From: Sipunculus nudus
Taxonomy: Eukaryota > Annelida > Sipuncula > Golfingiida > Sipunculidae
Direction: 5' to 3'
DNA length: 64,000 nucleotides
Assembly: GCA_026874595.1 (NCBI GenBank)
Contig: CM049317.1
Location: 12,158,382 to 12,222,381, forward strand
Shown here: positions 1 to 64,000 of the stretch, piece by piece
How the letters are laid out: every line of letters begins with the position of its first letter
Numbering within the stretch: position 1 is the first letter of the stretch
Notes under the pieces: model-generated
The model's database searches: none
The model's input: only the letters and a program-made list of their open reading frames with translations
Told to the model about the DNA's origin: nothing
Program-made: the position numbers and the translations under genes

Positions 1-893
1 CCATATAATTTATTTAGAGGGAAATTTCTATTTTCAGATACATCCTATATGGTAGACATCAACGTTTTGTTCGATACAAACTATGTAAACTAGCCGGAAA
101 AAAATAATTAAATGTTTCTAATACTCATCTAAAAGACATTATTTTTGCAACATTTGCTTCTGGTCTTTTGGATCATGGAACATTTATTTTTTGGAATACA
201 CATAATCAGGGAAAAGCATTTAGGCTATCATTTGATTCAGAAAGATTTACGAACTAGCGGGCCAAAATGCACGATAGCTAGACTTCATTCCTCTGAGCAA
301 AAGTGGATTACAGTCCAAAAAAAGACTATTGATGGCCTCATATTCTGGACGAGCTCACTCTGTTCGTTAGCCACACTGCTTAACTTTTGAAACTTCTAGT
401 ATCATAGACCATTCCCCCTGTGAAAACATGGCATATCCTCTGTCGCGAATCGATCCGCACTGCCTATGCACTGCTCTCCACTCCTCCTCAATTTAGGGTT
501 ACTCTTCGCATTGGTTCCGAACCAGAGCTGAAAGCTTTTAAAATACCCAAAGCACCACACTCATAAACGTTTACATGAGTAACCGCCTGTGGCAAAATAT
601 ATATGCTACTATGAATGATGCAATGCCTTGGGAGCATATAATTGTTTTATATTCTGATTTATTTTAAAATTGTAATATTTAAGTGTAAATTATACAATTA
701 TTCCAGATAACATTTAGGACACTTAACCTAATGACTGTGATATGTTGAAACATTCTTCCTTTGATAAAAAATGCCAACAGTCTTAATGCCGCTTAATTAT
801 TTTTTATTAAACTGTCTAAGGTGTCTTCATTTATTACTACAAGTCCTTCCCTTCCGGAATATTTTGAAGCTACAAACGCTAGTAATGTCTTTA

Positions 894-959
<66 letters not shown>

Positions 960-1080
960 GGCATAGAACAAAATATGCAAAAAGCAAAATTGCTTTAATT
1001 CAAATACATGTTGCATGTGTAGCGATATTTTATTTTGGATAATGTAAATGAAATGATAATAGTTTAACCATTTAGTTGTC
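1..1080. other. No confident gene; AT-rich flank
   Basis: I see no supported gene here. An 81-codon frame on the plus strand (145-390) and a neighbouring frame with several stops (about 130-560) look weakly protein-like but match no family I know and have no splice context. A decayed coding relic is possible. The interval ends in the (AT)n(GT)n microsatellite near 0.9 kb. Confidence 0.4.
897..958. repeat. Compound (AT)n(GT)n microsatellite
   Basis: An AT dinucleotide run passes directly into a GT run. The long Tyr-Ile or Cys-Val frames over it on both strands come from the dinucleotide repeat and are not genes. Confidence 0.95.
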
Positions 1081-1084
1081 AGAA

Positions 1085-1265
1085 AATAAAAGCTTGAATA
1101 GCGTGCTATACAGCGCGTCGGATTTAAGATCCTAAGGAGTCTAGAGAACACAACGAACAACCCAGAAAACATAAAAGCAGCAAACAACTGATTAGGAATG
1201 AAAGGAAGTATATTCATAAAGCAATGAATGCAAAAGTAACGCCAATGTGCATTATCGTTAAAGCA
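1085..1265 (+). pseudogene. Decayed copy of the lectin-gene exon 2 end
   Basis: The stretch from about 1145 to 1262 aligns by eye with 3245-3360, which is the 3' end of exon 2 of the lectin gene plus the start of its intron. Both contain cagaaaacat, a 'ggaaggactatcataaa'-like segment, 'atgaatgcaaa' followed by gta at the donor position, and 'ttcgttaa'-like intron sequence. Many substitutions and gaps break the frame. The other exons were not found nearby. I read it as what remains of a tandem duplicate of the lectin gene in the same orientation. Confidence 0.5.
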
Positions 1266-1269
1266 TTAT

Positions 1270-2340
1270 CGTATTAAATAGAGTGCCGGATATCTTGTCA
1301 GATTCTTGTTAAAAAAGAGTCGAATATTTGTCTGCTGCTTTGCGAATGGTAATGGGCACAATAGATCTTTCTCTTTATGTGATTTTTTATGATCATATTA
1401 AAGCCATCATTACCCTGTGATCCATTGAAATAATTCTTTAAGAGAAATTTAGATATTGAATGAAATAATGCACTAACTTCCTCCTGCTTCGGTTAATAAA
1501 CATTTATAGTCAAACGGATGTTGTAAATACGCTGAAAAACAGTTGTCTAAAGAACAATAAGAGACAGGATCAGAGCCGTGATTGTTGGGTGTGACAGGCT
1601 AAAATATTATTTCCATTTTCTGCGCTAGATGTTGTTTCTACTGTTCCTTTGCCATGGCATGCTTGTCTGTATCATTGCAGCCATTCATTTTTTCCGAAGT
1701 TTTTCAAAAGCGAATGAACTCTATAGATTGCTGTGTCTGCCATGAGGACAATAGGTAACCTATGTCGGATATTCCATATTGAGACAATGGCCTATTTTCA
1801 ATATTCAGTTGCAACTCCTTTAACTGGTCGTCTGCCAAAGTCTCAACTTGTTTAACTGTCAACTAATCTAACACTGCTGAGTCAAAATGCATGCTTATTG
1901 TTACGTTTACAATACTAATTGTATCACCAAAAACATATTATGTTAGCTACAGCAAGGGAAACTAAGTAATTGATATCACATACAGTATTTAAAGCAAGTG
2001 GATATCAAGAAACGGATCAATCCTATGGCGATGCATTATCTGTTGCATGCATGCGACCGCATGGGAGTATAGTGATGACGTCCTGGTTTCTTTAACACTA
2101 TCTTTAGCCGATCAAAATAGCATATATGTCAATGTCCAGCTGCTTTACTTGTAATACATATCTCGTTATAAATTATATCTCGTGTAAATTTTTTGCTGTT
2201 TGCTTTCTTCTAATTATTATATTTATTACATAATAATAAGGAAAAGCAAACCTGACAATGATGGTGATATATTTGATTTTTCAAACCTAGAAAGAATTTG
2301 TAAATTGCGACACAGAACACATACGTTAACTGTTTTTCTT
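1270..2340. other. No gene seen; upstream region of lectin gene
   Basis: This is AT-rich sequence without a supported frame, lying between the exon-2 relic and the first coding exon of the lectin gene. The promoter and any 5' UTR exon of that gene should be here, but I could not identify a convincing core promoter. Confidence 0.4.
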
Positions 2341-2374
2341 ATATCATTTGTTAGAGTGGACGGTGTGGAACAAC

Positions 2375-2474
2375 ATGGAGAGATTTCTGAGGTTAAAGCT
2401 ATTATGGGGAATGTATGTTATTGCATCCATTGAATCTAATGTAAAGGCAATCAGCATTGGCAAAATTGATAGCG
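2375..2474 (+). CDS. Lectin gene exon 1: signal peptide
   Basis: The ATG at 2375 lies in 'aacaacatgg', a good animal initiation context. It encodes a basic start (MERFLRLK) and a hydrophobic core (LLWGMYVIASI), as expected of a signal peptide. The exon ends after the first base of a Gly codon at a strong gtaagt donor. An in-frame UUG lies upstream at 2348, but the ATG is the obvious start. Confidence 0.75.
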
Positions 2475-3973
2475 GTAAGTGGCCCTGTAAACATGTTCAA
2501 GTATTACAACTAACATCATTAACGTCAATAATGTGTTTATCAGAAAAAAATCCTTAGAAATAATGTTTTTGATTATTTGAGATATTTAACATATTTTGGG
2601 TGATTCTCGTTTGTATATTTTGGTATCTATTTCTGTATTTATCAATATTTTAAATATTTCATATATTTGTTAGAATTTCGTTTGTATCTTTTGGTATCTC
2701 TTTCCGTGAGTGGAATTGAATCCTTGTTTTTTATTTCATTCTATTTTTTTTATATATTTTATTGAAAAACAAACAAAACAAAACTCATGTATTTTTGTAC
2801 ACGATCACATCAAATAAAAGGTTTACATTTGATAAATTGATACACCTCGAAATGTATTGAAATTGCATTGTTAAATTCAGGTGCTTCTCTACGGATGTGG
2901 CATGACTGGTCTTCATGGGGAAAATGTACCAAAGGTCATTCTACAAAACAACGTCGTTCCGTCTCCTATGCAAGGGTTGGTCCGTGGAGTATTTCAATGC
3001 AAACAGAAACTCTCATTTGTGGAAGCATCAGTAAAAATGATGTGTTTGCCAGGAAAATACTCTCAAAACTCCTGGTCAGCACTCAGGCCAACAAGGTCAA
3101 TATGATAACTTCTGATAATATTAGGCCCATAATCAATTATTCTGAAGAAACAGTTACATGGTTCGCAGATAGCAGAATCGGAAAGACAGATTACTACAAC
3201 CGGCAAAAACTAGGAATGAACACCAAACAGCTATCGGCGAATTTCAGAACACAAAAGACAATCCAGAAAACATCAAAATATCTAAAGCAGATCAGAACGC
3301 AAGGAAGGACTATCATAAAACATGAATGCAAAGGTATGGCGTAATTTGTATTTTCGTTAAGGTAAAACCTCTAAATGTTAGAACCATGCATTAGTTTTAT
3401 AAACTTACTGTGTTCAATTAGTTTGACGAATATATAGACGTTCACAAAGTTATAACGAACATTTCTTTCCGGGAGACACATGTCCCCTGCTTAGAAAAAA
3501 AAAAAGAGGCGTATATAGTAAAAGAGAGCATGTTTAAATGTAAAAACACTAAGATATATCACATTTCCTTGCATTGCCAGCAAACATTTATTGCCCTGAT
3601 GGCTTTCCACACAGTTTGGCGTGTGGGCGTCAATTTCCAGATGGTACTGTGAGGTCATCATGTTATAGGCTAGTGACCCTTCCCAGTATTTGGTCATTTG
3701 CCAAAACTGGTTGTGAGTTAAAGGGGGCAAATCTTGTAAGCATTGAGTCTCGAGTGGAACAGAAATTCATCGAAAATCTCATTAAGGACTATGGTATGCT
3801 TTTTATGTGCATGATTTTTTTTATATGAAAGATTTACTAAAAGTAATGCATTTATCCATCGAAAAGTGTGATCATCTATGTAGTATCTATCAAGTATCTG
3901 CGTATTGCTATTTTTCTTTAATATAGTTAGCAAGGGTGCTTTATGGAACCCCTATAGCTTTTTGGTCCAGATA

Positions 3974-4028
<55 letters not shown>

Positions 4029-4537
4029 TGCTTGTCTACACATTTGGTATTTAATTATATACTTATAAATTTTCCATTTCTTTCTAAGTGTAGCTAAAAT
4101 TCAATATTTTTGTTAGGTCCATAGCAAATAAGTATTTTATTATAATAGGACATCTTTACTGTTTTTATATGGTCAAAGTCAGTATGAATAACGATAGGTC
4201 GCCTTTTTTCCCAGGATTTGTAAAATGGATGTATATTTAATTGTTTATAGACCAATGTATCTCTTTAATAATGAATGCAATTATCACAGGAAAGGATGGG
4301 CATTATTGGACATCAGGTTCCGATGAAAAGAAAGAAGGCTCATGGACATGGACAGGGACAAGTGAAAGTGTTCGATACAAAAACTGGAGGCTCTCTCAGC
4401 CAGATAATGAAGGGAATGACAAAAGACCAGAAAATCACCTTTGTATTGGGAATTTGAAAGAAAAGTTCAGATGGAACGATGTTTCTTGGGACATGAATTA
4501 TTATTATATCTGTGAGGTTAATGGTCGAATCAAGTAA
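2375..4537 (+). CDS. Secreted TSR-like plus C-type lectin protein, four exons
   Basis: The model joins 2375-2474, 2881-3333, 3581-3793 and 4290-4537, giving 337 codons and a TAA stop. All three introns are phase 1 and have GT..AG ends (gtaagt, gtatgg and gtatgc donors; each acceptor ends in cag), and the frame runs unbroken through the joins. In order the protein has a hydrophobic leader, a WxxWxxWxxC thrombospondin type-1-like motif, a Lys/Gln/Thr-rich spacer of about 100 residues, and a C-type lectin domain of about 150 residues. C-type lectins bind carbohydrate, usually through Ca2+; in invertebrates many are secreted recognition factors of immunity or mucus. The QPD in the long loop is the type usually linked to galactose-class ligands. 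One canonical cysteine is replaced by Trp. No transmembrane segment is seen, so secretion is inferred. Possible poly(A) signals (aataaa) occur near 4895 and 4943. Confidence 0.8.
2881..3333 (+). CDS. Lectin gene exon 2: TSR-like motif and basic spacer
   Basis: The exon follows an attcag acceptor and opens with a segment holding WHDWSSWGKC, the WxxWxxWxxC signature that starts thrombospondin type-1 repeats. A run of basic residues (KQRRS) and a further Cys (LICGS) follow. Only two or three of the usual six cysteines are present, so this is a partial or divergent TSR. The remaining roughly 100 residues are rich in Lys, Thr, Gln and Asn and match no domain I know. The exon ends in HECKG at a gtatgg donor, phase 1. 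Confidence 0.7.
3581..3793 (+). CDS. Lectin gene exon 3: first half of CTLD
   Basis: The exon encodes CPDGF, SCYRL, then WSFAKTGCELKGANLVSIES followed closely by an E-x-x-FI helix. This is the N-terminal half of a C-type lectin domain: the first strand, helix 1 with its disulfide cysteine, the LVSI core strand and helix 2. It ends in KDY plus one base of Gly at the gtatgc donor. Confidence 0.85.
3974..4026. repeat. (AT)n microsatellite in lectin intron 3
   Basis: An AT dinucleotide run in the intron between the two lectin-domain exons. Confidence 0.95.
4290..4537 (+). CDS. Lectin gene exon 4: second half of CTLD
   Basis: After a tatcacag acceptor the exon encodes HYWTSGSDE, GSWTW, NWRLSQPDN, ENHLCIGN, RWNDVSW and YYICE, then a stop. 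These are the long-loop region, the Ca-site-2 QPD motif, the WND strand and the last cysteine of a C-type lectin domain. The residue in 'WNDVSW' that is normally Cys (partner of the Cys in HLCIG) is Trp, codon TGG at about 4481-4483. A single base change from TGC or TGT would explain it. Confidence 0.85.
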
Positions 4538-6240
4538 CTTTGTTTTAGTTTGCGTTCCTTTATGTTACGAAGCTTCTGTTACTTTTATTATTATAAGAAT
4601 GCTATGACACTGGTCTAAGTCGAACTAATAAGTCAAAAATTTAAGATAATAATAACCATCGAATAGAAAAAAATGGCTCCTTAGTTAGATTAATATCCGC
4701 CTTTTGGTTTGTTTTTGGAAATCTGTTTATTTGACTAACCAGTTGTTATATCCTTAGAAAGCTTAACATTGTATAGAATGATACGGTAAAGTTGGATAAA
4801 CCAAGTTCTCCCATTTTATGTACATTCCCATTTGTCTGGAAGTCTTACTCTCGAAGAACTGAAAATCACGGAATTGTGCATTGAGCACAACGAAAATAAA
4901 AAAATCTCATCTTTGATATATATATATTTTCTTAAAGTTGGATAATAAAGATGTTACATGCAGTGTCAAACGATGTATCTAACTATCTACCGGTTGTAAC
5001 AATATATTATATGGGTTCAGCTAATATTGTCGTTTCAAATTTGAAAAATGAATTTTAATGGTGCCCATTCCACTACCTTCTGAAATAGAATTTATGTGAC
5101 TTGTGGCTTCCTCTGTTTATATTAATGATAAAAAAGCGTCCTGTGTGTGGTGCTTTCGACGTTTTTGGCCATTTTTTTTTAAATAAAATTTCCAAGGAAT
5201 TTACTTTAGTTTAAAAAATGTCTGATTTATGAAAGTGCACCTTTAAGTATTTCAAATAGTGACTCACGTCTAGTCCATGACAAAGTACACTTAATTTTTG
5301 CACTGGATCTTGGGGAAGGGGGGAGGGTATTCGTTTGTGATGCACAAACATCGTATATAAGGAATAATTTCATAATCTTGAGTTAACAAAAGCTCAATGT
5401 CTTGGTAAAGAAAAACAAACTAAATTATGAAGTTGAATTTCAGGACTTTAATTATATTTTTATTTATCAATGACTGAAAGCATTAATAAAAGCATATCAA
5501 CGTGACATTTTACATTGACTCAGTCAATAATTGAAAACTAGATGTAGTTGGCTGTATGTGGTCTGTCTGGAGTGATATTGCTCATTAACATTATACTGGA
5601 TGTATAACATATCCGTGTCAGTTAAATTCCCTTTCGAAATCAGAACGTGGTAGCAAGGTTGGAGATCCTTTGTGCAAAGACGTAAATACAGAGATGTTCT
5701 CTCGTCACCTTCAAGGGGTTTTGCATGGTAATAAATGACAAAATGCCCTAGAGCATTTGGAGAAATATGATGAGACTGATTTAGTCGGTTATTTCAGACA
5801 ACACACGTTGCCTCTATATTTATAATTCACTAAGAAAAATCAAGATATATTTAATGTAAAATCAATTCTGCCATCTCGTTTTATAAAAAAATTAATTCTT
5901 TACCTTTAATCTGGGTAATTAACGGATTATTAAAAAGGAGAAGCTAGAATGTAGGATAATTTTCTTAAGAAACATGCTGTCACAAAGGAAGAAGATCACA
6001 AGAATTATTACTAAGCAGACATCGGCTACCCAGTTACTGTTAAATAAATAAAGAAGTTAATTGTCACGGGAACAGCAAGACACAAGAAAGTGTCCCCAAA
6101 CAAAGGGGATGGTACAGGAAAAGAATTACGGCAGCAAGAACAAGTGTCTGTACAATGTTTTGCATGATATATTGTTAGGGTTAGCTTGAAAGAAGAAAGC
6201 TAAAACAAAATTTTATATCTATTATATATCAATAAAGCTA

Positions 6241-6284
<44 letters not shown>

Positions 6285-7240
6285 AATATCCGGTAGTATT
6301 TTGAAATATTAAACTTAATACCATCTGCTCAATAAGTATCCTGATTTTTAAGTTATAACATGTATATGAAAATAAGGTATTTCATCTCACTATGTTATAC
6401 TGGAGTCATAAATAATCCAAATGGTGAGGTTTTCTAATCCTTAGTAAAAGAGTTTGAATATCTGAAATTAATGTTTATACAAAAATATAATATAAACCAT
6501 TGATCAAGCCGGAGAAAAACAAAATATCTTAAGTTCATAGCTGATAGCTTGTTAATGTAAAGTCGGTTAGATAGCAAAGCCACTTAAAAGTGTGTGAGAC
6601 CCTGATCACTCCACATGAAGCATAGTAAGGAATACCTTTTGATAATTTTATCTAAAATATGCAATATAGACGTTTTATTTAGGTGGCAGCAAACACAAAC
6701 GAATCAAAAGCTGGCCAACAACAAGAAAGAGGTCCCCATATGTTGTCAGGAGATTTTCCTTTGAAGAAATTTGGAACCAGCCTTTTCTACCACAAATAGA
6801 GAGTTAAAACAAGTCTTAGACATTATTAAGCCCCCAAACTCCTGCCGACCGCATATATATTGCAATAAAATATACCCGGTATTTGAATGGACGGACGGTC
6901 TCACCATAGGTACCCCTTTCCATTGACCAATTGTGAGTCAACGTTGAAGGAACTAAAGGGCATTACCGTGTAAACCGGAAAATGCATGATTATATAATTA
7001 TGAATGTATATATTACGGCCTCTGTTACTCAAAGTACTGTTCCATATCATGTAAGAGAGAATATTACGGTTGAAATATGTTTGTTTTACAATTCATGAGA
7101 TTTTACTATGAGGTATATTAAACATATTATGAACCTATATATTCAGAATCTAGCTCCAAAAACGAATTTCATTCTATTAACGGGGCGTTATTAGTGCTTT
7201 GTTTTTCTTATTTATTTCATGCTGTGCAAGCTTCTTTTAC
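4538..7240. other. No gene seen; intergenic
   Basis: AT-rich sequence without a supported gene. It should hold the 3' UTR of the lectin gene (aataaa near 4895 and 4943). An (AT)n tract sits at about 6243-6282. Confidence 0.5.
6243..6282. repeat. (AT)n microsatellite
   Basis: A pure AT dinucleotide run in intergenic sequence. Confidence 0.9.
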
Positions 7241-7241
7241 G

Positions 7242-7276
7242 GCCAGACCCGACAAGCCCTACAAGTCGGGTCTGGC
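7242..7276. repeat. Perfect 12-bp inverted repeat (hairpin)
   Basis: gccagacccgac at 7242-7253 and gtcgggtctggc at 7265-7276 are exact reverse complements around an 11-base loop. It is clearly G+C-richer than its surroundings and sits at the start of a G+C-richer block (about 7240-7420) of unknown origin, possibly part of a short interspersed repeat. Confidence 0.8.
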
Positions 7277-8008
7277 ACCAGTTTTTGTGAACCTCTTACA
7301 TACCCCATCAGCCTGATACCTTACACAACCTCAAAGATGTCTGTACTCCTTGTCGTACTGGGGGTAGCACTTGAGATCTGTATCAAGATCGTTCATCATA
7401 GGCAATAGGGGCAGCGCCTGCTAACAAATTTTCAAACTTATAATTAAAAAGTCGTAAATCTATTTAATCACTGTCTTTATCGTTTAAAGTAATACGTTTT
7501 ACTTTTTTTAAAGTTTCAAATCGGACCAAAATTAGCCAAACTAACCCAAAAATTTAGTAATTTTCCTGCACTGTTTTACGAGTGGTATGGCTTCCACTTG
7601 TGCCAAGATTGAGCCAAGGGCTTGCTTGTAAGTTTGATACGCGGTGTGATACATAATAATGTCCATACAAGTAGATCTTTTAGTAATCAACATTTATTTT
7701 GCAGCAATATCACCAAGTTTTTTTCTTTAATATATTTTACATACTTTTTCTGAGTGGATATGTGAATATTTTTTGTATATCCGTAAAAAAGTAAAATTTG
7801 TACCTGGAACTTTATACTGTGAGTAGGCACGCATACGCTTGCGAAGAGTCCACCCTTCGTCAGTGCGGGAATTTCTTTTTATCGTGCAAGGACAGTTTTT
7901 TTTGTTATGTTTAGAATGAGGAGATAAAAGCTAGGTCGGAGGCAGAATACAAAAATACTTTTGCTGTTGGACAGCGGGTGCAGGTGGGTTTTTCATTTTA
8001 ATTAAAGG

Positions 8009-8182
8009 AATATATATATATATATATATATAGATAGATATAGAGAGAGAGTGTCTGTAAATAGAGACAGATACACACATAAACACGCACACACACACAT
8101 ATATGTGTATGTGTTTGTGTATATATACATTTACATATACATGTATTTTTTGCATATATATATATATATATATATATATACA
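8009..8182. repeat. Compound AT/GA/AC microsatellite cluster
   Basis: Successive AT, GA, CA and AT runs with short spacers. Long frames on both strands over this region are low-complexity artefacts. Confidence 0.9.
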
Positions 8183-8249
8183 TTCTCATGTATACACATG
8201 TATATTTTTATGAAAATAATCATTTTTAACAGAGAAAAAAAATTATAAA

Positions 8250-10467
8250 TTATTATAAACTGATTCTTTTTTGATGGGCTGTTTTTGTCTCTTTTATTAT
8301 TGACTGTTGTACAATTAAGTGACATAAAGGAACAGCTGGTGTCACTGACGCCCCCCCTTGGAAATAAGAATGTTTTATTATTAATTTCTTTAATATTTGT
8401 TAACACAGTTTTCACTCTGTTGGCCTGTTAAAGAGGAATGAAATTATTATAAAAGAATAGCAGGGATCAATGCTGAGGAAATGTACATATATTGAAATAT
8501 CTCTGTGGGATTATGACCTGTTTAACAAATAAGTAACATAACGGTTTGGACCCACTAGCAGAAGGAGAGGGTGGCGGGTGTATGATAGGGAGTTTTGTAT
8601 TGATATAAGAGGAAGGTTACATCCTTTCCATTATTTTTTGCTTAATATCTGTATTTCATGTTATTTCATGAAAATAAAATTATGGAAATAAAGAATGTCC
8701 AAAACAACATGTCTTTCTAAATATGAAATACAATTCAGATCTCAGATCTTTGTGTACCTGTGTGTGTCTCGTTGACCAGATGGTCTTTAAAATCTTAATC
8801 TGCCTAGGTAGTATGGTTTATAAGCATGATATCAGCTTACAATATCATAATGTGAGGTCACAACTGTCCCATTTTATATGTGAAGCTTGCCACTAACACC
8901 TCTGCCCTGCACATTGCAAAAAATATATTGTTTGCAATCATTTCGTCATCTGTACCATCAACAAGCCATGTCAGTTAGTAACAGTGCCTTAATTATAAAA
9001 TACCTGCACTTGTTTTGATATATCTGACTTACAAAGTCACAGTCATATTTTATGATTAGATGTATTATATATTTCTAAATATGTTCTCATTGGAAATCAA
9101 GATTTATGCAGAATATTATAATTAGAAGTTGTTTATGTAGAAATATTACCCCTCATATACACTGTGGCGGTTGTACATGAGTAACAATGTTGGTGAACTT
9201 AAATGTTTAATGGCCTGCATGACACAGCTCCCAACTCACTCACTGTTATATCATTTACACCTCGGTCCTGGGTCTGATGCCCAGCAACAAGGTTGTTCTC
9301 CAATGGGGTGCTTTGACAACAGGCTACACCTCTTTCATATAAATGTATATCATTTTTTCAACAGGATAATCAGCTGTACCTCTGTTTGTTCCAAGCACTG
9401 ACCAATTTATCAATCTGATCCGTCGAACATAAGTAGTACCATGCGGGTCAGTGTCCCTTGCTTTCCAAATTTCTCTAAGTAGCATGTGTTTTGTACCATA
9501 TTGAAAATATAAAATTTATATAAAATTTACTCCTTTGGTACCTGAACTGTCATCATGGCTGTTGCAGTCAGGCCTCCTAAGGTTATGTTAAGCCTGTCAT
9601 ATATGCAGCTGCAGTGCAGTACATGTTATTTGTTTCAATAATTTCAAGGATGTTGTTAATGTTCAGAGACCACAACACAGAAGCAGTCACTTGTGCTGTT
9701 GACTCATCTTAACTATCTTTGAGCTCCTAACGAAAATATACATAAAACTTGTATGTTCAGTTTCTAAATTAAATTATCTGTCAATTCTTATAAATATATT
9801 GTTTGGAATATGTTTCTTCGTGAAAAATATATACTAGGCTAAATATATATGAGATCCCAAGATATACGGGAGCTTAATTATCTTAGGCTGATTATGCAGC
9901 CTTACATAGGTGATACCAAGAGCTCTCATTTTTACAAGCTGTGTGTGTCACAGCAACTAAACGATACACTGTTACTGCTGTAACACGGGGTCAGTGACAT
10001 TCTACACGTATTAACCCTACTTGCCTCTTCAGCTTTTGATAAAGCTGCCCAGCAAACAAAAGTAGTCCCGGTACCAGATGCCATGTCCCTTATCCACTTG
10101 GCTCCTTGTCAACATTGCCATAAAAATCCCAATAGTATCACAGGCTAAGTGCTGGTATGAGAAGGCCCAAAAATGGGTCCATTCCTGTAAAGAACCGTTT
10201 TTTCGTCATGTAGATAAGACGTTTTAATAAGAATAAAAAAACTTTTATAATGTTTTATTTTTTTAGAATATCAGTACAAAAGAGGGATTTATTTATTTTA
10301 GATTCTACAGGTGGATGGATAGACTATCTATATACGATGGAAAAAAGAAAATAATGAAAAAAATTCACATCATTTTACGTTTCTGTGCCATCATTCGAAA
10401 ATACAAAAAATGTTTCATTTGGCTGACAGAAAGTGATCTTATCAGTATATTTTGAAGGGACTCAGGC
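8250..10467. other. No confident gene; possible old repeats
   Basis: Several G+C-richer patches (about 9170-9430 and 9890-10190) resemble worn interspersed repeats, but I cannot assign a family. The 76-codon frame at 9171-9401 has no supporting context. Confidence 0.4.
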
Positions 10468-10742
10468 AAATATTCTAAATGAAGATTGGCAAGGTGGATG
10501 AATAAAGCTCAGACGACTGAAAGGGGATATGCTTTTATTCTCAGAAGAAAAGGTGAAGATATTAATGTATTATATTTGTATAATAATATAAGATCGCTCT
10601 TACAATAATGATCTTTGCTTTTCCCTATACGCATGTACATATATGCTCCTGGATCTGAAACTAATTAATATTTTAAATCTGCCGATAATGCATGGGCAAG
10701 CATATTGGTAAGATTAGGTTCTGCAGGAAATGATTACGTATT

Positions 10743-11048
10743 TCATTGTTGAGTCATTTTCTTAACCATTTCATAATTAAAAGTATTATACTGTTCAAAA
10801 TATCGATTTTTTTGGCTGCTGAAACATTGTTTGTTAATGTTTAAATTAGGTTCTAAGTAAAGGAGACCATAGAGTTTATTGTCCATATTTTCAGTTAAAA
10901 ATGAGAAGGGCACATCTAGGATTAAGGTGATCATTGATTGACAATTAACAATCGAAATTTTTGTGTGGGTAAAAGTTGTTGAAACCAAAGGCATAAAACA
11001 ATCGTGATATGAAATATTACCCCTGAGGGATAAACATAGATAGGACAT
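10743..11048 (-). other. 101-codon frame in the tandem unit, unrecognised
   Basis: The same 101-codon frame occurs in copies 1 and 2 (10743-11048 and 12364-12669), and its N-terminal half is cut by the deletion in copy 3 (14036-14236). The product would start MSYLCLSLRG and end in KKMTQQ. I recognise no domain, and conservation between copies only reflects recent duplication. It may be chance or a piece of the retroelement. Confidence 0.2.
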
Positions 11049-12363
11049 TACAAGAGACGAATACGTATCAGAAATTCAGAACGGTTAATCCTTCAGGTAG
11101 CAGTCTATAAAGGATGGCTAAACAATCAGGCATTCTTTTGTATTTACATCAACATATCTATACCCGGAAAATTAAAAAATCGATATGGATTCTGTTTTCG
11201 GTCTTTATGATGTTTGGTATTAACTCATTTTATAATCAGTTATATATCAGGTGTTATCAAAAGAAACCTTATAAAGTTATTGAGACAGAGTAATTCCAGT
11301 TCCTGGTCCAATAAGTGTACCAAGGGATATATATAAATTGTGCATTGTTTCTCTATATAACTTTGTTTTGATCTAGCAGAGCGTGCCTATTCATGATAAC
11401 CAGTGTAACGGTCCCTTTTCACACCAAAAAAAAACAACTCAGGCCAAACCGTAACATAAATGCTCAGACACGTTCTCTTCAAACGAATACGTAACCAAAA
11501 TATGGGGACAAAAACAGTGCTATATTAATATATTACAATATTTACATTCGTTCACAAATTATATAATGGTCTATACATAAACAATTTACAACAAGGTCTC
11601 TGAAGGAAAAACTGAGTCTCTAAATAACGAACTGCAACGAAATACTTAACTGAATCCTGTATCTGAAAAACTGAGGTCCATCTTCAACACATAGTTCGGG
11701 CCCACACAAAACTTGTGGCACCAGAAAAAAATCTCTCCTCTTCCTACATAATAAAGTTCAGATTGTAGTTCATTGCATCCCGTGGGCTTGGGGACCAAGA
11801 GACCACGGTCACCGTCCCGGGGAAAACATTGACGTGGCGTAGCAAAATCGATAGCCCCCTTTTGTACTGCAGGCGAGTTTGTTTTATAGGCCTTTTATAG
11901 GTGGAAACCGCAGAAATTTTTGGTTTTGCTTGAGAGAAACGATAGCGCCGTCAGTTCTGCAAAACCAGTACTGAATTGTTCCAGAATAGTGTTTATGCTT
12001 CTCAAAGCGCGTCAGTAGTCACTGATACCGGGGTGGATCCATTAACGTGGACACGGGGGTAGTAACATCACTTCGTATATAATATTCTAAATATTCTAAA
12101 TGAAGATTGGCAAGGTGGATGAATAAAGCTCAGACGACTGAAAGGGGATATGCTTTTATTCTCAGAAGAAAAGGTGAAGATATTAATGTATTATATTTGT
12201 ATAATAATATAAGATCGCTCTTACAATAATGATCTTTGCTTTTCCCTATACGCATGTACATATATGCTCCTGGATCTGAAACTAATTAATATTTTAAATC
12301 TGCCGATAATGCATGGGCAAGCATATTGGTAAGATTAGGTTCTGCAGGAAATGATTACGTATT

Positions 12364-12669
12364 TCATTGTTGAGTCATTTTCTTAACCATTTCATAATTA
12401 AAAGTATTATACTGTTCAAAATATCGATTTTTTTGGCTGCTGAAACATTGTTTGTTAATGTTTAAATTAGGTTCTAAGTAAAGGAGACCATAGAGTTTAT
12501 TGTCCATATTTTCAGTTAAAAATGAGAAGGGCACATCTAGAATTAAGGTGATCATTGATTGACAATTAACAATCGAAATTTTTGTGTGGGTAAAAGTTGT
12601 TGAAACCAAAGGCATAAAACAATCGTGATATGAAATATTACCCCTGAGGGATAAACATAGATAGGACAT
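12364..12669 (-). other. Second copy of the 101-codon frame
   Basis: Identical predicted product to the frame at 10743-11048, shifted by exactly one 1621-bp unit. Function unknown; probably not a gene. Confidence 0.2.
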
Positions 12670-14255
12670 TACAAGAGACGAATACGTATCAGAAATTCAG
12701 AACGGTTAATCCTTCAGGTAGCAGTCTATAAAGGATGGCTAAACAATCAGGCATTCTTTTGTATTTACATCAACATATCTATACCCGGAAAATTAAAAAA
12801 TCGATATGGATTCTGTTTTCGGTCTTTATGATGTTTGGTATTAACTCATTTTATAATCAGTTATATATCAGGTGTTGTCAAAAGAAACCTTATAAAGTTA
12901 TTGAGACAGAGTAATTCCAGTTCCTGGTCCAATAAGTGTACCAAGGGATATATATAAATTGTGCATTGTTTCTCTATATAACTTTGTTTTGATCTAGCAG
13001 AGCGTGCCTATTCATGATAACCAGTGTAACGGTCCCTTTTCACACCAAAAAAAACAACTCAGGCCAAACCGTAACATAAATGCTCAGACACGTTCTCTTC
13101 AAACGAATACGTAACCAAAATATGGGGACAAAAACAGTGCTATATTAATATATTACAATATTTACATTCGTTCACAAATTATATAATGGTCTATACATAA
13201 ACAATTTACAACAAGGTCTCTGAAGGAAAAACTGAGTCTCTAAATAACGAACTGCAACGAAATACTTAACTGAATCCTGTATCTGAAAAACTGAGGTCCA
13301 TCTTCAACACATAGTTCGGGCCCACACAAAACTTGTGGCACCAGAAAAAAATCTCTCCTCTTCCTACATAATAAAGTTCAGATTGTAGTTCATTGCATCC
13401 CGTGGGCTTGGGGACCAAGAGACCACGGTCACCGTCCCGGGGAAAACATTGACGTGGCGTAGCAAAATCGATAGCCCCCTTTTGTACTGCAGGCGAGTTT
13501 GTTTTATAGGCCTTTTATAGGTGGAAACCGCAGAAATTTTTGGTTTTGCTTGAGAGAAACGATAGCGCCGTCAGTTCTGCAAAACCAGTACTGAATTGTT
13601 CCAGAATAGTGTTTATGCTTCTCAAAGCGCGTCAGTAGTCACTGATACCGGGGTGGATCCATTAACGTGGACACGGGGGTAGTAACATCACTTCGTATAT
13701 AATATTCTAAATATTCTAAATGAAGATTGGCAAGGTGGATGAATAAAGCTCAGACGACTGAAAGGGGATATGCTTTTATTCTCAGAAGAAAAGGTGAAGA
13801 TATTAATGTATTATATTTGTATAATAATATAAGATCGCTCTTACAATAATGATCTTTGCTTTTCCCTATACGCATGTACATATATGCTCCTGGATCTGAA
13901 ACTAATTAATATTTTAAATCTGCCGATAATGCATGGGCAAGCATATTGGTAAGATTAGGTTCTGCAGGAAATGATTACGTATTTCATTGTTGAGTCATTT
14001 TCTTAACCATTTCATAATTAAAAGTATTATACTGTTCAAAATATCGATTTTTTTTGGCTGCTGAAACATTGTTTGTTAATGTTTAAATTAGGTTCTAAGT
14101 AAAGGAGACCATAGAGTTTATTGTCCATATTTTCAGTTAAAAATGAGAAGGGCACATCTAGGATTAAGGTGATCATTGATTGACAATTAACAATCGAAAT
14201 TTTTGTGTGGGTAAAAGTTGTTGAAACCAAAGGCATAAAACAATCGTGATATGAA

Positions 14256-14525
14256 ATCGATAGCCCCCTTTTGTACTGCAGGCGAGTTTGTTTTATAGGC
14301 CTTTTATAGGTGGAAACCGCAGAAATTTTTGGTTTTGCTTGAGAGAAACGATAGCGCCGTCAGTTCTGCAAAACCAGTACTGAATTGTTCCAGAATAGTG
14401 TTTATGCTTCTCAAAGCGCGTCAGTAGTCACTGATACCGGGGTGGATCCATTAACGTGGACACGGGGGTAGTAACATCACTTCGTGGCGTCATCTTGTGA
14501 TGTTCGGGTGAGTCCCCAGGCAACA
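14256..14525 (-). repeat. 3' LTR, terminal part
   Basis: In element orientation the LTR begins TGTTGCCTGGGGACTCACC at 14525, directly after the polypurine tract. It matches 17574 leftwards to about 17280. The LTR also forms the right part of the 1.62-kb tandem units, so its other end cannot be fixed; the 831-bp deletion removes the next part in this copy. Confidence 0.75.
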
Positions 14526-14540
14526 CCCCCACCCTTAAAA
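14526..14540 (-). promoter_or_regulatory. Polypurine tract of the LTR element
   Basis: On the minus strand 'ttttaagggtggggg' lies immediately before the TGTTG start of the 3' LTR. This is the position and composition expected of the plus-strand primer of an LTR retrotransposon. Confidence 0.7.
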
Positions 14541-14770
14541 GACAGAAGGTAAGGAGAGTAAAGCATTAGCACTGTATCACGTATGACGAGTATATGAGTA
14601 ATTTGACATCTTAAAGACTATTAAATATCGTTATTACAAATAGTATCATTCAATATTGTTTATAAATTAACAATCATCAATATCTTAATAAATGTAACAT
14701 ATGTAATACAGCTTTTCAAAAGGGCAGAACATATCCGAGGCTATAACAAGAGTCAATCATCAGATCAAAA

Positions 14771-15128
14771 TTAATGACGTCTCGATAACGTATCAGCGAT
14801 TATGTTATCGGAGCCCTTGATGTTTTTGAAAACTAGGTTAAACTCTGACAGGGCTAGACTCCATCTCATTAATCTCTGATTATTATTCTTCATCTCATGA
14901 AGAAATGTTATTGGATTATGATCAGTATAGACAGTTATATCCTAAAGCGTAGAGCCCAAATATACTTCTAAGTACTGTAACGCCATCAATAGTTTCCTTT
15001 TCAATAGTAGAATAATTCTTTTGATGAGGAAAACAATTCTTTGAATAGTAGCAAACCGGATGACTTATGTTAAAGTCATCGTCTAAAATTAGCATAGCGC
15101 CTACACCGCAATCGCTGGCATCCGTCAT
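14771..15128 (-). pseudogene. RNase H domain, end of pol
   Basis: The frame encodes TDASDCGVGAML (first catalytic Asp), HPVCYYSKN, then EKETI (catalytic Glu region), TVYTDHNPITFL (TDH Asp) and IADTLSRRH before a TAA at 14771. Ending pol with the '(A)DxLSR' motif shows that RNase H is the last domain and no integrase follows. An internal frame change around 14930 splits the frame. Confidence 0.85.
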
Positions 15129-15268
15129 GAGAGAAAACGGTTTATCAAAATTTGGAAACTGTTACACAGGTGCACTTTGTAATATAGCTTTGGCTCTTTC
15201 AAAAGCATTTTGACAGTTTTTATTCCAATAGAATTCGCTGTTCTTTTTCAACAGATCCGTTAACGGAT

Positions 15269-15719
15269 TTACAACTTCTGCAAAGTTCTGACAAAATATC
15301 GCATTAGTTCCTTACGAATAGTAGGAACTGGAAATTCTACCATAGCAGATACTTTACTGGTAACTGGTTTTACACAACCTTGACCTACTTCGTGCCCTAA
15401 ATATGTTACAGTTGCACGACAAAATTCACTCTGTGTAAGATTAACTGTCATTCCAGCTTTTTTTCAGTCTCTCAAAGAGTTCTACCAAACTTTGTTTATG
15501 GCCTTCCCATATGTGATTGTATACAACAACATCATCAATATAGCAAGTGCAGTTATCTAAGCCAGATAATACACAGTTCATTAGTCTCATGAAGCATGCT
15601 GGCGCATTTTTCATTCCGAAGGGCATAACTTTGTACTGGAACAAACCGTTTGGCGTTACAAACGCAGATATTTGCTTAGCCCTTTCGGTTAGAGGTAACT
15701 GCCAATAACCTTTGAGCAA
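15269..15719 (-). pseudogene. Reverse transcriptase core, Ty3/gypsy type
   Basis: It encodes LKGYWQLPLTE, AFVTPNGLFQY, VMPFGMKNAPACFMRLM and CYIDDVVVY (catalytic YIDD), then, after a frameshift near 15450, TYLGHEVGQG of the RT thumb/connection. These are the standard gypsy RT blocks in the correct order. The upstream FCTDYRKVN block is readable at about 15860-15830 in another frame. Confidence 0.9.
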
Positions 15720-15792
15720 ATCTAACTTGCTACGTCTATATCTAATCTATACGTGGCAGACCCAATCCTATCAATACAAGCTTCCACCCTGG

Positions 15793-15842
15793 GCAAAGGG
15801 TAAGTATCTGTTAGGGTGCAAAGGGTAAGTATCTGTTCTTCT
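15793..15842. repeat. 25-bp tandem duplication inside RT
   Basis: 'gcaaagggtaagtatctgtt' occurs at 15793 and again at 15818. The 25-bp duplication lies between the RT blocks and shifts the reading frame, adding to the inactivation of this copy. Confidence 0.85.
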
Positions 15843-15901
15843 TACAGTGTTAACCTTTCGATAATCTGTACAAAATCTGTTGGTCATATCAGGCTTCTTT
15901 A

Positions 15902-16491
15902 TCAACTAACATGGGGAACTCCAGGACTACTGCTGTTTTCAATAATATCATTCTCTATCATATAATTGATTTCATTCTTTATGACTTGTAACTTTTGGGG
16001 ACCATCTCTATATGGTGCCTGTTTAATTGGAGAAGCATCTCCTACGTCTACATCATGCTGTAGTACATTAGTTCTACATGGGACATCAGGAAATAAAGAG
16101 TCATAATTTAGCAGGATTTCCTTCAACTCTGATAACTGATTGAAATCCAAATGTGACAATGTCTTTTCTAAATTATTTAAAATATCAGAGTTGTTCAGTT
16201 TTACAGGATGTTCACTTTTCTTCATGAGAACATCCTCGGCATTCTTTTCAGTTTCTTTAATGAATACCAAATTTGGCCCGGGGGGGGGGGGGGGACTAGA
16301 TTGAGATGTTTCCGCTGATCTGTCATGATATTCTTTCAACATATTTATATGACAAAGTTGTTGCGACTTTCTACGATCAGGAGTATCAATCACATAATTC
16401 AAATCTGATTTCTTCTCAACAACTTTGTATGGTCCAGATTATTTTGCTTGCAGGGGTTGCCCTGAAATTGGGAATAATACCAGAACTTTAA
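15902..16491 (-). pseudogene. Integrase GPY/F end fused to RT N-terminus
   Basis: The minus strand reads VLFPISGQPLQAK, a stop, SGPYKVVEK, LNYVIDTPDRRKSQQLCH and NMLKEYH, the GPY/F-type integrase C-terminus. The same frame then runs through a linker with a Pro run (poly-C encoded) into SLFPDVPCRTN, DVDVGDASPIKQAPYR and MIENDIIENS, the N-terminal part of a gypsy RT. One frame therefore spans the INT-to-RT junction, which fixes the domain order. The UAA just before SGPY replaces an aromatic residue position. Confidence 0.85.
16279..16294. repeat. Poly-G/poly-C run
   Basis: A run of about 16 G on the plus strand (C on the coding strand) within the pol linker, encoding Pro. Its length is likely to be unreliable. 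Confidence 0.85.
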
Positions 16492-16731
16492 CACAAGTTT
16501 AAATTCTAATTTTGTAGTCTTTTTGTCATATCATACTTTCATTTGTTTTGGGCAATCTTTAAATGTCCTTGGGCGATTTCATTTGCCCTACTTAATTTCT
16601 CCTTAAATCCCTGAACAAATTTTAACAAACTACATTGACAACTCTGTTCCATTCAAGTCTGTTTTAACACCGCCAGGGGGCCTCTTACACAGTGCCCATA
16701 CAATAATTCAAAAGGGCTAAACCCTAAGCTT

Positions 16732-17089
16732 TTAAGCTTGCACAGGTTCTCGGGCTGCAAATATAAAAAAGGGTAAACCCTTATCCCACTGGTTCCCAGC
16801 GTCAAGACAATAAAGTCTAATCATGTTTTCGAGAGTTTGGTGAAATTGCTCTAGAGCACCTTGACTCTCAGGATGGTAGGCACTGGATTTGTAATGTTTT
16901 ATGCCTAGCTCTGCCATAACCTGGGCAAATATATTTGACATGAAATTTGAACCTTGATCCGTTTGTATTGTTCTTAGTACCAATAGTAGTAAAAAATTTA
17001 ACCAGAGCTTCAACAATTTTCTTTGCAGATATGGTTCTAAGAGGAATAGCTTCTGGAAGTCTAGTTGCAGGACACATGGTTGTTAGCAT
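16732..17089 (-). pseudogene. Integrase catalytic core (DDE), partial
   Basis: It encodes TRLPEAIPLRTISAKKIVEA, then after a frameshift near 16985 TDQGSNFMSNIFAQVM, SAYHPESQGALEQFHQTL and FAAREPVQ. The Asp of TDQG and the Glu of GALEQ are separated by 35 residues, as in the D,D-35-E signature. The first Asp and the zinc-binding HHCC domain are missing because the upstream part was deleted. Further frames (GFSPFELLYGH, VRGPLAVLK) continue to about 16600. Confidence 0.85.
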
Positions 17090-17106
17090 ATATTCATTGC
17101 TATAAA

Positions 17107-17574
17107 AAGAAGTCCATCTTCAACACATAGTTCGGGCCCACACAAAACTGAAGTCTTGTATTAATCCATGTGGCACCAGAAAAAATCTCTCCTCTTCCTA
17201 CATAGTAAAGTTCATATTGTAGTTCATTGCATCCCGTGGGCTTGGGGACCAAGAGCCCACGGTCACGGTTCCCGGGGAAACATTAACGTGGCGTAGCAAA
17301 ATCGATAGTCCCGCCTCGTACTGCAGGCGAGTTCGTTTTATAGGCTTCTAACAATAGGTGGAAACCGCAGACGTTTGTGGTTTGCTTGAGAGAAATGAAA
17401 GCGCCGTCAGTTCTGCAAAACAAGAACTGAATTGTCCCAGAGAATAGTTTTTATGCTTCTCAAAGCGCGTCAGTAGTCACTGATAGCGGGGTGGATGCAT
17501 AAACGTGGAAACGGGGGTGGTTACATCACGTCTTGGCGTCATCTTATGATGTCCAGGTGAGTCCCCAGACAACA
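17107..17574 (-). repeat. 5' LTR, truncated
   Basis: This matches the LTR part of the tandem units (13297-13690 and 14258-14525) with more divergence than the tandem copies show among themselves, and carries an extra ~20-bp block near 17150. It ends TGTTG (element sense) at 17574 and breaks off at 17107 directly against integrase sequence, so a deletion removed the inner LTR end, primer site, gag, protease and part of integrase. Confidence 0.8.
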
Positions 17575-17830
17575 CCAGGCTTTGTAAAGAAGCTTCGCCA
17601 ATATCCAGCTGCCGATAAGCCCAGTGTGGACGAAGTGATGGCTCTTATAAGACCACATGTTATCTTGCTGGACTCTACTATCAGCCATGTTATATTATAT
17701 CGTAGAATGACTACATGTGTGTCTACTGGGATCGGTAATATGTATACACCTATGACAAGAAACTCTTGAAAATTAATCTTAACAGTGGGTAGAGTACATC
17801 TAACACCAATTTTTACATATATTTTTTTGT
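17575..17830 (+). other. Unrecognised coding-like stretch beside the LTR
   Basis: The plus strand keeps an open frame from the LTR edge to 17769 with a balanced composition (FVKKLRQYPAADKPSVDEVM and onwards). The part before 17575 is LTR. It could be an exon or an older element interrupted by the insertion. I recognise no family. Confidence 0.25.
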
Positions 17831-18099
17831 TTGGAGGTAACCCCGTCCATTTTTTATGCCCCCTTATGTAATTCTTAATCTTAGGATTTACTTCAGCACA
17901 GTTCCAAAGTTTTCGGTTTTAAACTACGTGGCATGGCGGTACCTTTTGCCTCCTATCATAGTATATTTTTATTCTGGTGTCATCAAGGCAAGGTGTCTAC
18001 CGTACCTGCTGGTCCTGGGTGTGTATCATCATCATCGTTAGGTCATAACATCAAGGAGCTCCCTAAGGCGCAATCGTATGCGACTGATAACCGGCTGTG

Positions 18100-18235
18100 G
18101 GGCATATCCTTCTCGATAAGCCTGTAGAGCGTTCACCCTTGGTGGGGGCCGACCGAGAAAATCTAACCGCCTCGACCGAGGTTTGAGCTCATGGCTGTAA
18201 GTCCTTTGCTCTACCCCTGTGTCACAGAGTGTTAA
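18100..18235 (+). repeat. tRNA-derived SINE relic
   Basis: The plus strand has 'gtagagcgttcaccc', like the D-arm/A box of a tRNA, and 40-50 bases later 'ccgaggtttgagctcatgg', like a T-arm/B box. Spacing and order fit the RNA polymerase III promoter of a tRNA-derived SINE. It cannot fold as a full tRNA, so it is not a tRNA gene. Tail and boundaries are unclear. Confidence 0.45.
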
Positions 18236-18602
18236 AACCGTATTTTAAGAGGGGAAAATAGAATACTCGAAACATACTTGTACATTGTATGTTGGTAAAT
18301 GTAACAATGTCTCCACTGGTACTTTAACTATGTTTTATCACAGAAAGAAACTATGTAGCTGGCCCCATATGAAAACCACAGTTATATCATTTGTACGTCG
18401 ATGTTGAATGATTTGTTGACAAGGGACGACTTATGGGACGCTCTAATATAAATACTGAACGCTTCGAAGGTTGTCTAATTTATAATAAATATAATCAAAA
18501 GGTAAAGTTCCTCATTAATCTGCTATGCCACGAATTAGCTTATAAACATATATAAAACTATAATGAAAACATTCAGGACAAAAATCCTTAAATTATCCTT
18601 TC

Positions 18603-18633
18603 GTGTGTGTGTGTGGGGGGGGGGGGGGGGGAG
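18603..18633. repeat. (GT)n followed by poly-G
   Basis: A short GT repeat runs into an uninterrupted G tract; the length is probably variable. Confidence 0.9.
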
Positions 18634-19283
18634 GTAATTCCCTGTTGACAAATATTTGGTAAGACTATTTTTCTTGTAAAAAGTGTTAAAATAAGCATGA
18701 GATTGAACGATTAATTTCAATAAGTGAAAAAGAATTACACGGATGAATGCTGAAATGTACAGATATGTATTTTTGTAACATTATCAATTCATATAATGAT
18801 TATTATTGGGTGTAAAATGGTTAGAGCAGTTTCAAAACGATGTTATATAATGTAAACATTTGTAAACTGGAATTATTCCAATGAACTTTTAAAAATTATA
18901 CCCATGTTCAATAATTGAATACTTTACATATTTTGAACATCAGAGTGTGATTTATTGCTGTAACACTCTTTTTATTATATTAGGATTATCATGTTGCTAT
19001 GTATTTCACTTAAATTTATTTTTAATAATGATCAAAATATATAGTATTTGATATAGCGCCATTTATCCAATGGCCTGACTCACAGCGAAATTCAAACAGA
19101 CATACCAACATACAATTTCATGGAAATCTACTTCCTGTACCTGACCTAAGTTTAAAAAATAATTAATCCAATTATATAACATTATGCATCACTGTTTGTT
19201 TTATTCCCTGTATGCAATACGCCATCTCTGCTGCCGACAGAAGAACGTAACGAGAAATTACTGTATACATACACATACACAAA

Positions 19284-19286
<3 letters not shown>

Positions 19287-19323
<37 letters not shown>

Positions 19324-19347
19324 TGTGTGTATGTGTATATATATATA
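19287..19347. repeat. (AT)n(GT)n microsatellite
   Basis: AT dinucleotide run followed by GT-rich and AT-rich sequence; frames over it are artefacts. Confidence 0.9.
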
Positions 19348-21446
19348 TCGAAAAATATCTTAAAACTTTGCGGCAGTCGATGAATCTTTTATTACTCGCT
19401 TTCATGATATTATAAAAAACGTTAATGCTTTCATTCAATATGTCATGCATTATTAAAACTTCTTTTCATATTTATGGGCAACAAATACTTTAACAAATGG
19501 AGGTACTATTTTATCGTTTCCTAATCAGTTTGGTGTGCACGGTATATATAGAATGTGCTGTAAAAGACTGTCTGAATTCAACTAAGCCCAGTACAAAGCA
19601 AATAACATAAGCACACACATTTTCGGAAATCGATATACAAATGGATTTATTTAGTATTATCATGTGCATAGTAAATTTTAGACGTTGTATGTACGGATTT
19701 CTTGTCTACAATTAAACAAAGCAGTATATACACACACTTATAAAGACTTACACATGTACAAAACCAGAATAATCCGTACATGACAGGAGCCAAGTTCCAA
19801 AAACCAGTCCTGCTATAATGTTAAAGCTTCAATGAGTTTTAAGCTGCAAATAAAGGTTTCAGTATAACAGGAGGATTGAAGTCCAGTTGGGTGAAAAAAA
19901 GTAAATTATCTTTGAGTGAGAAAATTCGGTTATGCGATTCTTCTCACAAGAGGCATTTAATGTTAATGTGATTCATTGGTACCAATAAAAACGGAAATCC
20001 ATTGTTTGGCTACATCTTTGCTTTTGTTGTACACATTTACTTACAATGGAATTGTAATTTGATCCATACTTAGCAAAATTGGAAGTGCCTTCAGAATGGT
20101 AGAATACGGTTGTATTCCATGGCTGAATCATTATCGTGACCATTACATATCAAAATACTGCTTTCTTATACCAATGTCATTTTCAGTAAGGGTGACCTGG
20201 CCTGCGGGTATGTTTTCCATTTTAAGGTAAGAAAGGTAGTGGCACAATTAGAAATAACTTGGTACTTGGTTGAGACCCCGAGCATTAAACGGGCATAACC
20301 AGAAGCAATATTATGCGTTGTTTTTCACACAAGCAGTTTGTTTTTGCTTTATTCAAAACGTTTCCACCAAAACCACCCCAGCACACGTTTTCAGTACCGT
20401 CCCATCAGGTACTTAACATCTTGTTACGTTGTTAATAGAGAAGTTATACAAACTCGAACGTTAAAGGTGTGAAAGACCGGTTATACTCCTTAAAAGAAAA
20501 CAGTAATCGTTTATTTCACGATATTTTGAGGAATATTCAACTTTATTTGTACGCGAATAGGTCTCTTTAGTAACAGTTACATAAAAGATCACTGCAGAGG
20601 AATTAACTTCGAAAGGTAAATAAATAAGCCATTATGTGATCAAGGACGGTCAGTCTTTCAGAGCGGCTACTCAGTCAGGTTGTAATCTTACACTTTTGAC
20701 TTAACATCCCGGCTGCAGTGACCTTGGGCCTCTTATTCTGTTGCATGTATTTTACGGTCGCATTTGCGGGAGAGGAGTATTACTTGGGCCATGTAGCAGT
20801 GTTGTCTACTTTGACCTATCGGCTATGTTAGGACGGTAATTACCCCGCACCCCCTTACCACCATTATAATTTTTTTAAGCATTTCTGACAAAATATATAT
20901 GGCCGTAATTCTTTTTGTTATGGATTTAATTTTTAGTTACCTATTGATCATATGACCCGAAAAAAAGGATTTTGTGTGGTCTCTTTTGGGGGTGATGGAG
21001 GTGGCATTGTTGTTGTTTTGTAACGCGTGAGGTAAAAATAGTTCTACGTAAGAAAATAAATTACTCCTGTTTATATCTCCATATGTTCGAGCCATCACTG
21101 AATGCAGCACTTAATTTCTACATACACGATGTTGCGAAAAGGGACCGTGAGCGGTATCTTATCACATAGACCTAAGTTTAACGTTGTTGATATATAGATT
21201 ACGGTGGGATATACGGAAGTATTGTTCTAAGCTTTTTTTTTCTGATTATATGTATTCTCAGGTCACATGACAGATATTTAAGCATATATGTGCCGTTAAA
21301 TATTATATTGAATTATATATTCTGAAATAATGTCCCCTAGATAATAATTGTTTATTTTACATTTATTAATGTGTAACTGAAAATGGCATAACATAAATAG
21401 TATAAAGATCCTGAAAAATTGGTCATGCTTAGGTTGATATAGAAAA

Positions 21447-21594
21447 TCAAGTTTTTTAACCGTCTGTATATGATACTTGATATAATATACTGAATATTTA
21501 TTTAAATATGCATCTACCCTTCAAGTTTTTTTACCGTCTGTATATGATACTTGATATACTATGCTGAAAATTTATTTAAATATGCATTTACCTT
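21447..21594. repeat. 74-bp tandem duplication
   Basis: Two adjacent copies (21447-21520 and 21521-21594) start 'tcaagttttttaaccgtctg' and 'tcaagtttttttaccgtctg'. They share nearly all positions, with a handful of substitutions. Confidence 0.85.
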
Positions 21595-21654
21595 TTATAA
21601 CCAGGTCCATTTAGTCTAGTTTCACTTGATTTATGCTACAACTAAAAAAACAAC

Positions 21655-21846
21655 ATGGACAAAGGACAGTATATTCTGCTTGTCTGGACCGTATGTATGC
21701 TGAAATTCCATACAACTAATATCCGGGCATTCCATATTAGGAATAGTCTATGTAATCAAGGCGGGAAGTCAAAGTTTCGTTACATGATGGATTCAGGGAA
21801 ACTCGGTACAGGGGGGAAGCATTGTGTCCCATGCACAAAATCCTGA
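21655..21846 (+). CDS. Possible small secreted peptide or first exon, 63 codons
   Basis: The ATG sits in 'aacaacatgg', the same context as the lectin gene start. The product begins MDKGQYILLVWTVCML, a plausible signal peptide, and ends with Cys-containing sequence (NSLCNQGGK and KHCVPCTKS). The CxxC near the end recalls Cys-rich receptor modules, but the frame is too short to assign. No downstream exon was found, and a chance frame is possible. Confidence 0.25.
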   Translation: MDKGQYILLVWTVCMLKFHTTNIRAFHIRNSLCNQGGKSKFRYMMDSGKLGTGGKHCVPCTKS

Positions 21847-21958
21847 CGTAGGCTGAAGTCATCAAACAGGAAACCCGGTCAATCAAAGTGTAGATCGAAC
21901 TAAATTATTGGACAGATCTAGTGACAAAATGTAGGGATTAACTCCAAACCTCTAAACC

Positions 21959-21996
21959 AAATGAGTAGCCCTTCAACTCTAACGGGCTACTCATTT
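21959..21996. repeat. Perfect 13-bp inverted repeat (hairpin)
   Basis: aaatgagtagccc at 21959-21971 and gggctactcattt at 21984-21996 are exact reverse complements around a 12-base loop. A third partial copy of the arm (aatagcccccc) follows at about 21999. The surrounding sequence shows no gene. Confidence 0.8.
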
Positions 21997-22333
21997 TGAA
22001 TAGCCCCCCAACTCTTAGAAACATACTCATAATAAAAAAAAACATAAAAAGGTTAAAGAAACAATCGGCAGAACAGACGGATCTGTTGCCTAAGTGAAAT
22101 CGACTAGTTTTCACCCCATATATTTGACGAAGGCAGAGGAAAAGATTACACCTATTATCACTCTAATAAATACATCACAACTATCACCTGTTATTGATAG
22201 CAATGCCCTTATTCTCAGCAATACAAACATTGCAATAGTTGAAGCCGTCAATGTGAAGTCCACATGGTTATATCCTGCAAACTTCCCCTTTTTTCAACCG
22301 ACAGAAACAAATATAATGAAAAAGTTAGTATGT

Positions 22334-23060
22334 TAGTATGTCTGTTAGTTGTCCCCAAATCTGCTTGCTAGCTGGTTCTTGCGTCTCACCTGAAGCATTG
22401 TGCAGAAAGCGGTTTTACAGGAATCCTTTTGAAACTGGTACATCTGCTCCTAAATACCGTCTCCATATTATTATCCAGTCATCTGTTATCCTAAATGCGT
22501 GAGCATGTCAGAATGTCTGTAGGCTTGTCGGTCGTTGTCAGCTATGTCTGCTTTCATTTTTTTTGGTGTGATATAGCAATCGGCAATCGCTCTGAAAGTC
22601 ACTGAATTGTTGGAAAACCAAGAATGCCTATTGTCTGTCCGTATGTCTGTCAATTCAATTTCCGGCAAGCGCTCGAACTCATATCGTCTTGTTTGTCTGT
22701 TTGTTTGTCTGTGCCCTCTCTACAGGTGATAATTTTACAGCCATTGCTTTCAAGCTTGCACAGCTAGTAGATAATCAAAAGCACTAGAAAACCGTTATGT
22801 TTTTGGTTAATTTAGCTCAAAGGTCAAGGCCAACAAAAAACTTATTTTCTTTATTGTCATCATAAGGCTCAATTCCTTCTACATAACCTGGTCTAGTCGA
22901 TGGGTCTAGAGCATATGTAAACTTTTCAGTATGTCTGTCTGTTCGGCAGTTGTCGTCAATTTTGCTTGCTTCAACGTTCTTGCGTCTTACTTATATCAGA
23001 CTACAGACTACAGTTTTGCAGGAATTATTTTGAAAGCTTTACATACTGTGGAAGTGGTTA
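22334..23060. repeat. Dispersed 'gtatgtctgt' repeat family, at least two copies
   Basis: The segment beginning 'gtatgtctgttagttgtc' (about 22334-22450) and that beginning 'gtatgtctgtctgttcgg' (about 22929-23050) align along their length: a 'gcttgct' block, 'gttcttgcgtct', then 'ttttgcaggaat' and 'ttttgaaa'. A third partial copy (about 22640-22720) has the gtctgt-rich start. They look like diverged copies of one interspersed repeat in the same orientation. Confidence 0.6.
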
Positions 23061-24580
23061 ATTTGGCGCGTCTGAATTTTTGCGCTTTTTTCATTTTACA
23101 GTATAAGCGCAGTTCGAATTTTCGAGCAAATCAGTATGTATGGGGATCTCAATTTGTATCATATTATTAAAATATTCCATCGATTATATAAAAGAGAGGT
23201 TTGTAACGCAACCCACTTCCTAATAAAGAGCTTCGGGTGACTGCGTTAATGCGGGATAGTGAGTACCGTAATTTCACGGGGTAAACAATAAGTAATTACC
23301 AGGACTAACCACAATTGATGATGCAATCGTACTGCACCCAGATACGCTGCCTGACATCTGAGTGAGTTGTGAAATTGTTAAGCTACAACAACAGTGTATA
23401 ATAACTAGAAGCACCTCGCTATGTGTGAACAACAAAAGAAACCCTGCCGGCTCTCAGTGGTACTTCAAAAACATTTAAAGGTGGGTTCTAAAGGTTTTCA
23501 TAGGTTATTTGTTTCACCGTTGTTTCTATAAATCTCTATAAATGGGATCGGATTTCAGCTGCGATGAAATCTTATAACGAGCAACATGACTACTCTTACA
23601 TAAATAAAAACAATATAAATAAAAGAAAACACTCTTACATCCTGGTTGAAGAAGCCTCAACTCAAGCGACCGCGCACGGAGGGATTACCAGACCCACATT
23701 ACTGTGGGTCAGGAGAGAACTCTGCAGTCTTCCAAGCAGCAAACGATCTATATGACACAGGATCGTCTATTCAATTCGCCATTACTCTTAACTTGTAAAT
23801 AAATATATAAGTAATAAAGTCATCTACACGGGCATGTCTGGGGTGTTCGAAATAACGCGTGTTCTTAAATCACGCCCCCGTAAAAAGCGGGAAAATAAAA
23901 ACCCCGCTAACAAAACCACTTCCACAGTATTCTCTTTTACAGTAATATCTCTAATCGGATTTTTCATTTTTCATTCTGGAGTCGAATCTGAAAAATATAT
24001 CTTTTTTGGGACATATATCCAAAACTATAACCTTAACTGCATAAAATTTAACTTATTTTTCTTTCTCTGATTCCTCTCTGGTGATGTCATCTGGCCTCAA
24101 TCTTGTGTCACTTTGTCAGTGACAAAGTGGATGTCTATATAAATTTTACACAACACCCAATTAAGCTGTTGAGCATATTGTGTTGTGAGATGATGCAAGA
24201 AATATCCATAGCAAATGGTAATTCTTACATATAGACCAGCAAAATATCTAATTTGGTAAGTCAGCACTAAGGTGTCAGTTTATTGTCAAAATAATAAACG
24301 AAATAACGGAGTATCCACTGTAATAGAACAAAAAATCATTTGCCTGCAATTTGGCAGGCAGGGTGCCGGCAAGGTCAGTGGCTAAACAGGCGGTCTCCCA
24401 ATCCTTTCCTTCTCCTAGAGGTTATCAAAACTCTAAGTAGCCATGATTCATTTTTCTTCGACTATTCTTATCTCATACACAATACTTCATTTGATAATAT
24501 TTACTTGCAAAAGAGAGATCATTGTGGTTAGAATAAACGGAATGGTTTCATACCCGGGAGAAAATCGAAAAGCGTCCATT
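23060..24580. other. No confident gene
   Basis: AT-rich sequence. A 78-codon frame at 23834-24070 starts with a basic stretch and has a hydrophobic centre, but nothing supports it as a gene. A 10-bp inverted repeat with a one-base centre (cactttgtca/tgacaaagtg) lies at 24109-24129. Confidence 0.4.
24109..24129. repeat. 21-bp palindrome
   Basis: cactttgtca, one central g, then tgacaaagtg: 10-bp arms in perfect dyad symmetry. It could bind a dimeric protein or be chance; no gene start is nearby. Confidence 0.7.
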
Positions 24581-24624
24581 TTATTAATAATATTTAATTA
24601 TTTTTTAAAGTTGATATTCAAACT

Positions 24625-25143
24625 TTGATAAACGATAAACTTGCGTCGATACAAGACGACAGTGGTTTGCAGATAATTTGGGGTGGTGACTTCAATGTCT
24701 GTTTCACGGATATGGATGCAAAAGGAGGAAGTTTCAGACCTAAAGCTAAGACAATCAGAATGGTAAAACAGATTATGTATGAAAAAGAATTGAAGGATCC
24801 AGATACCAGCCAGTTTACGTGGAGATATAAAACACCCTTAATTCAACGCAGACTAAATATGATATTAGTATCTACTGAATTAAATGCACATGTTAAACAT
24901 AAAAAGATATTGCCAGCAATGTTGACAGATCATTCAGCATTTATATGTACTGTTGAGACTGTTTTCAAAACAAGTCATGGTCCATCCCATTGGAAATTAA
25001 ATACCTCATTGTTGAACGACCAAGAGTACAATATTTTAATTAGGGAAAACGTTAAAAAGTTGCGAGACAACGATAAAGACACCATGGATGAAATGACCTG
25101 GTGGGAATATTTAAAAATAAAAAATAAGAGAAATTACAATTAA
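24625..25143 (+). pseudogene. LINE APE-type endonuclease, C-terminal part
   Basis: The frame keeps IIWGGDFNVC (GDFN, metal and DNA contact residues), FTWRYKTPLIQRRLNMILVS and LTDHSAF (DH pair of the active site). In active L1-type endonucleases the third of these blocks reads R-(I/L)-D; here the Asp is Asn (RRLN). A TAA closes the frame at 25143, after which homologous sequence continues in other frames (EEGERSTKYFMNIEKKKK at about 25346-25390). Confidence 0.85.
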
Positions 25144-25456
25144 GTATTCTGAGAAAAAAACAAAAACCAGCAAGGAAGAAATTAGAGAGCCTTGAACAAA
25201 ATGCCGCACAAGCAGAAAATAACTTATCAAATGATATACCTCTTAGTCTGGTACAATATGAACATCGCCAACTGGAGCATGAACAATTTTATAAAGCATA
25301 TGTGAAAGGATTAATAGTGAGATCCAGAGTCAAGTGGCATGAGGAGGGTGAACGCAGTACAAAGTATTTTATGAATATTGAAAAGAAAAAGAAAATAAAA
25401 TCTACTATAAGAAAATTGATAATAAATAGACAGGAAGTCCACGAGCCAGTGATATC

Positions 25457-26500
25457 ATGAAATCAGTTAAGGAATATCATCAAGAAAAATATAAGAGAAA
25501 AATATGTGTAGAAGAAAACGAATGTTTACAATTTTTAGATAATATAAAAGTTCCGACAATACCTGGAAACGAGGTAGATCAATGTGAAAGTGAAATTACT
25601 AAGGATGAATTTAAAAATGCGTTAAAAAATATGAAGAATAACAAAACACCTGGTTATGAAGGATTACCAAAAGAATTTAACATAATCTTTTTTGATATCT
25701 TGATTGATGCCCTTTTAAATTGTTTTAATCAAAGTTTTACTAAGGGGTCTCTTACAATTAGCCAAACACAAGCAATAGTAACACTAATTGAAAACCTGGA
25801 AAAGACAATAGGATACTTTCATCCTGGAGACCTATCAGTTTATTGAACGTTGACTTAAAAATATTAAGCAAAGTTTTGGCAGAGAGATTAAAAAATGTTT
25901 ACCGATACTAACAGCTGAAGACCAAAGTTCTTTTGTGAAAGTTAGGAGGATTTCTGATACAAACTTATTAGAGATATATTAGATTTTTGTCGTCTGTAAA
26001 AGAAAAGGGCTATTATTTACGCAATAGATTTTGCAGCAGCTTTTGATAGTATTGATCATGTATTTCTATTCACTGCTTTAAAGAAATTTAATTTTTGGGG
26101 AACATTCTTACGATGTAATAATGTATTGCAAAATAATTTGGAAAGTTGTGTAATGAACAATGGGTAAAGCGTTGCGTATTTTAATTTGGAACGAGGAACA
26201 AGACAAGGAGATCCATTGGCCCCATATCTTTTATATTGGTGATTGAAATGTAAGCAATAATGATTCGCTAAACTAGTAAGGTAAAAGGTATAAGTATAAA
26301 CGGTTCTGAAATAAAGCAATGCATGTATGCAGACAACACAACCTTTTTTCCAAGGGATTCACAATCTATGAAAGAGGTTAGGTTAATTTTTAAACAATTT
26401 GAGAAGATTTCATCTCTCGAAATAAATTACAACAAATGTGTAGCTGCCTTGCTTGGTACTAGCACGGATATTCCGGCTAGTTGACCCATATATCGGCAGG
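25457..26500 (+). pseudogene. LINE reverse transcriptase, degenerate
   Basis: The first frame (25457-25846) carries EITKDEFKNALKNMKNNKTP followed by GYEGLPKEF, and SLTISQTQAIVTLI, the L1-clade RT blocks. Broken frames then give YAIDFAAAFDSIDHVFLF (first catalytic Asp), LERGTRQGDPLAPYL and KQCMYADNTTFF. The catalytic YADD/FADD is YADN here. The stop at 25846 and later frameshifts interrupt the domain. Confidence 0.85.
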
Positions 26501-26539
26501 TGAAGACGACATTCAATGGGTCAACTTACGTAAAAATGC

Positions 26540-27514
26540 AATTTAAATTTAAGGGATTTATTATACATATGAAACTAAACTTTCTAATACTTTTGATAGG
26601 ATTCACAATAAAATGGAAGTCCTTTTTAACATCTTGAAACAAAGAGCATTGACAATATACGTGAAAAATACAATAGTTAAAGCTTTAGGTATTTCGAAAT
26701 AACTGTATGATTCATATGTACTAGAACCTTCATCAAGCTTTGTTAAGAAAATTAAAAGCTGTATTTCAGACTTTATATGGTATGGAAGAAAGCCGAAAAT
26801 TAAATATGAGGTTCTTTTAAACGACAGAGACGTAGGGGGCATTAGATTGCCAGATATAAGTACTATTATAGAAACACAAAGAATAATGTGAGTTGTTAAA
26901 ATGAAGATATTGAAATACCGAATCACTTCTTAAGAAGTGTGGTAGGAGTGTCAAATATATCAGTTTATTTTGACATTAGTTGTATAAAAAGAACTGTATC
27001 AAAGTTCCAACAGCACTGCTTACTGGAATGGTCAAATTTTACCTCTGTAGAACCTATTAATTTAGAGACCATATTAAAACAACAGCTGTGGAATAATAAA
27101 TATATATTGCTAGGAGGAAGATCGGTATATATTTAATATTTAGATGATATAGGCATCAGATATATATACCATATATTACATGATGATGTTCGGAAAAGAG
27201 AAATTTCACAGATGATTCCCGTTAGTGCTGTTTATTTTTCTTACTTTATTCACTGGAGAGGGTTACAGGAGGCGGTTCCACGGAACTGGAGAGATATTAT
27301 TAAAACAGGCTTGTCTAATGATGATATATTACCTGACGAAATAATACCTATGGGGATATATTAATTAATCTAGAGAAACTAAATTTTAAACCAGTGTATA
27401 ATCGATCAATCATGAAAAAAATAGAAGAACGTAAGGTAGGAGAAAAAGAAAGAGAATCAGATAAATATGTTGAAAAATGGGGGAAAATACTCTCCATTTT
27501 AAATACCAGATGTT
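26540..27514 (+). pseudogene. LINE ORF2 C-terminal region, degenerate
   Basis: Pieces in several frames (FHLRSVVGVS-like start at about 26920, LYMVWKKAEN near 26770, VYFSYFIHWRGLQEAVPRNW at about 27220-27290, and KWGKILSILNTRC before a stop at 27514) fit the thumb and C-terminal region of L1-type ORF2. No single frame is intact. The 65-codon frame 26939-27136 is part of it. Confidence 0.6.
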
Positions 27515-27588
27515 AAATCTGAGGATTGTCGTTTGAATTGTCTTCGTGTTAAATGATTTTGTATATGATTATGATATTTTGTATTGAA

Positions 27589-27624
27589 CCATATTTAGTT
27601 CACTTTGAGTTCAATTAAATATGG
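27589..27624 (+). repeat. Hairpin at probable LINE 3' end
   Basis: ccatattta at 27589-27597 and taaatatgg at 27616-27624 form a perfect 9-bp stem with an 18-base loop, about 75 bases after the last LINE stop. Some LINEs have 3' hairpins recognised by their own RT. Whether this belongs to the element is not proven. Confidence 0.45.
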
Positions 27625-27629
27625 GAGTT

Positions 27630-29040
27630 GATGATGAAAGAGAACAAAACATGGAATATCAAAAAAGAAACATTCTGAGGCGTTCCCAGAGGGAAAAAAA
27701 GTATTTCAAACATATTTCAAACACTCTTCGAAATTCTCTGTGAATTCTCCTGCTTTAAACTTGCTTAACAGTTATTAGCGTCGATAAAACCATTCTGTGA
27801 ATGTGAGAACCTGAACGATATAGTGCCTTTGTTTTTACTTTTTGAACATCTGATTGACAATAAATGTGTGCATGTAATTAAAATGAGTAAAGATAATAAG
27901 ATTAAACATTTCTCATCAGTAGAGAATTCGAATCTGTACTGTTAACTCATAAAATATGTTATTTCTCGTAAAATATATTGTATGTTATTATTTAAACGAG
28001 GCGTACGTTACAATACAAAATGAAATATACTTATCTTCAACTCATAACCAGTATGGCCCCATTGAAACGAAGTGGCTCCGGGGTTGCTGTTAGGACCTGA
28101 GCAGTCCGTACACTGAAGAAACAAAAGTCTTTAAACGAAGTCCATAGTGTGCATTCTCCCAATAACGGTACTCCGAGAGATAAACCCAGGCCTGGTGATC
28201 GTTCAACAGCTCATCGTGCAACCCGTCTGTAACTGGTGAGTTTCGGGCTTTTATAACGTTTAGTATCACCACCCGAGAACGGTGTGTATTGTCTGTCTTT
28301 ATTTGAAACGGGTTTTGTTTCTTTCTCAACTGGAATAATAAAAGTTCTGTGTTCTTCTATGACTGTCACCTTATTGTCCGTGTTAATTGAAAGCGTCTTC
28401 TGTGGTCCACTTGTTTTATTCCCGCGGCGTTCCATGATGACGATACGGATCAGTGCGTCTCAATCACCGGTCGTTCTGCCCTTGTACCACAACTATCTGG
28501 TAATGACCCTGCACTTGTATACAAGCACCATAACACCTTCCATTCTCACTCTTCCATCATTTTAGCTGTTTTGATGTGTTTATTTCGACACTTTTGATAT
28601 CAATGATAAAAATGATATTATGTTTTTAAATTTGTGTGCTGAAAAGAGCTTTATTAAATTTATTATAAATTTGGTTAAGCGTTTGAATTAAAAAAGAAAC
28701 GAGAGTCATTTTATTAGTTTTTCTTGTAATAAGATTAAGACTTCGCGAATTATTTTTACGAAACTTGTTAAATATTGCTGGATATAATTTGTCCCAGTCA
28801 AAACGTTTCCGTCTTTATTCTATGTTTGCTAATATGTTCTTTCTAATCGGCATCGTTTCGCTCTGTTTGCTCTGTTTGATCAGGAGGAAAAAAAACAACA
28901 CGTTGAAAGAAGTCAAACCCGTTAACTGGTTCATTTAATTGGTTTTCTGTTTAGACGGTCTAAGGCCAATGTTATTTTCAAATATGAGTAACAAACATTA
29001 ATTATTTATATAGATTTATAAATAGCAATGCTGGTTCATT
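27630..29040. other. No gene seen
   Basis: Overlapping frames on both strands at 28090-28565 lie in a G+C-richer patch that may be an old interspersed repeat. No family recognised, no splice context. Confidence 0.4.
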
Positions 29041-29041
29041 G

Positions 29042-29257
29042 TATATAGATGGAAAAGGTATACACAGAAAAGTTGGATTACTGACGGTAGGAATCAAACC
29101 AACGATCTTTCTATTTCCGGTCGGCGGCCATGACCTTAACCCTACTCTGGCCTAGCTAAGTGGTTAAGGCCAACGACCAAAAAAATCGGAAGATCGTGGG
29201 TTCGATTCCCAACGTCAGTGAACTGACTTTTCTGTGTATACCGTTTCCGTCTATATA
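29042..29257. repeat. Foldback of two inverted tRNA-like SINE arms
   Basis: The left arm (29042-29145) and right arm (about 29155-29257) are inverted copies of each other, about 80% alike by eye: 'ggtatacacagaaaag' on the left pairs with 'cttttctgtgtatacc' on the right, and 'ctgacg', 'aacgatctt' and 'ccttaacc' pair too. The right arm, read on plus, has a tRNA-like A box region (ctagctaagtggttaaggc) and a clear B box (gtgggttcgattccc). This is either two SINEs inserted head to head or a foldback element that captured a tRNA-like promoter. Confidence 0.75.
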
Positions 29258-29269
29258 TCATATTTATCA

Positions 29270-31190
29270 TATATATATGTGTGTGTGTAAATAAATATAT
29301 TTACATTTATATATATACTAGAACCTTCGAATTACGGAGAAAGTTCTTTGAGCTATTGTGATCATTCTCTGTCCATCTTCCATCCGTTAATAAAGCACGA
29401 ATCTTTATCACTAGACCTGGAATTTCCTAACTTACCATCGAGAGAAGTCCATAACAAAATCTCCCTGGGCACTTGAAATTAGGTTATTGCAAACTATATT
29501 TTCTGGGCTATGGGGTTTGTAATTATCCCCAACTAGCCGCATAATTGAAAACTTGATACAAAACCTTCTTTATCTTAATAATTAATGCACATTGCCATGA
29601 ATCTTGCCTGGGAACGGGATACTGATCATGACTATTTATAGTAGTTTTTGATGACTGGTGGGGCCACCTTAATTGCTTTCACGACTTTCCTTGCACAATT
29701 TTCCTTTTTATTTACATTCTCAAATTACAGCAAGGTGTCAGTTCTCAGCTGTGGTTTCATGTAATGTTCTGAAAGCTCATGTGTATTGATCATGACTAGT
29801 TTTATCATTTTCCAAAGATTTCCATAACTGTTTAAGGAGAGAAAATTCTTTTCTTCGCGTTACACATACCGATTACTTTGGTCATTTTCTCGGAAGAGTT
29901 AGAAAGACTGATGACCTTTATCATGATCTCCAAGGTCAAATCAGCTGAGTTATAGTTTATTATTTTTTTTTTTTTTGGATATCTAATGATCATGATTATT
30001 TCTATTTTGTCTCCGGTGTAGATAAAAAATTTGTTAACTTGATATGATATTGATCTTATTATACTCTTGTACAATCTATATAGACCAGTCATGAGTGGAT
30101 TAAGTCTGAAAATTTGTGACCTCTGACTTACGAAAGAACCCTGTCGAATGTGATGTCAGAGAGTCAAAGCTCAAGATCACATCTGAAGTTTATCTCGACA
30201 GGGCTTTCAAATGATAAAATTCCTGTTGTGAATGTTCGGCTCAAATGGCTTGTTGGTCAGCTGAGCGTGACCCGTGGATTACTTGTTTTTAATGAAACGA
30301 CATATAGTAAAACTGAAGACTTTAGTATATATCTTCATGCGTATAGAAAAAAATGATTATAATACCAATGGCTGTAACGTGATGTTTTTGAAAACTAAGA
30401 TTCCTGTCAAAACAACAGCTGCAAACTATCAGCTGTAATCCATAAAATGAATGTGAAATAATACCTTCCGTGTAATATTCAAAATTAGCTACAGATCGTT
30501 TACTCATACGTAGGCCATGCTAAAATACTGCTTAATAACTGAAGCATTAATTATGTTAGTTAAACTGATAATTGTCAAATATAATTACATATGTTAAACA
30601 AACATCAGTAGTTGTAACTACTTCAAGCTGCATACTCGTAATTGCTTATGAAACCTATAATGATTCATAACACGTGATATACACTCCTTTATATTTATGA
30701 ATATATATATATATATATATATATTAGATATATAATTTGATATATGATTTTAATGTCTGGTTATCTTTGATAAAAGAAAAGTTCATATATGCTTAAGTTA
30801 CATTGCAGTTTTCAGTGATCATCATCTATACCTAGAACACGAGTCACCAATAAAAAAATACACTAATGACGCAAGATTAAACAGAGACGAGAGAATTAAT
30901 CTGAAGGGTGAGTCGTACAAACATAGATTGACATAGAACCTGGTAGCAGAAAATATCTCACAGTCATTTAACCGTATCCATAGAACAACGGCATTGCCAT
31001 ATTACAATTAATTACATATTAATTTTTTTATTACTTGATTTATATTCATAGGTTTTTCTATAATTTTCAAAGTCAGATGTTTATATGTTAAATTAATCAT
31101 TATAATGAGGTTGTGTTATGTGAATGAAAGGAATGTTATATTGAGCAAATGAAGTATATCTAAAATCATTTGTGCGATTTTTTTCAACAG
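29270..31190. other. No gene seen
   Basis: AT-rich intergenic sequence with short (AT)n runs at about 29260-29285 and 30702-30724. No convincing frame. Confidence 0.5.
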
Positions 31191-31194
31191 TTGA

Positions 31195-31275
31195 TATACC
31201 ACATTGTCCTCTTCGTTGAATTTATTCTTCACCTCATATGTCATGTGTCACCGGTAACTTTCCCTTGGGAAAGAA
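31195..31275 (-). pseudogene. Relic of a 3'-terminal exon of the mini-exon gene
   Basis: On the minus strand 'tttctttcccaag' is a good acceptor, followed by 'ggaaagttaccggtgacaca' and TGA. It resembles 45184-45156 (acceptor, then ggacaggttatagaggataca, atg, TGA). Adjacent sequence is alike too: cacattgtcctctt at 31201 against cacgttgtcctctt at 45119, and EDNV-Y-LL is readable in both. I take it as part of a duplicated 3' end of the gene at 45-64 kb. Confidence 0.4.
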
Positions 31276-31416
31276 AAGAAAAATAACATTCACAGATAAT
31301 CGTATGTTGTTCTTAAACAGCTTGATTAACTGACGGATTTATGACGCTTCCTATTATCTCAGTTTTAATGCCTATTAAAAATTAATAATTTTAGTAATGT
31401 TACATTGTTAATAATA

Positions 31417-31458
31417 CTATAGTCCGTTCCATCAACCGTGAAACACTGTTTTTTCGTG
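31417..31458 (+). repeat. Left terminal inverted repeat
   Basis: Starts ctatagtccgttccatc after a TA. Its reverse complement, with a few mismatches, is at 33696-33737. Confidence 0.8.
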
Positions 31459-31653
31459 ATCATTTTTAAAAGAATTGAGAACGAACAGAGATTTTTGGTA
31501 CAGAGATAATTGAGAACGTGACCTAATTTTCTGACAGGAAAAATGCAACATACCCGAGATGAATAGCCTGTAATGAACAAAAATCAAAATCCAAGAGAAA
31601 CTCACGGGCTGTTTACGACATTTTGTGCATGGTCAACTGACAAGATTCTGCCT

Positions 31654-31671
31654 CGCACGTGCGTGACGTCA
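31654..31671. promoter_or_regulatory. Adjacent E-box palindrome and TGACGTCA
   Basis: The palindrome cgcacgtgcg (31654-31663) is followed immediately by tgacgtca (31664-31671), the canonical CREB/ATF octamer. Both lie in the left sub-terminal part of the TIR element. Their regulatory use is inference. Confidence 0.45.
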
Positions 31672-33473
31672 TAAGCGGTGTTCCATTTTGCAGGAGATAG
31701 AATCCCCCTGTCTGGCGATGTGAGGTGGTCAAACAATAATAGCAGCTAGCACGTTACATGTATGTAGCACCTGTTATATCATATCATTGTACATGAATGA
31801 TGAATGGCACCCCTGCTCTCTCCCTACGATACGCTGTTTAAGAGTCATAGGAGATTCTTTTAAGTTTTTTATTTCAACCACCACCACCCATAATTTAAAC
31901 ATCGATGGAAGATTACTATCCTTATGTACTTATCAGTGATTACAAGCAGTGTGAATAACATTCATAATATTAATGGTTAAAACGGCAAAACTTGGTTACA
32001 CGTTTGAGTCCTATAAATTTTCTCCAGGCGCATCCTCATGCACCATCAACTTTTTCATTGTATCACTGGCGGCTCTCTGAGCGGAGGTCACACAGTCCAT
32101 TCAATCCAATGTCAATTTCAAGCTCCGCAAAGGTTAAAATTGATAATTTTAGTGAACTCTTGTTTTTGTTAATTATATATAAACAATTCCTCAGTGACAG
32201 TCATATGAATACATTACCTTTCCTGGCCAAGTTAACATAAATGCTTCTGTCACAAGCACATTATTTTTGATTAGCCTTGCGTTGGTTTGTTTTGTACGAT
32301 TTTCCATGGAAATGGAAATTCTGGTGTTGCTAAAGGCCTAATGAATTTCTTGGTAATACCAGAAACATATATTCATTATCACTTCCTTTTTAAAATGACG
32401 TATGTATGCAGTGATTATGTCCACATACCAATTAAATGTTATTTCTGAAAACATGATTTTATTTCTGCCTCAATTTAGGCATAATCTACGGGCGAGAATA
32501 AACATTATAATTAATGTGTTGCGTGATCCCAACCTTTAAATGGGATCGTCTGTATCGCACTGCAAGTACGCCCGGAACGGTCAGAAGTTGGAGAATATTC
32601 CGACCAGTTCATTATAAGTGGGGCGGCAAGAAGCCAGTATATGGGTAAGGCTACTGTAAATGACCACAGGCCCTTACAAATTGTCCTCAACCTTTTAACT
32701 CCAACAGTATTCAATCTAGCTGGAAAATCCTACATGATGATATGTAATTTTTGTATGTGGTAAAATTATTTGTTCATCTGCTAAGGCAAAGAATAATAAG
32801 AAAAACAGTGATTTTACCTATTTACTGGGTGTCCCCATTTGAAAATATAATGTTTCCATGTGATCTACAGGTACATATTTAATTTTACTGATTATTCATT
32901 TCTAGATATAATAATTAATGTAACCCATCAGAGAATTTTACGGAATTAGTAATTTAGTGAATTCAATACCATGACAATAAAACGGGCGATAGCTTTTCAT
33001 TTTCTTAATTTGCAATCCTTGCTTTGTTACCCACAGTTTGTGCTACCATGTAGCCATGATGCTACATCGCCTCTCATGACAGAGTACTGCGCGCGTGTAT
33101 AACAAGTTGACAAAATATATTATAGCTCATCTTAGAACAGGATTCCCGGCAGTGCAAAACACTTTTACCTCAGGCTCTGGTAACAATGATGAATAATGTT
33201 CTTCAGACACATATGATACGTGGATAAAAATAAGCAATATAAATTGCGTTAGTTTTGGATAATTATGCCTTTTATGTCGGATGTATATAATGACAAGTTC
33301 GACCACAGGCTACATGAATGAAACTGCCTGCCTGGCCATGACCAGGGCGCTGTGTACTATATTAAAAGACGGGCAGTATACAGTATAAGATATCGGTGCC
33401 TAGCTGGATCTACTGAACACGGTGACACCTGCTGACCTCTTCATAATGTGTATTCAGGAAATTTCACGCGACG

Positions 33474-33489
33474 ACCGTGACGTCACGGT
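33474..33489. promoter_or_regulatory. 16-bp palindrome with TGACGTCA core
   Basis: accgtgacgtcacggt is a perfect 16-bp palindrome centred on the CREB/ATF octamer, in the right sub-terminal part of the TIR element and so mirroring the site near its left end. Confidence 0.5.
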
Positions 33490-33695
33490 CACGTCATTCC
33501 ATTATGACGGCAAAGATTTCATATACAACGCCGTTCAGTTTGGCCAAGTTAGCTATGCACTTATTACATAAAGTAAACAACACCTCAGCGTCGTGATGTA
33601 AGTTGTTTTTAATACATTATCACTGACTTCATATAAGATTAGGTCGTTTTCTAGGCATTCACCTTATCTCTAAAAACACAAGGTAGAAAAGAAAA

Positions 33696-33737
33696 CGTGA
33701 AAAAACAGTGTTTCATGGTTGGTGGAACGGACTATAG
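33696..33737 (-). repeat. Right terminal inverted repeat
   Basis: Ends tggaacggactatag before a TA; partner of 31417-31458. Confidence 0.8.
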
Positions 33738-33782
33738 TATGGATATAGTTACTTTTGATGATGCAGGAAAAGTCTTACTCTG

Positions 33783-33834
33783 TATGCTAAGACGTCGATG
33801 TGTCATCTCACGTTTTATTGTAACAAGTCTCTGA
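33783..33834 (-). pseudogene. Relic of an 'RLVT' exon of the mini-exon gene
   Basis: On the minus strand a cag acceptor precedes agacttgttac, a variable stretch, gatgacacat and 'cgacgtc', ending at a gtaaga donor after 52 nt. The exon at 45625-45676 starts the same way (agacttgttac then gatgacacat) and is also 52 nt to its gtatgt donor. The predicted start is RLVTIKREMTH against RLVTMSAGMTH. With the terminal-exon relic at 31.2 kb it forms a decayed duplicate of the gene's 3' end, now separated by the TIR element. Confidence 0.45.
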
Positions 33835-34332
33835 AGATACAAAAAATGTACATTTTAAATGAAAATTCAGAAGTTACCCAGGGAATTAAGCTCAGTGGAT
33901 AACAATACAGTTATTTCTCTCTAGTACTGGTTCTTGTAATGCTACGTCAATAAACTGTTCAGTTTAAACTTATTAATCAACATTTGAGTCATGAACTTCT
34001 GTTCAATTGGAAATTTTGCATACTTTATATTGCAAACAATATATATTACGAGGCGTGTATCCCAACTTCTATCTCGAACTCTGTTAGGGTTAATTCTCAT
34101 TCCCAGTTTTGGCATACAATAACTAAGATTCTAAAAAGCTGGGGTTATGAAATGTAAAACAAATATTCCTGATGACACTGTTGTTTCAATGACTCTTAAT
34201 AGTAAGAAGTTAACTGCAATTATTCACTTCTCATGAATCTCAAAGATCGTTCTCATATATTAACAAATATTATTGATCTATTAATAACTGAAATTTCAGA
34301 GTATAACAGAATAATAGCAACATTAACATTAA

Positions 34333-34338
<6 letters not shown>

Positions 34339-34384
<46 letters not shown>
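34339..34384. repeat. (AT)n microsatellite
   Basis: A pure AT dinucleotide run; the long Tyr-Ile frame across it is an artefact. Confidence 0.95.
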
Positions 34385-34388
<4 letters not shown>

Positions 34389-35425
34389 GAACTTACTCCC
34401 TTTAAGCCAATGCTTGTCGAGCCTCTGTTACAGATAATAACATATCATGTATATTTTATATCTGATGATGGACTATCGCATTTATTCTAATTATCGATTC
34501 TATAACTTTAATTCAATTCTGGATTTTACTTTGATTAAGTGCAGCAACAATTAAGCTCTCACAATGTTTATTGCAGCCAATTTTGTTTTTATGAGAAGAA
34601 CAACTCTAGACAAGCCATGTCTTTTGGCAAGCGTTAAAAATTGATCTACGGAACAGACATGAAAATCGACGATTCTATATTTTTGTATTATTGTAAATTT
34701 TATTATTATTATAATAAAATAACTTAATATCAATATTGAGGTTTAGTTCAATAAGTGAATGGATTTTAACTTTGCTTATTGGATGCATTCAGAATAAATA
34801 ATCTTATTTCCTTTCCATATTGAATGTTGTGGTTTTATTAAATTTGTGACTGAGATCTCACATGTCTGGTACAAATGCAATGTAATATAGATCCCTTTGG
34901 TACAATTTGCATCGTATCAGCCAATTCCTTTTGAAACTGGTGGAACAATTCGGCGTACAATGTGCGAATTTTATTTTTTTTATTTCTTCATGGGTTATAT
35001 TCACAACACCAATGACGCTAAAAATCGTACTTAAACTGTACATTATCATTCAGAAATGTAAACCGATACACCTTTCCTTTATACACCATTTGAGTCCTCG
35101 GACGAGATTTACTGACAATTTTGAATGTAGAATATATATGTACATGCTTAAATATAGAAATTTTACAAGATAAACAGCTCAATGTAATTGAAGAATTTAA
35201 CATTAATTTATGTTTGTATTAATATTACATCAAACATCAGGAAACTCCTTCCTATCAAAATGATAAAATATACGCAAATCTTCTCTGATCATGTGTCTAT
35301 TTTTATTTTATTGAACATAAATTCAATTTTAGAAAATACTTGCTGCTGGACAATGATATAAATTAAACTTTTTCTTCATCAAAGATATATAAGAAAATCA
35401 TTCAGAGAATAAAGAGACGTATTAT

Positions 35426-35618
35426 ATGGCATTTCTTGCATTTGCAAACAAGATATGTCTGGCTCTAGCTGGATTATATACCGTCCAGCTGACGGCTGAT
35501 TCAAACTGGTGCGCTTGCTTTTATGAGTTAACCGTTAACTTACGATGTCGACTTGAACGATTTGAAATGAATCAAGAACCAATTATATATGAGACCACAT
35601 CAAAAAAGAAAAGCTCTG
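35426..35618 (+). CDS. Possible first exon of a secreted protein
   Basis: The ATG opens MAFLAFANKICLALAGLYTV, which resembles a signal peptide, followed by Cys-containing sequence (SNWCACFYEL, NLRC). The frame reaches a gtaaac donor after 'agctctg' at about 35618 in phase 1, the same phase as the lectin gene introns. No second exon was identified, so this may be a chance frame. Confidence 0.25.
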
Positions 35619-37639
35619 GTAAACGCCATAGCCAACCATATATATATATGGATGCCGCTTTGCTCACCTCGGTGAAAATGCAAAATCAAAGACACATGGT
35701 TCCTTAACGTGCGCAGTTAACAACAATATATTATAATGGTGTAATGAATATGTGAGGCTACATGTTAACCATGTTATATCCTACAAAGTCAGTACAAAGG
35801 ATAACGAATGCAACGGCCAGAAACTTCAATGTGTAGCATTACAAACAATACAAGTTCAAATAGGCCGCTTTATTTTGTCAGTTAAATACCATATACAAAA
35901 CGGAGTTTTTGTAAACATAATTCAAGAAATTTCTTGATTCTTACATGTATCTCTTTGGTTCAGTTATAACATACACTGGAAGGCAACGCAATAAAGTATT
36001 TTTTTATTATTTTCTGATTCGACTGGTAAGAATATAGATACATTAAAGGTAATATTATTGACTCGTGGGCCAAACATGAAAACTCTTACCGTAGCAATCT
36101 TAGGTGATTCTGAATACAATAAGTATTCTTCGTTTTCTATCGGGATCTGCAAATGAATGTACATTGATAATTAATATAATAACTGAAGTATCTTATTGCA
36201 TTAACATATACGTTAGTATTATACTAATGACAATTATTGATATATTATATAGGTCTTTATATAACAAAGTTTTGCATTTACGGTTCGGTGTTCACCATAT
36301 GATTGTTCTACGGTATATTTCTAAGTATTTAGCCGGAAACCACCGCCGGATTCGTTTCTGGAGTACCCCTCTTGGACGCTTGGACCGATCTCCCCGCAAC
36401 CAATATAAGTATTCGTTGATATGTACACATGTACAACTGCATCTGTGCAGTATGAATCCTGATGTCTTGGTGATTACATCCCATATCTCAGGAGTGGTTT
36501 AGTATATGGAGCACAGTATTTGTATATGTTTATAGATCTTGGACCTCTCCTTCACGCACTTGAGACTGTTGGCGCCACCGATAATTATTTTTGCTCGGCT
36601 TCTATTCATGCATTTGTTATCTTTTCGTCTGAAGCCTATGTCTCACTTACCACGTCTTTCCACGGTACTTCACAGTTTAGCTAATAGTGTAGGGGCATAT
36701 GTAGCAAATTTGTCCTGAGTAAATTTTGTTTGTAAAAATGTGACACCCCATGCATTTTTGTTCTTCACCTTTCTATGAAACCTTAAAAACATGGTGCCAA
36801 TTTTTTTATTCACTTTTGACATGTCTTTCAGCTTGTATAAATATGCTATATAAAACGTTAAATAAATAAATTGTTACCGAAACATAAACAAGGTAAGCAG
36901 GGACAAGAGGATAAGAAAGATTATTTTTTAAATGCATTTACATACTTAACACACAAAATTAGTTCTCTGAACAGTTTCGGATTCTCTAAAATCATTTTTT
37001 TGTTTATTTGAAATGTACCTCTTCACATACCAAGTATATTTAATAAACACATATGGTGTTATATGCTTTATATACATAGCTTCATTTTTTTCTTTAAAAT
37101 ATGATCGTATCTGCTAATATTTCTTTGTAAACCGTTTGAGTACTCTTGTACATAGGTGATGTAAGGTTTGCGAGAACAGTGGTATAAATATAAACATAGC
37201 GCGCACGCCAACTGGTGGCCATGCCGCGCTTCTTAACAAATCAAGATTATTTTTTCAAGCATAAACACAGTGTTTCTTGTGTTTTTTTTTTCTGTCATAT
37301 AATTTCTCCTAGTTTGGGAATTGTGCAAGCGCAAGATCAGAATTCTAGTTATGGTCTACAGTCTTGTTATGGTCGACAGACACACGTGGACTGTGTTTAC
37401 TCACACACAGAACCATAACAATGAATGACACAGGTGAATTGGAGATTGTCAGTGGTTTCGCCAGAAAAATGTTGTATTCAGCCAAACTAATGAACAAATG
37501 GCGTGAGATAATGCACATACTGTTATAAATATGTTTTTTTCTAAAAGCGGTGGTAATCTCTAGTATTTAAGTAATCTCCCACCCGTATTGGTTCCTTGAC
37601 ACTTATTGTCCTATACATTGAGGTAAAGATGAATGGCAC

Positions 37640-37647
37640 ACACACAC

Positions 37648-37697
<50 letters not shown>

Positions 37698-37868
37698 CAA
37701 ATACATATATGTAGAGAGTAAGAGTAATAGTAACATGTTTATTAATATTAGTCTATCTAAAAAGCGTCACGCTTACTCCAAACCCACACTTCGACTACAG
37801 ACTAATACGGCTATACCACTAATCATTATATTAGTATATATATACATATATATAATATTATGTATTAG

Positions 37869-37893
<25 letters not shown>
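37640..37893. repeat. AC/AT microsatellite cluster at Penelope element 3' side
   Basis: A CA run, a long AT run (to about 37692) and further AT runs (about 37835-37893). The last abuts the final readable codons of the Penelope-like RT. Frames through it are low complexity. Confidence 0.9.
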
Positions 37894-37901
<8 letters not shown>

Positions 37902-38617
37902 GTATGTAGTTTCGAGTGGACAAGCATGCGTTTGAGGTTGGGAGGTTGTCTGTAAGCGACAACGGGAGGCGTGGAGAAAAGATAATCTGTAGCGGGATTT
38001 GAATTAAAGTTATTCCAGCATTTTTGTATATTTTTGTTGATAGAGATGATGGCCGGGTGAAATTCCTGGATCATGGGGATGCGTGAATTTATGTCTTTTT
38101 CTTTGTAATTGAGGAGGCTGTTTTGTTTAATATTACAAACTTTTTCAAAATTTTGTAGGATTAACTTGAAAGGGTACCCTTTAATGAGGAAATGTTTGGC
38201 TTTGCATTTAAAATCTGAATCATTTGAGCATATGCGTCTGTAGCGCAGCATCTGTGCAAATAAAATCCCTCGTTTGAGATGTTGTGGGTGAAAGCTACTG
38301 TAGTGGAGATAGCTGTGACGGTCAGTTGGTTTATGATAAATGCTGGTAGTCAAATGTCCATCAGTTATGGCAACTGACACATCAAGGAATGGGATTTGTG
38401 TGGGTGAGGTGTCGATTGTGAATTTGATATGAGGGTTGACATTATTCGCTTGTGCAAAAAAATGTTCTATATATTCAGGACCGTGTTGCCATACAATAAA
38501 TTTGTCATCAATGTAACGTTTATACTCTAAAGGCTTTGATGTGCTGTCGGACAGCAGTTTCCGTTCGAAATCCCACATAAATATATTGGCATAAGCGGGC
38601 GCCATTTTGGTTCCCAT
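37892..38617 (-). pseudogene. Penelope-like RT, palm to C-terminus
   Basis: An open frame of about 241 codons with GTKMAPAYANIFM, YKRYIDDKFIVW (catalytic YIDD), IPFLDVSVAI, SIYHKPTDRHSYLHYSSFHP, HLKRGILFAQMLRYRRICS and PPNLKRMLVHSK. These blocks are typical of Penelope-like RTs, which are related to telomerase. The frame then enters TA repeats. This part looks intact enough to have been coding until recently. Confidence 0.88.
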
Positions 38618-38666
38618 TGCCGTAGCCTTGGTTTGGACATAGCACTTATCATTGAACTCGATTAAG

Positions 38667-38930
38667 TTATGGGTGAGAATAAAGGGTTGTAGTATCGCTG
38701 ATTACTTGAAGTGAACACCCATGAACTGACATGAAACTGCGACAGGCTTCTATTCCCCCAGTGTTAGGAATGTTACTATACAGTCCAGTGACATCCATAC
38801 TGACTAGCAAAGTGTTAGGGGGTATTGTTGGTAAGTCCGACAGTTTATTGGGAAAATCCGTGGTGTCCTTTATGTAGCTTGGTATATTCCTGAGAAGTGG
38901 CTGCAGAATCGAATCTACATGGCCAGACAT
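38667..38930 (-). pseudogene. Penelope-like RT, fingers/palm start
   Basis: It encodes LQPLLRNIPSYIKDTTDFPN and LLVSMDVTGLYSNIP followed by GIEACRSF. The Asp in MDV is the first catalytic Asp of the RT. Frameshifts on both sides separate it from the neighbouring segments. Confidence 0.85.
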
Positions 38931-39035
38931 GTTTTCGGTCAGGGTTCCTATGGAGGAAGCGATGGAACGGAGAGGCGGTAGTATGCCTAGTTGTTTTGCG
39001 ATATGATATACATTTTCAGCATCTGATATGTTATT

Positions 39036-40322
39036 TTATGGGCGGTTATCAGGTTGGTCGATTGTTGTCTCTTGAACCAATTTTGCTAACTTGTGAATCT
39101 TTGGAAGTCCATAAAAATTGGTTGGCTTCGGTTCGGAAGGTAGCGAGGAATTTAATTCTCTGGCACAAGTGGTGAGTGTCTTAATCATGGCCTTGGCCTT
39201 CCTGATGAAAAGTCCAATTGTAGTGGCGGTAACTGGTTCATAAGTATGAGTGTCCCCAAGAAGATCTTCACAGGTTTTGATGTAGTCTGAGGTGTTCATT
39301 AGCGTGATGGCCCCTCCCTTGTCTGCCTCTTTTATGGTGATATCCTGGTTCTTTGTCAGATCAGCTATTGCTGTACGGTGGTTCAAACTGACGTTTGGTA
39401 CTCCCATGTGAACGGGTTGTGAGAGAAAATTATTAAAATGGCTATGGGCTGTGTTTACGAAAGAGTCGATAAACATGTTGCGTCCAGGTGGAGGGGTCCA
39501 ATGACTTTCACGTTTCTTGCGTTCGTAAGATCAAGTTTCTGTTTTGTTAATCGGGTCCTGAAAAAACTCATGAAGTCGCACTCTCCTAATGAAATCTTCA
39601 TTATTCCGGCACATCTGGATTTTGTCCATGGTTTTTGGTTTGGGGCAGAACGATAAGCCCATATGTAAAATATCCGTTTGATCATTCGATAGTGTTTGAC
39701 TGGAAAGATTGACGATGTTTGATTGATATTCCTTTGTTGGGTCGACTGGGGCCCAAGTGGAAAGAGTCTTAACCGGGTGGATGTTGCCTGATTGTACCGA
39801 GGAAATTTTACGATAGGAGGGGTGTGTGTTCCACAAAGTGTCAAGTTTGCGTACCTTTTTAGAGAATTGTTGTGTCCGGATCCGATGATAAACTCTTGTT
39901 AAGGCAGGTTCAACTTCTTTATGAGTTGATGGCAGTGAGCGTGACAGTTTAGCTTTAGACTTGTTGATTAATCCTAATAAGTGTCTTTGTTGAGAATAGA
40001 CATGTTGTAAAGCCGTATTCCGCAGGAGTTCCGAGACTTTCCGGCATATCCTGTTTCCGTTATCCCTGTGTAAATCGCTGTTAACCTGCAGTGGGTTTTT
40101 AATCCGAAGTCCCTTAGGGACGAGGTCGAACTGTTTGCACTTTTTCAAAAACACTATGTCACTTTGGCATTTGGCTAGTTTGTTGTAGAGTTGTTCCTGA
40201 ATTCTGCGTTCGCGGAGATTATCTGTGTCTAGAAATGGTCCAAAAAACATTTCTGAATTCTCCGGGTGCTGGCTTAAGACAGTCAATGAACACAAAAAGA
40301 AGAGAGACATCAACGCCAGCAT
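39036..40322 (-). pseudogene. Penelope-like element N-terminal region and RT start
   Basis: The ATG at 40322 begins MLALMSLFFLCSLTVLSQ, a hydrophobic leader resembling a signal peptide. About 260 residues rich in basic and polar residues follow, including KKCKQFDLVPKGLRIKNP and LSNDQTDILHMGLSFCPKP. A TGA at about 39531-39533 interrupts the frame, which continues in phase with RKKRESHWTPPPGRNMFIDS, IADLTKNQDITIKEADKGGA and FYGLPKIHKL to 39036. Apart from that stop, the segment is open over 1.29 kb. The start may be annotated differently: a UUG lies nine bases upstream. Confidence 0.8.
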
Positions 40323-40365
40323 TTTAAACAATCATATTATTTGGATAACATGTACAGATTGTTGC

Positions 40366-40401
40366 TAAATTTTCAGCTACCCCTGTAGCCTTCGTCAGAG
40401 C
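40366..40401 (-). ncRNA. Hammerhead-ribozyme-like motif in Penelope leader
   Basis: The minus strand reads ctgacga, a stem-loop 'ggctac-aggg-gtagc' (stem of five pairs plus a G-U), then tgaaaa. This matches the conserved hammerhead core CUGANGA, stem II, GAAA. Hammerhead motifs are known from the terminal repeats of Penelope-like elements. Stem I looks short (gct/agc) and stem III would be very small, so self-cleavage is unproven. Confidence 0.5.
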
Positions 40402-40719
40402 GAGTGACTAACTGTAAACAAAGCTGATAGTGTGACCCTTCGCTAGGTCAACGGGGCTGGCTTGCCAGCTATACCCATTAATCTATCTGATGCCTTGTCA
40501 GGACTGGCCTGTGTATATCCACATGAAAATAGGGCTGCTGGGGTGTCAAAGACAGGGAGGGGAGGGGTTAGTCTCGAGGGGAAAAGTATGTGCTGAGTGC
40601 CGGGTATTTACAGAGAAAAGCCAGGTCTTTGTTTAATCCTTTTATGTGCGTACGTAGTGTATGAATGTGCCTTTGTTCTGATGTGAATCTGTCTTGGCTG
40701 GAGGAAAAGTTGCCCTTAA

Positions 40720-40771
<52 letters not shown>

Positions 40772-40777
40772 ATATAC

Positions 40778-40818
<41 letters not shown>

Positions 40819-40852
40819 AGGAGAGAGAGAGAGAGAGAGAGAAGGAGAGAGA
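40720..40852. repeat. (AT)n then (GA)n microsatellite
   Basis: A long AT run followed by GA repeats, about 300 bp upstream of the Penelope-like leader. Frames such as (SL)n across it are artefacts. Confidence 0.95.
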
Positions 40853-41084
40853 GATAATGACTTCGATGGCATTCATACAGAATTGTTTTTTCTTCCAAAA
40901 TCATTTAAAATAAAATATTGTTTAACAAGACACGTTTTAATATTTTATATTGACGTTTGCCAAATGAAAATTCAAAACTAGAATACGGGTAGTCGACAAG
41001 CGACTACGTGTATCCGCCTTAATCAGAGTGGAACGGGTGTAGTGAGGCATGGATTAAGTGGCAAGGGGAAATAGAGTAAAGTGT

Positions 41085-41990
41085 TGCATATTAGCATGGA
41101 TGTCTGCAGCCAAATTGTGTATGAAGGTTGCCCCCCCCCCTACCACACAATCCAGAAAGCCGTCCCAGTTGTATACATATGCAAAATTTAAGGCAGATAA
41201 GTCAAACCACTACATGTATATGAGTGATTTTAGCCCGTGGCAGACAATTAGTTGGACGCTGAGCAAAAATGGTTGCAGGTGACGGCACCAGTTTTGCGTA
41301 TGATAAAGAGCTATGTGAGAACTATACACATGCAAAACTTTGGCCCAGTCGGTCAAACGGTTCCCAAGATATGAGCTTGGATATCTGCTGCATAAACTAG
41401 AATGCAGGTGGCTCTACCTGTCATAAAATCAAGAGAGCTGTCGGGGATGTATAAACCTGCAAAATTTTAGCCAGGTATGTCAAACCACTGCCGAGATATG
41501 AGTGATTTTAACCCAAGGCAGACGAACAGATGGACACTGTGGAAACATGGTTGCAGGTGGCGCCACCATTTTTTATGCATGTTATAAAGCTCTCCAAGGG
41601 CTACATTTGTGCAAATAAATTTTCCTGATCGGTCAAACGGTTCCTGAGATATGAGTTTGGATGTCTGCAGCGTAAACGTGAATGTAGGTGGCGCCACCTG
41701 TCACAAAATCAGAAAAGCTATCCAGGATGTATGCGCATGCCAAATTTCAGGTGAATTAGTCAAGTCACTGCAGAGATATGAGTGAATTTAACCCATGGCA
41801 GACGAACAGATGGACACTGTGCAAACATGGTTGCAGGTGGCGCCACCATTTTTTGTGTATGTTATAAAGCTCTCCAAGGGCTACATTTGAGCGAAAAAAT
41901 TTTCCTGATCCGTCAAACGGTTCTTGAGATATGTGGGTTTATGTGTGGAAACAGACGCACAAACGGACGCAGAGCGCAGAGGAAAGGTCA
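41085..41990. repeat. ~280-bp tandem repeats made of two ~140-bp halves
   Basis: The anchor 'ggttgcaggtg' recurs at 41271, 41549 and 41829 (spacing 278 and 280). Each unit has two related halves with a 'ggtggcgccacc' element, a 'gtatg' block, 'tttc...ggtcaaacggttcctgagatatgag' or its variant 'ttagtcaagtcactgcagagatatgag', and then a linker. This is a ~140-bp repeat amplified as a dimer. Units 2 and 3 are most alike. No protein-coding signal; frames in it are chance. Confidence 0.85.
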
Positions 41991-42154
41991 GAGGTCAAAA
42001 CAAAATTTGGGCGCAGCAGTTCACATGTGACCCGAACATAATCCCGGGTTTCATGTATATATGTATGTATGTATGTATTAATGTTTATATATGTCAAGGC
42101 CCAGATCCCTATCTGGAATAATTGCCATTGGGTCCAGATCAAATACCGATCGAG

Positions 42155-42249
42155 GTTTAGGCCGGACCAAATCCCGACCGGGACCTGGTCTTGAGCAATC
42201 GCCGATTCGTCCAGACCAGATGCCGATCAGGATTTGGTCCGGCCTAAAC
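42155..42249. repeat. 95-bp near-perfect palindrome
   Basis: The 20 bases at 42155-42174 are the exact reverse complement of 42230-42249, and the inner sequence continues to pair imperfectly towards a centre near 42202. Adjacent direct repeats of the type 'gtccagatc...ccgatc' also occur (42132, 42210). The segment is G+C-rich and forms a long hairpin; a small foldback element is possible. Confidence 0.8.
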
Positions 42250-42416
42250 AACGATCATTAACTTTTAGGAAAGAGAATGAGTTCCTGTCTGAATTTATCA
42301 AGGTTCAGGTCAGCCTAGACTTAGATTCAGAGCATAGCTATATCCCTGACAAGATGTCTGAAATTATAATTTAATTATAATTTAATAAGTAATGACATAT
42401 CTTAAGGTACGTTTAA

Positions 42417-42417
<1 letters not shown>

Positions 42418-42465
<48 letters not shown>
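42418..42465. repeat. (AT)n microsatellite
   Basis: A pure AT run that ends directly at a pogo-type terminal sequence (cagtgaaacctc at 42466). Confidence 0.95.
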
Positions 42466-42468
<3 letters not shown>

Positions 42469-42560
42469 TGAAACCTCTTTGTGTAGAAGTCCAAGGGACC
42501 CTTAGAAAACTTCAACACTTGTGAGGTTCGACACAAGCGGGTTTAATTTGGTTATAATTT
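42466..42560 (+). mobile_element. Solo terminal end of a pogo/Tigger-like element
   Basis: After TA the sequence cagtgaaacctctttg resembles the terminal inverted repeat of pogo/Tigger-type transposons. No matching opposite end or transposase was seen nearby, so this is at most a fragment. Confidence 0.35.
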
Positions 42561-42599
42561 AACTAGAGTTGTCCAGCAGCACTTCCCTGGACACTGGTT

Positions 42600-45150
42600 G
42601 ACAGCACGTATGACTTCTGGAGACTCTGTATACTGTCTTTCTATAACACTATAACACGTATTGAAATGCCAACACTTGAGGCTTATTTATATTCATAAGA
42701 CAATTTCAAAGATTCGCCTGCTTTTCCTACTATGGCCTATCTATATTCATAAGCACACCGAATACCGAATAGGCTTTGAACAAAATAATTATGGCTTTAA
42801 TTTTATTTTCTTACTTATCTGAAGTTGAAAAGAGTAAACGAATATTCCGGATTAAAGAGAGTAGTCTGCCTAAGGGGGCGGCACAACCAAGGTTCTATCA
42901 CATGTTTTTCATGTGATGCTAAAAGCTGTCATGAAAGCTGCATGGGTTCTAGAGATATTTGGTAGAAGAAGGGGTTACAGGGTGGTCGGATGTATGGACG
43001 GATACACACGCATCATTTTAACGGTCCTCTCTCCCTTGACAGAGGACTAAATTTGATGGGCTTTATAATTTATGAGGTTCACAATAATGCTGTGTTTTAG
43101 ATCATTTGAACTGATAGGTCTGGTTTCCGAATTTCAAAAGTAATCTTTGAACTTGATTGTAACAATATATGCATCAGGATTAAATGAGCAGTACAAGAAT
43201 TTCAACAGAAATGTAAGCATATTTGACTTTCACGGGTAATGTCACATTTTTCACGGGCAAGATCACTGGTCGAAACAATAAGGGAAAATACAGCGTTACT
43301 CCATATGTTATAAGGCTCACATAAAAACTACATTTACCCATATTTGACCTTGAAGGTTAGGTTCATCAGGATTCCCGCTTGTCTCAGAATTTGGATAAAG
43401 CAATCGGAGAGTCCAAGTTTAGAAAACATTACAAAAGATATGGGTTCACAGAATTCCTATAATTCTGCAGTTCTGACCTTGACGATCCTACTCAGTCCTC
43501 AGCTTTCGATCTGAGATAAATATTTGCACGAAAGTTTATCAAAATTAAGGAAAAAGCAAAACTTTAAAAGTTAAGGACTTCACAAACATCCACTATTTCA
43601 GCTTGTCTGATTTTAAAATTCGAGGTCAATGTCAAGGTTAATATGATAACTTTCTATCCATGATCTTTGACCATCCCCGAAAGGAATGGGCTTTAGTATC
43701 ACCTATATCTATGCATATCTACACTATGGAATGAGTGTGGCAGTGATTAGACAAGAACAGCAAGAGGATTAGAGGTGGGTCTAACTTATTTCAAACAAGC
43801 CAAAGATATCCAAGATATTTTGGAAACACTAGTGGTATTCCAATATTTGGACCAGTGGAATCTGGGTTTTGGTGGGTTTTATCACGCAAATGTGACATTT
43901 ACCATAATGTTATTTCTTTATTAATTGGGAGTATCCCAAACAGTTTGTCAAACGAACGCTAACATTGAAAAAAATGTGGCTTTGACAATGCTGCTATAGG
44001 TAATTATTTCCCCGTTAATGGTTTGGACGTAAATATTGCTGAGGTTTATAAAGATTCATCTATCGCAATGTCAGCAGGTGAAAAAATAGTACATATTTAG
44101 TAAAAAAATAAATAAATGGACATTAATACATATATCGGGTATCCAATGACGGATGGGACAAGAATATTAGTTTACGTTCTGTTGAGGCATGATATGTTGA
44201 AGAAATGGTTTATTCAATAAATAAAACATTGTTTGATGACTTTCTTGTAAAATAAAAAACTTGTTGGTTGCAGGAGAGCAGCAAATATTGCTAAACGGTG
44301 GTTGTTATTAACATGTCATTTAACCGATATTTTCTGAAATATTAACTCTTCGCATTACTTATCAAATTGCCAACATATTCCTGATAAAACCATACTTTTA
44401 TTAAGGTAAACAACAGATTAATATAGGTCATCTTTAAAGAGTAAATTCCAAGTTCAGGAAAGGTTGAAGCATTTAAAACGTTAGTAAAACAAGTATTTAC
44501 ATCCGAAGAACATAGATATCATAAGTTGCATTCAGCGGTTTTCAAGAAATTAGTTTAGTCTAACCATTAATACATGATGATTGGACCATAGCAGCTGCAA
44601 TTCTTCTCTTACAAAACCATCGTAGGTTAACATAAAATAATGACGAATTTAAATATGATTGCCTGTTACATTTGACGTTTCTTTAATAAAGGCTTGCTTA
44701 AAGCTGACTGTCAGTGGTCATCGTTATATAAACATTAACATCAATAGCGCTTAACTACAATACAGTGACTAGACAAAAAAAAAGAAAAAGAAATGGTTTT
44801 ACTGCAGGCTTCAATAAAAACAATGCAGGTGATTAGGTATATGTTATCCTTGCTGGACCAAATTGCAAAAATTAAGAGAAGACCATTCAACTGTTATCAC
44901 ATCACAGTTCATTGATTAGGCCTACATTTAATGTTTGGCACTTGTTGTATAGTCAAAATAATTTCAATATTGTCCACAGTCATATATATCCATCTTTCTT
45001 CCTACTGATTACTCTAAGGTGATTAAATTTTATCCGAACTATCCTCTAGAGTAAAATGTGGTAATCTAAAACCAACATAGCCTGTTAAATCTAACACACC
45101 ATTCAGTAGCCAGTAAGCCACGTTGTCCTCTTGGTGAACATATCTTCAGT
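42600..45150. other. No gene seen; downstream of the mini-exon gene
   Basis: AT-rich sequence without supported frames. The 3' UTR and poly(A) site of the minus-strand mini-exon gene should lie in the right part; I could not fix them. Confidence 0.45.
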
Positions 45151-45155
45151 GGATA

Positions 45156-45184
45156 TCACATTGTGTATCCTCTATAACCTGTCC
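45156..45184 (-). CDS. Alternative short terminal exon
   Basis: Acceptor tttcaaaag; with the split G codon it reads GTGYRGYTM and TGA. The same layout (acceptor, about 23-29 nt, TGA) is found in the relic at 31.2 kb. Weak on its own; used only if the 45625 donor is real. Confidence 0.35.
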
Positions 45185-48100
45185 CTTTTGAAACAGAATA
45201 AAAAATAATGAACTAACAAAAGAGACGTTTAAAAAGTAGAACATACAGAACTCTATACACTTATTATATTTCTTATGAGGATATACAGGTATCGTTATGT
45301 CTGCGAGAGAAAGGATATCTCAACAGGCTAAGACAGAAAAATCCCCATAGGGAGGGGTCAATAAGAAAAGCATTGTTAATATTTCTATAATTTCGTGTGC
45401 GTTCTCGTTTAACAGAAAGTTCAACGGGCATATCGAACACTTAACTTTAAATGCGCCAATGGCTTAATCCCCTATTCTATGGATACATGTACAGTTTATA
45501 AACATACTACTCTGGAATTTTCATTAGACTATTTGGAAGATTTAGTTTTTTTCGGTATTATATATCGTACCATTTGGAAAATGAACCGTCTTTCCCTTGT
45601 AACGACGATACTGATAAAACATACCCTTTATGCGAGGACTTAAATGTGTCATCCCAGCGCTCATGGTAACAAGTCTCTGAAATAAAAAAAAAATAATATA
45701 TATTTTTCTGATTAAATGATTTTGTATTGATCATAGTACTATTATAAGTAATAATATATATATATAAATAAAGCTATAAATATCCTACACAATGGCATTT
45801 CCATACAGGTCACGTATTTGAACTTGATCTATAAACTGTTTCATGCATTCTGTAATAAGAATGTTACACCCTCTTTGCGTTAGGTTAAGTTAAAGTATTA
45901 TATCGTACAATACTTCACCTTGCCGTTCCATGGTTTAGAGCTTGAGCCGGTTAATTGTTTCTGTTGATCATCCCCAATGGTAGGTACATCGTGTCTGTTT
46001 CCTAGCGTCGCTCCAGCATGATAAGGATCCTGCAAAAACAATAACACCGAAAAAAATGGCGTATTTATGTAGTAAAACCTTATGGGTAGTAACACTCATT
46101 TATTGTCTCCTCGGCAAGAAACAGTATCTCATATTAAGTATTTTAGACATTCCATGCCGCTAATTAGATAAGTAAAAATACCTTGTATGAATAACTGTCG
46201 TCCCGTAACATATCCCCTGCTCGGAGGTACGGATCTGCTGCCTGTTGTATAAAACAATTAATTAAATGCATTTTTTTACTGTTTAGCACATCACACCATA
46301 TAATCTAAAAACAGTACAACTAACCGGACTTATGATTATTCAATCAATAAATATATGTTATGCGTTGTTTGTTATGCCCAATGTATGTTGAAATTATTAT
46401 TTTCCTACCGTCAGGCTGTCAATGGAATCCACGCCTTTGTCATTTGTTTGAGGGCTTGCTCTTCTTCCATTGTCAGCCCGATGGGTCTAGACAATATTGA
46501 TAAGATTTAAAATTGTTATATTGACTTTAAAGCAACATATTAAGAAACGAAATATATATTTCCTGTGGTTGTGCATGTTGAGGTATATATAAAACATACT
46601 TACCATTATTAGGCCAGTGCTTGTCATTCCATGTGAAGTTGTAACGAGTCTCTATTAAAAATATATGTATAAATAATTAGGAAATAGAACATTGTTCTTT
46701 GAATAATTAGCTATAAAAGAGTTATCGTGAAATATGTTAAACTACTGCCTTTGCAATATACAGTAGAGCGCCGTTTCTCCAAATGCCGAATTTCCGAAGA
46801 TTCTTTTCGACAATTTTAATTGGAAACCAAAACTATTCATATTAACTAAATATTTTTCAAGCGGGTAAATAATTCAAATGATTTTTTTTGTAATTGCGAG
46901 TCGCCGGGCAAAGGCGTGAAAACTACAGGCATTCCCGGAACGCTATAGGCTCCCTAGCTATACCCTACGAAAGCAACTGAGCAATTTATCCAAGAGCATT
47001 TCTGTGTTATTAACCATATCTCGTTTGTACACAAGCAAGCATAGTTCGTCGGATTAGGCTCGGATGTCAGGACTAGATCTGAGCAGTATACTCGCATGAG
47101 CATTGGTGAGATATCTCTCATACATCGCTGTGCTCGAGGAGGTTTAGGTGCAAGGCCAAAGCATACCGGCCTGACAATACAAATGAGCGGTTCATTCCCA
47201 AGAGCAATTGTGTCATCTACTTAAACTTGCTGATATTCAGCTTATTCATCATTTCACATTTGCTGTCAAGAAGAATTAAACTCAAAAGCGATCGTCTTGC
47301 TGTCACTTGTCAGAGGTATGGAGACAAAGAAGAGTAAACAACAGCGTTATGCTTTGATGACAAGTTGACAATACGTGAGCGGCTCGACCGTTACGACAAG
47401 CCTGCCATTATCCAAATGTTTAAACAAATAGAGAAACATTCTTATAAAACGAATTCAGGAAGTAAAATATGAGACGTCGACTAGGATATTCAATAAGTTT
47501 AAACCTACGTTAGATCTGGAAATTATTCAACTGTCCATTTTAATTAGTAGGCTCTACGATTGTTCTAAAACCATTAATCCTTTGCCGTTTTCTCGTTTTG
47601 CGTGTGCCGCTTTGGCGCTGCCTGTTGGCAGTTAAAGAAACTGCACCAATGGCGATGTCATTTGACCTCTCCCTCCGGGGAATTAGTTGTAAAAAAGGCA
47701 CGCACGTATCCTAAAATTAGATAAGACTGATTTTAACCAATCTAGCTCTGCAATTAATCCAGTATTTTATGTGTCAACTACGTAGGTTGAAAAAGAAAAC
47801 ACTGTGTTCTCTCAATAAATTGGCGTTAAATTAATCCCTGATTGACCCCTATATGACCCCCTGAAATTCTTTTTCCCGAAAGAAAATCTTGTCCCCGACG
47901 CTTTCGGAAACGGTGCTCTTCTGTATATACATTATAAACATATAAACAGAAATACCTTTCGTGTAAAAACCATAGGCTTCCTATGGCTTTGTTTACGAGA
48001 CTTACTGAAGAAAAGATTTCATTAGCATGACTTAACATTGATGGTTTGTATAAAAGTTAAAAAGCGTGCTTTTCGTGGAGGATTTTCCACACTGGAACAT

Positions 48101-51100
48101 TAATTTTGACATTTGTTGAACTATTACCGTCCATTGATGATTGTTCACTAAAATGAATTGACTGTTATATACCATAGCAATCATAAGTACTTTTTTCATG
48201 TGAAAGTTTTATGGCATGCACATATGAGTTCAGGAAATAATCTAGACAGCAATGAGCATTTCTTTTTAGCCTAAATCAACTTATAATTTGGCTTAACATT
48301 TCGCTGTTACCTTCTCAAACGACCAAGATTAGAGAAAAAAAAACATTTTTTTGTCAAAATTTCTTGATTTCGAATAAATCTAATCCTGTTTAACATCTCT
48401 AGATATTTATAAAGCAATTTACAAAAAGTACTGCTTGTGTCTCAACAACAGTACTCACGGCATCAGGGACCGGTTCTGAGCCGTTTTGTCTCCAGCTACA
48501 GGTTTCATGTCCATCTTGGTTTCCATTCAGCTAAAATATTCATATGCAAAAAGTAAAAACCGCATATAATATCATCACTAAAGGTATAAAGTACTCTTAA
48601 ACTAGCTGATCGTGCCTCTAATTATAAAGCTGTACATAGATGGACTGTATTTAACATTAACGTATATTCTTGTCGGCTTTCACATGTGTAATTATAATAT
48701 ATTATATTAAACTTTAAACAGATAAATGGTTGATTGTAAGTTTCGGGTAAAAAATGTACTTAGATTACTCTGGCCTCTCAGCTTAAAAATCTCAGGAAAC
48801 ACATATTAAAATAACTGTGAAAAGCGTCAAAGATAAGCGATTTTGATTAAATACATGTGTTACCAAGTTTATTTTGCCAACGGTCAAAACTTGATGCAAA
48901 GCATCCAAATTTTCCAAAGGCAACGGCACGTATAATGTAATTGCTACTGATTGAAATATGCCAAATACCTGATAGTCGGTCAAAAGGGCATTCCCGCATG
49001 ATGTTTTTTTCGACATGTAGGACAAGGAAAGTTGTCATTTTATGGTTTCTTGTGTGTTTTGCTTGTACTCGCTTGATTTTGTGCGTAAGTATTTTATTAG
49101 ATATGGTTAAAGTGTGACAAACTATTATTAAATTTCAGTAAAACAAAGTGTTAATTGCAGTACAACAAAGACAAATTAAGCAAATGTCGGACATCACCAT
49201 CTGCTTGATTTACGGCCGTTTTTGTTGGAATGCAGGATCCAAATGGTGTGTGTACTCTGAAAGTTCAGCCTTTAATCCGGCTGATTACACTTTAGTGAAT
49301 ATATGAAAGGACAAACTGCTCGTTTACTGAGTGCAAATTTAATATAACTATTACAGGTCAATGTATATGCTAGACCACGAGGTATGTATCGTTAAACGAA
49401 TAAAAGGACATCACGACAATCGTTACCTCATCGTCTCTATATTCAAATCTATGGGAAGCATCAGAGTCACCAACTGGATAACCCCCGTCTTTCTTCTGTT
49501 CCTAAAAATAAACGAATTAGCAAAATATTATATATATCTTACCAGCCGTAGGAATCCGGATGCTAATCGCACATTAAAATAGAATTTACACAGTTTAATT
49601 TGGTAGGAGTATTCGGCCATCTGCCTCAAACAGACAATAATAAGCCCGATAAATCACTCCTTGCAATTAATTCTTTAGTGACCGATTAACATGACAGACG
49701 TGTGCTACCAGGGGACAAGGTACTAGATGGTTATGGCCAGGTTCCGGGGTGTTCCATCAGCCAACTTCTCTTACCGCATTTTTTAACTGGAGTTGCAGCT
49801 CACCATTCCTTGATGAACTTAAATCTAAACTCGATAGTATGTTTACGCATCCCGATCTGATACAAGGTTCTTCCGTGTACTCATGTCCACATCAGCCGAG
49901 TTTATGTCGCATTTGCAGACATCTCCAGGGCCGAGCATTAGTGAGCCTTGGGGCCATTTGCCATCAACAAGTCTACCATCGTAGCTGCCTAGGATTCATC
50001 TCAGCCTTCATTTGAGCTAGCGAAAACGATGGAAATAGAACTTTGACTGGCCGCTAGATTGAGACCGTGCCCCCCTAAGAATTCAGTGGCTAGGATTATG
50101 TTTTTTTTTCCGTTGGATTTCAAATATACGCCGATGAGAGAGGAGGTCGAAGTGTTCAGTCGTTGCTTTACGTGTAGTGTACGGTTTATGTCTCAAAAAT
50201 GCATTGTAGACTCAGTCCGCATTATTTTGCTCATTCTTTAGGAGTAGGGGAAAGAAAGTTTTATCAAATGTAGGTGGATTTTTCAACAGGTTTTATATTG
50301 ACATGCTTTTTTTTGCAGTAGGCCTTCTGATACCCCTCATGTTGAGGAGTAATTGAATCTTCTGCATTCTGATTGTGAGACAAAAATCTCTGTAGGCATA
50401 AGACAGCCCGTCCATCAGCTTACAGAGTTGTTGAATTAGTCGGATCTATCTTCGGCGATGAGGTGCTCTCTGTTTATTACCCTGAATTTTCTGTTGGTGG
50501 GGCAAAGGTGAATTTGTCATCTGTTCTGCCCTTGGTTGAAAGCACCTACATCCAGCGAGTTTCTGGAATCGAGATACAGCACCAAAGCGAAGTGGGTCCC
50601 AAACACTGTACGTGCAAGTACGCAGCCCTTTTTAACTTTACAGCAAATATACAGGGCATATCTGGACATGGGCATTGACTGTCCTATTCATGGAGTCTGG
50701 AGTGGATTGATGGTCCTAAGTCGCGCGGAAGGCAATCCATTATTTTTTAGAGGTTTAACAGTCTTTTGCTGCTGGCCAGATCGAAAGCCTTGACGGGAGC
50801 AACAAAAGTGTTAAAGGGATTGTTCACATGACATATTTCTTGGGAAAGTGCAGCTTCTGGTACGTAATTTACATTAAAATTTAGGAAAAAAAAGACGTTC
50901 TTTCTAGGACGGAATGAAATCTAACTAGGGCAACTCTGTCGAAGATCCGTCCAATAATGCGGCCAAGTAATATAATTATTACTGTAGCTATGGTCACTTC
51001 TTTTCTTGCGTATTAAGCTATTCTTATATCGCTTTTCTTGTATATTTAGCTATTCTTACACTGCTTTTCTTGTATATTTAGCTATTCTTACATTGCTGAT

Positions 51101-54100
51101 GATCAGTGTTATCTTTTAAACTCAGTGAAGTTTGTGGAGCTGTGTTAGGAGCAGGCATCATCTATGCTTGAACGATTTGATTTGATGCCATCATTACTTA
51201 GCTACGTGAGACTGCCTCAGTTGTCTTGCCGGGTTCTACTTAAGTAAGATCATCATCTAGCTCTGCACTGATGGGGAGACATCCTTTGTATCCGTTGTTT
51301 CTTGTCAAATCTAAATATAAGTTGAGCAGAGTTCATAGTTGTGCCAAGTAGTTGTGTCTGTGGGGCTTGGTGACAATTTGGCCGGGTTTAGAAGTCAGAG
51401 ATGTACCTTCTATGCAGAGGACCCTCTTGTTTTTATTTTATTCCGTCTTGTTATGCTCGGATATTGACAAATGTTTCATTGCCATCTGGTTAAGGCCAGT
51501 CTCTCTTGACATGCTTTGCTGAGTCAATCATTACAAAGTTTCCTTCATTTAGTTATAGATTTTTTAAATACTTCTTTACTGAGATTACATGGCATATTTC
51601 CAGGTGCAATGAATTCCATCATTCTCTTGCGTTGAGCACAGAGTAGTGGAACTTTGATGAGGAGATGTTAATATCTCAAACTGCACAGTGTTATATACGT
51701 GTGACTGATTCAGTGAAGGACCTTGTATTTTTTTTAATGAGATCCAGTTGGTGCAAGTTTGAATTAGTCCAGAAAACATTATGCTGGGGTGTGGTGTGGA
51801 ATATATGAGCAATCAAGAACTTGTGTCGGGTGCAGCATTCCAGTGTTCGCATGTGACGGGCACTGTGGGATGGATATGGGCCCCGGAGCTGCATCCGAGT
51901 TTCTACCAATGTTTAAAGTGAGCTCTTGACCGCAAATACCCCATCGTGCTCCATCCTCTCTTATACAGAATCTACAGCCTTCCTTTTAGAAAAAAGCATA
52001 GCACTCTCGCTTGAACGATACGCTGTCTGGAGGTCTGGATTGGCTATGTCAGTGTCCAGTCTGTATGTCCCATGTCCAAACCGCTTTTGAAATCATGGGA
52101 GCATGGTCCTACCGTTCGAGTCCCAAGGTCCGAAGAAATGTGGTTTAGCGGAGATTTTGCTTTTCCTGATACGAATCCTTTGGGTATTCTCCCTTTCTTT
52201 GGTCGAAGGTGGTTGTTTCCTTGTTCGGATAGCAAAGCCCAAAGCAGCCGTAAAGGCAGATGTACTGCGTCGGGTCGGTACTTATGTGTTTTTGGACTGC
52301 CCTTCCTAAAGCGGGCGTTAGCTGTTGGCAAAGAAGCGAGTTGAACTTGTAATTCGTTACAGTTGTCTTCCGAGTTGGATCATCACATTGCGGGAAGGAT
52401 TTAGTAGCATTTATAGGAAGCAAGCCTTGACAGACATGTGGAGATCATGGGCAGCCCGGACGACCCTGTCTCCTTATAGGCAGTATGATCCAAAGTAATG
52501 CGGCCACGAACTTTGGCACCGTTTCAGCTTTGTGAGTTGAAGAAAGGCGACAAAAGGCTGATATGAGACCGCCAACAAGCTCTACTCGGGATTTGTTTTT
52601 TCATTAACATGCCACAGCATTTGTCCCTAGCTCCGAGGGCTACATACAGGGCAATGGGGGTATTGAACAAGTCTTGTTCATTGTTGGTGGCAGAGTTTCT
52701 CCTCGTACATGATGACCATACACAACGCCCAGATTATATAAGTATTATATTGCCTGGCTATTCTTCATCGAATTTATATTGATTCTCTGAGTCTCCGATG
52801 AAAAATCGCCAATTAAATTTCTTGTATGTAAGTTCAATGGTTAATAGACTAATTAATGTGAATACATGTAAATATATAAATTAATGTATATGTTTTTTTT
52901 ATCAATAAATTAAAGTCATGCCCAACGAGAACACATGAAGATTGTTTCCAGTCTAACATTACCGTTGGGTTTAGGATATATTATACAGTAACTCAACGGA
53001 ACTGACAAAATCACAACCTTTTTGGAATCAGCTTGTCTCAAACTATAGATCTCTTCTGATTCTGGATAATCTTGTTCACCAGGTTGCTAAAAATATGCAC
53101 ATACATATATTTTTCAAGCAGAATAAAATACGAAAATGATTATGTCATGTTATAAAATGAAAATCTGTTTCAGGTGGATCAAAAGACGAATAAATTAAAC
53201 AAATGCAAGTATCACATTGCAAAAAAAAAAAAAACAAGTAAAATATCCCTGCAATTTCAAAAGTCCCGGAACTTCTTGTAACTTTTTATATTTTATTAAA
53301 TTAAAAAAAAAATTAATATCATTTAACATTTTCTGCTTTGGTTTTGTTTTCCATTTTTATCAGATAGTTATGAGGAAAGTATTATACATTGGAACATTGG
53401 AACAAGACTAGGAAACAATATTTTGATATTATATTGCTTGCAACTACAAACCAAATATGCATTGAAATACATGTGACATATGTGGGACAGGAGCAGTTGC
53501 TAATTTTAAGACTGTTCCTGTGATTGCAAACTAACAGTGTAAAAAGATGATTAACCTGGAATCAAGGGTTTCCTTGGTGAGTTGAGGAAAATAAAATCAC
53601 ATTATATAAATGTTTGTGTGTGATATTATTCTAAGGATGTATTAACTTGTTAAGATTGAGCGGTAACTAAAAAAACATGAAAGTAACAATGATAAGGTTT
53701 TACCAGGTCCTCATATTTGTTGTTAGTTGTCAATACTGCATTTGCGTTTTCAGCTCTTACGTTTCCATGATTTCCATCACCAAGATCGGATCTTCTATGG
53801 CCAATCTATATTCAGAATCGCATGATTATCAGAATATAGCAGTTAAACAGGATTGTTAAATCTTTGCAATAACGTATAATGTAACTTGTAACACAGAAGT
53901 GAAAACAAAATATACATATATTCAACACTGAATTGTTTAAACAATAACTTTTCAATTACTTTTAAGATATTTTTTTTATATTTGACTCAGGAATAAAACC
54001 GTCAAATTGTCCATGAGCTGACGAGCTCACTTTGAGTTAAATTGGTTGTTGGTGAGAGTAAGAATTTGAAGAGCTGTTCCTAAAATAGATCTTCTCATGG

Positions 54101-54579
54101 ATATGTTCTTACTGCTATGCAGTGAAGAATATTTAACATGCTAATCTGAATAATCAAACATGGATAAAGACACCTGCTCACCTTACAACATAAGGCACAG
54201 GTATATTTAGAGTAATACATGTACACTTATTTTCCATTCCCTCTTTGGTCATTAAGCAGAAGAGCAAATATTGCCTAACAGGCTTTGTTCTGTTCCATGT
54301 TTGATCGTCTATATGATGTACAGATTTTTAATGCAAGTTATTTTAAAAATGATAACCGTTGCTGCAAATTGCATGAGACTACTGAAACGCAGGTTTCAGC
54401 CAACGCTAACTTATTGACTCTATCGGTTCTTGATGTCTAAAACATCCATAAATATATGGATAGATTGTAAAAGTATTTTATTATTTTGACACGTACACCA
54501 TGTATACAAATTTACAACGATGAATCAATTTTGAGAAGAAAGAAGAGAGAAATAATTTATTTAACATAAAGTAATTCTC

Positions 54580-54628
<49 letters not shown>

Positions 54629-55411
54629 TATATACATTAAATATATATATACGACGATTTGTTTTATTAGGAGTGTTTGAATAGTATTAATTATGCAGGC
54701 TTTGATGGATTTTTTCCACAGCACTCAATATAACTACTAAACGTTTTGACATTATATTATTGCGTTCCAGTTCATTCTAGAGTGTTGAGAATAGAGAGTC
54801 ATATTTACATAAATGTCAAATCAACAGTCATATTTATAGGACAGTTGTTAATTTAGATGACCATTCAATCGTTTGATAATTAATACTGAATTTTAATCAC
54901 TTGAAAATACCCTTGCACCACTATTTGACAAAAAGTATTGTAATGTAACATTTCTGTAATAATAAAGTAAATAAAAAGAAGTCTCATTTCAAATTATTTT
55001 GTTATTTAGTTAAGTAATATAGTAATAAATGTCACTAAAAAGTAATAGATGAGGAACTGTGGAGATAGTAAATTAATAATAGCAATAACCGTGAAACTAA
55101 CAGTAGTATTTATAGAACGATTTGAACTAAAGCCAACCCTGATGAGTATGTTCATATTTTTGTTCAGAATCAACGTCCAGGAGTCTGCATTAACAGAAAA
55201 CTGTCTACACAAAACAAATTTATACGTAACAGTGTTTAATGATTTTGGGAAGACCTATGTTCAAATTGTATAGAGCGCATTCAATACTGTGTGATACATT
55301 TTTTTAGATTTTGATATGTAAACCAGGAAATAAAAAGTTGTTTGTTGTCACTATGACAATGTAAATACCCTAAAAGCTTATATATATATATAAATATATA
55401 AATATATATAA

Positions 55412-55449
<38 letters not shown>

Positions 55450-58400
55450 AAAGGTGAATATATATATGAAATAGTAAAGTGCTCTTTCCTGTCAATTAAG
55501 CAGCAAATCTGCTACAAGTATGGATGCAGTTGTAATGTCCTGGACTTGCTTGACTAATAAATGTGTCTTTATACTAAGCAGAAATATAAAGAATAATATG
55601 GAAATCCTTTACCTTATCATTGTTCGTTTCAAAACCCTGCGGAACAGTAGAGACATCAGTTGGATTGCCTTGGCCCTTCTTTGTACCATTTGATCCCTGA
55701 AATAATTAAGCATGTTTGTTCAACAGCAAACAATAGTAAATCTAACCGACTATGTTTGTCCTGGAAGAATATGAGACGGGCAAAAAGCCGGTAAATGCAA
55801 AATCTTTCGTGTACCAAGTCAAAATGAAAGTAAAACATACTTTAACTGTGAAAATATCATCGTTTTGATTTGAAGGTGATTCAGACACCAAAAGGGACTC
55901 TTCCTTTTCCATCTGGAAAGACACAAATATAAAGTCTGCATAAATATATATTAATCAAATAATTATAAATGATAATCTATGAAAAAATGAACAATGAACA
56001 ATCTAAAACAAAATACGTGTCCTGTATTCAGGTCTCTTTTATTTTAGGTCAAAGTATGATGGAAGATTTGTCTTATTTTCAAAATGTTTGGATTAAAGGA
56101 TATTCATAATGATACATCTAAACAGTGTGCTGGTATATTATAACGAAAGTTTATGCTTTCTCTCACCGGCTCCTGGTCCTCTTTTGGCAGGGAACTGTTT
56201 TCAGAAATATGATCAACTTCAAGAGGGGCCGATACGCTTCGTGCCATGTCCGTCTTAAATGTAATTAGGTGAAGTAAAAAATATTCATGTGTTAACAGAA
56301 ACATTGATAGAATATCAGCATGATTGATCGATGAGCTTCAGACGATAACTATATACACTTATTTTTAACACTTATGTTTGATTTGCCTTGCCTATCGAAT
56401 TCTTAAAAATAAAGCTTCCCATGCTCGTTGTGTGGTATCTATAATTCATGCTTCCAGATGCCCCACGCTCAGTACAAGAGTCCACACAGTCGGTTTTTAA
56501 AAAGCTGCCAACAATAACTTCTTGAAAGAATGCAAAATGGCAGTTTTCAGCTGACAAAAATCACAAATTACTCTTTAATTAATCATGGATGATATAATTT
56601 AAATGCCTTTGTGCTAAATACTTTACCGGGTAGCTAAATTCAGAACTCTCAAGAGATGTATGCTTAGGCGAATGTTTGTTTCTCATTTCTCCAGTGTTGT
56701 TTGTCGTCTGTAATGAAGAGTTTTAAATTTGAGACACGACCTGGTTTTTAAAAATGGTGTAAAACATAAAGTGAGGATCCAATTAAAAGCAGATGGAACA
56801 TATTTTTATGAATAAAATAATCCTTGTATTCATAGCAGCAAATGATTTCCTGAAAGATAACATTGAAACATGCACCGATATATGGTTGACGTCAAGCAGA
56901 TATAAATATCACATTTCTTTGATGTCCATGTTATCTTTATGACATTAAGACCACCCACCATGACAGTTTGCTCTAATATTGTATCATATGGTTGATCGTC
57001 GTCGTGAAGAGAATAACCTCGAGGTCTTCCATTATCGGCAGCTGCCTGGAAAAGTATATTTATTGTGCATTCTCATGTATTCTTAATTGAAGAAATCTCT
57101 ACCGACACAGTATCCTCCGAAACATTACCAACATAACGATTTAGTCTTATTTGGCTAAACAATCTTAGGTTTGATCACGATTTATACTATGCGATTAAGA
57201 CATTAGTCAATAAATCATAATTTACCACATCAGAATCGGTGTGGAGAACGGCATGTTTTTGGACTGCTTCCGGCTGTAGTTTTACGGCTCCATTTGTGTA
57301 TGTCTGACAAAATAAACATTGTAAATCCCAAACTATTGCTGAGATGATCAAGAGACGATCAATAGTCAATAATTATACCAAGCATTAACATCAAGGGGCA
57401 CACCTTACGTCAGTACCATCACATATATCAAAGACAAATGTTGTTTTGCTAACAATTACCTCAACAGTATTCTCTTTGCTTTCTTCTCCTCTAAGTTCGA
57501 AAGCTTGAAAATGTGGTTGAGGCGATGCAGTTGATGCTTCCTGAATATTCCAAACAAAACATGTGTATTAAGAAATCTCCAATATACACAAGTTTCAAAT
57601 ACATCCGCCATTCATTCATATTTTCATACATAGGTGGTGCCGTTCCAAGATAACCGAATCCTTATGGACGACCATATTTGTCTTAAAATATTGTTAATCC
57701 TAGGAGGTCTTTAACAATATTTGCCTTTGCGGGTTTTTCGGGGAAATGGCCCGGCAAAGTGAATGATTACGAACCCTGGGCCTGGATATGCGGTAGACAT
57801 CAGGCCCAGGTGACACATAAATTTTAAAAATTTGACAAGTCAGCAATAAAAAGGAGATTGCCTCCTTAATATTTTACCATAATAATGGATGTGCATTTTG
57901 TTCCAGATAAGCAGTTGTAGTTTGAATCAAGAGATTAATGGGTTTATGTCGGTCAGGCTTGTTATTGCTGTAGAATACATGCTGATTTTGATCTTATAAT
58001 TATCAAAATTTATAATTATACGCAGCAACCCAGCTTATATGGTGCAAATTAGTAATTATAATTCTAGCATAAATGTAAGCTGCCATAAAATGGACGGTTT
58101 CCAAAGTATTTAGTGGACTTATATATTATTGACCATGTTAAGGTAAAGTATATATATTTATTCCAAAACTTGAAGATATAACAGTTAAAACTTCATGTCC
58201 GTTTTTGTTTTAGTTTAGTTCAAAGGAATGGAATGGATTTCATATCCGTTATCGGTAACCTAAAGAAGGATATGAAACGGTACCTCTTTGCTACTTGCTG
58301 TCATTGCAAGTGGCTCGGAAATGGACACAGTAGATACTTCGGGTTGTGATTCACCTTCTGTGGTCTCTGATTCTTCATTTGTTGCCTGCCCGTCTGTGCT

Positions 58401-61400
58401 TCTTTCATGATATGTTTCATGTATCCTGATTATTGCTGGCTCACTGCCATCCCCGACCGTTTTAACCTATTTTCAATTCAGAATAAAGTAATATTTTTTT
58501 GTCACTCAGAAAATATTTGTGTTCAACATATTGCGTAAGAGATCACAAGGAATCTCTGGTCCTAATACAGTTAATTAAAGGTAAAAAAAGAACATTAAGG
58601 ACGATATAAAGGGACCCTTATTAGGTTTAACACTGCAAATGTATGTTGCGACTGGCAATAAGGTATACCGTAAAAGAAGGTCACAGTGCTGTAGCCTTTT
58701 ACTGAACGAAAACTATAAAAGAACATACACAACATTTTACATATTCATGTATTTTTCATTATCCTGGACAATTTCCCTGAAAATATATCATTTGTCCATT
58801 TAAAAGAGTAATATGCTTTTAAAATTTGGCTCATCTTAAGAAATTCACTTTCAAATGTTCCACTCACAAAGTCTTCTGTGGTACCAGCAATGACCGGTTG
58901 CTGAACGTGGTCGAATGTAATTGGTGGAGATGAAAACACTTGGTCACTTGCATTGTCGATATTCCTTTCATTTGTATTCTTGACCATCTGTTCACTTGTC
59001 TCTGCTTTCGGCTCTTCGACCAACTCATCAGCTGGTTTATTGGATATCTAAAGAAGGCAGAACCCATTAGCATTTTTATTTTTGTATTGTTTGTTGCATA
59101 GTAGTGTTTGTTGCATACTGATCATGAAGTTAAAGGGGCTTGATCACATACCATTTGTGCTTAATATACATGTAGTGCGTTCTTCTTAACATTGTAAGAG
59201 CTGCCAATTTTTCCTTCTAATCATATTGATACTACTGTACACGAGTTGAAAAAAACTTCCTTAGGCCTCGATACCGAATCATGGACTTTTTCTTAAGGAT
59301 TTTTTTAGAAAGATATCTTAGTGACTTAGTTGCGAAACGGTGTTGATATTTCTTCCAGAGCTTGAACATATTACAGTTAGAGCTTCATGTTTCCCTTTTT
59401 TAGCTTATTTGGCTAAAATTAGTGCGTATATTTTCCATTATGAGGAAACCTGATGAAAGATAAAATCAATCGGTACATCTTTGGCATCGGCCGGTATGGC
59501 TAGTGCCTCCCGGTTGCACTCAGTTGATACTTCGAGTTTTGTTTCATCGACTCGGGTGTCTGATTCTTCATGTGTTACTGGCTGGTCTGCGAGTCCTTCA
59601 TGTCCTGTTTCATGAAGGCTGGTTTCTGCAGGATCTCTGCGATCCCCTACCATATTTCCCTATAATGCAAATAAGAATAATGTAACATTACTTTCGCTCT
59701 GTGAATGAGTGTGCAACATGTTCCGTAAGAAATCTCAGCCCCAAAGGCCCCCCCCCCCACACACACACCGTTTTAGAATTATAATTGAAGAATAAAATAC
59801 GACAGTGTCCTCATCTCTTGAAGTCATTTTTTAGTCTGGCCTTTCAAGCGACAAATCACGTTTTATATTTGTTCATAAAAATATTTGGTAAATACATAAT
59901 TGCATGGTGCAGATTAGGTTAAAATTGGCCCTAAAGAAATAAATAACGATTCTGCATGCTTTGATACAAAGTTCCAAAATCATCAGAGCATTTATTGTAG
60001 GAAAAAGAAGAACATGATACACATTGCAAATATTCATTTTTAATTAAACTATTTCTCCTTGGCTGTTTCAGTTATGGATTCAGTCTGCTTGGTTTGTTAT
60101 TACTGCAAATTACGTTTGCATTTGATGAGAAAACTCCGCGAATATAAAATAGTACATGGCTGATCATCCTAAATCTTTAAATAATATTTTAAATGCTTCG
60201 ATACAGATACAAAAAAAATATTAACGACGATATATAGGGAGTATTATTTGGTTTAACACAAATAAATGCTGCGACTGATAATAAGGTATGCCTTAATGAA
60301 TGCCACAGTGCTGTAGCGGTGCTGAACGAAAAGTATACACAAACGTGAACAACATTGTTCATATTAATGTATTTGCATTATCTTGGAAAATTTTTCTGAA
60401 AATATTTCATTTGTCAATTTCATTGAGAAATATGCTTCTAAAATTGGGTTCATTTATAAAAATTCACTTTTAAATGCCCCACTCACAAAGTTTTCTGCGG
60501 TACCAGGAATGACAGGTTGCTGAACGTGGTCGAATGTAATTGGTGGAGATAAAAACAAATGTTCACTTGGCTTGTCGATGTATCCTTCATTTGATTTATT
60601 GACCGTCTGTTCACTTGTGTATGCTTTCCGCTTTTCTACCAAGACATCAGCTGATTTACTCGACATCTAAAGAAGAGAGAAACCATGAATAATTGATCGT
60701 TTTTGTTATGGTAGTGTTTGTTGCATACTGATTACGAAGTTAAAGGGCCCGATCACATACCATTTGTGTTAAATATAAACAAGTAGTGCGTTCTTCTTAA
60801 CATTATAATAACTGCCAATATTTTGTTCTCAACATGTTCACTTTTTTCTGAACCTTACTGGAAAAGGTTTCTATTGGGCGCCATGCCAAATCATGGACTT
60901 TTTCTCATGGATTTATTGGAAAGAAATCTGATTAAATAAGTTGTGAAACAGTGAAGGTATTTCTTCCAGAACTTAAAGATACAACAGTTAAAAGCTTTAT
61001 GTTTCCCTTTTTTAATTTAATTTTGGCTAAAATGAGTAATTTTGGTATTATATTTTATTTCGAGGTACGCTGAGGGAAGATACATTCAATCGGTACCTCT
61101 TTGGTGTTGGGCCCTATGGCAGGTGGCTCCCGGTTGCACTCAGTTGATACTCCGGGTTGTGTTTCATCGACTCGGGTGTTTGATTCTTTGTTTGTTACTG
61201 GCTTGTTTGTGAATCCTTTAAGTCCTGTTTCATGAAAACTGGTTTCTGCAGGCTCTCTGCGATCACCTACCATTTCAACCTATAGTGCAAATAAGAATAA
61301 TGTAACATTACTTTCGCTCTGATAAATGTGTTTGCATCATAATACGTAAGAAATCACAAGCCCCCCCCCCCCTTTCTCGAGTTTTAATAACAGGATAAAA

Positions 61401-63719
61401 TACGACCGTCTCCTTATCTCTTTTAGTTATTTTTTTCAGTCTGTTTGGTTTGAACAAGCACAAAGCACGTTTTATATTTAATTATAAATATATTTGGTAA
61501 ATACATTATGGCATTGAGCAGATCAGGTTAGATGTGACCCTAAAGAGATGAATAAAAAATTTGCATGCTTCAGTACAGAGTTCTAAAATCATCAAAGTAT
61601 TAAAATTTAAGAAACACGTAATTATTCAAAACATTGCACATATTCATATGTCTGTACAATCCAAAATCTTGTTCGATCGGATATCGACGATCGAATACTT
61701 TGAACTTTAGAATATATAATGTGACCTCCCTCCTCAAAGTTATGATTTATCTCTGTTTAGCTTGTTCACTTTGCAAAATATAGACCAATAGTCAGCTATA
61801 TTATATAAAATACCTCTTGTATAGAGTCTGATAAAGTGGGAGAATCCTGAAGAGGATTGGTCGTTTCCAGTTTTTGTATATCATCGGCTGTTGTGTTTGA
61901 TGTTTCATTCGGTTCTTGTCCCACAGTGTGTCCTTCTTGAGCCGTTTCAAAGATTGTGTCCCCAGACTATAAACAAAAATGTGAATACACAACTCCCTTC
62001 GCATTTTAAACTTTTCAAATGTTGATTATGAAAAACGTTTTAAGTTTGAAATACGTAATGATTCCGAAAATGCGTTACTCTAAAACGATTTTTATAAGGA
62101 TTTTCACCTCATAAGAAATTCTTGATGGATAAAATATGTTAATTGTGTCCCGATTTTGTTTCGCTTACCATACGCTGTTTCTTCGGAGGTCCAGGCGGTC
62201 CGTCTTCACTTGGATTAGCCTGGTTATTTTCTTCCTTGAAACACATTTAATCTTCATGATGTAGAGAATATATAGTGTACCTCGTGTTCGGACCGTTGAG
62301 AGCTAACCTTTAAAAGCCTGTGATACTGTACATGTTGTACAATATCAATTAAGACACATGAGCTACGCACAATCCTGTATATTCATAAATATTGATTAAT
62401 AATTTGAACTATTTGACATTTAAAGGATGGAATTTGTATCAGTATCACAAAGTAACCTACTTGGTTTCAAACTCCTTCAGAAATATCTGGTTTTCCTACA
62501 ACTGGTCTCTCCGTATTGCTCTCTTTTCCCATAAAGAATAATAAGCCCATCAAACCATCAAAATGTTTACCATAGCAATAAGAGTTTTTAGATGGGTAAT
62601 AGCTGATTAAACACTAATGGTCTTTGGTTATTAAGTTAAACTAGCATACCAACTGATATCCAGCTCTATCCACATCATCAAATTCTTCTCCTTTCCGTTT
62701 ATCCTGCAGTTTTGATAAAAATACATTTTTATTGATTACGAGGTCGCAAGAACTATGGGATTTTGTTCATAATATCGTGTGCGATTGTGTTAGGAAGATG
62801 TTTTTATCTCTGCTGCTGTTTACAATTTTAAAAAGTCAATGCGTTTACTTTGAAGATCAATGAGAAGATTTAAATGGCTTTCTCTCCTTAGTTCGTTTTT
62901 AACATGTAGTTTCAACCATGTTGGATAGTGTCTTCGTAATATTTAGTTTATGTTTTAATATTATTCACCAAGATTTATTATATTTTATATTTCAGTGACG
63001 ATCAAATTAAATCATTAGTGATTTTTAAAACTTACAAGAACCGGTTCCATTTGTTCATCTTTAGCTGATGCTGTCTCAACATATCTCCCCTCCTCTCCCC
63101 CCTGCATTTAAACAGACACAACTTCCTGTTTTAAACTTTAAGAAATGACATTAAAAGAAGGGGTACTCAGTACGATTGTTTTATTTGGGATGAAAGCAGA
63201 AATAGGGTCATATTCATGCATTGTTCCTAAAGCAACTCTCGAATAACCGGCCGACGCACATGGCTTTAAATGTATTAATGATTGCAATAGGTCAACTATA
63301 TGTGATATTACTGTGAGTCTTTGCAGGTTTTCCGTCTTCAGGAAAAAAATATAATCTTCCTGTTAATCGATTTAAATATTAGTGTACATCATTAGTGTTT
63401 GTATTATTCTGTGATATTTTTACGTAGACATTTTGCTGAGGAAAAATGTTGGCAGATTCCAGATTCTATTTCATGTCGGTGGCGCACATGTCAGACGTTC
63501 CAACCGCTTCGCCCTTATAAGCAAGTTTGACTAGCGAGACAGTTCAGCCCACTTTCATTTAAACCCATAGATACACTCCTTTCACACAAGTGTGGACATT
63601 ATTTTGGAAGCTAATGCAAACACTTGTAAATCAGGAAAATAATATTATATACAGTTTACTCGAAAATATTATATATATATATACACATATATCTATCTAT
63701 CTATCTATCTATCTATCTA

Positions 63720-63756
<37 letters not shown>

Positions 63757-63876
63757 GTCCTATTTTCATTAAAATAAACTTGCCATGGATATCCCATCAT
63801 CGAGGCTGACATTCTCTCCTCCCACTTGGTTTTGCATCTGATCAGGGTTCGTTACCACTGGAATGTTCTTCAGAAA
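45156..63876 (-). CDS. Mini-exon gene for a long disordered protein, 5' end beyond window
   Basis: At least 25 exon-like blocks run from 63876 down to 45625, with a possible last exon at 45184-45156. Every block except the last is a multiple of 3 nt, is open in the same frame, starts after AG and ends before GT (one GC). So all internal introns are phase 0. Spliced, the blocks give about 825 residues rich in Glu, Asp, Ser, Thr, Asn, Gln, Gly and Pro with almost no Cys and no transmembrane segment, so probably disordered. Repeated motifs link exons (ADNGR; RLVT-S-GMT; SPPITFDHVQQPVI). Scattered Tyr sites (YTNG, PYDTI, EIYSL) could suit a cytoplasmic signalling tail. Family and function are not recognised. 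The start, and any folded domains, must lie to the right of the window. Confidence 0.7.
45542..45676 (-). CDS. RLVT-type exon, possibly terminal
   Basis: Acceptor atttcag; starts RLVTMSAGMTHLSPRIK. There are two ways to end. Read through, the frame stays open for 27 more codons to TAA at 45542 and this is the last exon (45 codons with stop). Alternatively it is spliced after 52 nt at gtatgt (45625), phase 1, to 45184-45156. The paralogous relic at 33783-33834, also 52 nt to a gtaaga donor, favours the second, but I cannot decide. Confidence 0.6.
   Translation of the reverse strand, partial: RLVTMSAGMTHLSPRIKGMFYQYRRYKGKTVHFPNGTIYNTEKN
45919..46029 (-). CDS. Mini-exon (37 codons)
   Basis: Acceptor tttttgcag; starts DPYHAGATLGNRHDVPT and ends KPWNGK; donor gtgaag. 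Phase 0 on both sides. Confidence 0.7.
46182..46241 (-). CDS. Mini-exon (20 codons)
   Basis: Acceptor caacag; begins AADPYLRAGDML and ends RDDSYSYK; donor gtattt. DPY-RAG recalls DPYHAGA in the next exon. Confidence 0.7.
46409..46486 (-). CDS. Mini-exon (26 codons) with ADNGR
   Basis: Acceptor ttgtctag; starts THRADNGRRASPQTNDKG and ends DSIDSLT; donor gtagga. ADNGR is shared with 56959-57045. Confidence 0.7.
46604..46651 (-). CDS. Mini-exon (16 codons), RLVT type copy 1
   Basis: Acceptor tttaatag; encodes RLVTTSHGMTSTGLIM; donor gtaagt. It shares its start (RLVT, GMT) with the exon at 45625-45676, so one is a duplicate of the other. Confidence 0.7.
46759..47480 (+). mobile_element. pogo/Tigger-like DNA transposon relic
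   Basis: After TA the terminal sequence cagtagagcgccgtttctcc at 46761 matches the style of Tigger terminal repeats. About 550 bp later an ATG (47318) opens METKKSKQQRYAL and, after a one-base shift, DDKLTIRERLDRYDKPAIIQ then MFKQIEKHSY, like the N-terminal CENP-B/Psq-type DNA-binding helix-turn-helix of pogo-superfamily transposases. The DDE domain and the other terminal repeat are absent. It lies in an intron of the minus-strand mini-exon gene, in the opposite orientation. Confidence 0.6.
47481..48450. other. Intronic sequence, nothing identified
   Basis: The rest of the intron between the exons at 48.5 and 46.6 kb. A 70-codon minus frame (47826-48038) has no recognisable motif. Confidence 0.45.
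48459..48530 (-). CDS. Mini-exon (24 codons)
   Basis: Acceptor attttag; starts LNGNQDGHETCSWRQNGS and ends EPVPDA; donor gtgagt. One of the few exons with a Cys. Confidence 0.7.
49427..49501 (-). CDS. Mini-exon (25 codons)
   Basis: Acceptor tttttag; starts EQKKDGGYPVGDSDASH and ends RFEYRDDE; donor gtaacg. Phase 0; two Tyr in acidic context. Confidence 0.7.
49600..52950. other. G+C-richer insert of unknown type within an intron
   Basis: This part of the intron between the exons at 53.0 and 49.5 kb is less AT-rich than the rest and has several overlapping frames on both strands (for example 49749-50015, 50463-50678 and 52044-52344). None shows a motif I can assign. A worn retroelement is the likeliest explanation, but I found no RT, integrase, recombinase or LTR signature. 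Confidence 0.4.
51000..51095. repeat. ~32-bp tandem repeat, three copies
   Basis: 'gcttttcttgtatatttagctattctta' and variants recur with starts near 51002, 51033 and 51066. Confidence 0.8.
53018..53086 (-). CDS. Mini-exon (23 codons) with EIYSL
   Basis: Acceptor tttttag; encodes QPGEQDYPESEEIYSL then RQADSKK; donor gttgtg (weak). Acidic residues before Tyr resemble a tyrosine-kinase site. Confidence 0.65.
54581..54626. repeat. (AT)n microsatellite
   Basis: A pure AT run in the same 2.5-kb intron (53087-55612). The rest of that intron shows no further exon that I could support. Confidence 0.95.
55378..55443. repeat. Interrupted (AT)n microsatellite
   Basis: AT runs with short interruptions in the intron between the exons at 55.6 and 53.0 kb. 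Confidence 0.9.
55613..55696 (-). CDS. Mini-exon (28 codons)
   Basis: Acceptor tatttcag; starts GSNGTKKGQGNPTDVSTV and ends ETNNDK; donor gtaaag. Phase 0 on both sides. Confidence 0.72.
55841..55912 (-). CDS. Mini-exon (24 codons)
   Basis: Acceptor tttccag; starts MEKEESLLVSESPSNQ and ends NDDIFTVK; donor gtatgt. Acidic and Ser-rich; phase 0. Confidence 0.72.
56167..56253 (-). CDS. Mini-exon (29 codons)
   Basis: Acceptor atttaag; starts TDMARSVSAPLEVDHISE and ends PKEDQEP; donor gtgaga. The upstream intron has a good pyrimidine/ATTAC tract. Confidence 0.72.
56627..56707 (-). CDS. Mini-exon (27 codons)
   Basis: Acceptor attacag; starts TTNNTGEMRNKHSPKHTS and ends SSEFSYP; donor gtaaag. Phase 0 on both sides. 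Confidence 0.72.
56959..57045 (-). CDS. Mini-exon (29 codons) with PYDTI
   Basis: Acceptor tttccag; starts AAADNGRPRGYSLHDDD and continues QPYDTILEQTVM; donor gtgggt. It shares ADNGR with the exon at 46409-46486, evidence of common origin. PYDTI fits a YxxI sorting or SH2 motif. Confidence 0.72.
57226..57303 (-). CDS. Mini-exon (26 codons) with YTNG
   Basis: Acceptor ttgtcag; starts TYTNGAVKLQPEAVQKHA and ends HTDSDV; donor gtaaat. YTNG has the YxN form bound by Grb2-type SH2 domains when phosphorylated; relevance unknown. Confidence 0.72.
57460..57540 (-). CDS. Mini-exon (27 codons)
   Basis: Acceptor atattcag; encodes EASTASPQPHFQAFELRG and ends ESKENTVE; donor gtaatt. Phase 0 on both sides. 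Confidence 0.72.
57541..58283. other. Intron with G+C-richer patch
   Basis: Intron between the exons at 58.3 and 57.5 kb. It contains an inverted repeat 'cctgggcctg...caggcccagg' at about 57775-57810 but no further exon that I can support. Confidence 0.5.
58284..58466 (-). CDS. B-type exon, copy 3 (61 codons)
   Basis: Acceptor aaatag; starts VKTVGDGSEPAIIRIHETYH and ends AMTASSKE; donor gtaccg. The most diverged of the three B exons but the same length. No A-type exon follows it. Confidence 0.75.
58868..59047 (-). CDS. A-type exon, copy 2 (60 codons)
   Basis: Acceptor tttag; starts ISNKPADELVEEPKAETSEQ, contains SPPITFDHVQQPVI and ends GTTEDF; donor gtgagt. The spacing from copy 1 is 1619 bp. 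Confidence 0.75.
59477..59659 (-). CDS. B-type exon, copy 2 (61 codons)
   Basis: Acceptor attatag; starts GNMVGDRRDPAETSLHETG and ends PADAKD; donor gtaccg. Closest to copy 1; the spacing from copy 1 is 1620 bp. Confidence 0.75.
60487..60666 (-). CDS. A-type exon, copy 1 (60 codons)
   Basis: Acceptor tttag; starts MSSKSADVLVEKRK, contains SPPITFDHVQQPVI and ends GTAENF; donor gtgagt. Same length and boundaries as 58868-59047. The central SPPITFDHVQQPVI block is identical in the two copies while the first half has diverged. Confidence 0.75.
61097..61279 (-). CDS. B-type exon, copy 1 (61 codons)
   Basis: Acceptor ctatag; starts VEMVGDRREPAETSFHETG and ends GPNTKE; donor gtaccg. It has the same length, boundaries and many residues as 59477-59659 and 58284-58466 (GD, EPA, HET, NxES, VST). 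The shared gtaccg donor is weak but kept in all three copies. Confidence 0.75.
61814..61966 (-). CDS. Mini-exon (51 codons)
   Basis: Acceptor gtttatag; begins SGDTIFETAQEGHTVGQ and ends DSPTLSDSIQE; donor gtattt. Phase 0 on both sides. Rich in Thr, Ser, Glu and Gln. Confidence 0.7.
62169..62234 (-). CDS. Mini-exon (22 codons), Pro-rich with basic end
   Basis: Acceptor tttcaag; encodes EENNQANPSEDGPPGPP then KKQRM; donor gtaagc. The GPPGPPKKQR stretch could be an SH3- or importin-binding site, but that is speculation. Confidence 0.7.
62461..62520 (-). pseudogene. Cassette with in-frame stop (dead or poison exon)
   Basis: Exactly 60 nt between an aaaagag acceptor and a gtaggt donor, phase 0, reading SNTERPVVGKPDISEGV, then TGA, then NQ. 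Composition matches the neighbouring exons. The pyrimidine tract is weak (atgggaaaag precedes the junction). If included, translation would stop here; it is either a decayed exon or a regulated poison exon. Confidence 0.45.
62650..62703 (-). CDS. Mini-exon (18 codons)
   Basis: Acceptor actgcag; encodes DKRKGEEFDDVDRAGYQL; donor gtatgc. Phase 0 on both sides. Highly charged. Confidence 0.7.
63036..63101 (-). CDS. Mini-exon (22 codons)
   Basis: Acceptor aaatgcag; encodes GGEEGRYVETASAKDEQ and ends MEPVL at a strong gtaagt donor. Phase 0 on both sides. Acidic, with one Tyr (RYVET). Confidence 0.7.
63312..63335 (-). CDS. Possible 8-codon micro-exon
   Basis: Acceptor ttttttcctgaag, then TENLQRLT, then gtaata. 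The 24 nt keep phase 0 like all neighbours. Too short to be sure; could be chance. Confidence 0.25.
63671..63752. repeat. (AT)n(CTAT)n(AT)n microsatellite
   Basis: AT runs flank a tetranucleotide ctat repeat, in the intron next to the first exon of the window. Confidence 0.95.
63784..63876 (-). CDS. Mini-exon (31 codons), first in window, GC donor
   Basis: Acceptor ttttgaag, then FLKNIPVVTNPDQMQ and so on, ending in DDGISM before gcaagt. A GC-AG intron would be needed; gcaagt is the usual form of such donors. An alternative acceptor nine bases downstream would give 28 codons. Confidence 0.55.
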
Positions 63877-64000
63877 CTTCAAAATAATAAATAAAACATT
63901 AGAAATTGGAACATTTGGAAATTGTTGGTTCAAAATACAACAAAATATTAAGATTTATGTTTGATGGTATAAATAATATAAATAATGGTAGCTTTTAAGC

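What the first reader, a model, noticed from the sequence alone, without database searches (positions are those of the whole stretch)
45156..63876. A gene made of at least 25 phase-0 mini-exons for a long disordered protein
Every internal block (48-183 nt) is a multiple of three, open in one frame, and bounded by AG/GT. All junctions are phase 0, so any exon can be skipped, repeated or shuffled without changing frame. The product is hydrophilic, nearly Cys-free and not from a family I know. Such uniform symmetry over ~18 kb is rare. It suggests a modular, combinatorially spliced tail, for example of a surface receptor or matrix protein.
Basis: partly seen in the sequence, partly recalled or inferred. 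Interest (0 to 1): 0.8.

Follow-up and report, generated by a model that had tools for sequence, protein, structure and literature searches.

The report
Mini-exon tail of a membrane receptor
The many tiny exons appear to encode the long flexible inner tail of an animal cell-surface receptor whose sister genes carry differently built tails, which would let the inner half of a receptor be rebuilt exon by exon.

Summary
On the minus strand at 45.5-63.9 kb I count 25 internal exons of 48-183 nt, all phase 0, open and GC-richer than their flanks, plus a probable terminal exon. An automatic scan finds 24 such blocks here, 4 on the plus strand (3 antisense to the exons) and 2 in the 21 kb to the left. 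The gene continues right of the window: two UPA-like exons, a ZU5 exon (Pfam E=9.6e-11) and a probable membrane exon, so the mini-exons would be its cytoplasmic tail. At least 24 ZU5 loci lie on this chromosome. Eight of 19 have a membrane-like exon just upstream; seven of 24 have a C-type-lectin match upstream. Two paralogues clearly, a third more weakly, carry their own phase-0 mini-exon arrays. No tail exon matches between genes; nine pairs match within genes. So tails look gene-private and partly built by exon-cassette duplication. Combinatorial splicing is untested: no RNA data. No signalling motif is clearly enriched. The window gene's lectin-like exons look broken, so this copy may lack its ancestral ectodomain or be recently dead.

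The parts
63784..63876 (-). t01, first tail exon, 31 aa, GC donor
   Evidence: AG acceptor, gcaagt donor, open, GC contrast; starts 254 nt after the UPA2 exon (coordinates)
63036..63101 (-). t02 mini-exon, 22 aa
62650..62703 (-). t03 mini-exon, 18 aa
   Evidence: missed by the automatic scan (GC contrast 0.39/0.32, below the cut-off)
62169..62234 (-). t04 mini-exon, 22 aa
61814..61966 (-). t05 mini-exon, 51 aa
61097..61279 (-). t06, 61 aa, cassette exon A, copy 1
   Evidence: 64% aa identity to t08
60487..60666 (-). t07, 60 aa, cassette exon B, copy 1
   Evidence: 63% aa identity to t09
59477..59659 (-). t08, 61 aa, cassette exon A, copy 2
   Evidence: the automatic scan gave a longer block 59450-59659
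58868..59047 (-). t09, 60 aa, cassette exon B, copy 2
58284..58466 (-). t10, 61 aa, cassette exon A, older copy 3
   Evidence: 44% aa identity to t06
58272..61601 (-). tandem duplication of a 1.62-kb unit carrying exons A and B with introns, plus an older A copy
   Evidence: the repeat finder families D2-D7; two units aligned
57460..57540 (-). t11 mini-exon, 27 aa
   Evidence: one search gave a longer block
57226..57303 (-). t12 mini-exon, 26 aa
56959..57045 (-). t13 mini-exon, 29 aa
56627..56707 (-). t14 mini-exon, 27 aa
56167..56253 (-). t15 mini-exon, 29 aa
55841..55912 (-). t16 mini-exon, 24 aa
55613..55696 (-). t17 mini-exon, 28 aa
53704..53805 (-). t18 mini-exon, 34 aa
53018..53086 (-). 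t19 mini-exon, 23 aa, weak donor gttgtg
   Evidence: hand-called, not in the automatic scans
49427..49501 (-). t20 mini-exon, 25 aa
48459..48530 (-). t21 mini-exon, 24 aa
46604..46651 (-). t22 mini-exon, 16 aa, resembles the terminal exon (RLVTxSxGMT)
   Evidence: resemblance read by eye
46409..46486 (-). t23 mini-exon, 26 aa
46182..46241 (-). t24 mini-exon, 20 aa
45919..46029 (-). t25 mini-exon, 37 aa
45542..45676 (-). probable terminal exon, 44 aa and stop TAA; an alternative donor inside it cannot be excluded
   Evidence: read from the minus-strand sequence; translation

Best explanation
The blocks are real coding exons. They encode the long, probably disordered cytoplasmic tail of a single-pass membrane receptor of an animal. 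The receptor has ZU5 and UPA-like domains just inside the membrane, and belongs to a chromosome-linked family in which at least some members have a C-type-lectin ectodomain. Seen in the sequence: exon array, ZU5, same strand and phase, paralogues with the same order, tail duplications, no tail matches between genes. Inferred: ligand binding outside is passed through ZU5-UPA to the flexible tail, which works as a variable docking and spacing segment. After the membrane exon every intron that I called is phase 0, so single exons or groups of exons can be duplicated, lost or skipped without breaking the frame; tails have grown in part by tandem duplication of exon cassettes and drifted fast in sequence. 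Whether exon skipping makes isoforms is unknown.
For: Exon array far above controls. ZU5 E=9.6e-11 in the next exons on the same strand; the family profile matches UNC5B over 182 profile positions, into the start of its UPA part, E=1.6e-8. Probable membrane exon of the window gene, hydropathy 1.75 over 19 residues. Hydrophobic exons ending in phase 0 lie upstream of ZU5 in 8 of 19 loci, against 1 of 19 on the opposite strand. Same-strand C-type-lectin match within 10 kb upstream in 7 of 24 ZU5 loci (one is the query's own, one match holds a stop), 0 in any other arrangement, 0 of 2000 shifts. Tail-side scans, sense/antisense: L013 30/4, L015 8/2, L016 16/7; without ZU5/UPA exons the sense counts are 27, 6 and 14. 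Over 86 tail blocks from four genes, 9 matching pairs within genes (three of the four genes) and 0 between genes. Four duplicated paralogue exon pairs have pooled dN/dS 0.35. In the window duplication the exons have 2 gap events in 361 columns, introns 43 in 1153.
Against: No transcript or protein data. The window cassette shows dN/dS 1.23 on few sites, so its residues look barely constrained. The 0.35 rests on 4 pairs that I chose by protein likeness, which leans towards low dN; near-identical pairs were left out and one pair was trimmed. No short linear motif is clearly enriched in the window tail: YxxPhi 2 seen against 3.2 expected, ITIM 0; of 8 classes, acidic residue before Tyr reached P=0.03 and CK2-like sites 0.06, uncorrected. 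The membrane segment of the window gene is short and flanked by Glu. Lectin-like exons about 9 kb further upstream match the family but one ends in a stop and has no donor, so the N-terminus of this copy is unresolved. Four other paralogues showed no array clearly above the antisense count in the 10 kb examined (L017 2/4, L019 5/2, L020 5/3, L026 6/3). Extending three arrays by 10 kb gave little: L016 7/3 and L013 6/4, L015 3/5. UPA was not matched by Pfam.
Confidence: 0.72

Rival explanations
1. The exons are real but the copy is a recently dead or truncated receptor gene: its lectin exons are broken and the tail is drifting without selection.
For: A lectin-like exon upstream runs into a stop inside a stretch that is open in paralogue L016, and lacks a donor. 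dN/dS of the duplicated cassette is 1.23. A GC-richer block between t03 and t04 carries a TGA in frame 0.
Against: ZU5, two UPA-like exons and 25 tail exons are all open. Exons hold far fewer indels than introns since the duplication, so the frame was kept for most of that time. The TGA block has such a poor acceptor that it may never have been an exon.
Confidence: 0.2
2. The tail is a separate downstream gene for a secreted or matrix protein, not part of the ZU5 receptor.
For: Hydrophilic, Cys-poor composition would also suit a matrix protein. A passage of a shell-proteome paper lists a 'titin-like' protein with ZU5 and DEATH (PMC6641155), which could point to shell or matrix.
Against: Only 254 nt separate the UPA2 exon from t01 and phase 0 continues across. 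Paralogues L013, L016 and, more weakly, L015 have arrays in the same place after UPA2.
Confidence: 0.06
3. Phase-0 uniformity is only inherited from the ancestral intron phase of the cytoplasmic region and has no role in splicing; the exons are constitutive.
For: ZU5 and UPA exons are also phase 0. Most splice sites are ordinary. There is no isoform evidence.
Against: Tails do not match between genes while the phase rule holds, so symmetric exons may have been favoured or required during turnover. Some sites are weak (t01 GC donor, t04 and t15 acceptors, t19 donor).
Confidence: 0.5

Closest known systems
UNC5 netrin receptors (ZU5-UPA-death domain)
   Same: Single-pass membrane protein with ZU5 then UPA on the inside; UNC5B and ZO-1 were the only solved proteins matched by the nine-row family profile, UNC5B at E=1.6e-8
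   Different: No death domain found in the window gene; a mini-exon tail stands in its place; lectin ectodomain in the one paralogue read (the Ig/TSP ectodomain of UNC5 is recalled)
PIDD, NLRP1, CARD8 (autoproteolytic ZU5-UPA/FIIND)
   Same: ZU5 followed by a UPA-like part; HFT at the place that aligns with UNC5B QLG, presumably the Leu-677 that the paper sets against the Phe of the HF/S or SF/S cleavage site (passages of PMC3210808)
   Different: Thr in place of Ser, cleavage untested; membrane-anchored; no CARD or death domain found
C-type lectin receptors of molluscs and other invertebrates
   Same: Paralogue L016 has a Lectin_C domain, E=6.7e-11, upstream of its membrane exon
   Different: Inner part with ZU5 and mini-exon tail; no such fusion is named in the titles and abstract starts of the 30 papers shown of 34 that hold both ZU5 and lectin (listing only)
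Receptors with cytoplasmic tails made of many short exons, such as PECAM-1 (recalled)
   Same: Modular inner tail from short exons
   Different: More exons here, gene-private sequences, no ITIM found

Membership tests
ZU5 superfamily | Match to Pfam ZU5 above its cut-off | tested here: met
   42.3 bits against cut-off 21, E=9.6e-11; 42.7 bits for the spliced string
ZU5-UPA tandem | UPA fold directly after ZU5 | tested here: inconclusive
   No Pfam UPA hit; family profile aligns into the UPA start of UNC5B; ZU5-UPA1-UPA2 exon layout also in L013 and in parts of other paralogues
UNC5 receptors | Death domain at the C-terminus | tested here: not met
   No Pfam hit at E up to 10 in the 886-aa tail
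UNC5 receptors | Single membrane span before ZU5 | tested here: inconclusive
   Hydropathy 1.75 in the window gene, short segment; clear spans in several paralogues
C-type lectin receptors | Intact Lectin_C domain in the ectodomain of the window gene | tested here: not met
   Fragments only, 18.3 bits below the cut-off of 22.6, stop in the exon; met in paralogue L016
Autoproteolytic ZU5 proteins (PIDD/FIIND) | HF/S or SF/S site at the end of ZU5 | tested here: inconclusive
   HFTQF in 9 of 18 aligned rows, the nine closest ones (a nineteenth locus lacks the stretch); Thr, not Ser; cleavage needs an experiment
Combinatorially spliced genes | Several isoforms with skipped cassette exons | not testable with these tools
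   No RNA data

The most novel reading that the evidence does not exclude
A family of lectin receptors in which ZU5 self-cleaves at HF/T inside the cell, freeing or loosening a UPA-plus-tail fragment whose disordered tail is chosen exon by exon through frame-neutral splicing: a membrane-bound cousin of the NLRP1/PIDD switch with a combinatorial output segment, each gene evolving its own tail vocabulary by exon-cassette duplication.
Probability: 0.12. Interest if true: 0.85.

Novelty: new variant of a known kind. Interest (0 to 1): 0.6.

Why it matters
Receptor families are best known for diversifying on the outside. Here the folded inner core (ZU5-UPA) is kept, while the inner tail differs wholly between sister genes and has been extended by duplicating frame-neutral exon cassettes. 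If expressed as read, it gives a clear case for asking how disordered signalling tails arise and turn over, and whether exon phase is selected to allow it. The HFT site gives a direct test of whether self-cleaving ZU5 switches exist in membrane receptors.

Tried and rejected
1. A lectin ectodomain for the window gene itself was first assumed from exons at 75-82 kb and then withdrawn: one exon ends in a stop without a donor, and the lectin receptor genes at 92-95 and 113-116 kb have their own membrane exon and stop-ended tail ORF, so I read them as separate genes. 2. An ITIM/ITAM-type tail: not supported. 3. A death domain in paralogue L020, suspected by eye: Pfam gave no Death hit. 4. Tail relatives elsewhere in the genome: a query of two cassette exons (t07 and t08) hit only the window's own copies, 5 matches; the other tail exons were not searched genome-wide. 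5. Number of origins of the mini-exon tail: the ZU5 tree is too poorly resolved (2 of 15 inner branches well supported). 6. Rfam and tRNA scans of the window: nothing. 7. A structure model of ZU5 was not asked for: ZU5 lies outside the window and genome-search loci are not on that tool's list of allowed sources. 8. Literature searches gave no description of this architecture in what I saw: listings with abstract starts, and passages of PMC8195603, PMC3210808, PMC8260672, PMC6641155 and PMC10140915. 9. The first exon script printed nothing because its thresholds were too strict; the splice scores used later rest on site frequencies that I wrote from recall.
Full report
Introns, transposons and gene families point to an animal; I did not identify the species. 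The finding lies on the minus strand, so the gene runs from right to left and its 5' part is outside the window.

Observation. I defined 25 internal exons from 63876 down to 45919 plus a probable terminal exon 45542-45676 ending in TAA. All 25 lengths are multiples of three; all are open in phase 0, against 11 and 2 of 25 in the other two frames; all are GC-richer than their flanks; 24 donors are GT and one is GC. As I picked some ends by eye, I ran an automatic scan with fixed rules (AG to GT or GC, phase 0, length a multiple of three, GC contrast of at least 0.08). It found 24 blocks on the minus strand at 45.9-64.4 kb (one of them the UPA2 exon), 2 in 25.0-45.9 kb, and 4 on the plus strand, 3 of these antisense to listed exons. 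Splitting the tail scan by phase class gave 23 for (0,0) on the sense strand, 17 for the frame-shifted reading (1,2), 12 for (2,0) and 1-8 for the rest, against 1-4 in each antisense class. A block at 62461-62520 has a fair donor and a TGA in frame 0, but a very poor acceptor; I do not count it.

Coding evidence from a duplication. A 1.62-kb unit with exons A and B is duplicated in tandem, and an older third copy of A is present. Between the two units the exons hold 2 gap events in 361 aligned columns and keep equal lengths, while introns hold 43 in 1153; dN/dS over both exons is 1.23, and 0.91 and 0.97 against the older copy. These rest on few sites and I made no significance test. Frame is kept but residues are not: either relaxed or diversifying. 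A query of exons t07 and t08 has no match elsewhere in the genome. In two paralogues, by contrast, four duplicated exon pairs give pooled dN/dS 0.35. That favours coding there, with the caution that I chose the pairs by protein likeness, left out near-identical pairs and trimmed one.

What the tail belongs to. Right of the window on the same strand lie UPA2 (C12:12222512-12222718), UPA1 (12222934-12223098) and a 636-nt ZU5 exon (12223486-12224121), all phase 0, then a probable membrane exon (about 12224649-12224752, phase 1 to 0) and an extracellular exon (12225317-12225445, phase 1 to 1) (some ends read by eye). Pfam ZU5 scores 42.3 bits, E=9.6e-11. A profile of nine family members (five with joined UPA exons, four with the ZU5 exon alone) finds ZO-1 (E=2.5e-9) and UNC5B (E=1.6e-8), the latter into the start of its UPA part. 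Pfam did not recognise UPA, so I call it UPA-like.

The family. A ZU5 search of the genome gave 19 matches, all on C12; the Pfam model gave 24, of which 18 are on C12 and two each on C2, C3 and C4. Together that is 24 loci on C12, a lower bound by the tool's own note; one of them (L028) holds a stop. In the 3.5-kb loci held, a hydrophobic exon ending in phase 0 lies in the first 1.6 kb, upstream of ZU5, in 8 of 19, against 1 of 19 when the reversed loci are scanned. In paralogue L016 two upstream exons form a C-type lectin domain (Lectin_C E=6.7e-11). With that domain as query (150 of 448 candidates scored, 41 matches on C12), 7 of 24 C12 ZU5 loci, L016 itself included, have a same-strand match within 10 kb upstream, one of these with a stop; 0 have one in any other arrangement, and 0 of 2000 circular shifts reach 7 (mean 0.07). 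So at least some members read lectin - membrane span - ZU5 - UPA - tail. In the window gene the corresponding lectin-like pieces (75649-75708 and 76137-76277 in extended window coordinates) match L016's two exons (E 3e-4 and 5e-6 in a small set), but one runs into a stop inside a stretch that is open in L016 and has no donor. I therefore do not claim a working lectin ectodomain for this copy.

Tails of the paralogues. The same scan on the tail side gave, sense/antisense: L013 30/4 in 20.5 kb; L015 8/2, L016 16/7, L020 5/3, L026 6/3, L017 2/4, L019 5/2 in 10 kb each. Without ZU5 and UPA exons the sense counts are 27 for L013, 6 for L015 and 14 for L016. Extending by 10 kb gave L016 7/3 and L013 6/4 and L015 3/5. 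So of seven examined paralogues two have a clear array, L015 a smaller one, and four show none clearly above background in the stretch read. Among 86 automatic tail blocks from four genes (L012 23, L013 33, L015 9, L016 21) there are 9 matching pairs inside a gene (4, 3, 0 and 2) and 0 between genes at E 1e-3, although L012 and L013 are 53% identical in ZU5. These blocks include some chance calls, as the antisense counts show.

Mechanism. The charge-hydropathy rule puts the window tail on the disordered side and ZU5 on the folded side; disorder-promoting residues make up 0.536 of the tail and 0.426 of ZU5. I take the tail as a flexible docking or spacing segment inside the cell. I looked for motifs: of 8 classes, one (acidic residue shortly before Tyr, 16 seen, 10.1 expected) reached P=0.03 and CK2-like sites (35 seen, 27.8 expected) P=0.06, both without correction; YxxPhi, ITIM, PxxP, SP/TP, NPxY and clathrin-box-like motifs were not enriched. 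Phase 0 throughout allows any exon to be gained, lost or skipped. Gain by duplication is seen in three genes. Skipping is not shown.

A possible switch. At the end of ZU5 the nine closest of 18 aligned loci read HFTQF. In the UNC5B alignment HFT falls on QLG. D'Osualdo et al. report that CARD8 cuts itself at Phe-296/Ser-297, PIDD at HF/S, and that UNC5b has Leu-677 at the Phe (passages of PMC3210808); that this is the Leu of QLG is my inference. The same paper says such reactions may start from Ser, Thr or Cys. HF/T self-cleavage is thus possible and untested.

Known or new. Each domain is known. The combination of a lectin ectodomain, membrane-bound ZU5-UPA and gene-private arrays of phase-0 mini-exons was not met in what I saw of the searches listed, which cover only the held open library. 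A shell-proteome table names a 'titin-like' bivalve protein with ZU5 and DEATH (passage of PMC6641155), which may be a relative. A paper on bivalve lectins does not mention ZU5 in its main text. I rate it a new variant of a known kind.

Noticed in passing
62461-62520, minus strand: A GC-richer block between t03 and t04 with a fair donor (gtaggt) but a very poor acceptor and a TGA in frame 0: a decayed mini-exon, a stop exon, or chance.
   Followed up: yes
L017 and L034 (C12:43.56 Mb): The start of the UPA2 exon of this paralogue stands in about five tandem copies (NLYSLVSCHQAW...TFMFQT) in one open block of 390 nt.
   Followed up: no
L032, about 6400-8270: A long minisatellite of roughly 58-nt units right after the UPA2 exon of paralogue L013; the units repeat the end of that exon with its donor.
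   Followed up: no
10743-11075, 12364-12696, 14036-14359: Three ORFs about 1.6 kb apart on the minus strand, the first two identical in protein and the third alike over most of its length: a tandem repeat of a roughly 1.6-kb unit.
   Followed up: no
15441-17082 minus; 24598-25143 plus: Reverse transcriptase and integrase pieces of an LTR element (Pfam RVT_1, Integrase_p58_C, and rve below its cut-off) and a weak endonuclease hit of a LINE-like element, below its cut-off.
   Followed up: partly
37892-40331 minus: Long ORFs that look like a reverse-transcriptase element by eye; the three tested gave no Pfam hit.
   Followed up: partly
about 49.6-52.8 kb: A stretch of about 3 kb, GC-richer in a coarse profile, sits in the intron between t19 and t20 and accounts for the largest gap in the exon array; two ORFs tested gave no Pfam hit.
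   Followed up: partly
right flank, extended window coordinates 92-95, 113-116 and 130-132 kb, minus strand: Tandem copies of a lectin-type receptor gene; those at 92-95 and 113-116 kb have a membrane exon and a stop-ended tail ORF, the third holds a stop in a lectin exon. Further lectin-like matches on the plus strand at 83.8-85.0, 108-109 and 126.6-126.8 kb, some with stops.
   Followed up: partly
L023 and L024 (C12:6.82 and 6.87 Mb): Two ZU5 loci 48 kb apart are nearly identical, a recent duplication.
   Followed up: no
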